Assembly (NCBI GenBank): GCA_021234155.1
Contig: JAJEKV010000072.1
Coordinates: forward strand, 3,912,407-3,976,406
Source: Isoetes taiwanensis
Taxonomy: Eukaryota; Streptophyta; Lycopodiopsida; Isoetales; Isoetaceae
Reading direction: 5' to 3'
Length of the DNA stretch: 64,000 bases
Shown here in pieces: positions 1 to 64,000 of the stretch. Position numbers and translations under genes: made by a program. Every line of letters starts with the position of its first letter. Within the stretch, counting starts at the first letter, position 1. The notes beneath the pieces were generated by a model that worked only from the letters and a program-made list of their open reading frames with translations, was not told the DNA's origin and made no database searches.

Positions 1-102
1 TAACCTTGTTTTGAAGTGGTTTGAATGGTAGTTATTAAAGATGTATTGAAGGTTGTTTATGAACTATCTGCAGGAAATTACAAGTTTGGATTTTTGAAGA
101 AA

Positions 103-192
103 AGGTCGGTAGGTCGGCAAAAAATCCCCACCTAGGTCGGACTTCTCCCACCTAGATCGGCAGGTCGGCTAGGTCGGTAGGTCGGTCCAACC
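103..192. repeat. AGGTCGG minisatellite
   Basis: Short tandem and near-tandem copies of AGGTCGG and TAGGTCGG, with some CACCTAGGTCGG variants. The array ends right before the ATG of the FCP1-like pseudogene, so it may be its old 5' leader or a separate simple repeat. No function can be read from it. Confidence 0.7.
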
Positions 193-194
193 TG

Positions 195-1092
195 GTGGTG
201 GACGATGATAGAGGTAGGGTTATGGTTAAGGAATCTTCTGTGCACGAACCAAATAATGAGATTGTTGATGCTAACATAGAAGATGCAGCAGTTATTCATA
301 CTGATGCAGAGGATATTGATATAGAGCCCCTAAATGTAGATCAAGTGCAAAAAGATGACTCTATGCTTCATGATGATATAGGCACTAGTAATGAAGACCA
401 TACAAATTTAGATGAGATGCCAAAAGATGATGTTTGGAGTGACATTAAAGAACAAGATAAGGATGCCATCGACCAATTCACGAAGAAGTTGCTTGTCTTA
501 GATTGCAATGGCATTCTTTATAGAATCTATCAAACAAGACATCATAATCCCTCAATATATGATCAGCCACCTGTATTCAATCATTGCAGATAAAATTATC
601 CACGTCCAAAGGCATATGAGTTCTTGAGGGCTTGTCTAGTACATTTTGATGTGGCTCTTTGGTCAGTGTCTACTATGGATACTTTATTGGATGCTTTGGA
701 TGCACGTGGCCTTAGTAAGCTAAAAATCCCTTCTTGTTCATTTGGCCACAAGCAGAATGTGAGAAAATGTTTCTATCAAGGAACTGGGAAATATGCAGAT
801 TTACTTAAAGAATTTGAAGAAGGTATATAGAAAGTTCCCGAGGGATTCAGATGCTATAATAACTTGGATAATGTAGGATTTCCAAAACTGTATGAGCCTT
901 CTGTTTATAGAACTTATAACTATTTGATGGCAGATTTGTTGCCAATTCTATATGAAATTGAGAAGTCTTCTGATGTAGTAATGGCATTGAACAACCTGGG
1001 GAGCTGAAAGTAATTGATCCTATCAATGCAGTTGTCTTGGAGCAAATCAGGGAGAAGAAGAAGGCACGTGATGCCTCAAGTTCTATCACATA
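195..1092 (+). pseudogene. FCP1/NIF-like HAD phosphatase pseudogene
   Basis: An acidic N-terminal part of about 95 codons is followed by KLLVLDCNGILYR (around 483-524). This is the motif-I segment of the plant FCP1/NIF branch of the HAD superfamily, where D-x-N-G replaces the usual D-x-D-G. Downstream, YEFLRACLVHFDVALWS (around 617-667) matches the next core strand and helix. Stops at 591-593 and 828-830 and a frame change near 1005 break the gene; the coding trace ends at the TAA at 1087-1092. Family members remove phosphate from Ser/Thr of proteins such as RNA polymerase II, but many plant relatives with D-x-N-G have no proven activity. The lack of introns over 900 bp suggests a processed or transposon-carried copy. 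The superfamily call is good; the substrate is unknown. Confidence 0.6.
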
Positions 1093-1425
1093 AGAACCTT
1101 AACAATGACTCTACTAGTTTATGTTGTATTGTCTAATTCAAAGTTTTATTATGCAAAAAACTATAATGTGACTCAAGTTCTATTGTATTGTATGAAGTTA
1201 ATCTTTAAAACTTTAATGTTTCTCATCTACAATTGGCCACTATGAAAATCTTTTTGATAATAAAATTATGTAGTTATATGAAAAAGTTGTCTTTGTTTGA
1301 AATTTGTAACATGATTTAGCTACTATAAAAATCTTTCATGTTTCAAAGTTATTTACTGTTGTATCGTTCATTTTATATTATATTTGTGCTTCAGAAAAGA
1401 AAAGGCTAGATGTTATTAATAAAGC
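1093..1425. other. AT-rich 3' flank, no gene seen
   Basis: AT-rich sequence with no coding trace. The last about 50 bases (1339-1390) reappear at 15373-15425, just upstream of the copy B region; see the finding on the TTGTGCT junction. Confidence 0.5.
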
Positions 1426-1459
1426 GCTCTCAGAAATCGCGGCCGCGATTTCTGAGAGC
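1426..1459. repeat. Perfect 34-bp palindrome with a NotI core
   Basis: Each 17-base arm (GCTCTCAGAAATCGCGG and its exact complement) pairs without mismatch around GCGGCCGC, with no spacer. Such a structure can extrude as a hairpin. It could be the fused ends of two transposon inverted repeats; no partner was recognised elsewhere in the window. Confidence 0.9.
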
Positions 1460-3061
1460 ACTAAACACCTTAAACACATAGATATAGAGATCGACAGCAT
1501 CGTGATCGCGATCCTGTCGAGCTCTTTTCATTGAAATTCTAAGATGCAAATGGTGTCAATTGACTAGTGCTAAAAAAAAGCGCAGAAATTACCTTCTTTA
1601 AGGGCGGCTAATCGAGACATGATGGCGCTGGATTTTTTTCGGTGCTAGATTTTTCGAAGGCGCAAGGAAACTCTAACTAAAAAAATCGCGAAATTGGGCT
1701 TAAGTAGGCTGGAGTCTCCCGCCATAAATGTCCTGCCATAAATGCCCGGTCATAAATGCATGTCCTAATTGCACATGTCAGACTCGCACGTGCGCAATTA
1801 ATTCCGCCGGCGGCCATCATAAACGCGTCGTACTACATGCCCTGTCATTAATGCCTTGACATAAATGCGCCTGATATAAATGCACTTAAGCGTGAGAAAT
1901 GCCCCGCGGGATTAAGGAGGGTGAAAAGATAGTACCCGTCCGACAGAAAATTTCCCGTCATAGAGACGGCCTACGGCTGTCGGAATGTGCCTCGTACAAA
2001 ATGTACGATGACTGCGATAGGGAGAGTCCTTGTAATTATGGCACTAATAAGAGGACAGAGATTTGAATTTTGAAAAGAAATTTGCCCGCCCATGCCACAC
2101 TGTTTGGAGCAATTCGTTCCAAACAATTTCACAGGGAATTACTAGCTCAGGCGCTCGGGAGATTTCTACAGAGGCGCAAGGGAGGCGGCTGCTTGCGCTC
2201 ATCAAAATTTAGCATCAGAACGATATATAGGTGCCCAATACAGGCAAGAACCGCTATCTACTTTAGGATTTGATATGCATATACAAATTTACAGTTCGAA
2301 ATCTTTTTCTCGAATCGTTGCATGCCTTTATGGGGTATGTGCATATCTATTCCATCCTACTGTTGCATTGTTCTTGTTTTTGGGACAGTAGTATTATTCT
2401 GCATCATTTCATGGATAGATCACTTACCTTCGATTGCATTGGTCTATTCCATGAATTTTTATATGCTTTTAAAAGGTCTGTATAGACTAAATCCATTCTA
2501 CTAATGCATTCTTCTAGTTTTTGGGACAGTAGTATTCTTCTGGACGACTTGTTGCATGAATTTGATCAGCCACTTATCTTCAATTGCATTGTTCTATTCC
2601 ATGAACTGTTTTATGCGTTCAATAGGTCTATCTAGAATAATTCCATTCTGTTATATGCCTTTAATAGGTCTGTTTACAATAATTCCATTCTGCTATATGC
2701 CTTCAATAGGTCTGTTGCTTTTGTATGAACTTCCTTGCTGCATAGTTGAAATGCCCGTTGCTGCATAAACGAAATGCATGTTGCTTGATCATGTTAGAGA
2801 ACATGCAACATATCGGGATCTTTTTAAATCGCTTCATTTTTGGAACAGAAGGTTAGGACAGTTCAACATATTGGGAGCTTCCGTCTGTTCAACCGGATCA
2901 CGGTCGCGATCTAAGGCAGCAGTCTTGCAGTATCTGCCTCTTACTGGACCGTCATTACGTGGCTCTATTGTGGACCGTGAGTGCTGAACCAGATCGCGGT
3001 GGCGATCTGACGCAGCAATTTCCAGGTGTGTTGACTTGACCCACCTTTACATTGGCAGATA
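1460..3061. other. GC-rich repeat patch, possible promoter, no gene seen
   Basis: Contains several local repeats. CATAAATG or close variants recur about eight times in 1719-1885, spaced roughly 14-20 bases apart. GATCGCGGTGGCGATCT-like palindromes recur near 1497, 2899, 2992 and 3073 (the last three roughly 80-90 bases apart). A 42-bp unit lies in 2598-2723. TATATAGG at 2224-2231 could be a core promoter for the transposase-like gene that starts at 3062, but no transcript evidence is visible. Confidence 0.4.
2598..2723. repeat. 42-bp tandem repeat, two good copies plus one decayed
   Basis: Copies at 2640-2681 and 2682-2723 share ATTCCATTCTG, ATATGCCTT and AATAGGTCTGTT in the same spacing, with a few substitutions. 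A more diverged unit precedes them. Confidence 0.75.
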
Positions 3062-3574
3062 GTGCTCCATAAAATTGCGATGGCGATTTCTTACAGCATT
3101 CCATTACATTTTTATGTCAGGATGGAGCAATTGAGGTCTATTTTATTCAATGGGACGAAGGTGGGGGAGGCTCGTCTACACAACTTCACAAAGCACCAAA
3201 ACTTGCCCTTGCCCGAGGGTTTCGCTGTAGTGTCTGTGGAAGTCATTCTTGATGGGAGCATTCCGTTGCCTTATCCGGAACCCGAGATTTCAATACTTGC
3301 AGAGTCCAGAGGGAGTTTTATTTTGTGGCCCGAGAGAGATGTGACTGAGCTTGAAGATAACACTGCCGTCTCCACTCCACCTGCACAGATAAAAAAGCTG
3401 AATTGGTTGTTGTTAGAGGATCCCACGACTCCGTTTGGTTCACTACATCGTCATGGGGGTATTTCTAGGGAAGAACTTGTCGAGAGGAATTGCACACTTT
3501 TGCATGAATGCTGTGATATGCCTTATGGCTTCGGTGTGATCATCTTTACCGATCCTAATCAAGCGATTCTTTGA
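3062..3574 (+). CDS. Transposon-associated protein, DUF8039-like region
   Basis: An open frame of 170 codons. The stretch around residues 35-95 (VVSVEVILDGSIPLPYPEP followed by FILWPERDV) resembles the DUF8039-type module next to transposases of plant DNA transposons, which has a similar pattern of hydrophobic strands ending in a W-P motif. This is recognition from memory, not an alignment. It lies 34 bases upstream of the transposase-like frame on the same strand, so both may be exons or parts of one element ORF. The start is uncertain: the codons before residue 21 look like leader, and the ATG at 3122 is an alternative. No nucleic-acid-binding motif is visible. Confidence 0.45.
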   Translation: MLHKIAMAISYSIPLHFYVRMEQLRSILFNGTKVGEARLHNFTKHQNLPLPEGFAVVSVEVILDGSIPLPYPEPEISILAESRGSFILWPERDVTELEDNTAVSTPPAQIKKLNWLLLEDPTTPFGSLHRHGGISREELVERNCTLLHECCDMPYGFGVIIFTDPNQAIL

Positions 3575-3608
3575 TACTAGATTAGGTGATGACTTCCTGG
3601 CTGCCACC

Positions 3609-4973
3609 TTGATGAAGCTATGCCCCATGCCAGAAAGACCGTCAATGAGATGCCAAGCTTGTGCTGAGATGCCACAGTTGCACGACTTGGTGAAGTGGTC
3701 GAATGCTTTGGTGTTAGTAGACAATGTTGTTGTGTCGACACTCATAAAGACTGTCAGAGAGACAGTCATTGAAGCAGAACCCTATGCCATGCAAATTGAG
3801 GTCGAAAAGGCACCCAAGAGGATGTACAGAATGGTGAACCAGACTCCACATAAAGCTGCTGTGACCACTGAAGCCCAGAGAAAGGTCACGGCAGCTTCAA
3901 TTTTAAACTTCACATCTTCGATTTGTTGCATGAGAAGATGCTGCGCAAACTTCTCAACAGCCGAGATTAGGTGCATGCGTAGTTTCTATTGGAACTTGAG
4001 TGCTTCAGACAGGACCACATTTGTTTTCAACATGTTAGACGTTTGTTCAGAGAATGGACAGGTCAAGATGCTCATGCTAAATAACAAGCAGGTTTGCTTG
4101 AAAGCATGGCATATAACCTATGGTATTCCAATGTCCACTTTCTATAACTGGCGAAGACTTTTCCTTGCTGGTCACAGAGTTGCTGAACATAGTAACACGA
4201 GCACGAAAAAACCGAGGTCTCACACTCTAGCAGGGAAGGCCGTGCTGTCTATGTACATAGATGAGAACGCTGAGACAGTGCCCCACAGATCAAAAATCAC
4301 TACTGAAGGCGTGAGAGAGAATGTGAAGAGGCTCCCCTCTGTCCTAACCAAAAAAGACATTCTTCATGAGGTGAACGTCAATGTGATGGAGATGACAGGC
4401 AAGCACATCTCTCATTCTTCTTTCTCACGTGGGTGGAAGCTAAATCACAATGAGGTTGCAATAGCAAAGAGGATAGCTTTCTCTAAGTGCAATACCTGTA
4501 TTGTAATAAAAGAGAAAATGGTTAAGACGAGAGATCCAAGGGAGAGAAGAGAATTGCAGATTGAAAGGAAGGCACACATGATTGCCCAGATCTCTTGTAG
4601 GAGCTTGTACTGGTCATGGAGAGCTCTGTCCCATCGATCACCGGATCAGGCGCTCACTATCATACATGATAAGATGGACCAAAACAAGACTATGATTCCA
4701 AGACTGGAGAAATTAGCAAAGTCGGTATGGAGAGGTGAACGCTTGAAAGTTAGTGTGACTGGTGCACTGATGCATAGCCATGGCACAGGTGCATTGGGAC
4801 ATTTCTCACTTATCCTTTGGAAGGATGATTCAAACTTTCATGTTGGTTCCTTGAATCATGCTATCAAAACACTGGAGGATACTTCCGAAGATAATTGGGG
4901 CCATTTGAGAAAGTGGCTAAAATGTATTGTGAAACATGCAAATGAAGATAATTGTGCTAAAATGTATTCGTGA
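3609..4973 (+). pseudogene. DDE-like transposase of the GHTHDDID family, 3' truncated
   Basis: A 454-codon frame. The first about 120 residues fit poorly and may be read in the wrong frame. From about residue 120 on it matches the family also present at 51100-53890 minus. It has a Cys-containing segment SKCNTCIVIKEKM (about residue 295), a helical linker, IIHDKMDQNKT (about residue 355, proposed first catalytic Asp) and LMHSHGTGALGHFSLILW (about residue 387). The frame stops before the QLDN and GHTHDDID blocks seen in the other copy, so the catalytic core is incomplete. The last about 30 codons are not family sequence; they read into a short tandem duplication of the downstream flank. The family resembles what I recall as DUF7869-type proteins of plants, fungi and animals. 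Confidence 0.6.
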
Positions 4974-4986
4974 AACATGCAAATGA
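4919..4986. repeat. 40-bp tandem duplication at the transposase 3' edge
   Basis: AAATGTATTGTGAAACATGCAAATGA is repeated with one inserted C about 40 bases later, separated by AGATAATTGTGCT. The duplication marks where the truncated transposase meets the A/B segmental duplication. Confidence 0.8.
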
Positions 4987-6019
4987 GAAAGTGGTTATTC
5001 TCAAATTAACAGAATGGTGCTTATACACCTTATGTAATATCTGACCCTTTTTCTAATTGCGGAAGATAATGCACAAGACCATTAATGGTCAATGGCAATC
5101 ATTGTCTTGCCTTAATTACACATGTCCAATCTAGATCACGATTCTCTTTAATCATTTTTTCAGGCAACCACGAGTGTTGGAAATAAAGAAAGTTTTTCGG
5201 ATTCAAAATTCAAAGTCCCGATTCAGTTAATGCATGGCAGAAAAATTCCCAATAGATTTCTATGTATATTTTGACAAGGACAACAACTTTCCGCTGAAAA
5301 ACATGGAATATCCAGCTATCCAAGGACATGGCTGAAAGTTTCCGTAACATTGGCCTAGCCATTTAATAGCTATTTAATGATGGTCGTATGTGGCCCGCAA
5401 GAGCTTTAATCTTAGCGGTTAATGACAACAATTTTAGACCTAGTCAATCTTTGTGCTTGTAACAAGAAAGGCCATGCGAGCTAAACGCTCTCACAGCATG
5501 AAGATTTGGAATATCCAGCGACCGAGGACCATTACCTAAGATATTTTTGAGTAGGATTAAAAGTTTCCCTGTCACTGGCCCAACCATTTATTGTTAGGGC
5601 CCAACCATTTATTGTTAGGGCCCAACCATTTATTGTTAGTCGTAGGTGCCTCGCAAGGCCTTGAATCTTAGTGGTCAATGGCAGAGATGTTTGGCCTAAT
5701 GGTTTAGGGGAGGGTGCCCACTAATCCCGCACTTAAAGTTTAAACCTCTACATGTCGTGATTTATGCATCAAACGAACACAAATATGGCATCATTGGAAA
5801 GATCAGATCCTAACTTTCTCTTGATCAAAATGTTAGCTCATTTAGATAATTTAGATAAGTTGACAAAAAGTTACCAGGTGTCGGGGTTGGGTCCCTTGCC
5901 TACCCACCTCCCCGCATCAAATGCCCAGCCATCCTGCCCCCATTGACATAATGGTTTAGACCTAGTCAATCTGTGGGCTTGTTATAAAAAAGGCCAGGCG
6001 AGCCAAACATTCTCGCAGC
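4949..6019. repeat. Segmental duplication copy A, upstream flank
   Basis: Closely matches 15426-16779 (copy B) base for base over long stretches, including the odd TTTAGACCTAGTCAATCTTTG module and the 21-bp repeats. It holds no gene. It contains an earlier copy (about 5430-5500) of the leader-plus-ATGAAGAT module that also precedes the real start at 6020. Confidence 0.85.
5577..5639. repeat. 21-bp repeat x3
   Basis: GGCCCAACCATTTATTGTTAG occurs three times head to tail. The orthologous spot in copy B (16381-16422) has two units, so unit number changed after the duplication. Confidence 0.95.
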
Positions 6020-6468
6020 ATGAAGATGATCTCCATATTCTTTTTTGCCTTGTTTATGGGAAGAGCAAAGATTTGTCGATTCCGCTCCTTATTATGCTGA
6101 TTTAATAACCAAATCTGCCGATGCCAGTTCATGTCTTGAAAGAGCACTCTTTGCAAAAGACAAGGATCCGTTTTACGAATGGATCAGCAGCTCGTCGTTT
6201 GTGAATGGATTTGGAATTAATGACAGCATTTCAGTGATAAAAAACTGAGTGCATGGAGAGTGGCAGGGCAGGAGGGAGCAGATGGAAGCGTGAATCTGTT
6301 CAGTTCGCCAGAGCCGCATGTCGTTGGAGGATCCTTCCACCAGAGCGGTCGAAATATCTTTGCAAATATGACGGTATATTGGGGTGTGAGCAACAGGATG
6401 TGCGCCTCCCTTGGCACTATCAAAGGGCCCAATTCATGCCGCTACACCACCCAGATAATTGCTACACT

Positions 6469-6473
6469 CAAAG
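6469..6473 (+). repeat. Copia target-site duplication, left (CAAAG)
   Basis: Pairs with CGAAG at 11245-11249. Copy B has CGAAG at the uninterrupted site, so the left copy has since mutated G to A, a CpG-type change. Confidence 0.9.
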
Positions 6474-6731
6474 TGTTGATCATCATGACAGCGACAACAA
6501 TGCCAGAGCGAATCCTCAACCGTTGGAGACACATCAGCATGCATCTCCAACTGTGGAACCACAATTCCATATTTAGTACTAGCCGTTCTTAGGTCTTTCG
6601 TATAAGTAGCAGCTTATTTCTTGTTCTCTGTACGCTTGCAATCTGTGTTTTGTCTTCTCAATCTGCATGTTAGCCGATTGATCTGTTGTACTTCCTTTTT
6701 CTACAATTAATATAGACTGTTTTCTTCATCA
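6474..6731 (+). repeat. Copia left LTR
   Basis: Starts TGTTGATCATCATG and ends TTCTTCATCA. TATAAGTAG (6600-6608) is the likely U3 TATA box. The right copy is at 10987-11244, the same length, with six substitutions and no indel. Confidence 0.97.
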
Positions 6732-6744
6732 GGTTATGGGCCCA
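6732..6744 (+). promoter_or_regulatory. Primer binding site, initiator tRNA-Met anticodon type
   Basis: GGTTATGGGCCCA directly follows the LTR. It is complementary to the anticodon stem-loop of plant initiator tRNA-Met (TGGGCCCATAACC in the tRNA), not to its 3' CCA end. This is the half-tRNA priming known from Drosophila copia and yeast Ty5. The same 13 bases follow the left LTR of the other element at 18176. Confidence 0.85.
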
Positions 6745-6867
6745 CAAACGTTTCTTTGAACGCTGCCTAAGCCGCCCCAAAAATCCCTGTTTTTTGCAGA
6801 TATTTTCTCTTCCTCCAAAATTTCCTTTCTTTAGCCTTCTTTTCAACTTTCACTCCGTTTCTTCCTC

Positions 6868-7512
6868 ATGCAAATGGATTCCTCCCTTTCAATTCTTGCA
6901 AATTCGTCCTCTGATCTGCGACTCCTCCCACGATTTGAAGGCCGAGATTATCAAATGTGGCGTTGGCATCTCCAGATGATCCTAGAAGACAAAGACCTCT
7001 GGGATTCTGTCTCCTCTCCTATTGCTTCATCTCCCGTTGATTCATCCACTGTTCTTGAAGTTGTTTTGGATGACTCTGTTCCTGATTTTCGAGAGAAGGA
7101 CCGCAAGGCTCGGTTAATAATATGTACTAGCCTCAGTGATATGCCTGCACGTCTAGTCAAGGGGGCTAAGACTGCTCGTGAAATGCTGACTCTGCTTGAT
7201 AATCATTATGCATCTCAAGCTGCTGGGAATAGATTGGCTCTGAGAAAGGCCCTTTATGATTTACATCTTTCTGAAGGAGGAGACGTCATGACCCATATCT
7301 GTCATATGAAAACCATGATCGATGATCTTGATGCCACTGGGGTGCAGATCACAAATGATGAAAAAGTCTTCCCAAAATCTTACGAAGGTTTGATCATCAA
7401 TCTGGAAGGGCGTTTGAATGATTACACCTTTGAGGCTGCAATTGACAGTGTGAAGGCTGAATCCTTGAGACAAGGCAATTTTAAAAATCCCAATCGACTC
7501 AAGTATGATTGA
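6868..7512 (+). CDS. gag: Copia gag, capsid part
   Basis: A frame of 214 codons with the copia capsid pattern: RFEGRDYQMWRWHLQMIL near the start, then ARLIICTSLSD, a segment on tri-helix turnover (LLDNHYASQAAGNRLALR) and YDLHLSEGGDV. It builds the particle that packages element RNA. The natural start may be the ATG at 6874. The frame stops before the zinc knuckle, whose decayed remnant (CY.GKIATLL.EC) follows at about 7565-7612, so gag is cut off from pol. Confidence 0.9.
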   Translation: MQMDSSLSILANSSSDLRLLPRFEGRDYQMWRWHLQMILEDKDLWDSVSSPIASSPVDSSTVLEVVLDDSVPDFREKDRKARLIICTSLSDMPARLVKGAKTAREMLTLLDNHYASQAAGNRLALRKALYDLHLSEGGDVMTHICHMKTMIDDLDATGVQITNDEKVFPKSYEGLIINLEGRLNDYTFEAAIDSVKAESLRQGNFKNPNRLKYD

Positions 7513-7563
7513 AGATTCCAAGAATGTCTCTACGCCCTCGATTAGATCGTATCTTATCGTAAC

Positions 7564-9084
7564 ATGTTACAGCGGAAAAATTGCCACTTTGCTCGTGGAA
7601 TGCAATGCTCCAAAGAAAAGGCATCCCCTATTAGAATCGACCTTCCTCTCATGACCAAGGCAATATTGCTCAAGAGGAAGGCAACCCGCTCAAGATTCTC
7701 ATCCTTGCCTCCTCTTCTTGATACACCATCAACCTCCTTGTTGAATATCTATTTACCTCCATGGATTATTCTTTACCTCAGTTTGATAATCCCTGGTATC
7801 TTGATTCAGGTGCCACCTGTCATATGACTCCCTCAAAAGAGATTCTTCAAGATTATTCTTCTCTCCATCCTCCACGATCTGTACGTATGGGAGACAACAA
7901 TCACCAGTTTGGTGTGGCCACTGGCACAGTCACGCTTCACCTCCCTTCTGGCACCACTCAGACTCTTCATCATGTTCTCCACGTTCCTGGTCTTCATAAG
8001 CAATTGCTTTCTGTCAGCAAAATCACCAGTGCAGGCTACCGTGTCCTTTTCCATGCCAATTCTTGCACAGTCCTAGACTCCAAGCACAACAGCATTCTCA
8101 CAGGTACCAGCATCGGAAATCTTTACAAATTGGATGCATCTGAATTTGCTTGTCTTGCTCACAGCAATTCCCCTACTTCCATCCTCTGGCATTCTCGTCT
8201 TGGCCACCCCGCTGCCTATCGCTTCCATATCCTTGCCTTCAAAGGGTTGCTCCCTGCCATCTCTCCTCCAAAAGATTCATGTACCACCTGCATTCAAGCC
8301 AAAACTACCCGGGCATCCTTTCCTCTGTCTCATGCTTATGCCTCACGTCCCCTGGAACTAGTCCACAGTGATTTATGTGGCCCTTTTCCTAAACCTACTG
8401 TGGGTGGCTCCAAATATATGTTGTTATTTTTGGATGATCACACAAGAAAGCTCTTTATATATTTACTACCCAGGAAAAGTGATACTTTCTCTAAATTTGT
8501 TCTTTTCCATAAATATGCTGAAAGATCTTCTGGTTTTCATCTGATTACTCTCAGAACAGATGGTGGTGGCGAATTCAATTCCAAAGTTTTTCAAGCATAC
8601 TGTTCTGAGTGTGGCATCCAGCATGAAGTCTCAGTACCTTATTCTCCCGAGCAGAATGGCAGAGCAGAACGTGCAAACCGCACAACGTGCAAACCGCACA
8701 GTACTAGAGATGACCCGTGCATTGCTTCTTGGCATGAACGTGCCTCCTCGTTTCTGGGGAGAGGCTGCCTCCACTGTTGTTTACTTGCTGAACAGATCTC
8801 CTCATCGTGCCATCCACCATAAAATTCCTGAAGAACTTTGGAGCTCCCAGCCTATTTCTCTGAGTCATTTGCGTGTCTTTGGCTGTCAAGCATTTGCCTT
8901 ATTACATTCCTCCTCTAAATTATCCTCCAAAACTGTCCCATGCATGTTCCTTGGATACTCCAGTACTAGCAAAGCATATCGACTCTACAATCTCTCCACT
9001 CATAGACTCATGCTCAGTTGCCATGTCCAATTCCATGAAGACACGCCGTGCCACCATACACCTCTTCCTCCAAACTTTGTCTAG
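7564..9084 (+). pseudogene. pol: Copia protease and integrase, frameshifted
   Basis: WYLDSGATCHMT (around 7794-7829) carries the aspartic protease DSGA. The integrase zinc motif H-H-C-C is seen in WHSRLGH and CTTC (about 8190-8300). The core has the catalytic Asp in VHSDLCGPF, Asp in LRTDGGGEF, and Glu in SPEQNGRAER. At 8670-8701 the bases CGTGCAAACCGCACAA are tandemly duplicated (16 bp), shifting the frame inside the integrase. The correct reading then continues in another frame as LEMTRALLLGMNVPPRFWGE to about 9084. The zinc knuckle to protease joint also needs a frame change. Confidence 0.93.
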
Positions 9085-9149
9085 ACTTACCCTCCTTGAC
9101 GCCACCTCCACCTGTTACTCCACCAATGCCTTCTTTTCCAACGTCACCA

Positions 9150-9285
9150 TCTCATGATCTGCCACCCTCTCATGCTTCCGGCTCTCGCCCAACGGTTTCC
9201 CCTGATCCTCCGTCACCATCTTATGATCTGCCACTCTCTCATGATTCAGAAGCTCTTGCTCCACCGGGTTCCCCTGATCCTCTTG
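9150..9285. repeat. About 70-bp Pro/Ser-coding repeat in the pol linker
   Basis: TATGATCTGCCAC, CTCTCATGC/ATGATT and GGTTTCCCCTGATCCTCC recur in the same order about 70 bases apart. It codes for the Pro-rich linker between integrase and reverse transcriptase that is variable in copia elements. Confidence 0.7.
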
Positions 9286-9442
9286 TTGATCCACCTGTTT
9301 CTTCACCAGACCTCTCCTCCACCTGATCTTTCTCCTCCTCCTAGCAGGCTGGTTTGACTTAGGAAACCTCCTGCCTGGACTCAAGACTATACTTTTTTTT
9401 ACTGAAAATATTCCATCTGAACCTACCTCTTACACTCAAGCC

Positions 9443-10970
9443 ATGAAAAGTCCCTTTCGACAGGATTGGCTAACAACCATGCAGAATGAACTTGCTTTCA
9501 TTCATGCTGCCAATACATGGACTCTTGTCCCAAGACCGCTCATCGCCCAAGTAATTTCCAAAGAAATGGGTCTACAAATTGAAATACAAACCAAATGGTA
9601 CTGTGGACCGCTTCAAGGCACGATCGGTTGCTCGTGGCTTCAATCAAGTTGAAGGCATCGACTTTGAAGAAACCTATGCTCTGGTTGCTAAAATGGAGCT
9701 TATGCATCTTCTAAACACATGCACATTCATCAAATGGATGTGCACAATGCTTTTCTCAACGGCACTCTGCAGGAAGAAGTCTATCTTGAACAGCCACAAG
9801 GTTTTACATCATCTGATCCCACACAAGTCTGTCGCCTCCACAAAGCATTATACGGCTGCGCAAGCCTCACGCTCATGGTATACCCGCCTTGACCAAACTC
9901 TAGTTCACCTTGGCTTTGCCCACACTGATGCTGATCCAAGTGTCTATTTTAAATTTCAACCTCATCTTCTTATCATCTTGTGTTACGTTGATGATCTCCT
10001 GATTGTCGCTGCTCATGAAGCAGACCTTACTTCCATCAAAGCTCACCTTAATTCAGCTTTTCGCATGAAAGATTTAGGCTCCATACACTATTTTCTGGGC
10101 ATTGAAATTACATATCATCGGTCCCGCACCCTCCATCTTCATCAAACCAAGTACCTCCGTGACCTTCTTCATCAATTTCAGTTTTCTTCTTGCAATCCTG
10201 TCACGACTCCACTTGAATTTGGCATCCACTTGCTTCCTACCGATCCTACCGTCTTCCCCTCCCTTCAATACATCCATGATCATTACCATCAGATTCTAGG
10301 CATGATCAACTTTGCTGCTATCACCACCAGGCCCGATCTTGCCCTTCCACTATGCACAATTCTCCACTGCACCCAAGAACCGTCACTGTGCTTCCCTCAA
10401 AAGGGTTCTCCGTTATATTGCTGGCTCTCTTCAATTTGGACTTCAATATCACACCAGCTCTCCTAATCTTGATCTACATGGCTATTCCGATGCCGATTGG
10501 GCTGGGGATCATCACGACCATAAATCCATATCAGGTTATGTATTTCTTCTTGCAGGGTCTGCTGTCAGCTGGAGCAGTTCAAAACAGACTTGTGTATCTT
10601 TGTCCAGCACTGAAGCTGAATACATTGCCCTCAATTCAATCATGCCTCCAAAGAAGCCATTTGGCTGCAACGTTTATGCTCTCAACTTGGCTTCATCTCC
10701 TCCACCAACACTCTCATTTACGTTGACAATCAAGGTGCTGCTGCCATTGCAAAGAATCCTGTTCTTCATCGCCGCATCAAACACATTGACATCAAGTATC
10801 ACTTTGTTCGCAATCTTGTTAATGACAGCATCATCCGGCTACTTCATTGCTCCACCGATCATATGGCTGCAGACGTCTTCACAAAACCTCTGGCTCGTAT
10901 CAAACATTCTAAGTGTTTGACTCAAATTGGTCTGCATTCTTCCAGTGGTGATCCTGATTCAGATTCCCTC
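9443..10970 (+). pseudogene. pol: Copia reverse transcriptase and RNase H, frameshifted
   Basis: The RT start KPNGTVDRFKARSVARGF is seen near 9585, the catalytic box CYVDDLLIV at about 9981, and the fingers-connection segment HYFLGIEI at about 10088. RNase H has DADWAGD (about 10489), STEAEYIAL (about 10609), VDNQGA and HIDIKYHFVRN in other frames to about 10915. A small deletion removed the sequence around LYGLRQA-type residues near 9850, and several frame changes (9590, 10310, 10620) break the frame. All core catalytic residues I could look for are still visible. Confidence 0.93.
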
Positions 10971-10973
10971 TGA

Positions 10974-10986
10974 CATTGAGTGGGGG
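10974..10986 (+). promoter_or_regulatory. Copia polypurine tract
   Basis: CATTGAGTGGGGG lies directly before the right LTR. The element in copy B has TTTGAGTGGGGG in the same place, so both families share primer site and polypurine tract. Confidence 0.85.
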
Positions 10987-11244
10987 TGTTGATCATCATG
11001 ACAGCGACAACAATGTCAGAGCGAATCCTCAACCGTTGGAGACACATCAGCATGCATCTCCAACTGTGGAACCACAATTCCATATTTAGTCCTAGCCGTT
11101 CTTAGGTCTTTCGTATAAGTAGCAGCTTCTTTCTTGTTCTCTGTACGCTTGCAATTTGTGTTTTGTCTTCTCAATCTGCATGTTAGCCGATTGATCTATT
11201 GTACTTCCTTTTTCTACAATCAATATAGACTGTTTTCTTCATCA
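10987..11244 (+). repeat. Copia right LTR
   Basis: 258 bp, TGTTG...ATCA, followed by the target duplication CGAAG (11245-11249). Compared with the left LTR I see six base changes and no indel. Confidence 0.97.
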
Positions 11245-11526
11245 CGAAGATGGTTCTAAAGTCCCCACGTTCAAAGCCCTTTTAGCAGAAGTACCGTACC
11301 TGGATCCACTTGGTGGCACTAGTAATTCCAAGTACCTTACAAATTGGGTTAGCAATGCGCACACATCAGGAGCAGTTGGAGAAAATCAAATAACTGTGAA
11401 TAGGATCGACCCAAACAGCGAGAAGAAGGATGATGAAAAAAATTGGTTCTACTTGGATCCGCTGGTGTCAATTCATAGTTGCAGCAGAGAAATGGAAAGA
11501 TTCTACACGGCCGATATGGTTGCTTA

Positions 11527-11691
11527 GGGACGCCTCACATGTGAGCGGCAAGTTTTGCCGGACGTCAAGCCGTTCAAGACGCTCTGGTCTGAACTGCTCC
11601 AGCAGTTCGGAGACGACCGGCTCAAACGTCAAACCGGCCGTCTCAAATTTCGTTCATGTGAATGCGTTTTAATCTACATGTGAGGTATCTC
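11527..11691. mobile_element. Harbinger/Tourist-like MITE 1 (165 bp)
   Basis: Starts GGGACGCCTCACATGT and ends with a decayed inverse (ACATGTGAGGTATCTC), flanked by TTA at 11524-11526 and 11692-11694. A TTA (TWA-type) target duplication and GGG-start inverted ends are typical of PIF/Harbinger MITEs. It contains GAACTGCTCCAGCAGTTC, itself palindromic and shared with MITE 2. No coding potential. Confidence 0.75.
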
Positions 11692-11694
11692 TTA

Positions 11695-12107
11695 GGGACG
11701 CCTCACATGTAACGGCTCCGGACGGCGCCTCCCCAATGTGAACGTCTCCGGCAAGAATTTTGAGGCGTTCACATGCTGGACTTCAAGATTGCTACACCAT
11801 CACCGGTTTTTGCTACTCCATCACTGTTTTTGCTACTTCATCACCGGTTTTTGCTACTCCATCACTGTTTTTGCTACTCCATCACTGTTTTTGCACACCG
11901 AACTTCAAGATTGCTTCAAGATTTTACCTATTGCTACAGGTGAAGACCGAAAATGACTGGAAACGGAGGTCAAGACGTCCAAATGCTGAAGCAGCCGGTC
12001 GATCAGGAACTGCTGGAGCAGTTTGACGTCCAACGGTTTGGACGTTGAGCCGCCCGGCCAAAAACATGAACATGTGAATACTGTTAGTATTACATGTGAA
12101 GCGTCCC
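11695..12107. mobile_element. Harbinger/Tourist-like MITE 2 (413 bp)
   Basis: Ends are GGGACGCCTCACATGT and ACATGTGAAGCGTCCC (one mismatch over 16 bp). Flanking TTA copies are at 11692-11694 and 12108-12110; copy B shows the empty site GCTTATATGAGG. Internal blocks such as GAACTGCTGGAGCAGTT match MITE 1 in the opposite sense. An alternative reading is a single 581-bp element with an internal inverted-repeat copy. Confidence 0.8.
11790..11891. repeat. 20-21-bp minisatellite inside MITE 2
   Basis: Five head-to-tail copies of TGCTACTCCATCACTGTTTT with A/T and CC/CT variants alternating between ACCGG and ACTG forms. It lies inside MITE 2 and is absent from MITE 1. Confidence 0.9.
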
Positions 12108-12425
12108 TTACATGAGGAATAACTCCGTTACATGCGGTTGCTACTACAACTTCTGTGTCAAGACTGCAAATGTCAGTGCTTTACGAAATGGTATTTTTAC
12201 AGAAGGATGTCGAGAGTATCAACTCTTTTCTCGGACTCCCACAACTGATGGAGTACTCCTCTTCTCTTATAACAACAACTTGGATGCTTACTACTTTGTG
12301 TCTGCGTCTGCTTCCTTCTCTAATAACATATCTTCCTCCCTCCCTTTTTTGAATCCAGTTTCAGATACTTTTTATCAAATGTATTATCTGGTGCTTTGTT
12401 TAGAGGATTGTTTAGAGAACTTGGA

Positions 12426-13597
12426 CTTCGAGGTTGATTCCCTTTAGCCTAACTCTTTCTATTATTTTCAACTTTAAGTACATTGCAAGCATGAGTAGAC
12501 ATGCTTTTTGTAGGCAATTCTACATGAAAACTTCTTATATCTGTTTTCTTTTCAAGTTATGTAGATGAATGTCGAGTTTGAGTTAGGCAAATCTACGAGT
12601 TAACATGGTAATCTACGAAGTTAGTCGTGGTAAAAGGTCGGAAACCAGAACACTACTAAAGAGAATCACGACAGACGTTTGATTGCCCTAGCAAAATCTC
12701 GAATGTTAGTGTATCTTAAGAGCATTTGAAAGATTGGCTAGTCTTTACCACGTGCCTCGGCTTCACACCTCGAGTTAACAACACCAGACATGTAGAATAT
12801 CTAGAGATCCGGAATCTACGATCTAACGGTCATTATGTAGTGGCAATTTAAGAACCAGATATAAAGAGTGTACTCATTGCCATTATGGGCCAGAAAAGAA
12901 AGAAATTCTATTTGTAAATTTCATAGGAGAAGCTCGAAATATTAAGAAATCTATGGAAGCTTGTGTAGAATCTTAGAGAATCTAGAGGTATCTTAAAGGG
13001 ATCTAGGGGCATCTTAAGGAAATATTGGAGAATCAAATATCTTCATAAAATATTGAGGAATCTAGGGGAACCTTCTAGAATATAATAGAAGGGAATATAG
13101 GGGAATCTAATGGAATTTGATAGAGGATTGTTAGAACCTCAAGGAATCTGAAAGGAATCTTGAAGAATCTATGAGAATCACAGAGAATCTAGAAGAATCT
13201 TTGTAATCTAGGAGAACCCTTGGAAGCCTTAATGAAATTTAAAAGAATCTTGAAGGAATCTAGAGAACCTTGAAGGTTCTATTGGAATCTTAAAGAATGT
13301 AGGGAGTCTGCATATAATCTTAGGGAAGCTGATCGTAAGGGAATCTAGGTGGATCCTTCACAATTCGTAAAGACGTTGTGTATAGAAAGTCTATCAAAAT
13401 CATTTCACCTTTATGAAATATCAACGGAATATCAAAAGATTTGCGAATCTTTATAAAATCTAGTGAAATTAATAAAAACATAGTTTTCAAAATCTGATGG
13501 AATCTCACGCATACTCTCACGAATCTTAGTGACATTGGCTCATACAATGGATTATCTACAATCTTTAAAACATGTTCATTCAACTTCGTACAGGCCC
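12426..13597. repeat. Degenerate GAATCT-rich low-complexity DNA replacing the gene 3' end
   Basis: From about 12920 to 13340 the sequence is a drifted tandem of AGAATCTA/GGAATCT words, about 9-15 bases apart. No coding trace is seen. It lies where copy B has the C-terminal membrane part of the gene, and homology to copy B resumes near 13598. Confidence 0.6.
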
Positions 13598-14020
13598 TAC
13601 ATAGTACAAAGACTTGTAATATATATAAAAACTATATATTCTTGATTCTATATATAAACTCCCTTTTCATACTAATTTTTTCTCGCCAAGCCAAAATCTC
13701 AAATGGGTTTTTAAACTCAAACGAACTTTTTGGATTTCAATCCAGAATTGTGAATCTAACGCTTAGCCTGCTAGGAAAAATTTCTTATGAAATGTAGTAT
13801 TCAATTTAACTTATTCCTGAGAAACTACATTGAATATGTTCACTATTTCCACCTCTATAATTGAGTACTTGAAATACATTCTTGGAATACTTGAGTGGTA
13901 GAACCTTAAACCCGCCACAACCAAAGTCGCGGGTTCGAGTATGGCTAACATAGCGTAGTGATGGAAACTGTAAAATCATTGCCCTGCAATCACAAGTTCA
14001 AGATTGGCCATATTTAATAT
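13598..14020. repeat. Copy A of the downstream flank, with SINE-like tRNA-related boxes
   Basis: Matches 21985-22380 closely. GAGTGGTAGAAC and GGGTTCGAGTATGG (about 13890-13947) are spaced like Pol III A and B boxes. A second pair, TAGCGTAGTGATGG and AAGTTCAAGATTGG (about 13951-14007), follows. This could be a dimeric tRNA-derived SINE head; neither unit folds as a proper tRNA, so I do not call tRNA genes. Confidence 0.5.
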
Positions 14021-15175
14021 CTATATATAATACTAAAACCGAAATAAGATGATAGTTTGTGCGGGATTTGATGTGTTATGATTTCAAAGGTGTGAGTCAA
14101 CAAATATAGTCTTCTCATTACTGACATTTCAGTTTTCTTACTGCCTTTTGGTTGATTCTGCAGACAAGTAGTGAACATTCAGTTTGCTTTGCAGCTCCAG
14201 AAAAGGAGGTATAAGTAATGGCAAAGGCTCCTGAAAGGAAGCTCAAGAGGGCCTTAGAAGTTGCCCATATTTCGAAGATATTTGTATTTGTCTTGAGTAA
14301 TCTTTATTATGGAGTTGGTTTATTCACTTATCCAGAAACTTTGTGGAGATTGAGGTGATTAAAAATTGTAGTTGGACAGCGAATGGCCAGCACACCTGTG
14401 TAAGTGCAACCTTGTGATTCACTGGCAAAGGTAATTCGTGGTGCTTGATTCAGATGCATTTGCTAGATGTGTGTATAAGTAATATAATGTTAATGTCAGA
14501 GCTATAGCTCACAAGGTTGCTCTGTGTATAACAGTACGGTGGTCATTAATAGAGAGCGCTCTGTGAAAGTATATGTTCAAATTTGTGCAAATGGGTCATC
14601 ATACACATGTATCGGTCACCCTGGTTTGTCTTATTAAATGCTATGTATTGAGTACCATTAAATGCTATATAATGACATTCGGATAGCTTTGCGGAGTTGT
14701 AATATGTATATATAGGTCATTTGGGATGTCCTTCATATGGGATTGGTGCAGGGTTGGAAATTGAAGGCTCCAAGCCTTGCAAGACCCTAAAAACCATGCA
14801 AAATAAAGTCCAGAAAAAAGTAGATCTTAAAAAACATATCTACATTTTCCATAGCCTTGCAAAATGAAAGTCAAAAAAGAAAATTGCCATGCAACAAAAA
14901 GTCTACTTTTGGCATAGCCATGCACTTATATCGCTATTTTAAATATATGTATTATATACGTATTATGTATCAACCAACCATTGTACTATTATGATATAGA
15001 TACCATATATACTAGAGAAATAAAAATTGGAGAAATCAAAGAAAGAAGTAAGGAATAATATATATAAATAGCAAGAAATTCATCATTTTACATTATAGCA
15101 TTATAGTTATGGTTTGGCATGGTGGCAAATAATATTGCCAACCAAAATTTGGATTCTAAAAAATTTCATTTGCTT
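14021..15175. other. AT-rich region without recognisable gene
   Basis: A 47-codon frame from the ATG at 14218 (MAKAPERKLKRALEVAHISK) is the only coding-like patch and I do not recognise it. A repeat of CATAGCCTTGCAAAATGAAAG-like words is present at 14780-14930. Nothing else can be supported. Confidence 0.3.
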
Positions 15176-15425
15176 GGTCGTATGTGGCCTGCAAGACCTT
15201 TAATCTTAGCGGTCAATGACAATGATTTTAGAACTGGTCAATCTTTGTGCTTGTAACAAGAAAGGCCATGTGAGCGTAACGCTCACACAGCATGAAGATT
15301 TGGAATATCCAGCTCCCAAGAAGATTAGGGGAGTGTACCCACTAATCCTGCACTTAAAGTTTAAACTTTTCAAGTTTCAATGTTATTTACTATTGTATCG
15401 TTCATTTTATATTATATTTGTGCTA
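15176..15425. repeat. Partial extra copy of the upstream duplication module
   Basis: 15176-15372 repeats parts of the copy A flank (about 5384-5520 joined to 5705-5750), including a leader-plus-ATGAAGAT module. It is followed by about 50 bases matching 1339-1390 and then by the start of the main copy B flank. Confidence 0.75.
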
Positions 15426-16779
15426 AAATGTATTCGTGAAACATGCAAATGAGAAAGTGGTTATTCTCAAATTAATAGAATAGTGCTTATACACCTTATG
15501 TAATATCTGACCCTTTCTCTAATTGCGTAAGATAATGCACAAGACCATTAATGGTCAATGGCAATCATTGTCTTGCCTTAATTACACATGTCCAATCTAG
15601 ATCACGATTCTCTTTAGTCATTTTTTGAGGCAACCACGAGTGTTGGAAAAAGTTTGAGGTAAAGAAAGTCTTTCGGATTCAAAATTCAAAGTTCCGGTTC
15701 AGTTAGTGCATGGCAGAAAAATTCATAATAGATTTCCATGTATATTTTGACAAGGACTAAACAACTTTCCGCTTAAAGACATGGAATATCCAGCTATCCA
15801 AGGACATGGCTGAAAGTTTTCGTAACATTGGCCTAGCCATTTAATATCCATTTAATGATGGTCGTATGTGGCCCGCAAGACCTTTAATCTTAGCAGTTAA
15901 TGACAACTTACACATGTCCAATCTAGATCACGATCCTCTTTAGCCATTTTTTGAGGCAACCACGAGTGTTGGAAAAAGCTTGGGGTAAAGAAAGTCTTTC
16001 GGATTCAAAATTCAAAGTTCCGGTTCAGTTAGTGCATGGCAGAAAAATTTATAATAGATTTCCATGTATATTTTGACAAGGACTAAACAACTTTCCGCTT
16101 AAAGACATGGAATATCCAGCTATCCAAGGACATGGCTGAAAGTTTCCGTAACATTGGCCTAGCCATTTAATAGCCATTTAATGATGGTCATATGTGGCCC
16201 GCAAGACCTTTAATCTTAGCAGTTAATGACAACAATTTTAGACCTAGTCAATCTTTGTGCTTGTAACAAGAAAGGCCATGCGAGCTAAAGGCTCTCACAG
16301 CATGAAGATTTGGAATATCCAGCAACCGAGGACCATTACCTAAGATATTTTTGAGTAGGATTAAAAGTTTCCCTATCACTGGCCCAACCATTTATTGTTA
16401 GGGCCCAACCATTTATTGTTAGTCGTATGTGCCTCGCAAGGCCTTGAATCTTAGTGGTCAATGGCAGAGATGTTTGGCCTAATGGTTTAGGGGAGGGTGC
16501 CCACTAATCCCGCACTTAAAGTTTAAACTTCTACATATCGTGATTTATGCATCAAACGAATACAAATAAGGCATCATTGGAAAGATCAGATCCTAAACTT
16601 TCTCTGGATCAAAATGTTAGCTCATTTAGATAAGTTGACAAAAAGTTACAAGGTGTCGGGGGTTGGGTCCCCGCACCAAATGCCCAGTCATCCTGCCCCC
16701 ATTGACATAATGGTTTTAGACCTAGTCAATCTTTGGGCTTGTAATAGAAAAGGCCAGGCTTGCCAAACATTCTCACGGC
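15426..16779. repeat. Segmental duplication copy B, upstream flank
   Basis: Matches 4949-6019. It has an internal 326-bp tandem duplication (15582-15907 and 15908-about 16233, both starting TTACACATGTCCAATCTAG). The leader module TTTAGACCTAGTCAATCTTTG occurs again at about 16234 and directly before the start codon at 16780. Confidence 0.88.
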
Positions 16780-17906
16780 ATGAAGATGATCTCCATATTC
16801 TTTCTTGCCTTGTTTATGGGAAGAGCAGCATTTGCTGATTCCGCTCCTCATTATGCTGATTTAATAACCAAATCTGCCGATGCCAGTTCATGTCTTGAAA
16901 GAGCACTCTTTGCAAGAGACAATGATCCGTTTTACGAATGGATCAGCAGCTCTTCTTTTGTGAATGGATTTGGAATTAATGACAGCATTTCAGTTCAAGG
17001 GGCAGGGATAGCGTATAAAAAACTGAGTGCATGGAGAGTGGCAGGGCAGACAGCAGATGGGAGGAGCGTGAATCTGTTCAATTCGCCAGAGCCGCATGTC
17101 TCTGGAGGATCCTTCCACCAGAGCGGTCGAAATATCTTTGCAAATATGACGGTATATTGGGGTGTGAGCATCAGGATGTGCCCCAATTCATGCCGCTACA
17201 CCACCCAGATAATTGCTACACTCGAAGATGGTTCTAAAGTCCCCACTTTCAAAGCCCTTTTAGCAGAAGTACCGTACCTGGATCCACTTGGTGGCACTAG
17301 TAATTCCAAGTACCTTACAAATTGGGTTAGCAATGCGCAAACATCAGGAGCAGTTGGAGAAAATCAAATAACTGTGAATAGGACCGACCCAAACAGCGAG
17401 AAGAAGGATGATGAAAAAAGTTGGTTCTACTTGGATCCGCTGGTGTCAATTCATAGTTGCAGCAGAGAAATGGCAAGATTCTACACGGCCGATATGGTTG
17501 CTTATATGAGGAATAACTCCGTTACATGCGGTTGCTACTCCAACGTCTGTGTCAAGACTGCAAATGTCAGTGCTTTCGGTTATATGTTTACAGAAAGATG
17601 TAAGGAGAGTATCAACTCTTTCTGGACTCCCACAACTGATGGAGTACGCCTCTTCTCTTATAGCAACAACTTGGATGCTTACTACTTTGTGTCTGCGTCT
17701 GCTTCCTTCTCTAATAACATATCTTCCCTCCCTGATACTATGGATTTAATAGGTACTGTTTCTCAAATGTATTATCTGATGCTTTGTTTAGAGGATTGGG
17801 TAAACAGCAACCCTCATCCGGACTTCAACGAAAAGTTGTCTTATTGTTCTCAGATTTATTCTTACAATTTAAATGAATTGACGCATGATACGACCCCATC
17901 AAATTC
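16780..17906 (+). CDS. Unrecognised secreted/membrane protein, N-terminal part (copy B)
   Basis: The frame starts MKMISIFFLALFMGRAAFAD, a clear signal peptide with likely cleavage after about residue 19. About 355 residues of a Cys-containing luminal or extracellular domain follow (pairs such as CPNSC near 133 and CGCYSNVC near 248) with several N-x-S/T sites. The frame runs straight to 17906, where the LTR element enters. Ribosomes reading on would add 31 LTR-encoded residues and stop at 17998-18000. It continues in frame at 21004, giving 652 codons without an intron. I do not recognise the family. The start is supported by copy A and by the conserved leader before the ATG. Confidence 0.85.
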
Positions 17907-18175
17907 TGTTGGAATTTATGATGTTTGTTGTCCATTCTATTTTTGGAGATGGCCGTTGGAGCTCCACCGACATAGAGCCCTTTATATGAAGGACTCTTAG
18001 ATCACTGGATATGCATCTTCTTTCTCTGTTTCCTTGTGTGCTTCTTCTCATGTGAGCGCTGGATCTTTCACTATGGGCGTGGTCCCGAGCCCTATTCGGG
18101 ACATGACGATGATACATTGGATTCTGTGTTTGATACACTCATTGTAAAGACTGAGGAGCTCAGTATTTTTCAACA
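17907..18175 (+). repeat. Left LTR of the non-autonomous element
   Basis: 269 bp. CTTTATATGAAGG (about 17980-17992) may be the U3 TATA box. The sequence is identical by eye to 20730-20998. Confidence 0.97.
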
Positions 18176-18188
18176 GGTTATGGGCCCA
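18176..18188 (+). promoter_or_regulatory. Primer binding site, initiator tRNA-Met anticodon type
   Basis: GGTTATGGGCCCA directly after the LTR, the same 13 bases as at 6732-6744. It is complementary to the initiator tRNA-Met anticodon arm. Confidence 0.85.
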
Positions 18189-18310
18189 CGCATGCTCAAA
18201 CTCGCTTAAGTCGCTTTGTAGTTTGAGTTCTTGTGCTTTTATTTTTTCATGCTGAGGAAGCTTCATGACGCACTGTTTAAGAACTTGTTTCAAAAGTTTT
18301 ACCTCTGTTG

Positions 18311-18775
18311 GAGGAGTTCGCTTTTGATCGTCACTTCTGTTTTAAGGTATCATCCATTGCAGTTGAAGGCTTTGAGATCCCAGATGCCCAGGAAGTGGAA
18401 GACGATGAGGTTGATTCAGGTTCTCATAGAGAAGGAGAAGAAAGAGAGATCAATACTGGCTTCAAGAAGCTGTTGGTGAAGCAGGGCGAGGGCTGGATAG
18501 TCATGAGAGCGTTGATGAGGTCACAACTCATTATACTGAAACACTGTTGGATGCAACGAGGTTTGATTCAAGCCGCAACAGGGACGAACCATTTATTTTA
18601 AGCTCGGTCAAGGCCTGGTTATAAAAAGATGGGATTATGGAATTGCAACAATGGAGAAACAGGAAAATGAAGTGTTCATCATACCTCTTGAACTTGCTTT
18701 GTGGAGTCTTGTGCCCCTTCAACAATCCCTCCAAATGCTTCTTTGAAGTTTGATGTTGAGGACGCCAATAATGGT
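18311..18775 (+). pseudogene. Captured FKBP (multi-domain plant type) fragment
   Basis: An acidic leader (FEIPDAQEVEDDEVD near 18368) is followed by GFKKLLVKQGEGW and then the FKBP fold: HYTETLLDATRFDSSRNRDE (about 18530), FKLGQGLVIKRWDYGIATM (about 18600), IIPLELA and TIPPNASLKFDVED (about 18722-18763). This is the first peptidyl-prolyl isomerase domain of large plant FKBPs of the ROF/FKBP62 type. Three frame changes break it. No intron interrupts a region normally split by several introns, so it was most likely copied from mRNA into the element. Confidence 0.85.
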
Positions 18776-19130
18776 GCCCCGTGAAGATAAAAAGTGTGAA
18801 GGCCAAAAGTTGCGTATGAAGTTGCGCTTAAGTTCTCAAAGAAATTGGTGTAATGACCCCTTCAAAATGGAATTGAGTTCTATGTGAAGAACATATTAAA
18901 AAAGGGGAGAGAGAAGATTGCCCGCAGCAGGTCCCAAATGCTCACAAAATGGATGGTTCGAAATGCCGAAATGTTTTGACAGGATGAAATCTTTGCTACA
19001 GTTATTAGCAAAGAACGGGTCCGTGACGCCATGTTTTTTTTTTGCATATCGTAGGATTTGATCAAGGTACACTATTAGTGATGGATTAGTCACCTAGAAT
19101 GTTCTTTTTCCTTTTGGCATATGGAAGTAG

Positions 19131-19530
19131 GAGTTTCCCCGCAGATAATGTGACGCTTTGTTAGTAGCCTAAAAGCCCGTGGGCAGCATTGGAGAGTCCG
19201 GACAGGCGCAAAAAAGGAGTTTGAAAGGGATTTAATTATTGATAATGGTTTGATACAAATGAATGTCGATGTGGCGCCATTACGTAAGCTTGTAATCTCT
19301 TTGTTAGGCTCGCAATCCAAATTCAACGCCATGGACTTCCCTACTAGCGTGATATGTTCGAGCATGGTTCTCAAATGTAAATTGCATAGATGTTTTGGAG
19401 CGATGAAACTTGAAGGCATGATTCCGGATATTGCAACATTTTTTTTTATGGTTTGAAAGCTTGTTGCAAAAGAAATATGCATTTTTAGGTGCGCATCTCT
19501 TTGAGAAGATGAGGATGATATTAGTCAGCC
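19131..19530 (+). pseudogene. Possible captured PPR-like fragment
   Basis: Across frame changes, traces resemble pentatricopeptide repeats: IIDNGLIQMNVDVA, FGAMKLEGMIPDIATFFF and GAHLFEKMRM follow the spacing of a PPR protein (IH..I.NGL...V.VA..LV.MY..., ..M..EGM.PD..TF..). The match is by eye and needs several frame corrections, so confidence is low. Confidence 0.35.
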
Positions 19531-19659
19531 ATTAGTCTAGTCCATGATCAAAGATGTAGTGACGTCAATGGTGTAGAGATCTTGCAAAGATATATAAGGA
19601 GAATCAAAGGTGTTCTTGATTCATTGCGCTGTGTTTTGAATGCCAGTGGGAAATACACA

Positions 19660-19948
19660 GCTGCTCGAGGTTTGGGGAAGCTCAAACAAATTTTGGTCCG
19701 AAACATGTTGTAGCTAGAAAATACAATATTGACCTGGACGGATATGTCAATGATCATGAAGGCAAGTCTGAGTCTACTGCCGATAGTGATTCTTCTACTC
19801 ATGGTGATGACAATGATGGCATGGACGGTGATATTACTCTGGGGAAGCTGCTTAACAGCTTGAAATTTGGGAAGGCAGACAGCAGGAAGAAAAGAATATC
19901 CCTTGAAATAAATGATGATGAATCACTTGGAATAATGCCATCAAGATG
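19660..19948 (+). pseudogene. Coding-like acidic fragment in the LTR element, origin unknown
   Basis: A reading with Lys/Glu/Asp-rich content (YNIDLDGYVNDHEGKSEST, then LGKLLNSLKFGKADSRKK and ISLEINDDESLGI) has codon-like composition. It may be a third captured host fragment or a remnant gag. No family recognised. Confidence 0.3.
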
Positions 19949-20169
19949 AGCACCGATGTTTTCAGCTTATGCCTCACAAAAGCATTATGCTCCTGTGAAT
20001 AGAGATACAGTGTGCATGAAGCACATTGATTGGTGGATATACAACAGAGATTTTGTGGCTTTGAGAGGGCAGATCATGTACAGATATATCTGTCATCTGA
20101 TTGAAGATATCTAGATGATTGAAGATCAATGCTAATTAGTATGTTACTACGTGATACCTTTTTGGTGGC

Positions 20170-20390
20170 AGTGCCAGGAACGGCCAGGGGCCAAGCCTGG
20201 ACTCCTTTTGTTGAATGTTTTTCTAGCATGTGGCTAGAGGATCATTCTTGTACCCGCAGAGACTTTTGTTGGCGCCAGAACGGCCAGGCCAAGCACTGAC
20301 TCCTTTTTGTTCGGCCAGGGACCAAGCCTGGACTCCTTTGTTGAATGTTTTTCTAGCATGTGGCTAGAGCATCATACTTTTGTATCTGGA
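20170..20390. repeat. About 135-bp tandem repeat in the LTR element
   Basis: GGCCAAGCCTGGACTCC(TTT) and GTTTTTCTAGCATGTGGCTAGAG recur in order at about 20185-20250 and 20320-20370. No gene in this part. Confidence 0.75.
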
Positions 20391-20621
20391 TCATGGTGAC
20401 AGTGCTAAGAACGGTAGTGGGGGGCATGTAGTTCCTTATCTGTGCCAAGCTTGGACTGCATGTATCTTGTCTGTGCCAGTATGAAGACTGGAGGATATTT
20501 TTATGGTGACAATCATTTCTTTTTGTAGGGAGCCTACATTTGGGCAGCCGTTGGAGCCAAATCAGCCTGATGCGAAGGGAGCCTTCTTTAATTTTCAGCA
20601 ACCCTTTAATTTTCAGCATCC

Positions 20622-20729
20622 CTTTAAGTGGGGGTGTTGGAATTATGATAATTGCACGGGTGTTCAGAGTTAAATCAGCATGATTCAAAGGGAGCCTTCA
20701 TTGTATTTCGGCATCCCTTTGAGTGGGGG
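20622..20729 (+). promoter_or_regulatory. Duplicated polypurine tract
   Basis: TTTAAGTGGGGG followed by TGTTGGAATTATGAT (LTR-like start) at 20623-20649 precedes the true TTTGAGTGGGGG and LTR start at 20730. The block was duplicated, leaving a decoy LTR start at 20635. Confidence 0.8.
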
Positions 20730-20998
20730 TGTTGGAATTTATGATGTTTGTTGTCCATTCTATTTTTGGAGATGGCCGTTGGAGCTCCACCGACATAGAG
20801 CCCTTTATATGAAGGACTCTTAGATCACTGGATATGCATCTTCTTTCTCTGTTTCCTTGTGTGCTTCTTCTCATGTGAGCGCTGGATCTTTCACTATGGG
20901 CGTGGTCCCGAGCCCTATTCGGGACATGACGATGATACATTGGATTCTGTGTTTGATACACTCATTGTAAAGACTGAGGAGCTCAGTATTTTTCAACA
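20730..20998 (+). repeat. Right LTR of the non-autonomous element
   Basis: 269 bp, identical by eye to the left LTR and followed by the AATTC target duplication. Confidence 0.97.
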
Positions 20999-21003
20999 AA
21001 TTC

Positions 21004-21835
21004 TACGAATCTGATCATCGAGTACCCTCTGGATGTAGTTTATCACAGTGTTGAGAATGCAGTGAATAGCGGAGATAATTGCCGAGATCTCAAGGGGGAA
21101 GGCCAGGTATGCTCCTCTGATATTTTAAGCAATGAACAGCAGCATCAAATAGTCAACATTATAGCAAATTTTAGCCATCTGCTGGAAGTGAGGGATGAGG
21201 CGCAAGATAACTGGGACAACATGGCATCTAAGCTCCATGATATTTACGTGGATATGTTGACAGCACTGGTGGCTATGTTTACAGCCACGGCGGTAGTGTT
21301 CAGCAAGACAGTGGTGGCAGCAGAGCAGCTGCTTGTAGGCTCCATTATGGCCGGCCTCAGGAAGATCATTTCAAAACGAAAAGTAAATTCTGAGCAAGAC
21401 GAAGATAAACCAGATGCTGCTGAGGAGGACGAAGATGCATTCTATCCCAATTCATGGTGGCTTGTTGGATTGAGGCTATCTGTGAGGCTTGCTTTTCTGT
21501 TTCTAGTGATATTGAAATTCATGTTCATGGCCTGGGACAACCTTAAGAAGCTGGATATTTCTTCACCACAGGAGGGTTGGACAGGAACTCTTCACTACCA
21601 GCAAGACGACATGGCATTTCTTGTCACCACTACTTCCACCATTCAGCTTACACACAGAAGCATCACTATCAACGTCTCCAAAGGCATACTTGTGCCTTAC
21701 ATATTCTTTGTATTCTTATTCAGTTGTTTGCACCTCCATCGAAACCCTCTCTTGCGTAACTACATCATCCTGCCCTCTAATTATGACTTGCTTATAGCCA
21801 ACCACAAACAATCCTCTGCCAAGAAGTCCCCCTAA
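21004..21835 (+). CDS. Unrecognised membrane protein, C-terminal part (copy B)
   Basis: Continues the frame broken at 17906; the codon split by the insertion rejoins as Ser. Counting from the ATG at 16780, residues about 460-492 are hydrophobic (ALVAMFTATAVVFSK) within a helical region. An acidic loop (SEQDEDKPDAAEEDEDAF) lies near 504-522. Strong membrane helices are at about 528-553 (LAFLFLVILKFMFMAW) and 603-620 (ILVPYIFFVFLF), and the tail is basic. Topology would be a large luminal or outer N-terminal domain with two or three C-terminal membrane segments. This half is absent from copy A. Stop TAA at 21833-21835. Confidence 0.8.
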
Positions 21836-22369
21836 GTGCTTGGATTGGGTTACTAGTATTTACTTTATAATCCCCCACCCTTACCTACATTATTGTTCTT
21901 AATGAACTACTTTGTATCTTTGGCATACATGTGAACTAAACCAACAAGTTTGCCATTGTAAATTAGTGTGTACATGATTTTATATCTCTAATAATATATA
22001 CAAAAACTATATATTCTGGATTCTCCATATAAACTCCTTTTTCATACCAATTTTTTCTTGCCAAGCCAAAATCTCAAATGGGTTTTTAAACTCAAACTAA
22101 CTTTTTGGATTTCAATCTAGAATTGGGAATCTAACCCTTAGCCCTGCTAAGAAAAAGTTCTTATGAACTGTAGTATTCAATTTAACTTATTCCTGATAAA
22201 CTACATTGAATATGTTCACTATTTCCACCTCTATAATTGAATACTTGAAATACATTCCTGGAATTCTTGAGTGGTAGGACCTTAAACCTGCCACAACCAA
22301 AGTCGCGAGTTCAAGTATGGCTAACATAGCCTAGTGATGGAGACTGTAAAATCATTGCCCTGCAATCAC
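21836..22369. other. Downstream flank, copy B
   Basis: 21985-22380 matches 13598-14020, including the SINE-like box pairs. No gene. The junction to the 42-bp array is at 22370. Confidence 0.7.
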
Positions 22370-22495
22370 AAGTTCGAGATTGGCCATATCTAATATACAA
22401 TAGAATAGAGCAAGTTCGAGATTGGCCATATGTAATATACAATAGAATAGAGCAAGTTCGAGATTGGCCATATCTAATATACAATAGAATAGAGC
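22370..22495. repeat. 42-bp repeat x3
   Basis: Three exact-length units beginning AAGTTCGAGATTGGCCATAT at 22370, 22412 and 22454, ending AATAGAATAGAGC. The array grew from the SINE-like B-box region; copy A has a single unit. Confidence 0.95.
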
Positions 22496-22656
22496 AGCTC
22501 CTTGCATAAGATATCGTAACCTAGGATGGATTAAGATTGCCTTAGGGAATTTAAAATGCATTGTGACTTCAGGCTCAAGATTGGCCTGGGGTGGATCTAG
22601 ATTGGCTTCATGTGATATTGTGGCTTCATGTTGGCTTTGGGAATTTAAAATGCATT

Positions 22657-22664
22657 GTGACTTC
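22657..22664. repeat. hAT target-site duplication, left (GTGACTTC)
   Basis: Eight bases, repeated exactly at 33337-33344 on the far side of the element. Eight-base duplications are the hAT hallmark. Confidence 0.95.
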
Positions 22665-22749
22665 CAGGGATAGGTTCTGTACGTATGAAACTATTTTTTC
22701 GTGACGAGAAAAAAAAAATACGATTTTTGGGAAAAATAATTTTTTGTAT

Positions 22750-22935
22750 TTAATACCGCCGTAGGGCCTCGCTTAGCGAACTTTAAGTCTAAGTTTAAAC
22801 CTTTCACGCCAACTTTTAATTTCCTTCGCTAAACTTTCTTAGTCTAAGTTTTAAACTTTCGCCACGCCAAACTTTTTGTTCAAGGGCTTCTTCACGCTTA
22901 GCCAGGGCGGCGCCAGTTTAATGGCTTACGCTGGA
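22750..22935. repeat. hAT left subterminal repeats
   Basis: Several copies of CTAAGTTTAAAC, TTCGCTAAACTTT and CACGCCAAACTTT. Matching motifs in the other orientation fill 32925-33215. hAT transposases usually bind such subterminal motifs. Confidence 0.75.
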
Positions 22936-23040
22936 AACTAGTTTCAAGCTGCTAATTTTGAAGTAACAAGGTAAACCACCGCTACCGCCTCCACAACCCG
23001 TTTTTTTTTTTTTCATTTTCCCTTAAGCCATTCTTCACGC

Positions 23041-23450
23041 TGTTTTTAATTGTAGGTCTAGGGTTCCTCCATAGGAGGTTCGCGTAGCCGGCATTGAGGG
23101 GCGGACGACATGGCACGCCTCGTTTGCATTCTATATTTTGAGATTTCGGCCTTCAAAACATGCCAACTATCCAAATGAAGATTTAAACGCTGCGTAAACG
23201 TAGCTCGACGGGAACAAGGTAAACCACCGCTTTCGCTTAGCAATAGATAGATCCGAGATCCGCCCACCACATTGTCAAAACCCCAAAAAATATGGTTTTA
23301 CCATTTTACCTTTTTTTTCATTTTCCTTAGTTTTTAGCCAAACCTAGGTAGTTTTCTCGTTGTTTTTAATTGTAGGTCTAGGGTTCCTCCATAGGGAGGC
23401 CCTTTGCCTGCTTGCCCCCTCCATTGAGGGGCGGATAGATTAGCGAGCGC
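23041..23450. repeat. 320-bp period duplication in the hAT left arm
   Basis: TTTTTAATTGTAGGTCTAGG and the following GGTTCCTCCATA...TTGAGGGGCGGA occur at 23043 and again at 23363. AACAAGGTAAACCACCGCT also occurs twice (about 22967 and 23214). No coding trace. Confidence 0.75.
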
Positions 23451-24330
23451 CTCGACCTATGGTTGAATCCAATGAATCCGATTTTTTTTTTAAAAAAAAA
23501 GAAAAGAAAATAAAATGCAATAGAAATAAAGGAAAAAAAAAAAATGAAATAGAAATAAAAATAAGAAAAAAAATTTGGTTGCCTACCCTTTCATCGACAA
23601 AAATAGTAGTTAGGGTAGAGAGTGATCCTTGGCTAGGTTAGAAGTTCTGAGTGATCCTTGGTCGAGGCAAAGGATCTTGCTTGGCGTGCCACATTTAATT
23701 GTGCCATGCCGATGGTGGGTGTCATTGCTGATGTTGAGGATTGCTAGGGTCAACCTCCCATTTAGATGTATAGCCCTCCCCGCCGCTTGTTGGTTTTGTC
23801 CACGCTTGTGCTAAAGGGTGGGTGTTGTACTTTTATGGAAGGTCAGTCGAAGAATATTTAATGAGATATACCCTATTTTCTCGACGGTGTTGTTGATGAA
23901 AGTCCATCACTAATATAGGGAGTGGCGATATTTCATTAAATATTCGCGGACTTCGATAGGTGGTCTTATGCAATATGTTGAGTTGAGTGTCGCCAACCTC
24001 TCGAGGGAGTTTTCCAATGGAGTCGTGAGAGTGGATCAGATCATAAGTTAAACTTGTGGAAGAGAATGAGAAAAATGCATGGCATATAACCGAACTGCCA
24101 AACTCGGGTAGATAAACTATAGAGTGCCTATAACCCCTCAACTTGGAACCGAGTAGAGTGCCTAAAACCGCCAAGCTTGAAACTTAGTAGTTTACTAAAA
24201 TCTTAATGAACCATTTCAAGGCTTATCAACATTCACTAAAGTCGGTTTTTTTTTCTCAGACTCTTAGGTGTTGATGCTGCTTTGCTACAGTTGGCATATC
24301 GCTATCTATACACGCTTTCTTCTAAAGTTG
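23451..24330. other. hAT interior without recognised gene
   Basis: Contains an A-rich stretch (23480-23575). TAAATATTCG-type words recur at 23855 and 23937, and CTTGGAACCGAGTAG/CTTGAAACTTAGTAG near 24139 and 24176 suggest a decayed duplication. Nothing else supported. Confidence 0.3.
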
Positions 24331-26060
24331 CTATGAATCCACAAGAGTTAGACGGGCTTAGACTACAAGTAGCGTGAGCCTCACATGAGCCCTAGAGAAG
24401 GACCTAGGGTAGAAGCAGAGCCCCACATCAATGTAGAGGCCGAGCCCTCTACTAAGATGCAAAGGAAAAGATCAAGACCCCAACAACCATGGTCCAACCT
24501 AAGACCTGCTTTAATGAATTGGCTTTGTGAGCTTAACCGTGTCCGCCACCCCATCCGAAAGTTAGAGTTGATTACCACAAATGTAAGAAGGATGGCTAGA
24601 CTTCCACTCGTGTCTCATGTGAGATGCCGAAAGAGCTTTTGGGCCTCGAATGATAGACCTAGAACCCGAAAAGATTGATTCGAAAGGTATGCTTGATAGA
24701 TGGCAATGTATCCCGCATAACCGGAAACATGATACATGCAAAGAGCAAATCTAACTAGTCCGCTGAGAGAGTCTTTGAAAGATAAGGTCGTGGAATGGAA
24801 CACGCCTTGGACCAATCGAAAGCTTAGAAAGGAAACCCATCAACCCCCACCTAGTTAAGAAAGTGTTGGCACGCACTATTAGAGCCAAGCCGCCCCGGTG
24901 AAACCGATAAAGAGTGGGAAGCAAGAAAAAGGGCGATGCCAAGACTATATGGTTTGCAATGGTGGATTACTCTCAAATAATCAACAAGACCGAATTGGTT
25001 CAGAACATATGGAACGGTATTCAAATGCAATATCCCGGGTTCTAGTTTTCTTAAAGACGAACCCTATTGTGTTAAATTTCGAATGATGACGCATGTTAGG
25101 TACGGCCAGCCCGATGTGATAGTAAAGGCCATGATGAAAACATGAGGGAATCACAAATGCAAAGTTAGACACGGGTCTATCATACGCACGCATTGGCCGC
25201 ATAAACCGGGTTGGTAAGAACAGGTTGATATTTCCCTACCGAATGGGGGTTCTTGTGCATCTCTTTTGTGAATCATGGAGATAATGACTTTGCCGTGCAT
25301 GCATTTAAGAGACTAGGGTTTAAACCCACCGTTTGAGGTCGACATCCATAAGCTTGAGCAACGAAAAAAGCAAGAGTTATATGTTGCTCAAAGAGTGGGT
25401 GATCTAACTATGTCATTTTTAAGCCGCTTGCTTAAGCTTCATAAAGAGCACCATTTACACATGGACTTGCACCCCGGCAATGTCTTGCTTCATTTTGAAT
25501 TTGGGAAAGAGAGAGGTCGCACGGACCCCCGTGTCGCTTTATATTGGTATATGTGACCGGGAGAAGAACGTTAATAGGCGAGCCCGCGGAAGTGAAGCGG
25601 TGGGCATACAAAAACATGGATGCCGCCGCCAAAAGGCAATTGAGAATGAAAGGCTTGCCTATCCTTACATGCACGATGATTTGTATTGGGGTCCAAACAA
25701 AGATGGAACGAAGACAAAGGAATGCAAAGGTAGACTTTGACCTCTTAGGGGCAGCCTATTTTATTTATTACCTTGCTGATTTTGCACGCAAGCATTCTTT
25801 CTTGGAGACCATGGGTACCAATGAACAAACCCCGTAGGTTTCAAACATGTGCGATTATTTGAAGCACCGCATTTAATCCCCAATACGAGACAAGGACACG
25901 CAAGTTTGATCTCGAACCAGCCATCGAACACCATGCGGAGCACTTGGAATTGCTCTCCAACACATTGCACAAGACCCCAAACGGAATCGATTGATTCCTC
26001 AAGTTGGGTCAGCGCACGACGATGTCAACTAAGTCGACCAAGTCACGCTTTACCGCCATT
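24331..26060 (+). pseudogene. Kinase-like cargo gene in the hAT element, broken
   Basis: Plus-strand coding trace, opposite to the transposase, spread over three frames. The key block is HMDLHPGNVLLHF (25458-25496): His, catalytic Asp (25464-25466), Asn (25479-25481) as in the catalytic loop of the protein-kinase-like superfamily, closest in wording to APH/ABC1-type HxDLHPGN loops. About 22 codons later GICD takes the place of the metal-binding DFG. Before it, an acidic-start helix (LEQRKKQELYVAQRVGDL) could be the E-F region. After it, DFDLLGAAYFIYYLADFARK resembles a buried C-lobe helix. The N-lobe Lys was not found. Host-derived or element-specific origin cannot be told. Confidence 0.5.
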
Positions 26061-26239
26061 TATGAGTTTCTTTGTACGCAACCAAAAAAATATTGATTGA
26101 GCAATTGCGAAAAATACTCTAATAAAACATCTTTGGCATTGCTATGTTTATTTTTTGTTGCACTTTTTTATTTTTATAATTTGTAAGTCATATTGAGTTG
26201 TTGTTTATTTCACGCAGCTAACGTAAAAGCCTACCCGCT

Positions 26240-27680
26240 GTAATACTATTGCACAACTTGTCTAGTGCCATGCCAAAAGAATGTCCGAACAACCAACGAA
26301 GTTCGCCTCAAATGGCCGGGAGAGAAGATGTTGGTGAAACAGACATGAGGGCTTAATTTCGAGATGTCAGCCCATTTTGAGAACTCCGTGAGAAGGAGAT
26401 GAGTCAGATTCCCTTCCCTACCTACAAAGGTCGAGGTTAGGGCACAACAGCTCGTGAAAGCGAGGAACATGCTAGGATGAATGAGTGGCGGCGAAAAGAG
26501 TTGTTGAGGTTGAGGGCAATGGCGTATGGCCAAGAAACAAGGTGTCACAATTACAGAGGTGCATGGAGTTGTACATGTGACATGGGCCCAGTGTCGCGCG
26601 CACCGCGATGGAGCCGATTTTGACGATATCGAGGCCAATTTAGACGCCAAACAGCTTTGACGACAACCGCCAAGCAGAGAGCAGGTAAGATAAGGCATAT
26701 GACCGCAAGATCCCCGCAACCGAGGTAGAGCTTTAGAGAGGTGGGTGCAAGTGAAAGGAACAATGATAAAAAACCACGAATTCAAGTAAGACATTTGCCA
26801 AGCAAGTGTACTATGAGATTGTGAGAGGGGAGGTCGAATTATGCCAAGAGAAAGTGGAAACAAGGAAGTGGCAAAGGTAGCAGCAAAGAGAGTGAAGGTT
26901 GCAAAGGAGGATTCTCAAAGCGCTTTTGGTGATGAGCCCGTGACTATAACTTATTTGCTTCAAGATGCCATAAAACTTTTAGAGGTAGCGGCTGGTTGAA
27001 GCAAAGAAAAAAAAGACGATGAGGTAGATTTGAAGGCCCGCTTAGAGAATGAAAGAAGTCGAAACCTCACTTTGTCGAGGGAAAATGTGCGCTTAAAAGA
27101 TCGTGCAAAATGCTCATGACAAGATGGCTGCGTAATTACTAGACACAAAGAATCAAATTGCAGCTTTGGGTAGGGAAAATACTTGGTGTTGAGAATAGAC
27201 AATGACCATATGCTACAATATCAAGAGTTTTAGATTCTGATCCCCTTAGAGTCTCCAAGGAGCGGGGTATTTCATACCTCCCTCCCGGTACCTATATGAC
27301 AATCAAGGGGATGATGTAAAGAACTGAGACTTTAGATATTGTCAAGTATGTGCGGATAATCCCACCCAAGTTGGTTGGTATGCCTTAGGGTGTGGACATC
27401 GCCCCGATTTGAGATGTTTGTTGGATTGGATGATGGGCAAGAGGTTCTGGCCCATCAAATGATGGATATATTATACCGTGAGCCCAAGATGCAATGCTCA
27501 ACATGCAATCACGCATGCCTCCCTGCCGCCTATGGTTGCTCGCAGAGGGATGGAATGCTTCATCGGGCCCAAAACACAACGTGAAATGGACCTTTGGATG
27601 GGGGTAGAAGAACCGCGCGAAGGTGAAGAGGTACCGCACATTAATCAAGACTGCCCCCCCGCCTCGGGCCAAAGGTGATA
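26240..27680 (+). pseudogene. Coiled-coil cargo gene in the hAT element, broken
   Basis: Plus-strand coding trace in changing frames. It includes GVTITEVHGVVHVTWAQC (about 26541), a heptad-like stretch KARLENERSRNLTLSRENVR (about 27030-27090) continuing to NQIAALGREN, and QMMDILYREP further on. Composition is Lys/Glu rich with no recognised domain. Antisense frames here (for example the 205-codon one at 26246-26863) look like shadows. It may belong with the kinase-like gene upstream. Confidence 0.35.
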
Positions 27681-28159
27681 GTAGTAGTGCTAATGTGGAT
27701 GCATTTATTACATTAACCCATGAGCTACTCTACATTAATTTTTTTGATATTTTTCCCTCGAGATCTCGATGCACATGAATGAACTAACGCTGACGAGGAT
27801 TTTTTTGTCTAAATAACATTTTGGGGGTTGGGTTGCCGGGTCCGCATTGAGTTGTTTGTGTTGTAGTTAAGTAAAGTAAGTATGTTAAGTGATTTTTGAA
27901 CATCCCAATTAGGGACAGATGCCAATTAGGATTAGTGGACTTCCTAACTCGAGACTTCCAACTCGCCACCCTCGCTTAGTCTCTTTCGCTTTTCTGCTTT
28001 TGTGTATCTAATTTGCCCCTAGGATGACATCGCCACACTGTGTGGCTTAATTAGGTACGCCAAGCAGAAACTCGAAAAGGGAGTAAGCCAAGAGCGATGG
28101 CAAACAATATAGACTTCTCAAATTTTGTTACCTCCTTTAGATGTGGGTTCATTAGATGT

Positions 28160-29590
28160 TAGTGATTGATGAGTTCAAGCATCGAGACTTCCCCTTTTTT
28201 TCCCCGCTCTTTGGGCAATGTAGCTTAGTTTACATGCTAAGTTCCATTGTCCAAAGACCCGGGAAAGCAAAGATTGGGACGCCTCGATGCCCGACCCGTG
28301 TCTTCGGGTTAATTGGATGTTAGTGATCGATGAGTTCAGATCGAGACTTCCTCATCTTTTTTCCCTCCTCTTTGGGCAATGCGCCTTAGTTTACATGCTA
28401 AGTTCCATTGTTCAAAGAGGGGTGAAAGCAAGGTTTGGGAAGTCTCGATGCTTGTATTCGTGTCTCTTTCATCCCGCCTAGAGCGTGACTTTCTTGAATG
28501 GTTGTCAACTCACCAAAGCTTGATATTGTTCGGCGCAAACAATATAGACTTCTCGAAATTTGTTACCTCCTCTAGAAAGAGCGGGCTTTGTTCTCGACTC
28601 TCTTGTGTAGTCTCTCCGCGGTCAATGTAGCTTAGTCACTTTGCTAGGTTATATTACACAAAGAGGCTCACAATGGGAGTCGGAGCAAAAATCGCTCGCT
28701 CTAGAGGTTGAACTTGCTATGACGCCGAGGGGAGAGCGCACTCTAATTTCAAGCCAAAGTGGTGCCTCGGTGTTGTCCATCTATATAGCGTTGTTAGGCA
28801 CCAAATCATGGAACATCCTAACTCCTCGCTATTGATGGAGAACCTTGAGCATCACTATGACTTCAAATTAGAGTACGCCATCCCTTTGGCAAGGTGGTGG
28901 ATTGTAGGTAACAAGGTTTTGAGTACTCTATTTTTATTGTGGCAGCGGATGATATCAGCCTAGTGGTTGCTTTTTTGCATTCTCGCGGGTTAGACGCCGA
29001 TGGCACAGTTAAATCGCTATTTGATGCATCCGACCTATAATTTGTACCTCCATTCCTTTGGGTGGCACATGCCATGCAAACCCATTTGGGTATTCAGAGC
29101 ATGTGCCACCCAGAGGAATAGAGTACAGATTATAGGTCCAGATAGCATTCAAATGGCGATTTGGCATACCAAAGTTATTCCCGACTTGGGTACCGAAGTA
29201 CCTTGTGAACCTTCTGATGGATCAGATTCGTCCGGGCTGGTCCGAGGCTGTTTGGCCCCTTCGCATGCGTAGATTACTTCTCATCAGCAAGATTCTGGCG
29301 CATGCGAAGAGGCAAGCAACAACGGAGGTCGAGACGGGTCTGATCCACGGAAGGTTTTCAGGGCACTGCGGTTACACATGAAAGAAACATAGAAAGAACT
29401 ACCATACATGAACCCAGGTCTTTGGGGGTAAGTTCGACATAAAATAAGATAGCTCAGTGATTGACGAGTTCAAGCAACGACACTTCCCACTTTTTTTTTT
29501 TCCCGCCGCTTTTGGGCAATGTAGCTTAGCTTGAATGCTAAGTTCCATTGTCCACGAGGCTGGGTGAGCAAGATTGGGAAATTCTCGATG
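28160..29590. repeat. 130-bp dispersed unit x3
   Basis: Units at about 28160-28290, 28321-28451 and 29456-29590 share TGATGAGTTCAAGC, CTTTGGGCAATGTAGCTTAG, TGCTAAGTTCCATTGTCC and GCTCGATGC-like ends. The middle of the unit (CTTAG...CTAAG) is an imperfect palindrome. Confidence 0.85.
29011..29162. repeat. Long imperfect hairpin (about 75-bp arms)
   Basis: AAATCGC...CCTATAATTTGTAC...GGGTGGCACATGC on the left pairs with GCATGTGCCACCC...GTACAGATTATAGG...GCGATTT on the right, meeting at CCCATTTGGG (about 29080-29090). Arms agree over most positions. It could be a MITE remnant or a small-RNA-producing foldback inside the hAT element. Confidence 0.85.
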
Positions 29591-29896
29591 CTTTGACTTT
29601 GATTTCCTAAGTGACCCATGCTTGCACTCACCTATCTAGTGGTTGGAGAGTGGATCGTATCCAAAGTGGTTGGAGAGTGGATCGTGTACCTATCTAGTCA
29701 TGAACCATCATACAATACATGAAACAAACATCATACATGAAAGGAAAATTCCACAAGGTAACGAAATATATGGAAGACAAAAAAACTTGTAACAAAAAAA
29801 CTTTACTTTTAATTCATAGTGCCGATGGTTACAATAGTTTTGAACATCCTCATACACGATTACAATAGACGACCGAGGGTAGTCATCACCTCCTCT

Positions 29897-32602
29897 CTCT
29901 AGACATCACCGCCTTCATCAATTTCATCATCCGCACTTCCGCCTTCTTTCCGCCACCGCCTAGGCTCAACCTCCTCCGCCTTTTCCCTTACCGAACGCCC
30001 TCGAGATGTGTTCTTTTCCGACTCGCTGCACGCTTGTCCGGGTCATTGGCATTGAGAGTCCGATGGCTCGCGCACCATTAAGTCCTCATGCTGATCTCTT
30101 TGTATTACTTGACCCCGACCTTTCAGATCCGACTCCTCTTCTTCAGATCTTCGCCGCCGTCTGAAGTTGTCCGAGAACATGTTCTTGTCTAAATCATCTT
30201 CTGCATCGACAAAATGGGTAACGCTGAATGTCCTCGCCAACATGGTTAGCTGCATTTACAAAGAAGCAGCTCGCCCTCACCGCCTTCGGTTGTCCTCTTT
30301 CCACTTCGAATCCGATCCATGAAAGGGAACCGCAGCTTATCAACTACGGCCGCACCACATCGCTATGATTCAAGAGACGCCAGCTTGAGAAGTTATATAC
30401 AAGTTTGTCACCTTCTTATGCAGGGCGATTTCGTGTCACACTATGTATATATTTATAAGCACTCCAGCTCTCACTTGCACTATTGAGGATACCAAGGAGA
30501 GGATAGTCATTATGCGAGGGCCTCAGAACGACAAGAACCTCGCCCATGGGCTTGCCACCATGCATAAGATTCCATATTTGGTTCCTTCTTGTGACTCTCC
30601 AAAGCATCGCGGAAGCTCTTCATCCGCCCCACCTTCCACTCAAGTTCTGGTATTCGCTAACTCAAAGAATGAAAACTTTGTAGTCCGAAATGCGCTGGGT
30701 AAAACGTTTTTGCAACCTTCTTCAATGAACCCATCACTTTTTATCCAGTATGCTGGTCCATATCATGGTTGTGTGGGTCTAAGGCATGTCTTGGCGCCAT
30801 GAAGATCATTATAGGACTTCTTCCATCGCTCATTAAAGTCTCTAAGCAAAGGTTTCCGCGCTTAGCATTGTCAAAGGGTGCATTAGGGCCATCGCGTTCT
30901 AGAAAGGATTGAATGGAGTACCAGCACCTCCACACCTTTCCAAAGGCTTGCCTTCAAGAATCAAGGGTTTTGATGGCATGACAAACAAAGTTGCATGCAC
31001 TTGACAACATTCTTAACGCCTCCCAAAATGTCTCCCCGCCCAAGCATTTTCAAGAGCGGCAGCAATTTGTCACGGTGTTTTGAAGCATTTTTTTCCTTCG
31101 CCTCCTCTCCCATTCAAAGAACTCTCATGGTTGAAGGTCGAGATAATTGAGTCGCGACACCGAGCACTCTTTTCAAGACAAATGTAATTGGAACCAAACC
31201 GGTCTCGCCTGTGATTCATGAGTGCAAGGGCCTTCTCGACGCAATGACTTGTATATGGCGAAATTGCCGGCTTTTTTGTGATGAATTTCACGAGACGACG
31301 GGCCTTTTGAATGGGATCTTTGAACCAAGTGTGCCGGAAAACCAGTCCTTCAAAGAATAAGTTTAGGCAATGGCATTGGCACCGGTCGCTGCAATCCCTC
31401 GAAATTCGACTCCAACATTTCACCCGCTAACTTACAATTAGATGCATTGTCCATTACGACCGAAATATTCTCTTCGGTCCAAAACTCTCTATCACACCCT
31501 TTGTCTTTTGAAAAATCCAATCTCCTCGTGACTTGGTCGGGCTTTGGTTTCTACGGTTTTTTCAAGAATACTTCTCCCCTGGATATACGATCATGAAATT
31601 TATAAGATGGTCCTTATTTACATTGCTCCAACCATCAAGGACTAGAGAGGTCGGGCCCGCTTCAAGAATTCGACTTAACTTCAGTTCCACCCTCTCGACC
31701 ATTCTTCCATGAATTTCATCCACCATTTTGTTATTCGCATGTTTGTATGAAGGCAATCTAAAAGCCGGGCCTGCTTTGGCAACTTCCCTCGAAGGCTTTT
31801 TGATTGCTTTGTGCTCCAAAATATGTGGAGACAACCCAACAGATAGAAAGGCCTCTACAACCTTCAATTGCGCTTTCTTCGCTTGCTCGATGTTAAGCAC
31901 CGGTCAACCCTCTCGCTGCTTAGTCCGCCTTTCCACTAACCGAATTGTCTCTCGCCATTCTTTTTTCGCCTGCACTTAACCCACCTATCGACCCTAGTCC
32001 ACCCTCTCGTTGGTACGCTATACCGCAGAGGGGTGGTGTAATTGATCTCTTCTTCTTGGCATGGTGAAGGTTCTTGGCTATCCCTTGGCCGTGTTCTTCG
32101 CTTCTATTATTTTTTCGACCCAACACTTCAAGTGCATCTTGTCGTATGTCGCCAGATGCCGCATATGTTTGCACCCCAATTTTAGGATCCCGTAAAAGAT
32201 GAGCTCGTATTCTTGTCGCGATCCATTTATTGACGGTACCCACAAAATACACATTGCCACTCATTCTCGACAAAATTCCTTCACAAATCCCCACTCGACC
32301 TCTTTTTCACCCACCGTGATTTCGACATATAATTCTTCCACGTTTGTTCCAACTCCCCGCGGGCCTGCCATGACCAAGCGCAATGGTCGCGCACCCCTAG
32401 ACGATGATGCATGACTGCCGGGCGCGCCGGATGTGGATGCAATACGCGAAGCCGCACCTCGATGTAGATGCATGACCAGCCGGGCATCCCCGCCGCTATC
32501 TAAAATTACCGCCCCTCGCTTTAGTATGCTAAAGGGTAAAGACTCCTTAATCGTCCAAACTAAAGGCCGACGTTTATATACGCCAAGGAGCAAGCTCATC
32601 AA
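29897..32602 (-). pseudogene. hAT transposase (BED, DUF659, dimerisation domains), broken
   Basis: Reading minus from about 32602: a BED-type zinc finger region with EWQCVFCGY (about 32255) and ATRIRAHLLRDPKIGVQTYA, then the DUF659 segment PSYKHANNKMV and SLVLDGWSNVNKDHLINFM (about 31590-31650). Next come the catalytic-core traces CHCLNLFFEGL, WFKDPIQKARRLVKFITKKP (about 31285) and FGSNYICLEK. The C-terminal dimerisation motif is SASESWSAYKYIHSVTRNRP (about 30420-30480), followed by an acidic tail ending near 29897. Many frame changes; most family landmarks remain, so the copy is either decayed or error-rich sequence. It would cut and paste the surrounding element. Confidence 0.92.
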
Positions 32603-32924
32603 GATATATGTTACATCGACGTCCGGCTCGAACGTAAGGAGTGAAGGACAGAACCTATAGGTCTCTAAGGAACAGGTAGGAACCTGGTCGGAAAACTCGC
32701 GGAAGGAGGAATCTCACTTCACAATTCCGGCCGCCGCCCCTGGACGCAATAACCCACACCTCAAAGGCTGACCGCTTCCCAAAGAGTATGTGGACTCAAC
32801 CCGGTAGTCAACGCTCGAGGCTAATTCTAGAGCTAAACAATTTTTCCTTATATATAATATTTCACCGCACAAAATAGACCCAACAAAGGGCGCAAAAAGT
32901 TTTTTTCCTTAGCAAAAGGCCCAA

Positions 32925-33215
32925 GATGCTTTGCAAAGTTTCGCGTAAGTTTAAAACAACTGCTTTCGCTTTACGCTGAAAACATCTTCGCCGTAGTTTA
33001 AACAGTTGTTTTCGCCACGCTGAACCGGAAATAGTTTCGCTGTAAGTTTAACTTGATCGCTTTCGCTTACGCCGAAGATGTTTTTCGCTGCAGTTTAAAC
33101 AATTATTTCGCTTACGCGAAAACTATGTCCGGTTCAAGGTAGTTTTAAAATACTATTTCGCTTACGCTGAACCAGACTTCGCTAAAGTTTAAATAGTTGT
33201 TTTCGCCACGCGCCA
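32925..33215. repeat. hAT right subterminal repeats
   Basis: About nine drifted copies of TTTTCGC(TG)CAGTTTAAAC / TTCGCCGTAGTTTAAAC / GCTTACGCTGAA. The variation between copies centres on GCTGCAG-like cores. This matches the left-end array and is a likely transposase binding region. Confidence 0.8.
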
Positions 33216-33323
33216 AAAAGTTTTCGACCGAAAATTTTTTGGCCGTATTTTTGACGATTAAACGCCAAATTTGTGCCAGATCAAACGAAAAATAATGACA
33301 TTGCGTGATAAAACGATACGATT

Positions 33324-33336
33324 GAACCTATCCCTG
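33324..33336. repeat. hAT right terminal inverted repeat
   Basis: GAACCTATCCCTG, exact complement of the left end, followed by GTGACTTC (33337-33344). Confidence 0.95.
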
Positions 33337-33344
33337 GTGACTTC

Positions 33345-36300
33345 AGGATCAAGATTGACCTAGGGTGGATCTAGATTGGCTTCATGTGATATATGTACTG
33401 TACTAGCAATGTGTGTGATGAAATATCTAGCATAATAACAGGAGGTTTACATAATATCAATATGTAGCATAATAACAGGGGGTTTTCTTTGTGTTTTTGT
33501 ACGCTTTTCACAAAGGTTTTCCTAAGATTTCATGGCGTATTCGAATGGATGTACTAATGCGTACATCTAGAGTGCACCATTTCTTAGTCGTTGATTTAAC
33601 CTTTTTTTTCAATGGTCCAACATCCAAGGGCTCACAACAAAAGCCCTCTTTTTATTTTAGGGGTTGAACATGCAAGCCTCGTGGATAGCATTTTAGGGCA
33701 CGAAACAGGGCTTGCAAATCTGCAACAACGGGGATTAGCAAGATAAGATTACAGGCTGTGAATATGTGAATATGCTAGCTGCCAAGAGCCCCATGAAAAG
33801 CAAAAATCTGACTCCGATCCATGAAAGGGTGAACTCAGGCCTTATTTATCAAGTCTCGAGTATTTGGATGATGCATTTCAGGTGTTAGCATTGATGGTCC
33901 GCATTGCTAAAGCTCGCCACAAGGAGGACATGAAGGAAGGTTTCAATGATGAACGACCCTGGTATGACAGCTATAGGTCAACTAAGGTGGGTTTAGGACC
34001 AAGTTCTTACAAGGAAGTTCTGGTTAGGCCTCCATAACTACTTAGGAGGACATGGTATCTGTACGTTGCCAGGTTTCCAGCGTTAGGGAATTGCAAGCAA
34101 AGCTCCGGTTTGTGAAGAACAAGCTTCAGGAAAGGATGAGGTTGACAGAGGAAGGTGTAAAAACTGGTGACAACCAAGCTTCCTCGGTTGGAGGTAGCTA
34201 AGTAAAACTATGCTGGCTTTTTCTCATTTGGGTTCGTTGAAAAGTTACTTTGGTGGTTGTTGTGTAAGCTTTAGTTCGAAAACTCTGAAACCCCTCTTGC
34301 TGTTGCAGTCCACAGAGATGGGGAAGCGCTATTGCAGCCTTGCAATAACGAATAAGACGGGCATACCCATATTTCTTCTATCTCATATTTCTACCCGCAT
34401 TTCTACTTAAATGTTCTTGTTGTAATGCAGGTTAAAAATTTCTACTTAAATGAAATGTCGCTGCATGCAACACAAGTATTCTGTTGTTTCAGCGATTCTG
34501 TTGCTGATGCAGCTATGGATGCAGCAATGTATTTCATTCACAAAGCATGAAAATGAAGAAACAAGAAGAAGATTTGTAGTATGAATCTTTGTGTTGTGAA
34601 ATTCTCAGACTTTCTCGTCCGGACGAAGTTTGAGAAAGGAGTTGTCTTGATGTTGACAGTCATAACTATCTTATGGGGAGTATACCTTTCCGGGTTTACC
34701 TTGAACTCCCAAAGATATCAGTCCAATGATGTTTCTAGTTCCCGAGAAAATAATTGCAAGACTATCAATTCGCTGATTATGACTTTGCTTTGTGCTCCCG
34801 GGAGGTAATCTATGGGCCCCTCTCGCCGGTTAAGCACGCTGCCTTGTGCTAGTGAAGCAAGATCCAGCCTAAGCCCATATAGCTAGCAGTGAAGTTAGAT
34901 TAGAGATTTTGAGTTTCCTTTTGGTTTTACCGATGAAATTTTGTGCCCCAATGCAAATTCTCTCTTAGGTTTCTTTTTGAAGCATTTTACTACGCTTTTA
35001 CGCCATGCTATACCGATGGAAATTTGATTTGGAAATCAATTATGTGATCCTCAGTATCATCTAGTTTGTTGCCGTAAAGCCTTTTGCGCCCATTTAGCAT
35101 ACATATCTTAGAGTTGTCGTTCATTTAGCTTAATAAATTTAGGAGTTGCACTGACAGATCATGGAAGGATAAGGATATCAAGCCTACAAGCTGGTATTAT
35201 CTGCTTATCATGTGAAGCATTGACGTTCTTGGACTTGTTTTCTGATTGTTGTTGTGGAAATTTTTTACATTGCTGATGAGTAGTGCCCTCCTCCAAGTTT
35301 GTACCATACCAGCTGGCTACATGCTCACGCGGAACAATTTGATGTCCTTACATTTGTCACTTGTGTGGAATTTTTTACATTACTGATAAATAGTTTTATC
35401 TAGATCAACAGGTCCGATAACATGTTTTACCATAAATAATGTTATATTATTCTATAATGTTTTAACTTGTGCGTTAAGATTCTCATGTAACTGATGGTAT
35501 GGCAGTGTTTACTGATGGTGTGGCACTTATGTACTTACATAAACAACCTCTATAGTGTATATTTCTTGGCACTTACACACTTATATAAACAGGCTAACTA
35601 GCCCATAAAGTTTACCTATGTTTACTTTAGTTAGGGCCCGAAGGGCCCAAAAAATTTTTTAATATAACAATCAACACACAACTACCATTAACATTATTAA
35701 CACAAACCATTGCATTTGACACATTTAAATTAAAATTTCCCTTAAACCCCCGATGGTTTTTTCTACGCCCGATTTGGGTTGGAGTCCGCGAGCTCGACTC
35801 ATCTCCCTCTCTCTCTCCCGTATGGCCTCATCCTCAAGATCAACTGGTCGTGTCCTACGCGCGTCTGGCCGTCGAGCAATCCAAGGTACCTCAGGATGCT
35901 TGTTCTTCTGGTGCTTCTGTGCACCATTCAACAACAAGCCCATATAACCCTCTCCACGGTCGAGGGTGTGTGAACAACCCTCGTAAACACAAAATCACCT
36001 GTCCTCTGATCTAGGTGGCAACCCAGGGATGGTTGTCAACAACCGTCTGATCCTCCAACACCCATGGATCACATCCCTAAACCAATAAACTTGAACCCTA
36101 AGTCTATGCACCATGAAACTTGACCACTAAAAAGATACCCTAAAACCCTAACCCTTGAACTAAGTAATGGATCTAGTTAACTTATATAGAGAGAACTCAC
36201 CCATCAACCGCAAAGGTCCTAATCGGTGGAGGTGGAGGTGGCGGCATCACACCCTCAACCTCTTCGTGTGCGCCCTCGTCATGTATCTTATCTAAGGTAA

Positions 36301-37264
36301 GATGCAAGAAAAAAAAAAGCATTAGTATTGTTGAGTAATAAGAAGTACTAAAGATAAGATAAGATAAGATAAGAAATTAAAAAAAAAGAAAAGGCAAAAT
36401 AAAAAATTAAAATCAACCATGCAATCAATGCACAATTAAGAATTAAAATCAACCATGCACAATTAAACTTAACATCTATGCATGAAACTATTTCTTTCTA
36501 TTATACATCCGTTTCAATGAATTTTAATGTTTCTTAATAGTTCGAACATGGTACAATAGCAAGTACATAGCACACTAATGCGCACAATAAAAAGAAATTG
36601 AAACAAAATGCACTAAGCATTGAAACAAAAATCATACAAACCACTACTAGTTTGGCATCAAAGAAAATACTGTATAAGGCATACCATTATTTACAAAATT
36701 CCAAGAACATTGGGAATTCTTTTACAATAAAACCTCGGAGAAGTTTCTCAAAAAAGTTTCTAAAAGCAAGACAAATTCAATTCCAATCCAATTCAAACCA
36801 CTATCGAAAATTTTGGAAATTTTGTATAAATTTATTATTGAAAAAGAGTAGTACAAAGAGCTCTTTTGCCAAGAAGAACTTGTGAGAATACAATATCCAT
36901 GTTTGGAATAAATAGTACTGAGCCAGCTTCGTGATATCAAAGTTGAAAATCTTCTTGTGTGGGCTTACCTGACATCACGCTATTTGTGGCAAGTATATAA
37001 GTCTTCGAATCTTCTTTGCCAATTATCCTTTGCCAATTATCCTGGTGATCATAAAATCTTTGGAGTGAAAACCTGCCAAAATTTGCAAAATTTAGATAGA
37101 TGCAAATTTGAAAACTCTATCTAGTATCAAATTTCAAATGCTTAGAAATCTTGATATAAATGCAAGGAAGCATTGCGGAAATGAGTAGTAACAGTTCTGA
37201 TGTATGATCGATTATGAACAAATAGTAAGAACAACCTTAAGCACGAAAAGGGGGTATACATAGT
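33345..37264. other. Intergenic DNA without a convincing gene
   Basis: A coding-like patch at 33860-34045 (frame with ALMVRIAKARHKEDMKEGFN) is unrecognised. On the minus strand 35725-35943 reads as 72 codons rich in Arg/Glu, and 36300-36225 minus ends in GATG followed by GTGAGT, which could be an exon with a donor site. Both are weak. A GATAA microsatellite is at 36351-36374. The rest is AT-rich. Confidence 0.3.
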
Positions 37265-37866
37265 AATTCAGCGGAAGATAGGCAAAACACATGGAACGAG
37301 GGACAACATGTCAACGGGTGGCGAAAACACATAAGAGCCAACACATAATACATATAAGGTAAGGGAGTATAAATAAAATAAAATAACATAAAATAAAATA
37401 AAATAAAACAAACAAATTATCATATGAATAGGATTTATATTGAGGTAAAGGGACAAGCATAGACGCACAGGTAGAGATGTATATGAATAGATGGTGGTCA
37501 AAAGGGTACATAAAGTTTGCGGATCAGAGAGTTTCAACCTCCGCCGCACACCAGTATAGCAAGGGCCAGACCCACCAACTGGTTAAGTGTATCAGCATGT
37601 TAGCCCAAAAAACATGAGTAACAGAGGATCGCAGGATCCAAAGAGTAAAAGGCGGACGGAATAAGATAAGGGACAGAGAGGCCCAGCCTCCGCCGTACAC
37701 CAGGATAGCGAGGGCTGGTAAATCCGGACCACTATAAACTCGACAAAGACACAAAAATCGCAAAGTTGCATAAAAGCATGTTGCGAGACTGTAAAGAGTA
37801 TAAAGCGGACGGAAAAGATACAAGTCGTATTTAATTAAAGTGGGACAAATCTTGAATTTTGGGAAT
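37265..37866 (-). repeat. LINE-related 5' repeat copy
   Basis: AGTCGTATTTAATTAAAGTGGGAC at 37824-37847 matches, in the opposite sense, the start of the LINE at 42091 and, in the same sense, 50954-50977. CCTCCGCCG(C/T)ACACCAG(T/G)ATAGC occurs at about 37539 and 37687 and matches the LINE leader at about 42134. An AAATA-rich stretch (37372-37411) may be an A-rich tail. Confidence 0.55.
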
Positions 37867-37884
37867 TTTGGGAATTTTTCTCGA

Positions 37885-38250
37885 ATCTCAGGGGAGGGGA
37901 TATGTTGGAAGGAGGAGGAGGGAAAAGGGGAGGGGGAGGGAAGGGGAGAGAGAGCAAAGAGGCAAACGAGGAGGGGAGGGTAGAGAAGAGCAAAAGGGGC
38001 AAAAGAGGAGAGGTTGGGGCAAAGGGGGGCAAGGGTCTCCCCCAACCTTTCCAAAATAATGGTTAAAAAAGAGGAGAGGGAGGGGCAAAGGGGGGGGCAG
38101 GGGTCTCCCCACCCTTTCCAAAATAATAAATAAGGGGCAAGGGGGCAAGAGGAGGGGCAAGGGAGGGGCAAAGGGAGGTGGGCAAGGGGGCAAGAGGAGG
38201 GGAAGAGGAGAAGGGGAAGGGAGAGTGGGGAAGGGGGGGGGGAAAGCCAA
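37885..38250. repeat. Purine-only tract with tandem duplication
   Basis: The plus strand is almost pure G and A (GGGGAGGGG, GGGGCAAGG) over about 360 bases. A block with GGGTCTCCCC(C/A)ACC and TTTCCAAAATAAT is repeated at about 38033 and 38100. The many G-runs could form quadruplex or triplex DNA. The long minus-strand Pro/Leu/Ser frames here are compositional artefacts. Confidence 0.85.
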
Positions 38251-38333
38251 AACAACTAAAGGGGAATGTAATAAAGGGTAACATGACAAAAGAACGGAGG
38301 GAGGAGGGGTTCCATGGCTAAACTAAAGTTCGA

Positions 38334-38425
38334 CAATTAATAAATATAATTAATTAAATAATATAATTAAATAGCTTAATAATATAATTAATTAATTACT
38401 TACACAATAAATAATTAAACAAGAG
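38334..38425. repeat. TTAATTAA-rich AT tract
   Basis: Tandem TAATATAATTAATTAAAT words, nearly all A and T. Confidence 0.8.
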
Positions 38426-38589
38426 AAGCTTTTTCCACGAGGCGCAGAATGGGCCCAAGAAAATAGTTTCTCGATGAAACTTCTAATCCCAAGGAAGGGG
38501 GATAAAGGAATAAAAAAAACCTACGAAAAGTACATAAGCACCTCTCGCCCAAAGGAGGCAGCCATGGCGCCGATCAAGATCCTAAAACC

Positions 38590-40050
38590 AAGGCAACGAT
38601 TGGCTAGGAGAATTGTTGGCACCGCATCGGGATTTCCTTTGAGCTCCTATATAAACCCAAATGCTAACTTATTTCAAAACGCAGAGCTTAGCTTATCAAC
38701 GAGGGCTTAAAAGACGTAGCGAAATGGCGCCTTATGGCAAAGAATGCCTTTTTGGTCGGCATTTCCGCGTGTCCTTGCAAAGGCTCTGCATGATCTCTTC
38801 GCCAAAACCTACCGAAGTCCTCGATCCAAATTCACCGACGACCCGTCAAGACAAGAAAGGTAAGAACTTTGAAATCAGATTCCAAGTTAATTCAATCCTC
38901 AGAGGTCGGATTCGTAATACAACTAAGCACAGCCGATCAATGCGAGGAATAAATCGGTTCAGAAGTAATATTCGTTGTGCCATTACCGCCATTTCAAATA
39001 ATAGCACACAACGATCCATACAAGATGAATCAGCAGCTTTATAGCAAATGCGCCGCGTAAAGTGGCGATAATCTTCATTCTTGGAGTCCGGGCAAAGTAT
39101 TCAAAAACTAAGCATGGAATGGATGATCACTTTGTTTATGCTTGGGACTCGCCAAATACTGTTATAGGGGATTCCGCGTCCGCAGCCTATGTATGGAACG
39201 ACTTCCTGCAGCCTTGGTAGTTCAAAGTGCTGGTTTTACAATGCATAATCCGTATACTCGCTTTTTTTTCTATGAATACCGCAGCCAAAGAGCTTGATTC
39301 TCGAAAGCTCAAAAATGCCGCCGCAATTGTGAGCTTTAAGGTCGATTCCGACGCCATGTCTTTGATGGCGAGACCCAATTCGCACCGATGCGTAAATTGG
39401 CGGCGATGGCAAGCTCCATGTTACAGTCAAGATCTACCGCCCCAAGACAAGATTTTATCGCCTGTAAGATCAATCGGCCTTAATTCTATGCCCTCTTCAA
39501 AGGCTCTTACTCCTGCATCCTTCTAATCTCACCGGAGCGTAAATTTATTCAATCCATTCTTCCCAAATCTTACGCCTGAGAATCGAAGCTTCAATCCCAT
39601 GGATTTTTACTCTATGATGACTTCAAATGTCCTTCCAAATCCCGATCCAAGGCGCCTAATTTCACAGCCTTTCGATATTTATTTTCTCGTGATTCTTCCG
39701 AGGGCCCGACGCCTTAAACGCCGAATTTTACAAAACAAGGGCCGGATTCTCCAAGCCGGAAGCAAGCTACCAAAGCAAAGGTCGGAAGCAAAGGCCGGAT
39801 TCCCCGCTGTTTTTCATCTCTAAAGCTCAGATATGGAGGCTCGCCCCGCAGGAGTCGTGGGCATGGCAGAGCAGGAAGTAGGCCCAAAATCAAACCAAAA
39901 GCTTCAAGAAATGACTATGGCTGTTTTCCTCGCTTTTTTCGCCACATGTTATAGCTTACAAAGAGCACGAATGCTCCATTGCCTCCCATTCCAAATGAGA
40001 AGACTGGATTCATGCCGAGCTATGGGAGATGAAAATGGAAACGGTTGAGT
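38590..40050 (+). pseudogene. Decayed transcription unit of unknown origin
   Basis: An inverted CCAAT (ATTGG, about 38599) and a TATA box CTATATAAACCC (38646-38657) lie about 75 bases upstream of an ATG at 38724. The frame MAPYGKECLFGRHFRVSLQ runs to AAG followed by GTAAGA at about 38860, a good splice donor. Further coding-like frames follow at 39227-39526 (AAKELDSRKLKNAAAIVSFK) and 39599-39823. None match a family I know. Similar TATA-plus-ATG arrangements occur at 54779. It may be one of several repeats carrying their own promoters. Confidence 0.35.
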
Positions 40051-40140
40051 TTGATCTGAGGTGGAGTAAAAGCAGCCTATGGCGCTGGGAGCTTCTTCCA
40101 AGCTGTAAAATGAACTTCATCTCAAAGGTATGTACCAAAG

Positions 40141-40319
40141 TTTAAAATTCAAGCATGGGCGGAAAAAAGGCTGGTATTAGAAAAAAAAGGTAAAATAATA
40201 CGCTGAAAAAGAAAGTGTGAAATAAATAATTTTAAAATTCAAGCATGGGCGGAAAAAAGCTGGGTATTAGAAAAAAAAAGGGTAAAATAATACATTCAAA
40301 AAGAAAGTGTAAAATAAAT
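40141..40319. repeat. 90-bp tandem duplication
   Basis: TTTAAAATTCAAGCATGGGC begins both units (40141 and 40231). Internal A-runs differ by one or two bases. Confidence 0.95.
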
Positions 40320-40845
40320 GCTAATAATATAGGATTATATTTTGACGTGTCCCCAATTTCCTCTTTTTTATGTGTGTGCTACTATGTTCACACGCTAAAC
40401 ATTATGTTCCCATGGTGCAAGTTTTCTAGGCATATATTCTTATTCTAAGGTAAAAAATTAACTTTCATAAGATCATGATATAATTTACACCTTGTTTAAC
40501 CCATTTTGAAGGTTCAAGAGACAAAATGGGGACAAGTACATATTAGTAGGTCTAATGCATATTAATAGATTTACCATCGCATAGGTCTAATAGGCTCTCA
40601 TAGGTTATAAGGTGCATATGTTGCTATTTACATGTGCATTAGGCATTACTTTTACATAGCTAAATATGAGCCCAATGGTCCCCTTCATATAGCTATATGG
40701 TATGGTCCATTAGAAAGGGGTTGGATATGTGTCCATTAGATAATACATGGGGAGGGTCTATTTTTCATGGAAAATACGAGGAAATTTATGGGGAGGGTAT
40801 TTTTTCATAGAAAATACATAGGATGTTTGAAGGTTATTCATTTTC
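40320..40845. other. No gene seen
   Basis: AT-rich sequence with scattered repeats of CATAGGTCTAATAGG-like and GGGGAGGGT(A/C)TATTTTTCAT words (40748, 40790). Confidence 0.4.
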
Positions 40846-41390
40846 ACCTTCTCGACTCGAGCTTTGAAATTGCCCTTTTTTACTCGAAGTTGCCTTTTCG
40901 ACTTATGAAGTCGAAAAGGCCCCCTCAAAACTTGCATTTTCTTTGAGTTGCTCTTCATACAGCGAAGCCGAGAAAGGCACTAAAGTGAACGCAGGTTTTA
41001 TGGATTGCCGAATTTTTTTACCGGAGTCGAAAAGAACACAGTTTTACGGGTCGGCAGCAGTCGAAAGGCCTTCTCGACCCATAAAACCTCGTGGTTTTTT
41101 CGCTGAGTCGCTTTCTCACACGAGTCGAGAAAGGCTCTAACCCATAAAACCCAAGCCGACTTTGAGCCGCTTCGACTCAAGGGTCGAGAAAGGCCTTCTT
41201 CACCCATAAAACTCGTGATTTTTGCTTTTTGAGCCGCCTTTTCTCGACTCGCGAAATGAGAAAGGCCTTCTCGACCTCTAAAACTTGCATTTTCGCTTTT
41301 GTCGCTTTTCTCACCATGAAGTCGAGAAAGGCCTTCGATCCCTAAACCTCGCTTTTTCCCCTCGAGTCGCCTTTCTCATGCCTCAGTATT
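40846..41390. repeat. Palindromic CTCGACT/AGTCGAG minisatellite
   Basis: Repeated GTCGAGAAAGGCCTTCTCGA and CCATAAAACTCGTG blocks, roughly 70-120 bases apart, each unit holding an inverted GAGTCG/CGACTC pair. The same palindrome theme recurs in the 55-57 kb satellite and at 59200, 60205 and 60335. Confidence 0.85.
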
Positions 41391-42085
41391 TTCCAAAATG
41401 GCCCTAAGAACTATGTTTTATTTTATTTTTTGCATGTAGCATCACTTGACTAATTTGATTTTGTCTCTTGCAAAACCCTTATCTCGACTAAATAGTACAT
41501 GCTTGGGAGCAATCAAAAGATCGGGCCATTAAAGAAAGGTGCCGAAAAGAGGGTGGTGACATCAGTTGACATACAAGCACGCGGCCCATAAAGGAACTCC
41601 TCATACAAATTTCTATCGTCCCTGTAAGTTGCTCGCGACTAGAGAGAGCTCCACGCCTTTGCACTAGGTGGTTCATGTGTGAAGAGGGTGTAATGATTGT
41701 GCCCATAATGACCACTATGGTCTCTTCACCCACTGTAATATATATATTGTAATGAGCCCACTTATAAATATAAGGTATCTCAAAACTAGTATTTTTGGGT
41801 GATTAAGTAAACGATTTGCATAATTTTTGTTGGAATTTGTGATCTATTGTCTACCCACCTAAGAAAATAGAGCCAAAATGTTCAACTAAGAATCTTTTTT
41901 CAATTAGAACTTGATAGGTCTAATGCATGTTTATGCTTGCATTGTTCTTGTTCTCGACACGCCATCCAAGAAAATTGGAAAAAAAGCTTGATGCACACTA
42001 ATAGACAAAAATTTCAATTATGGCCAGCTGGCTCTGGGTGCTTTTTTTTGTGTAAATTAACAGGTTCAAAAAAAATGGGAATGGA
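41391..42085. other. No gene seen
   Basis: Mixed-composition DNA. TATATATATTG at 41741 is the only simple motif. It ends where the LINE leader begins. Confidence 0.35.
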
Positions 42086-42589
42086 ATGAGTCCCACTTTA
42101 ATTAAATACGACTTATACGGACAGAGGTTTCACCTCCGCATACCCGTGATAGCGAGGGGAAAAACCCACCAACCGGTATCCCACCACTAGACACTCAAAA
42201 ATACAGGGAAGAACAAAGAAAATACAATGAAAAAGGTAATCGACCCCGATACGCTAACCAAATTTTTTGGGCCAAGGAAGTTATGACCTTCCAACTAACC
42301 CCTAGGGAGACTACTAAAAGACAATCGCCAAATCCCACAAAGAAGGCGAGGAGATCAATCATAGCGAATCATCATAGAAAGACACACCCAATGGGCTTAA
42401 ACGAAAAATAAATGATGGGGGTAGGAATAATTATGGGGCCACCCCAATACTGAATTCAAAGTGGGATTAACTGCGATAATTTTGAATTAGAGGACCGCTC
42501 AAAGAATGCAATATATAGACCGAATGGAATAAGGATACCAACCCTTCCCAATCGAAGTTGGCAAATGGCGCCCGCACAAAGTACGCTAA

Positions 42590-43047
42590 ATGATTCGGCA
42601 GCAGCAAAACAATCAGCAACGCCAGCGTAAAGAAACTCAAGAGCAATGGCGGAAAGCAGCAGCCTACCAAAGAAAAAGAAAAACAAAATGGCAAGGGTAC
42701 CGTAAGTCACAAGACCTCCAAGATTTTCTTGCTCGATGGACGTATTATCCGGAGTCCGTAATCCCTCGTGATGGATGCTCTCAACACACTAGTCGAAACA
42801 GCCAACCGTAATACCTGGAGCCATCTCCAACTTGGACGGAGGATAGAAGGTGGAGAAGACAAGTGAGGAGATGCAAAAGCAGATGAACGAAATTGAAGAG
42901 GAAAAAGCCAAGATATGGAAAAGGTTGGTTGAATTAGAAAAAGGAAATGTTGATTTGGATGCATGGGAATCTTTTGATAGGATAAAACCGCATATTATGG
43001 AGTATGAGGAACGTAATAGAATTAAGCATGACGTTAGGGGTCGATAG
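42590..43047 (+). pseudogene. LINE ORF1-like, coiled coil
   Basis: Gln/Lys/Arg-rich start (QQNNQQRQRKETQEQWRKAA near 42600), then a heptad-rich helix EEMQKQMNEIEEEKAKIWKR (about 42870) and ELEKGNVDLDAWESFDRI. Such coiled coils are usual in LINE ORF1 RNA-binding proteins. Frame changes near 42810. Confidence 0.5.
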
Positions 43048-44026
43048 GGGTAGCAGAGAAACCTAACGAGGATAATGCACCGAAGCCATCGCAGGTATGA
43101 TAGAGACGGTGTTCAAGGAGCATCGGAGCCGCCATTGTCAAAGCAAAGGCGATCGTGACAATGGAGGGGGCTACGAGGCATATAAACCCCGACTCTCGAG
43201 ACCCGACAAATAAAGAGAGAATATCACACCCGTTCCGGCCGAGAAATGGGATCATAGTTCAGAAGCTCTAACAATCATGCAAACGACAAGGGTTGCACAG
43301 GAACTAGCCAAAGCCGAGAAACTAAACCAAGCAGAATACAAAAGTGGGTCAAGAATGGCAAGGTGTTCCTACACAAGAGGACACGGAATTTGGTCGGGCC
43401 GACAAGAACAAAAGGAGGGGATGCGGGGACCGTGGAAAGCGAATCGAGGGGGGAAGGAGAACATCAACCCAATAACGATACCAACACAAAGCCGTGAAAA
43501 AGGATATCGGGGGAGCACTAACAAAGAATAGTGCTCGAGGGGAGCCAACACGTAGAGGGAGAAAGAAACGAAAAAAGGGAAGGCACAATCGAGGACCCTC
43601 AAAGGGAGCGCTGGCACAATCTCGGCAAAGAAGGACCGTGGGGCTACCGAAAGAATGGTGAACGGCAGAGCAAACGTAAACCCCGGAGAGGGCAACCGCG
43701 AGGAAGGAGACGCCAAGATATGGTAATCGAACCGCACCTGCACCCGTGGACGACGGAGAGGGCTTCAGGAGCACACAAAGAAGGACATAATATGCCTAGT
43801 AGAGACATGGGAGCACAACATAAAGAGGCTACCGGAGGAGGAGGGCTACCAGCCTATTTTCCCTCGGCCGAAAGATAAGAATTTCAAAATGGGAAGAGGG
43901 AGGCAGGCCTAGCCTCAATGTCAAGGAGAATGTAGCAAATGGTACATGTATTTTACACTCTGATGTCAATAAAAGATACATGGTACTTAGTATTCAATTA
44001 CAAAATAAAAAAAAAAAAGATCTAAT

Positions 44027-46100
44027 AATCGATCATAGCATACTATCCACCAAGTAGTGACAAACTAGAATTGTTAGAACTAGGGGAAACCCCGATGAAA
44101 TGGAAGGAACAGGGACCAATGATACTAATTGGTGATCTAAATGCTAGAACAGTCAGAGCAAGCGCAATACACAAGCATAGATGAAACAAATGGGCAATGG
44201 AACCAAACAAAGAAGATCACAAGAATGGAAATGCATAAACCGAGGACAAGGCGTAAATCAATGCTAAGGGGAACTGTTGTTCGGGTATGCACCCACCACG
44301 TGGACCATCATAGCAAATGGAGCACAAATGGACAGATCGTGGAAATTCACAAGTCAACGCATTACATGGGAGAAGTATAGTAGATTACATAATATTAAAC
44401 TAACATGCAAAGTGCATGGTATCAGAAATTGCGGCACTAGAATGGCCAATTGGGAGGAGGGAGAGGCATAGGCCCATGCAGCTGACAATTACAGTGGGGG
44501 AACCTTTGCAAAATGAAGAACAGCATATACAGGAGAGAGACAGGGGGAAGCTGAAAATACATTTCCGTAACAAACCAGCGTATTAATGCCAGGCGCAAGC
44601 CATCAAGGAGGATATGGGAAAGTGGAAATGGGAGGAACACAGGCGATGAGAATGGAGATGCGCCAATGACATAACAAAGAAAGTAGCATTAGAAATTTTG
44701 GGAAAAGAAGGAAGAGGAAGGAAAATAATGCCTTCAAGCCTTCAATATGGTACGATGACGAATGCAAGGAACAGAGAAGGAAAGTCAAGGCACTTAGAGG
44801 TAAGGAAACATATCAAAAGGAAAGAGCGATATACCTGAGGCTACTGAAAGCAAAGAGGAATAAGAATCTGATGCAACACCAATGGGGACTGGCCAAGCTA
44901 ATCAAAAAACACCCCGCAAGTTCGGGGTGGATTTAAAGAAAAGAAGCAAGGGAATAGGGAGGTGAAGACATAACGAGGCGGCATTGGAGCAGCCGGTTGG
45001 GAGAAATACCTTGAAAAATTATATAAGACAGGAGCATCCCCAGCACCAATACCTGAACTACAAATGATAGATCGACCGTGCTTCAGTGTACAGGAAGTGA
45101 TGAAAGCATTAAATGGGATGGCCAACAACAAGGCCCCGTGACCTATACCTGATTAATCCAGGAAGTACTAAAATGTGCGATACCATTTTAGTAAAGCAGT
45201 GACGACAGATATTCAATGGGATAATACACACAAAAATCCCGCATGATGGGCATACAACAGGGTCATACCCCTACACAAGGGGGAGTAAACAGAACCCGAA
45301 ACTACAGACAATAATGGTAAGCTCCATTTTCGCAAAGTGGTACCTGGAAAGGTTCTAGACAATAAATTAAAGCAATGGGCGAGGCGTGGAATCCGAGAGC
45401 ACAGGCAAGCGTGCTTCGCACTGCAACACTCAACAACAGCACCATCTAGTAACTCTCCTCGATACTAATAGAGCATAATAAGGGCCACGGAAAGAAAGTG
45501 ATATGTTGTTTTGTAGACTTCGTAAAAGCTTTTGACACGGCACCAAGGGAAAAGCTCATACAGAGGCTCATAGACATGCAGTGCACCGAGACATGGTAGG
45601 GGCAATTCGCGAGATTGTACTATAAAGTATATGCAAAGATAGAAGAAGAGGGACAAAGATAAACCCGCACACACGAGTCAAACAGGATGCCCTTTATCAC
45701 CAACATTGTTTGGAATATATATAGATGCCCTACATGATTTTATAGCGTAACAAAGAAGGGGATGTGGACGCCTCTACACTTGGGGAACCAAGGTACCGAT
45801 CATGTTATATGCTCGATGATTTGGGTATGATGGCCACCAAAAACAAAGGAATGCAATGTGTTGTTGAAACTACTGAGATCTTCTCGTGAAAAGACAGGCT
45901 AACAAAGTGAATCTCACAAAACCAAAATAGTCTTTTTGGTAACAAATGATCCACAAACCGCTCAAATATCTAGGGACGTAACTAGAAGAAGCAACAGAGT
46001 ACAAATACCTAGGGTATGATACGCACGCACGTGGAAATGGGCAAAAGGGCGGATGCTAGATTCCAAGCAGCCATAGGAAGCTATTACAACATGAAAAGCT
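44027..46100 (+). pseudogene. LINE ORF2: endonuclease and reverse transcriptase traces
   Basis: In shifting frames: GDLNAR of the AP endonuclease (about 44123), MKALNGMANNKAP (RT motif 0-1, about 45101), VIPLHKG (about 45260), CCFVDFVKAFDTAPREKLIQ (motif A with catalytic Asp, about 45503-45560), GCPLSPTLFGIYIDALHDF (motif B, about 45688-45745) and PIMLYA.DLGMMATKN (motif C, about 45800-45845, the DD pair partly lost). The order and spacing fit a plant LINE reverse transcriptase. Confidence 0.85.
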
Positions 46101-46702
46101 TCGCAATAGAAACGTAATAATAGATTGGGAAATCAAATGCTACCTATTCAAAGACGGTAGGGTCGCCACAACGCAAATTGTGACGGGCGTAAGCCCGGGG
46201 ACCGGGTTAACGTGACAAGAAGTGGGAAAACAAGAAGGTATTTTCGCATACCGCATAAAACAGAATTCAAACCGAGAGCAAACACGCCATTGACAATTAT
46301 GGTGTATGAAACAGACGTAAACCCATGGAAGTGAGAGCATGGGAAAGGACCATCGATACATCATAAGAAATAATGCGGTGGGAAGTCGAGAAGTTAGCAA
46401 GCATCGCAATCAACGAAGTCAAAGAAGGGCACACATCACCACAAGCAATGGGTGGTTTAGAGATGTAGCGATATGGACAAGAGAAATGGGGATGAATCTG
46501 GAGTGAACTGATCAATGAAGGCCAATGGAATGAGGAATGGGCGTAAAGCTATGCGGCATGGCTACGTAAACACACAGACCTAAAAACACTCGCTCATGTC
46601 AATATTCAACCCGTGAGCGATGATAGGACAACAAATGTACCAAGATAACACGCTTAGGGAAACGTAAGAGAGATACCTTAGCAAAGTTCGTGATGGGGTG
46701 CC

Positions 46703-46972
46703 ATGATCCGAGAATTGAAAAGGACAGTGGAGGAAAATAGACAAACAGACGCACTATGCGCAGTCCGTGATGTAATGGAAGTAGAGGACGAAAACCACAT
46801 GCTCAATGGATGTCCAACATACATAGACATCAGGGAAAAGTACAGGAGAGTAAGATGGGGACAACCGGTACATGCCATAATTGCAAGGACAGAAACTATG
46901 AGAGATCCGCAGACGAATAATGAGAGATGCCGAATCAGCATCGGGAAACACACGAACAAAAAGGGCTTATGA
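46703..46972 (+). pseudogene. LINE ORF2 C-terminal Cys/His region
   Basis: CAVRDVMEVEDENHMLNGCP fits the C..C....H....C knuckle that ends many LINE polymerases, with the second Cys changed. It is a separate frame from the RT part. Confidence 0.6.
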
Positions 46973-47218
46973 TATGAGTTGCTCAAGAGGCAAATCATAG
47001 ATGTCCACTAAATGTACAAAATTTTAAAGTCGCTTTGATATAGACGACACCAAGACGGCCTAGACGCCGAACAAAGTAGGGTGCCGGGATTAATAGGAAA
47101 AAAAGTGAGCCTCGTAAAAGGCTACAACAAAAAAAATATGATGAGCTAGTAGCCCCCATCAGGGAGCTCGCCCATGCTACACAAGTCCAGAGGCCTCAGG
47201 GCACAAGGGACAATAATG

Positions 47219-47238
47219 TATTCTATTCTATTCTATTA
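47219..47238 (+). repeat. LINE tail, TATTC repeats
   Basis: TATTCTATTCTATTCTATTA closes the element in place of a poly(A). The complementary form AATAGAATAGAATAG is at 50362-50376, possibly the tail of a minus-strand copy. Confidence 0.75.
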
Positions 47239-47240
47239 CT

Positions 47241-47640
47241 AAACTTGTAAGCTGCAAATATAAGAAACTCAAATGTAGTATGAGTTCAGGAAAGGAACTG
47301 GCTCGCCTTGAATTGACTGAACCGCAATTTATTGGTCTATAATTCAAGCAAAGCAGTTCTATGAGAGTTTTGATCACCCAACTAATACCCCTGCTACCTC
47401 GGGCAGAGGTTAAAACAGGGAGGAAGATGACAAAGATCAAATTCAAGCACTTTAGCTCCTTATTCTCCTCGGTTGTGGAGCCTTCAGAGTGGTGCTTTAT
47501 TCAACCTGATGTGGATCCTCCTCCTCGCCTTTATTGGGCCATCACCATTCAAGGGACTTCGATTATAGTAAAGCAAAGGCAAAGAATGTGATAATAGTAC
47601 TCTTACCACCATGACTTTTAATCTTACAAATGGGACTGAT
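47241..47640. other. No recognised gene
   Basis: Frame 47361-47591 plus (76 codons) is open but unrecognised and may be chance. Confidence 0.25.
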
Positions 47641-48887
47641 TTTGTTTTTTTTTGGAAAGAAATGGAGCTTGCGTGCACTTCATTGATAAAGTTCTATATT
47701 CCTTTGTTTGGATCTATCCCCAAGGTCGATTGCTCGTGCTAGATTCGTGATGGAAACCCGAGGCATTATCTTTGGAATGGCAAAGCTTTGAACAAAGATT
47801 ATGAAATTTTTTCACGTAATCCACGCTTGCGCTTTGCCTAACTTTTGTGGATCGTATGGAGTATGCCAAAGCAAAGCAATGTAGCTGCGCCAAAGGCGCT
47901 TCTCCTCCGATCCTTCTATTGCAAATGACTTTTGTCTAATTCTACAACAAAAAAAGGATGCCAACCTACAACATCAAGGCCCTGTGACGAAACTTGCTTA
48001 TGAGCTGCAAAAGCAGGGGGATGCTGACCACGGGCGTTCGTATGTCCAAAAGACCGTGCTTTTTTCTACCAACGCCATCGCCAATGGTTTTAGGTTCAAA
48101 GCATTGATCCAAATTCCCAAAGAAATGTTAGATAAAACCGCGGAAGCTAGGTCGGATTTGAGCAGCATTGTGGAGCGTAATGAATTTGTGGTAACCTATC
48201 GTCTTGAATCGAGGAAAAGAAGGTCGATGAGATCTTGAAAAGCATATAAAAAGTAAAGCCCGGCCAGATCTCGAGATTCAGATTAGAGTGTGCACTTTTA
48301 CATGGATTTTCTAAGATGCATTGCTATTTTTGCTATCCAGTAGGAAGTTTGACGTGATCGATTACCCGGATCTGAAGCTCGATTTTCGCGATCAATCCGA
48401 GGTTTTCGTGATCAAGGGCTCTATTTGGAGCAGAGCTAGAAATAGCACTTGGAGCAACCGAAGCTTATTTCATAGTTTGATCGACCTGAGAGTTTTCTGC
48501 CTTCACAGCCTTCAATCCGCTTGCAACCGCTTCAGAGCCTATGCATGGGACCAAATCTCAGAATAAGAATATGAAATAGCGAAAAGCATAATCAAAGAAG
48601 TTCTCGGCAAAGATGGAGCAGCGTAAAAATAAGCATACCCCGACCTTTATCTCTCTCAAAGAATTCGACCTTTTCTTGCAATTCCTTTCTTCTAGTTGCG
48701 AATCCAGTCCGGCAAAGGCAGGGCCTCACTTGAATCACTTGAGTTTTTCGCGCTTCTGTTTTGCCACAGAAAAGGAGCTCCAGAAGATCGAAAATGCATA
48801 TACGAAATCAGGAAAGGGCTCAATCTCGTGTTCATATTAAATTCTGGCATTTATGATCTCGTTGATCAAAAAAAATTTAATCTGATT

Positions 48888-48979
48888 GGAAACCTCCCTA
48901 ATTTTCCAATATGGAAACCTCCCCAAGCTTCCGCGGAAAGCTGGGGAGGTTTCCATAATGGAAAATTGGGGAGGTTTCC
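48888..48979. mobile_element. 92-bp foldback element
   Basis: GGAAACCTCCC...CCAAGCTT and its complement AAGCTGGGGAGG...GGGAGGTTTCC pair over nearly all positions around CCGCGG. Within each arm GGAAACCTCCC itself occurs twice. No clear target duplication; a miniature foldback transposon is the simplest reading. Confidence 0.85.
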
Positions 48980-49046
48980 AGTCTTGGGAGTCTAACCAGA
49001 TTCGGGCGTATATAATTTGAGCGTTGAACCCCCTTTGGTTTGGGTG

Positions 49047-49081
49047 CATATTCACACGTAGGGGGGTTACGTGTGAATATG
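49047..49081. repeat. 14-bp perfect inverted repeat with G-loop
   Basis: CATATTCACACGTA, a GGGGGGT loop, then TACGTGTGAATATG. A compact hairpin in an otherwise plain region. Confidence 0.9.
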
Positions 49082-50050
49082 TTATACGATTTTTTAATAA
49101 GGCTTTCATATGATTTGGTTGTCGTATTTTATGGCATACTAATCAATATAATGTGTCCGCAATCAAAAACAATATTTCTCGAACATATGATTGTGGAAGG
49201 TTAAATGTGGTATTCGTATTGAAATACGTATTTGGATGATGGTGGCACCTGGGTTATGTTTGGAAACCGACGTGGACTTGTGTTAGAGAAGGGTAACGCA
49301 TGCGGGCTGCTATACATGGCGATCATGGAAACCCATTCTAATTTGGGTTATTTTGGTTGTTGCATCCGGGATTTGGATTTAGCTTCGTGGTATTCCCTTC
49401 TACCGGATTTAGCTTCCATGTATTTCCCTTTTGTTTGTTGTGTCTTTTTGGCTACTTTAACTCTTGCCCGTAAAATCTATGGTCGACTGCTTCTGAACAA
49501 CAGAGTTGTACACCACAGTGCCAGAAGCACCCGGATTCCTCAGATGGATCATACATTTATTCATGTTTTCCGCCATAGATCCATGGAAAGACACTGAGCG
49601 TAGGGGTGCTTTTTTCGCCACAAAAAGGGATCCGCACTGGCCAAATCCGCAAGAAGAAATACTGCTTTTAACCTCCGCAAAAACCTTGATCCAGCTTGTT
49701 TTCCTTGCCGATGATATTCCTTCCCAAGATCCGAGTTCAATGATGATTCCTCAATTGAAGCTTCATCATAACCAATTTTTCTTCCTAGTTTCGTAAGACT
49801 CTTGTTAGTACCGCGGATCGCTTTGATTCGCTTCCTATCGCTTGCTCGCATAATTCTGATGTTCATATTAAACATTAATATTTTGATTTTTCATGGCATT
49901 GGCATTGTTCAGGCGGAGTTTGCCCAGGAAATATTAAGCTGCCCATTTGTGCAAAGCAAGTTGAGAACTGGGGTTCGATTCCCCAGGCTCATGTCATATT
50001 GGAATGGTGATGCTAAGTTTGAGTTGTGCAGTAGTGTATCGCGTTAGTTT

Positions 50051-51099
50051 GTCACTATATTGTATAGATACCAGTATCTTTTATACTATCTTAACCCATG
50101 GTGTCTGGTCTTCAGGCGTCCCCTTTAAAATAGGGTCAACAGGGGCCAATTGGACTCCAGAAAGACTGCTGATGGGCGAACATGATGTGTGGAGAGGGAA
50201 TATCCTAGGAATTGTGCCACCATCTAAGGGTCACGAAAAAATAATACACGCTTTAGCTATATCTAGAGGGTGCATACGGTGAGCATTGATTTCTATTTGA
50301 CTTTTTAATGGTTACCACCCATATATTTTGTGAGATGTATAAACTTATCCATGCACTAGTAATAGAATAGAATAGTTATGGTGCCCGGCCAGCAATGCTC
50401 CCAACTCGGAAGGTGAGCCTACTTATCGTCAAAGAATTGCTCCTTTAAAGCTAGTTGCTTTTCATTTTTCAAAGCTTCTACAATATCTCATACGTAGAAT
50501 GCAATAATAATGCATCATTGATAGGCCAACAATGCTCCCAACTCGGAAGATGAGCCTATTTATTTTCTAAGAATTTTTCTTGAACTGCTCTTTTAAAGCT
50601 AGATGCTTTTCATTTTTCAAAGCTTCTATACTATCATTTGTAGAATGCAATAATAGTGGATAATGGGTGTGCATAGTAGGGTGTACGTTGAGGTTGAATT
50701 GAAGGTGCAAAATTTATCTTGTTTGTTATATAGATATCTGAAACATCTCATCTTGTAAAAGCAATTGTTTTGGGAAGTTCTTAGTAATTCTTAAAGTTGC
50801 CTTTATATAATCTTAGTGGCTACGAAGTTGCAGTCAAGCTGTATTGCTAAGCTTTCCATTGAATTGAAGGTGCAAATTTTACCTTGTTTATTATATAGAT
50901 ATCTGAAACATCTCATCATGTAAAAACAATTGTTTTAGAAAAAAGTGCCCTGAAGTCGTATTTAATTAAAGTGGGACAAATCTTGAATTTTGGGACTCGG
51001 ACTGAAAATGGGACTCACACCCCATAAAAAAAATTTTGGAATTGATTGCTTGAATAAAATTACACATCACACACAAAGAATTGGGTTACTTGTTTTCCT
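50051..51099. other. Tandem duplications and LINE leader copy, no gene
   Basis: A 136-bp unit (GGCCA(G/A)CAATGCTCCC start) repeats at 50387 and 50523. A 165-bp unit (GAATTGAAGGTGCAAA start) repeats at 50694 and 50858. AGTCGTATTTAATTAAAGTGGG at 50954 matches the LINE leader. No coding trace supported. Confidence 0.7.
50387..50935. repeat. Two adjacent tandem duplications (136 bp and 165 bp)
   Basis: First pair 50387-50522 and 50523-about 50660. Second pair about 50694-50760 and 50858-50930, sharing ATAGATATCTGAAACATCTC. Confidence 0.85.
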
Positions 51100-53890
51100 C
51101 ATAAATTTTACAAACCACTAGTTGAGAAAGTTTTCAAGCTTCTCAATATTATCTACCCTCGCATAAATGATATAGCATGGAGGTTGCTCATGGCTTTGTC
51201 CATCTCCCTTCTTGGGATCTTGTGTGTGTTGTCCTTTGCAAAGGAGAACTTGGATATGACCATACCACACACTCCACCAATTCCCCCTTTGAGGATCAAA
51301 GATAATTTGCTCTCCACTTCTTCTCCCAAAGAAATTCTGTATTGCTCCTTCAAGTTGCCCTTCTTGTGTCTCCCAATGGGCTCCCAATATTGAATTTGGA
51401 ATCCGTGACGCAACTCCTCTCCATCGTGCATAGTGGTGGTTACATCGTAGACTGCCACCCCTAACCATATTGGATGGGCCCTCATCATCGCCTTACTAGC
51501 ACAAAGTATCCTTCCTTGATGTCCTCAAAGGGATCCCACTCAGAAGATCAAACCACTTCTGGCTTTGAGGCCTTACTTCCCACAAACCACTTGGAACCCT
51601 TGCTAGGACCCAAGTGAACATTCTTAGACGTGCTTGCTCCTTGAGAACCCTCCCATCTTGACTCTGGCAAGAACCCGTCTCTTAGCTTCATCCCACATGG
51701 TTGTTCATTTTCTAAGCATGTCACAACTTTCTCCCAGTACTTGATTAGGGAGTCCATTTGATTTTTCTTAAGAGTGGAGGTGAGCTTTCCATTTCGAATA
51801 TCATCCCAGTGCGTTATGTAATCCTTGATGCCCTTCACTAGTTGGCTAGAGTCTTTGACAGTCTTGAAGGGAGGTAGTAGTTTTGGCTGCCCTTTAGGAT
51901 TGAGAACTTCACCAGCAGCACCCCTTTGCCACAACTCGATTCCTTGTACAGGCATCCACAACTTGTCACCTGGTCTCCACTTATATTGCATGATTGGTAT
52001 TCCATCCCTAACCCAAAACTTGAACTGAAGTGGCTTTGTGTGTCCTGTCAACTAGTCCTTACCATCTAGCAAGTATCCCTCTACAAATGATTTCCAATCT
52101 GCAACCTCATCCATCAAGAAAGCCATTGGGTTGGGGTCAATGCAGCTCTCAAACACATCCATTAGTTCAGGGAGACTAGTCACATTTTCTCTCTTGAGCT
52201 TGGTGGAGAAAGTTCCAAAGAATCCATCTATATCATCATGCGTATGCCCAACCATCATGAATCCCACTTTCACAACTTTGAATACTCCCACTGCTGTCAA
52301 GTATGACATTGCCCCAAACATCCATCTATTCTTGTCTTCTTTCCAACAGTTGTCCAATTGAACACATAGCTCCTCGTGCAAAGGTTTCTCAAGTAAGGGG
52401 AAATCATCCCAAGTCCTCCTTGATTCACTAGACACCTTGGATGTGAGCTTTTTATCTCCGCCTTTGGTAACAAAGCGGTTGATCATCCATCAAAGCCTCA
52501 AAATGGGTGCTGAAGGGGAATACCTCCTCCCTTCTATCGATCCTTTCTAGTGTTCTCAAGCACTTGAAAATAGAGCTCACATGGAAGTTTGGATCATCCC
52601 TCCATAGATCAAGCACAAAATGACCATATGTTCCAGCCCCATGACCATGTGTTAAGACACCCGCCAGACTTACTTTCATTTGAAAAGCGCTTTGACAACG
52701 CTTTGGGTAAAGGATCTAGCTTTGGCAAGAAAGTCTTGTGTTGATCCATCTTATCATGAATTATACACAAAAATTTGTCCCACCGCATCTCGTAAAATGT
52801 TCTCCACCGCCAATACAACCGCTCTACATGATATTTGGTCCCTTTGGTGATCTGCAAAATTGCTCCCTAATTGCCATTCTTTCTTTCTCTATTGCAGTTG
52901 ATGCAAGTGTATCTTTGAGTTGAATGCAAGTGTTGCACTTTGAGAATGGCATGTGTTGCGTGACACTTACGCCCGAGAAGTGAGTGCTCCATAACTTGCT
53001 GAAATGTGATTGAGAAAGAGGCCTACCTCCAAAGTAGTTTCTAGGATGGAGTTGACCTCTTTAAGGCACTCCTTTTGATATAGTGTTGTGGCAACACCCT
53101 TTGCACCACTCGCACACCGTGCTCGCTCACCTTCGACTTGTGGGGCATAGATTGAGACATGTATCTCACAAAGCTCTCAAGACTCCAATGGCCTTGAGAG
53201 TATTTGCTCTAGGTTTCAAAGTGAGTGCATTACCATGTTGGAACAAACTGTGCCCTTTTCTAACCCCGCCCCCAAAGATCTCAGAGAATGAAGACTTGCT
53301 CACCCCAAGAATCCATCTCAATGCTCTCATACATACCCTCATGCCCCTCAATTGATATAATAGCCTTCCCTGTTTTTCATCATAGCTGGAATTCTTACAC
53401 AAGGAGTAGATGAAATTAATCCTATCTTTTGAAGTCGGTCCAATGTATTGGGACCTTATCTGCACGAGGTCATCTACACTGTACTGCATTGTCCCCTAAT
53501 TGCCTCTAGGTTTTCTTTGGTTGGGGCCATACTTTCCATCCTTTCTAAATATTTGTCACTTCTAGGCCTCTTGGGCACCCTTGGCTGCCTTTTATGAAAA
53601 ACATAACATCTCTTCCTTGTGATCAAAGGATGCTCATCGACCACCAAATCTTCCACATGGCCTTGAGTGGGTCTTGGGGTATGTAGTTGAGTAGGGCATT
53701 CCAGACTATCATCATTCTTGTGTGTAATATATCTAATTGGCCATCTCAACCGACTTTGGGACTCCAAAGAACCCGAGCACACAATGCAATCACTAGAGCT
53801 TCCCGACATGATTGTATCAACTTCGATAAGAAGCTTCACAAAGCTAACTCCAAGATGATCATCTCCCCAGCCTTTCATCATTCACACTAT
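51100..53890 (-). pseudogene. DDE-like transposase of the GHTHDDID family, nearly full length, broken
   Basis: Reading minus from about 53881: an N-terminal part with SDCIVCSGSL and Lys/Arg-rich KRPRSDKYLERMES, then LVQIRSQYIGPTSKDRINFI, WILGVSKSSFSEI, and IIHDKMDQHKTFLPKL (about 52780-52730, proposed first Asp). Next are GVLTHGHGAGTYGHFVLDLW (about 52660-52600), CVQLDNCWKEDKNRW (about 52370-52330, second Asp) and GFMMVGHTHDDIDGFFGTFS (about 52270-52210, third acidic site). A 167-codon C-terminal frame (52051-51548) and a tail with GVAVYDVTTTMHDGEELRHG complete it. Frameshifts lie near 53160, 52860, 52610, 52450 and 51540. It shares its middle with 3609-4973. No terminal inverted repeats found. 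Confidence 0.75.
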
Positions 53891-54056
53891 CAAAAGGATC
53901 AACTGCAGCTATTATGCCCTCTCGCAGAATACCGCCTCGCTGCAAGGGTGCAACAACAAGCAACCCATCTTCCTCCATTGGAGCCTAGGGCAATGGCCCT
54001 GTGGCCGGGCTTCCTTGGCTCCACTTTGCTCATCTCACATGCTCCCTGAATTAAAG

Positions 54057-54283
54057 AGCACCCATTAAAACCATATACAACCATATATGAATGAGCACTA
54101 TAGCCATATAACCATTAGAAACCATACAACCATTAAAAACCATTGAAAACCTTATAACCATTAAAAACATTAAAACATTTAAAACCTTATAACCATTAAA
54201 ACATTTAACACTAACATTTAACATTAAAACATTTAACATTAACCATTAAAAAGCATTAAAACATTACAACCATTAAAACATAG
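54057..54283. repeat. AACCATTAAA microsatellite-like array
   Basis: Drifted tandem of AACCATTAAAA, CATTTAAC and AACCATATA words over about 230 bases. Confidence 0.9.
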
Positions 54284-55229
54284 GCTTCCCTGAATCATGA
54301 CTCGTATCGACGGGGTTCTTCGTCACCGACATCCGACATGGTCACGCCACAGCCAGTCACTTTGTGGCATGCCACACACGTGACTCTAGGTCTGTCATAA
54401 ATGCCACTTTTTCGAGGTTCGAGGGTGCAGCCAGAAATAACTGCACCCTCTTCCTCTTCTCCCGCGACCCCTATTCCTTCCATTCCTCTTTGTCTTCCCC
54501 TCGTTTCATTTCCCAGATCCGCCGTTCTCCTGTTCGCCTTTGGCGCCGATTCGCTATTGCATTTCCAATGCAATCTTATGATCAGAAGCGTGGTCGACGG
54601 ATCGCGACGCATCCAAATGACGAGGTTTTGGCTCAATTTGAGTCACCAAAGAAAAGTACTTCCTAAGAAGAAAGTGAGAAACCTTTTCTCAGTAGTTTTG
54701 ATATTCTTATACCGCTTGTTTATTGTTTTTTGCAATTCCTTTACTAATCGGTCTGCTCCTATTATTTTTTAGAGCCTCTTTATATACCCCGATACATTTT
54801 CCAGCCCTCGACAAATCCTTACTCTCGCTTTGTAAACGCCAGAGTAAAATGGAATCGAACTCGCAGCCTTCCTCCTCATCCAACAAATCTACCGTATTTT
54901 TTTTAATATTTTCATTTGTTCCGATGTTTCAAAGTCGCTTTCAATCGCTTTCCTTTTGATTTGCTTTCTGCTTGTGCTTTCTTGTATTTAGTTATTGTTT
55001 ACTTGAATACCTTGAACGTAAATCAGCTTCTTAGATGCTAATAGTAGTGGCAAGCACCACTTAGGAATCCCGAGAGATAGGAAGAAAAGTATTGCTTAAC
55101 AAGAAGAGAACCGCCTATGATTCATAAAAGAACGTAACTATGCATGAAATTGCTTTTACGTAAACTTAAAATAGGAATTGCCATACGCTTTGAAAATTTC
55201 ACTCACAAAGATATCCTCCTTTGGGGAGA
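54284..55229 (+). other. Two promoter-like segments with short frames
   Basis: A frame at 54364-54666 ends QSYDQKRGRRIATHPNDEVL and is unrecognised. TTTATATACCCC (54779-54790) followed by an ATG at 54849 (MESNSQPSSSSNKST) looks like a core promoter and start, similar in layout to 38646. No longer gene follows. Confidence 0.3.
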
Positions 55230-57040
55230 GGTGCGTATGGAACCCGCTGATCGGGCGAAGTGGGAATCCCTCGCCTTGCCAACAATCCGAAAGTACAGGC
55301 CTTATTCTCGACTCATGCGAGGCGAAATGAGAAATGTACACTCGGATTGTTGGTCGGTTGAGGCATTCTCGACTCGCGAGTTGAGAATGGCATTCCTAGC
55401 CAATGCCTCTAACCTGTCGACAACACCCGCTAATCTCACACACACCAGTGCCGGCTCTAGTGTATTCTACGCAGTGCTCTTGAGGGTATCGGTCTTTAAC
55501 CACTCTTCTTCAAACTATCTTGCTCGGATATTGCGAGGGAAGTGGTTTTGACTGCCTGTTGAGCCAACTCTTAACAAGCCAATTCTCACATGTATGTCGG
55601 TCAGCAGTGGCCTCTACCCGATCGAGACCCCTCCTTGAACCATCTTCGCCAATATTGCGAAGGGGATGGGCTCTGACCGGGTGGAGGCCTCTACAACTAA
55701 CCACGTGGAAACCATTAGAAAGCATGCCGCATTCTCGGCGCTCGGCGAGTCGAGAATGCCTTATCCTCCAGCGCCCATGTGTACTATCCGAGTTCTCGAT
55801 GGCTAAGGCATTCTCGACTTGTGAGTCGAGAATGCGGACAGGAAGCCAACACTTGCATTCTCGACTCGCAAGTCGAAACTCAGAACCATCCAATTCTCTC
55901 GTGTATGGTGTTGGCCTCCACCGGTCGAGCCACTCTCCTTCGAACCATCTTCGTTGAATATTGGCGAAGGGAGGGGCTCTGACCGGTGGAGGCCTCTACA
56001 ACTAACCACGGGGAAACCACAGAAGCTTGTTCAAGATTCTCGACTCTGCGAAGTCGAAATGCCTTAAACCAGCCAAAGACTCCATGTGTACTATCCGAGT
56101 TCTTCGATATTTAAGGCATTCTCGACTTGGCGAGTCGAGAATGCATGTGAGGTTAACACTTGCATTCTCGACCGCAAGTCGAGAATCCCTTAGCCCCAAT
56201 TCTCCCTGTATGGACCAGGGGCCTCGACCCGACCCGTAGCCACTTCCTTCTCTCAACCACCTTCGTCAATATTGGGCGAAGGAGGGGCTCTGACCGGGTG
56301 GAGGCCTCTAACCAACCACAGGGAAACCACAGAGTTGATGTCTACATTCTCGACTTTGCGAAGTCGAGAATGCCTTTAAACCAGCCAGCACTCCATGTGT
56401 ACTATCCGAGTTCTCGATGATTAAGGCATTCTCGACTTGCGAAGTCGAGAATGCGCAGAAGCCAACACAGCCTTTCTCGACTCCTCAAGTCGAGAACCGT
56501 AGCCACCAATTCTCCTCGTAAGGAGTCAGCATGTTTCTACCCGCCGAGCCACTCTCCTTCAACCATCTTCGCCTAATATTGCGAAGGGGGGCTCTGACCG
56601 GTGGAGGCCTCTACAACCAACCACGTGGAAACCATTGAGCTTGTCGTTCGCATTCTCACTCGCGAGTCGGGAATGCCTTTAAACCAGCCCAATTCTTGCA
56701 TTCTCGACTCGCAAGTCGAGAATCCCTTTGGCCCGCCTCCCACATAGCAATGCCCGCCCCGCAGCATTTCTCGGGTGTGCTCGCATGCCCGCCCACTCTC
56801 CTTCAAACTATATCGCCGAATATTGCGGGCGGGAAGTGGCCCCCGATCGTCCGTCAGCCTTTGGGACGAGCACGTGCCTCTACAACCAAGCACTTTTTAT
56901 TCTCCTCTTTTAGTCCCAAGTGCCTCTAGCCTATCCGAGCCACTCTCCTTCGAACCACATTCCTCGAATATTGCAAAGAGGAGTGGTTCCGGCGAGGTGG
57001 AGGCCTGTTCGACTAACCACGTGAGGATGCATTTGAACCG
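55230..57040. repeat. About 305-bp satellite with internal palindromes
   Basis: CTCTGACCGG(G)TGGAGGCCTC recurs at 55671, 55977, 56288 and 56592 (periods 306, 311, 304). Each unit also has CCACTCTCCTTC, GCGAAGG, CCACGTGG and two or three palindromes of the type GCATTCTCGACT..AGTCGAGAATGC. Decayed units flank it on both sides. Short open frames inside are chance products of the repeat. Confidence 0.92.
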
Positions 57041-57084
57041 CGATCTCCGTGGCCTTAGACCTAGCCTCGATCTATATACAACAT

Positions 57085-57690
57085 TCAAGAAAACATTCCA
57101 AGAAAAACACACCTAAAACGGAACTGTTCACGCGCTTGCCCCGATCCATTGTTTCCGCATCGGGCATCTCTCAACCCGTAGAGTAATTCATCTCTCGGGT
57201 TGAAGAATGCTCGACAAGGAAACAAGAAATGCGGGAGCTTATGAGCAGTCCCATGATCTAAGCACGGACGGCGGCATGTTCTACACACAAAATAACAGCA
57301 TCTCAAAACTCACCTCTTCACGCAGCAATTCCTTGGGCCATTGTATGACGTGATCCCGCAGCCTCACCGAGAGTCTTTGCTTCTTCCGCCGGTCTCATCA
57401 AGAGTGCATTCGCATCTAATACTTGTATCAATGCGATTTTAGTGTATCCCCATTCCATTGCGCTGCAGTGTAGCATTCCCGTGTCCGGCGCTCCTCTCCG
57501 CTTGCTACCTTAGCTCCGTGCTCATCGATCAAATCAACTACTTGCAATAAGACGCTCGGTTAGAAAAAATAAACAGAGCAAGGCGCCGGGAGGAGCTTAC
57601 CGCTGCCGTGGACGCCATTCCGAAGTCGCCATACCGATGCTCGCTCCCAACTCCGAAGTCGCCAATGCCGCAGTTGAAGATAAGCTACAC
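57085..57690 (-). pseudogene. Ankyrin-like fragment
   Basis: Reading minus from about 57600: VVDLIDEHGAKVA, then DTGMLHCSAMEWGYTKIALI and QVLDANALLM (about 57480-57400). This follows the ankyrin repeat pattern T.LH.A...G...I...L...A.AL. It continues as RPAEEAKTLGEAAGSRH. Further on, FVCRTCRRPC and a 73-codon frame (57306-57085) may be a Cys-rich C-terminal region. One to two frame changes. The family call rests on one repeat, so it is tentative. Confidence 0.35.
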
Positions 57691-59170
57691 CGCTACACTA
57701 AGTCCCCGGATGTGATTCATTTTCGAAATGGTGTTTGGGCAAAAAGCCGCATCGCGGTTGCACCCTTTAGCCCGCTTTTTTTCTTAAATGATTGTATGTC
57801 CTTAAATTCAAAATTAAGAACACGCCCGACCTTTTTACGTGCAGTCCTAAAATCTCCAAGGCGCGGAGGAAGCTTAATTTACAGAAGGGTTCGAGCAGCA
57901 AGAAGATGATGGGGCATACATTACATGACGACTCCGCCCAAGAAGTTTGGTAGGAGGCGGAGCGAAGCCGGTTCTAGCGGGCAAGAGGAGGAAAAGACAA
58001 AGCGCCCAGAGAGATGAGGTTTTTCTTTGGTCGGAATACCTTTACTCATCCATCCTTTGGTCTTGCAAAGATTCACCGAGGACTCACTAGTGATCACCGG
58101 GTCAACTCCGCTTCTTCATCATCGAGGGATTGGAGACAGAGCTTCTTGACACACCAAAGCGATTCTTGGTGGTATGTCGAGGTATCAACAAGTGGGAAGG
58201 AGAAAGATCCGCTTTCTCCACCAAAGGGATAAGAAGAGCTCCCGAGACAAGTACGAAGAAGGTTGTTGTGCTCTCCGCCTCAAGCCCGATTCAAGCATCT
58301 ATCAATGTTTGTGGAAGACCGCCGTAAGAGTAAGTTCTACCACACGAGAAATTATCGGGCTTCAAATTATTCTCACTCTTCAATGAGCAAGTCGTCGGCA
58401 CCGGCACCTATTAAAAGGCCTTCCATGCCTTTAAACCGCCGTAACCTTGGGTGGAAGGATCCGAAAGGATGAAGGCGATCCGATACTTTCAATTTCCTTG
58501 TCTTTTGCATGTCGGCAATCGACAACCGCTATCTCCCAATGGGCAGCTGATATTAACTTCACCAACAAGATCTTGTACCCCATATAATGAAGCTTGAACA
58601 TGAGTGTAGACTTGGCTTGCAAGGCACCAAGCTTTGCCAATAGTTTTGGTTTTGGTTTCAAGATCGGCTGTAGACCTGACAAGTGGTGGTCTAGCTTAAC
58701 ATCATTATCTCGACAGTTCATGATTTCTCAAGAGCGTATGGAACCCTCGAAGGGCGGCAGATTTATGGAGGATGTGCCATCGATGGACAAAGTCAAAGAA
58801 TGATGGTGCGACAGGTCCTATACATAGAATTCTATCCGCCAAGGGTTATCAAGTACTTCATAACCAGCTTTGGTCGAGGAAGATCAAATTGTATGCGAAG
58901 TGGTACATGAATGGACTGTTCTCTCTCGGGGCTATGTCAGATGGAATGAAACCTATATCCGTGGTTGGAAATAAGGACATGGTTGAAACCATTCTGGTCA
59001 TACCCTCGATCTCGCTTCATGAGCATTTCAAAGGGAGGAAGACAAATGGAAGCAAAGAAGGACGATGATGACGAAGACAAACCCGAGAGCGCAGGAAGAG
59101 AAACTTGACGGAGACGAGAATCTCAAGGTCTAGACCGTATGTCATGGAACAAATTCTTGAGAATCTGAAA
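57637..59170 (+). pseudogene. Decayed coding-like region, unknown, partly tandemly duplicated
   Basis: Frames include 57637-57909, FLVVCRGINKWEGER (about 58145), DLACKAPSFANSFGFGFKIG (about 58605-58665) and WYMNGLFSLGAM plus ISVVGNKDMVETILVIPS (58900-59010). The last block is repeated at 63455-63680. No family recognised. It precedes an FCP1-like remnant on the same strand. Confidence 0.3.
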
Positions 59171-59459
59171 TTGAGGTGAGTTCACTTTGTTCGTCTCGGT
59201 TTCTCGATTCATGAAGTCGAGAAACCTTTCCATTTTTGACTCACGAAATGAGAAAACTCGCTTTCCTATCCGACATCTCTCATCATTTCAGGAACATCGA
59301 ACGCAACGATTCCGATCATTGTCAATATCTAGTGGCGGTTCACGCCGTGAGGACACCGTTGACACCCCAAAGACAATCAAGACACCGCGACAAAATTAGA
59401 AAGGACTGAAAATTAATGATCCCGCATATGGATCCCGAATTTAACCGAAATATGGTCGA

Positions 59460-60125
59460 GCCAAACTCCAATCGGGATCCACCGTCCCACCCAAGCTTGT
59501 AATATTTGACGCCAATGGAGTATTAGCCGCAGATACCACGATAAAGACGCTCGAGCTTAATACCTCGCAGATCCCGAACAAAACGGAGCATAAAATCGTA
59601 TCCGAGGCCTAGAGCAAAGGAAATTGTTGAATGGTGCCCGAACGGGATTCGGGTGGCCATATGGTCTTGTATGGCAAAGAAAAATATTGTCAATGTTCTT
59701 GGTGTTCTCGGCCTTCCAGTTTTGAAGTTCAAGTTTGTTTGGGGAAGCCAAAGGGTCGAAAGCATGTGTCGATCTCGATCCAGCCATCACAAAGGGGAAG
59801 CATATTATGGTGAAAAGGTCGGCCGAGGGTTTATGAACAATTCCTGACTTTGGGAAACACAACACGCCGATCATAGACGACTCCGCCTACAAGTGCTATC
59901 ATAACTCGCGTAATACAATCATTGCTAAGACTTATCGACCGTAAGAGTATGAGATGGATAGGTGGTTGTCTTTCGACTTTGTCCTGCCTTTGGCGGAATC
60001 CCTCTTTGCCATTCTTGTGGCCGATGTGATTAGCAACTATCCGAGCCTCAAAGAACCCGATCCGTAGAGCCGCCAGCGATCATGAAAGCTATGGACGACA
60101 AATATTTTGGTGATCAAGAAGAGTG
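59460..60125 (+). pseudogene. Second FCP1/NIF-like HAD pseudogene
   Basis: PPKLVIFDANGVLAADTTIK (59485-59540) is HAD motif I in the D-x-N-G form, as in the gene at 195. Then VAIWSCMAKKNIVNVLGVLG (about 59648-59708), FKFVWG and LIIDDSAYKCYHNSRNTIIA (about 59870-59928) are motif II and III regions, the latter with the acidic pair. The C-terminal part (MKAMDDKYFGDQEE) ends near 60125. A short stretch after motif I is missing, and several frame changes occur. It belongs to the same superfamily as 195-1092 but is clearly diverged. Confidence 0.7.
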
Positions 60126-60492
60126 AAGTCAAAATTGTGTGAATATTGTAAAGAAACGTGAAGAAATGTACTATATTTTGTAATGAATATACATGTATAT
60201 TGAGTTTTTTCGGCTTTCTTTCTCAGAGTCGAAAGGCATGCTTGTCCCGTTGATGAAACCATTTGTATGTTTGTTTGTGTGGACCGATGCAGCCATAATC
60301 TATTACGATATTGGTTGTATATTGTTTTCGGCCTTTCTCGACTCATGCGAGTCGAAAAGACACTACTCTTCACGGATTGGATGCACTTATATGGAATGAA
60401 TGCTCTATTGTAATTTGATTTCACCATTCTTTCTTCCTTTGACTAATGGCACCGTGAATTGTTAATCATAGACTCTCCTTGCTCCGTGGTTC
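60126..60492. other. No gene; two CTCGACT palindromes
   Basis: Sequences at about 60205-60235 and 60335-60357 (CTCGACTCATGCGAGTCGA) match the satellite palindrome theme. AT-rich otherwise. Confidence 0.5.
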
Positions 60493-60846
60493 GTGCATGA
60501 TCCGGACACCAAAGCATGCATCCCGCTCGTGCATCACAGAGAACGCCTCCAAGGCACGATCCTACCAAGGCGCAGAGATACCGCTCGCACAGATCCCGCC
60601 ACACTACACTCTTGCCCTGCTTTTGGGATAAGGTTGCTCGTGAATGCGCACGCTATGCACACGCCGGATGAAGAAGACGGGAAGAAATTTGAGACAGTCC
60701 AGAAAGCTCATAGCATCTTGCAAGCATTGCATAACATCCACGAGGTTGGGGAAGGAGCATATTCGATGATAAGTCATGGGAGGAGAGTGGAGAAGTCGGG
60801 TGGATGTGTCGGCCGGTGGCTCCGTGAGGCACCTCCGTGGACATGA
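60493..60846 (+). other. Open frame of 117 codons, unknown
   Basis: MHDPDTKACIPLVHHRERLQ at the start, then a helical stretch (DEEDGKKFETVQKAHSILQA) looks protein-like and is followed by a less convincing tail. An antisense frame overlaps. No family recognised. Confidence 0.3.
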
Positions 60847-61216
60847 TTGAGTCCACATGTATAGTATCTCTTGAATATAAGATGTCGTGTCCCTACTAAT
60901 ATCGTGGTTCATCATTACATGTAGTAATTGTGATTTCGCTAATTAGAGAAATTTGGTTTTCAATCGACAAATCTAAATAGGGTCGCAATACCCTCCCGAA
61001 AGGGAAAATTTGTTATTGCCAAGAAATTGCAATGGCAAAGGAGCACACTTTTCGCTAGCCATATTTTTATCCGCGGGAAAAAGCACTTATGGCATGCCTT
61101 CACCGTGTTGGAACACAAAACTTAGAACAAATAACGCCACCAAGATCGTGGAAATCACCATGGCGATGTTTTTGACCAGGTAGGCAAGGCGTGAGAGCCG
61201 AGTGCAAGCTTTATGG
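60847..61216. other. No gene seen
   Basis: Non-repetitive, no coding trace I would defend. Confidence 0.3.
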
Positions 61217-62820
61217 GAGGAGTTTAATATCATTCCCGACATCGAACATGTAGAGAAGATCGCGATGGCGCATCTTTCCGACAAGTTCAAGAATACTATT
61301 CGGATATGAATACACAACTTTCTGATAATAATACACAAGATCAAGAATCCTAATCGGTAAAAAAAAATGTAAGAAAATATACACAAGCTCAAAAAAGCGT
61401 AATACTTTTATATAATATTTCATAGTCTTTACATGATTTTTCACATCAAATAAAGCCGTAATACTTCACTAAGTCCGCTCTATTGAGTCTCTTTCACGTA
61501 ACTGACTAATGCCAAGTTTTTTAGCCATTCTATCCGTGATGTTCCTTTCCTAAGGCAATGGTCCGTGAGAGATTCATTTCGAATATCCTGTAATTGAAGG
61601 GATCTCTACGTCCATTGCATTGGCAATATCCCCGCATTACACGAAAGTACGGTATCCAACAATTCCTCCCCAGAGCTCACTAGAGAATTCGTGACGCGCC
61701 CATTAATTTCCTCTCTTGCTCCCCGCCGATCTTATTTTGGGTCTTCGACCGAGAGTCGGGCTTCAGAGGTACCATCGTATTCAAACCGCTAGATTGTTTG
61801 TCAATCATACCAGCTTATTAATGGCATTGCCATTTCAAATTTTTGGTTCAGTACATCGAGCTTTTCGAATGTTTTATCAAGTGCAGTCGACTTTCTTTCC
61901 GTCTTCTCTAGCAAAGCCCGGGTTTCCTATAGCCTCTCTTCAAAGCCTTTCTAATCTAACCGGTCCAGATCGTGTCCATGTTACTTCGACGGTCTCTTGA
62001 GTGATTTTGAGGTCCCAACGCCTTCAAATAAGTTAGGGACTTCTTCATCGCGATCTTTCCACAAGTTCAGTAATACTATTCGATATGAATACACAACTTT
62101 CTGATAATAATACACAAGATCAAGAATCCTAATCCAGAAAAAATGTAAGAAAATATACACAAGCTCAAAAAAAGCAGAATACTTTTATAATATTTCATAG
62201 TCTTTACATGATTTTTCACATCAAATAAAGCCAGAATACTTCACTAAGTCCGTTCTATTTAGTGTTCTTTCACAGAATCTGGAGTAATGCCAAGTTTTTT
62301 GGCCATTCTATCTGCATGTTCCTTTCCTAAGGCAATGGTCCGTGAGAGATTCATTTCGAATATCCCGTGAATTGAAGGGATCTCTACGCCCATTGCATTG
62401 GCGATATCCCGACACGCTTCCGAAAGCACCGTATCCAACAATTCCTCCCGTAGCTCACTAGAGAATTCAGACGCGCCCATTAATTTCCTTCTCTTGCTCC
62501 CGCCGATCTTATTTGGGTCTTCGTGACCGAGAGTTCTGTTCGTGAGGTACCACGATTCAAACCGGGTAGATTGTTTGTAAATCATACCGCTTATTAATGG
62601 CATTGCCATTTCAAATTTTTGGTTCAAGACATCGAGCTTTTCAATGTTTTATCAAATGCACCGACTTTCTTTTCGCCTTCTCTAGCAAAGCCCGAAGTTT
62701 CCTATAGCCTCTCTTCAAAGCCTTTCTAATCTAACCGCCCAGATCGTGTGCATGTTACTCGACGGTCTCTTGAGTGATTTTGAGGTCCGCACGCCTTCGC
62801 GTTAGGGACTTCTTTTTGTT
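61217..62820. repeat. 779-bp tandem duplication
   Basis: ATATGAATACACAACTTTCT occurs at 61304 and 62083. From there both copies run in parallel through the minus-strand coding region. Differences are mostly short scrambles at CAG/CTG-like sites. Confidence 0.92.
61470..62040 (-). pseudogene. Decayed copy of the helical protein gene
   Basis: Same sequence as 62259-62820 minus but with several single-base shifts, so no open frame survives. It is in the other half of the 779-bp tandem duplication. Confidence 0.7.
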
Positions 62821-62870
62821 CCTCTTCTTCTTCTTCACAGCTTGGCCTTGCCATTTTCTCTAAGGTCTCG
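62259..62870 (-). CDS. Helical protein of unknown function, 5' part frameshifted
   Basis: The open frame 62627-62259 gives 122 codons: NQKFEMAMPLISGMIYKQST, a basic patch (GGSKRRKLMGA), then a helix-rich tail with FSSELREELLDTVLSEACRD and MAKKLGITPDSVKEH before the stop. Upstream to about 62855 a Glu-rich start (CEEEEEEQKEV) and SLKRPSSNMHTIWAVR lie in other frames, so the gene probably began near 62855. Its basic-plus-helical make-up suggests a coiled-coil or nucleic-acid contact protein, but I do not recognise it. Confidence 0.4.
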
Positions 62871-63440
62871 AAGAACAATCTCAAAACCCGCACCTTTGTC
62901 GCCATACTCCAAGGAAACGCTTACGCTTCCCTTTGCATGAGAGCCACTCTAGAAGTCAGTCCTCAAGGAAAAGAAGTCAAGAACAAAGACCATCATCGAA
63001 CCAACTCCTTGAACATGGCGTAAATATACGACGCTTTTAGCCCGCCTTTGGGAACTAAATCCCTTCCATAGCTGCCCATGAAAACTTTGGCTTATATCCG
63101 AAGTATTCCCCGACATTTTTCTTTGTTTTCACGCCCACCTCCTCATTACCTGTGATTGGATACTTTAGAAGAGGTGTGCCTCTAGGTGCATTGGTCCCCC
63201 GAAGTTAGACGCAGCTCCAACCTAGGTTGCACGGTAAGATAAGATACGTGCCTCACTTTCTATTGATCGTCACATGGGTGACGTGAGTATTGAAATTCCT
63301 TAACCATTTTCTTGTTAACCCAAATTTTTGTTCTTCACAAGCACCCGCGGAGACATGCTAACTCCCCGATCCGACTTTTTACTGCATAAGCAGCTTTGGC
63401 AAGTGGACTCATCTCAAGAGCATGACGATGTGATACACCT
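62871..63440. other. No recognised gene
   Basis: Mixed sequence with short frames only. Confidence 0.3.
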
Positions 63441-64000
63441 CCCTATCCAGAGCCAAGGGTTATCAAATTACTTCATAACTTGACTTTGAATTAGAGGAAG
63501 ATCAAATTATCTTGATTGGTACATGAATGAATTCTCTCGAGGGGGCTATCTTTGTATGGAATGAAACCTATATCGGAAGTGGTTGGAAATAAGGACATGG
63601 TTGAAACCATTGGTCATACACCGGATGCAGCATGAGCATTTCAAGGAGGAAGACAAATGGAAGCGATGGGGGCAGATGATGGCGAGATAGGCTTGAGGCC
63701 GAGGGAAGAGAAGCAGCGGAGCGAGGAGATCACCGAGAAGGTCTAGACGAGGAATCGCTGAACAAATTCTTGAGAATCTGGGGAATTGAGGTGGGATTCA
63801 CTTTATACGTAGGTAACATAGGCTTCGTCGAGAGCACTTCCATTACAGCTCGCAGTGAAAACTCGTTCCTATAGGCATCATCATTTGGGAACATCAGGCA
63901 TAGCGACTCAGGATCATCAATATCTAGGTAAGTTTCACGTCGTGGAGACCATACACGAAGACAATCAAGACTAGACCGAAAGGACTGAAGAATTAATGAT
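63441..64000. repeat. Second copy of the 58830-59420 block, cut by the window end
   Basis: AAGGGTTATCAA(G/A)...ACTTCATAAC at 58841 and 63455, GTGGTTGGAAATAAGGACAT, and the closing GACAATCAAGAC...GGACTGAA(G)AATTAATGAT (59375 and 63960) match in order. Period is about 4.6 kb. The next bases outside the window should start the FCP1-like sequence again. Confidence 0.85.

What the first reader, a model, noticed from the sequence alone, without database searches (positions are those of the whole stretch)
51100..53890. Unusual transposase-like family with a DDE-type triad (GHTHDDID family)
The minus-strand protein shows three ordered acidic blocks: IIHDKMDQ, QLDNCWKEDKNRW and GHTHDDIDGFFG. Hydrophobic strands precede each one, as expected for an RNase H-like DDE core. 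It does not read as hAT, CACTA, MuDR, Harbinger, Mariner or piggyBac. A diverged second copy is at 3609-4973, next to a transposon-associated DUF8039-like ORF. From memory, similar proteins are annotated only as domains of unknown function (DUF7869-like). If they are transposases, this is a poorly described DNA transposon superfamily in plants.
Basis: partly seen in the sequence, partly recalled or inferred. Interest (0 to 1): 0.78.

Follow-up and report, generated by a model that had tools for sequence, protein, structure and literature searches.

The report
Giant plant transposon with DUF7869 transposase
The odd protein in this quillwort DNA is the decayed transposase of a large, abundant DNA transposon, most likely a land-plant branch of the little-studied Sola-1 group, which gives a likely function to a protein domain so far listed only as 'unknown function'.

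Summary
The minus-strand protein at 51.1-53.9 kb is Pfam DUF7869 (E=1.9e-33), broken by frameshifts, with all three acidic blocks. It lies in a decayed DNA transposon, right end at 50953. The genome (size of the published Isoetes taiwanensis assembly) holds over a thousand relatives. Full-size copies measure 10.7-12.6 kb, with 25-bp inverted repeats (2,313 exact matches, control 0), exact 4-bp target duplications in 19 of 20 pairs (2 of 380 mismatched pairs), and empty sites. A second clade (transposase 25-27% identical) has its own repeats and 4-bp duplications in 4 of 4. A divergent partner gene looks ParB-like; short palindromes lie between the genes; at least one copy adds an NLI-type phosphatase. 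Intact relatives (38-39%) sit in an Azolla-symbiont bin, probably fern contamination. The aspartates are invariant (29 of 29), order D-80-D-41-D in one relative, but the model of the core was too poor to prove an RNase H fold. Duplication length, DDD order and an opposite-strand ParB-like gene match the published Sola/Sola-1 pattern. I file it as a probable Sola-1 relative; no Sola sequence was at hand to test.

The parts
50953..60836 (-). decayed clade-A DUF7869 transposon; right end intact, left ~425 bp missing, about 3.2 kb deleted internally at 58475/58482 relative to a complete copy
   Evidence: right end shared with other copies; left limit and deletion from alignment to copy c3; no left inverted repeat found in the window
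50953..50977 (.). right terminal inverted repeat, AAGTCGTATTTAATTAAAGTGGGAC read on the + strand
   Evidence: sequence; the 25-mer pattern has 1149+1164 exact matches in the genome, reversed control 0
51118..53881 (-). transposase pseudogene (DUF7869), broken by frameshifts
52741..52764 (-). first acidic block IIHDKMDQ (candidate first catalytic Asp)
   Evidence: both D invariant in 29 of 29 aligned relatives
52322..52360 (-). second acidic block QLDNCWKEDKNRW (candidate second catalytic Asp)
   Evidence: D637 of the L053 numbering invariant in 29 of 29
52214..52249 (-). third acidic block GHTHDDIDGFFG (candidate third catalytic Asp)
   Evidence: D676 and D679 invariant in 29 of 29
55304..56723 (.). 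array of short inverted repeats (TTCTCGACTCGCAAGTCGAGAA type) between the two divergent genes
   Evidence: 8 inverted pairs against a resampled mean of 0.17; 4 of the window's 5 matches lie here, 0 expected; perfect 12-mer palindromes are not enriched here (0)
57978..58475 (+). remnant of the opposite-strand ParB-like gene (N-terminal part; the ParB-like motif falls in the internal deletion)
   Evidence: ORF 57978-58232 resembles the start of the 388-aa ORF of copy c3
3540..4973 (+). second, truncated and diverged DUF7869 transposase copy (first acidic block only)
594..830 (+). possible NLI-interacting-factor-like phosphatase fragment near the second copy
   Evidence: weak, below cut-off: PF03031 E=0.023; the gene in the complete clade-A copy c3 scores PF03031 E=7.1e-10, above cut-off

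Best explanation
The DUF7869 protein is the transposase of a large terminal-inverted-repeat DNA transposon that inserts with a 4-bp target duplication, by cut-and-paste-type chemistry. It most likely belongs to the Sola-1 lineage of the Sola superfamily, here in a land-plant form. Shown: exact ends, ~25-bp inverted repeats (5'-AA...TT-3'), 4-bp duplications, empty sites, high copy number, invariant aspartates, purifying selection on the transposase of clade C and of the bin relatives, a divergently transcribed partner gene, and inverted-repeat arrays between the two genes in many copies. Inferred: the aspartates form a DDD active site on an RNase H fold; excision (cut-and-paste) itself; the partner is a ParB-like DNA-binding protein; it recognises the array and so marks or regulates the element's own DNA. 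The Sola-1 name (about 0.6 on its own) is inferred from shared architecture, not from sequence.
For: DUF7869 matches. 26 of 26 other scored copies end within 7 bases of the same right end (27 of 3,800 candidates were scored). TIR 25-mer 2,313 exact matches, reversed control 0. 4-bp TSD in 19 of 20 clade-A pairs against 2 of 380 cross pairs; the 20th has 5 bp. Four clade-A copies read first: 3 of 4 exact, one agreeing at 3 of 4 bases. Clade C 4 of 4, TIRs 20-24 of 25 identical. Empty sites: flanks joined with one TSD copy match a host repeat at up to 99% over 168 bp (40 listed), and two fetched sites carry a single TGTT. D557, D560, D637, D676, D679 invariant in 29 of 29 sequences: Isoetes clade A 3, clade C 19, symbiont bin 7. 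D-80-D-41-D in L077; in clade A (L007) D-133-D-41-D. dN/dS 0.06-0.12 in 7 of 7 pairs, five from the bin and two from clade C. Partner: 19 of 103 listed matches lie within 8 kb of one of 150 listed DUF7869 hits, 19 of 19 divergent, ten shifted controls 0-1; divergent too in the four bin loci, of seven, where it is seen. Sola: DDD, 4-bp TSD, TIR 11-1124 bp, mostly 2-9 kb and some over 15 kb, found in a moss (PMC10741241, passages). Sola1-1_Ec32: ParB-like protein on the strand opposite the transposase (PMC12477816, passages).
Against: The AlphaFold model is poor: whole-model mean pLDDT 44.5, and 23-47 per ten-residue block over residues 331-480, the core. Foldseek has no match at E<=0.001; integrase rows of the second look have Z 4.0-4.3, tied with unrelated folds. 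No Pfam DDE family matches the transposase, which does not help a DDE reading. No Sola sequence was available. The ParB assignment is weak: NCBIfam TIGR03764 E=0.0021 and 0.041, far below cut-off, and none for the other partner proteins scanned. The published Sola-1 partner also has a DNA methyltransferase domain; none was found in the five partner proteins scanned with Pfam. The array is not seen as perfect 12-mer palindromes in the window, and four of ten regions had one inverted pair only.
Confidence: 0.85

Rival explanations
1. A separate, unnamed DNA transposon superfamily: DUF7869 transposases with 4-bp duplications and a ParB-like partner that are not related to Sola by sequence.
For: The DUF7869 proteins scanned match no other Pfam family convincingly; no paper in the searched library holds the name DUF7869 (0 papers); Sola sequences could not be compared; the AWWT duplications reported for some Sola2 elements are not the rule here (4 of 23; PMC3627910 passages).
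Against: TSD length, TIR length range, element size, DDD order and the opposite-strand ParB-like gene match descriptions of Sola or Sola-1 (PMC10741241 and PMC12477816, passages).
Confidence: 0.3
2. An Academ-type (AcademX) element, which also makes 3-4 bp duplications.
For: TSD length fits (PMC10045372 passage: AcademX 3 or 4 bp).
Against: The passage links the two Academ lineages to a helicase and a nuclease; neither was met in the ORFs scanned, which were not all ORFs. No ParB-like partner is mentioned for Academ in the passages read.
Confidence: 0.07
3. DUF7869 is a passenger or structural protein and another gene of the element is the transposase.
For: The elements carry several other ORFs: a NIF phosphatase, the ParB-like ORF, a 311-aa ORF and a 166-aa ORF.
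Against: DUF7869 is shared by clades A, B, C and the bin loci, with invariant ordered aspartates and, in clade C and the bin, purifying selection; no other element ORF scanned matches a transposase family, though not every ORF was scanned.
Confidence: 0.06
4. The repeats spread by segmental duplication or as a gene family, not by transposition.
For: One set of DUF7869 copies is a plain 4.2-kb tandem duplication.
Against: Exact ends, target duplications and empty sites.
Confidence: 0.01

Closest known systems
Sola superfamily, Sola-1 lineage (e.g. Sola1-1_Ec32 of the brown alga Ectocarpus; PMC12477816, passages read)
   Same: Large element, a ParB-like protein encoded on the strand opposite the transposase; for Sola in general a DDD transposase and 4-bp duplications (PMC10741241, passages read).
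   Different: No methyltransferase domain found in the partner proteins scanned; an NLI-type phosphatase gene in clade A; land-plant hosts. Sequence relation to Sola-1 untested.
Sola2 (e.g. in Dictyostelium fasciculatum; PMC3627910, passages read)
   Same: 4-bp AT-rich duplications, an 888-aa transposase, short inverted repeats of 12-21 bp, accessory genes in some families.
   Different: Duplications reported as AWWT there; here 4 of 23 fit AWWT.
DUF7869 (Pfam PF25273)
   Same: The transposase core of clades A and C and of the bin loci scores far above the Pfam cut-off.
   Different: Pfam describes it only as a domain of unknown function; here it is tied to a mobile element.
AcademX DNA transposons (PMC10045372, passages read)
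   Same: 3-4 bp duplications.
   Different: Linked there to a nuclease, not met in the ORFs scanned here; no ParB-like partner mentioned in the passages read.
ParB/parS partition systems (prokaryotes; general knowledge, recalled)
   Same: A ParB-like motif (GGNHSFKARRQL, GGSHSAEARRQL, DGQHSVRAAQ) beside arrays of short inverted repeats.
   Different: Weak profile scores only; no ParA-like protein among the ORFs scanned; binding untested.

Membership tests
Sola superfamily | 4-bp target site duplication | tested here: met
   Clade A 19 of 20 pairs exact (20 fetched of the 27 inward pairs within 15 kb among the places listed), cross-pair control 2 of 380; clade C 4 of 4.
Sola superfamily | terminal inverted repeats (11-1124 bp in the review read) | tested here: met
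   Clade A: 25 bp, identity imposed by the search pattern over those 25 and 0.4 or less beyond; clade C 20-24 of 25.
Sola superfamily | DDD transposase on an RNase H fold | tested here: inconclusive
   Invariant ordered aspartates; AlphaFold core low confidence; integrase rows at Z about 4 tied with others.
Sola superfamily | sequence or profile similarity to known Sola transposases | not testable with these tools
   No Sola sequence or profile was at hand; the look-up of the founding paper, by a DOI given from memory, found nothing held.
Sola-1 lineage | ParB-like gene on the strand opposite the transposase (reported for one family, Sola1-1_Ec32) | tested here: inconclusive
   Opposite-strand divergent partner shown; its ParB nature rests on motif and sub-threshold profile scores.
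Sola2 lineage | AWWT duplications | tested here: not met
   4 of 23 exact duplications fit AWWT; AWWT from PMC3627910 passage.
Academ | encoded nuclease or helicase | tested here: inconclusive
   None among the ORFs scanned; not every ORF was scanned.
hAT, MuDR, Mariner, piggyBac, CACTA, Harbinger, Dada | their own duplication lengths and termini (8 bp; 7-12 bp; TA; TTAA; CACTA ends; 3 bp; 6-7 bp without TIRs). MuDR and Mariner from PMC10741241 passages, Dada from PMC3706591 passages; the others recalled | tested here: not met
   4-bp duplications of varied sequence, none TTAA, and AA...TT ends.
Ginger and retroviral-type integrases | integrase core (Pfam rve) match | tested here: not met
   No rve match for the DUF7869 proteins, while rve is found by the same scans for integrase ORFs.

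The most novel reading that the evidence does not exclude
The element carries its own parS-like system: the divergently transcribed ParB-like protein spreads from the palindrome arrays over the element's DNA and chooses its fate (silencing escape, copy control, or synapsis of ends 8-12 kb apart). This module, with a DUF7869 transposase, would define a transposon lineage running from algae to lycophytes and ferns.
Probability: 0.25. Interest if true: 0.78.

Novelty: new variant of a known kind. Interest (0 to 1): 0.52.

Why it matters
It gives a testable function, transposase, to a Pfam domain of unknown function that is very abundant in this genome. It supplies exact ends and duplications with which plant annotators can recognise the copies. 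The conserved divergent partner, ParB-like by motif, with inverted-repeat arrays beside it in two Isoetes clades and in some bin loci, makes an open question testable: whether some eukaryotic transposons bind and mark their own DNA with a prokaryote-type protein.

Tried and rejected
Fold: two AlphaFold jobs. The transposase (A5, 9 rows) gave mean pLDDT 44.5, with a better N-terminal, mainly helical part (about residues 70-260) but a poor core; the ParB-like protein (A4, 4 rows) gave 36.2, useless. Foldseek against PDB and BFVD gave nothing at E<=0.001; a foamy-virus integrase is sixth in PDB at E=0.29. In the VIA second look integrase chains (SIV, HTLV-1, foamy virus, HIV-1) appear at Z 4.0-4.3 over model residues 317-453, tied with deacetylases and helicases, and Tudor/spindlin-like chains at Z 4.1-4.6 over about 695-799. 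No other fold is excluded. In that low-confidence core the order is strand (330-336, ending at D336), helix (392-403), strand (411-417, ending at D417), helix, strand (443-449), helix (455-471, with D459); the second and third strands of an RNase H core, expected between residues 337 and 391, are not in the model. This is compatible with an RNase H core but no proof.

Sequence searches without relatives: viral contigs with three queries; PDB sequences with A1 (0 at E<=1), A4 (0 at E<=10) and A5 (4 MHC chains, E 0.07-0.64). Literature: DUF7869 in 0 papers; the Academ-H paper and the DOI I recalled for the Sola paper were not held, so no Sola or Academ sequences could be compared.

The tandem DUF7869 copies on C112 were looked at as possible tandem insertions but are a 4.2-kb tandem repeat in which no long inverted repeat was found. 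A left end for the window copy was sought and not found, so its own duplication could not be tested.

Against the array idea: perfect 12-mer palindromes in the window array number 0 (shuffled mean 0.48) and 0-1 in four bin regions, against 2-5 in three clade-C regions; counting inverted pairs with a stem of 9 or more and a loop, c3 (as I cut it), L054, L055 and L078 have 1 each, and the one pair of c3 is a hairpin outside the array motif.

Full report
Observation. The three acidic blocks are present on the minus strand at the stated place, in two different frames of a pseudogene. The protein is Pfam DUF7869: window:52055-52489 scores E=1.9e-33. A genome-wide search with the back-translated GHTHDDID motif finds 917+952 exact matches and none for the reversed pattern. 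The copy at 3540-4973 is real but holds only the first block. The neighbouring ORF at 3035-3574 has no Pfam match at E<=0.1, so the DUF8039 label is not confirmed.

Host. The genome held as G000 has 1,658,258,908 bases in 1,110 contigs. The published Isoetes taiwanensis assembly is 1658.30 Mb in 204 scaffolds plus 909 contigs (PMC8566536, passages). The sizes agree, the piece numbers nearly so. I infer that the window is from that quillwort.

The element. A search of the genome with the window region scored 27 of 3,800 candidates; the 26 other than the window itself all end within 7 bases of the same point on the right, window 50953 (eight of them read). Longer stretches of four copies gave the left ends. 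The ends are inverted repeats, AAGTCGTATTTAATTAAA[GT]TGGGAC. This 25-mer pattern has 1,149+1,164 exact matches and 0 for the reversed control. Among the places listed there, 27 inward-facing pairs lie within 15 kb; I fetched the flanks of 20 of them: 11 spaced 11.0-12.6 kb and nine spaced 3.7-5.1 kb. Nineteen of 20 have an exact 4-bp duplication and one has 5 bp; flanks taken from different elements agree in 2 of 380 combinations. Of the four copies read first (10.7, 11.6, 11.9 and 18.0 kb, the last with an insertion), three show exact 4-bp duplications and one agrees at 3 of 4 bases. In the 20 pairs the repeats are identical over 25 bp (imposed by the pattern) and lose identity just beyond. 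For two copies whose flanks lie in host repeats, the joined flanks match uninterrupted repeats elsewhere. In the first, a copia-like repeat, the 40 listed matches have 89-99% identity, the best over 168 bp, and two such sites carry a single copy of the duplicated TGTT. The second, a LINE-like repeat, confirms the 5-bp duplication at two of the three sites read; at the third that stretch did not align. 'Copia-like' and 'LINE-like' are my reading of the flanks. The copies are therefore insertions. The window copy keeps its right end but lacks about 425 bp on the left and about 3.2 kb internally, so its own duplication cannot be tested.

A second clade. DUF7869 in this genome gives 9,907 first-look candidates, of which 150 were scored. 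Many of those that I fetched belong to a clade C; the two window-clade (A) rows are 25 and 27% identical to it in the alignment. Four clade-C elements were delimited: 7,978, 8,046, 8,380 and 8,393 bp, with left ends such as AACAAGGTTGCAAATTAAACGGGAG, inverted repeats identical at 20-24 of 25 bases, and exact 4-bp duplications CAAT, AATG, TAGC and AATT (4 of 4). Over both clades the 23 exact duplications (19 and these four) are 80% A+T; 4 of 23 fit AWWT and none is TTAA.

The transposase. From 37 loci I collected 39 ORFs with the later two blocks; 29 of them also matched my pattern for the first block and were aligned, and 10 were left out. Clade A contributes 3, clade C 19, the bin loci below 7; many clade-C rows are close relatives. 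D557, D560, D637, E642, H675, D676 and D679 (L053 numbering) are among the residues invariant in 29 of 29. In L077 the order is D336, 80 residues, D417, 41 residues, D459; in clade A (L007) the first interval is 133 and the second again 41. Seven of seven ORF pairs compared give dN/dS of 0.06-0.12: five pairs from the bin and two from clade C, with dS above 2 in four of the seven; clade A was not tested. The proteins are kept under selection, as expected of a transposase. No Pfam DDE family matches those scanned.

Relatives elsewhere. A scan of prokaryote genome contigs found seven loci, all in one MAG named 'uncultured Trichormus sp.'. They hold transposase ORFs of 873-924 aa (stop to stop), 38-39% identical to clade C, and four of the seven also show the divergent partner ORF; the other three contigs or loci have little sequence on that side. 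Of 292 genomes sampled from its phylum only that MAG has DUF7869, and one of its contigs also carries an LTR-type integrase. Trichormus (Nostoc) azollae is the symbiont of the fern Azolla (recalled), so I infer fern DNA in the bin; this is not proven. Viral contigs gave none with three queries.

The partner genes. On the opposite strand lies a gene whose motif (GGNHSFKARRQL, GGSHSAEARRQL or DGQHSVRAAQ) looks ParB-like; that reading is mine. NCBIfam ParB model TIGR03764 scores E=0.0021 and 0.041 for two of the four partner proteins scanned, both far below its cut-off; a PHROG named ParB-like scores E=0.4 for one of three. Of 103 listed matches of this protein in the genome, 19 lie within 8 kb of one of the 150 listed DUF7869 hits and all 19 are divergent; ten shifted controls gave 0 or 1. 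Both lists hold only scored best candidates, so 19 is a lower bound. The complete clade-A copy c3 also carries an NLI-interacting-factor-like phosphatase (PF03031 E=7.1e-10); ORFs that look the same by eye are in c2, c4 and c5 but were not scanned. Between the divergent genes lie short inverted repeats that differ by lineage: TTCTCGACTCGCGAGTCGAGAA in clade A, GTGTATTCCGGAATACAC in clade C, GCATCGACTT/AAGTCGATGC in the bin loci. Inverted pairs (stem of 9 or more, loop of 12 or less) number 8 in the window (resampled mean 0.17), 6 in c1, 7 in L053, 10 in L080, 11 in L079 and 3 in L081, but only 1 in c3, L054, L055 and L078; four coding controls have 0. Perfect 12-mer palindromes are in excess only in the three clade-C regions.

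Fold. The model of L077 (A5) is poor in the core. No Foldseek match is significant. Retroviral integrase cores are among the weak rows, tied with unrelated folds. The RNase H fold therefore stays an inference from residue order and spacing; the low-confidence order of strands and helices is compatible but lacks two strands.

What it is. [quoted passage not shown] The present elements match in duplication length, size, residue order and opposite-strand ParB-like gene, and differ in that no methyltransferase was recognised and that a phosphatase is present in clade A. I therefore regard them as a probable Sola-1 lineage in land plants. That DUF7869 is the Sola-1 transposase by sequence was not tested, because no Sola sequence was at hand. 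The claim that this is a transposon with a DUF7869 transposase stands at about 0.85; the Sola-1 name at about 0.6.

Novelty. The kind (TIR DNA transposon) is known. The name DUF7869 is in 0 papers of the searched library. In the listings (new superfamilies, Sola, ParB) I recognised no title or abstract start that describes such elements in lycophytes or ferns; only listings, and passages of a few papers, were seen, and earlier names for these proteins could have escaped me.

Noticed in passing
window 6835-10466 (+): A decayed Ty1/copia retrotransposon (gag, integrase and reverse transcriptase Pfam matches) sits beside the truncated second DUF7869 copy.
   Followed up: no
window 28150-28441 and 63442-63804: Short pieces similar to the interior of the clade-A element, suggesting further fragments in the window.
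   Followed up: no
G000:C112, L056 (about 1,331,500-1,346,000): A clade-B DUF7869 gene recurs at 4.2-kb steps, four motif places in a row; the 10 kb read is a tandem repeat.
   Followed up: partly
G000, TIR pairs about 3.7-4.1 kb apart (e.g. C1:1354476-1358475): A size class of about 4-kb elements with the same 25-bp ends and 4-bp duplications (eight of the 20 pairs tested), too short for the full gene set; probably non-autonomous derivatives.
   Followed up: partly
L077-L083 (MAG 'uncultured Trichormus sp.'): A cyanobacterial MAG contains probable eukaryotic (fern?) transposon contigs.
   Followed up: partly
L077 model residues about 695-799: Weak Tudor/spindlin- and chromo-barrel-like matches of the transposase C-terminal part, a possible chromatin-reader domain.
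   Followed up: no
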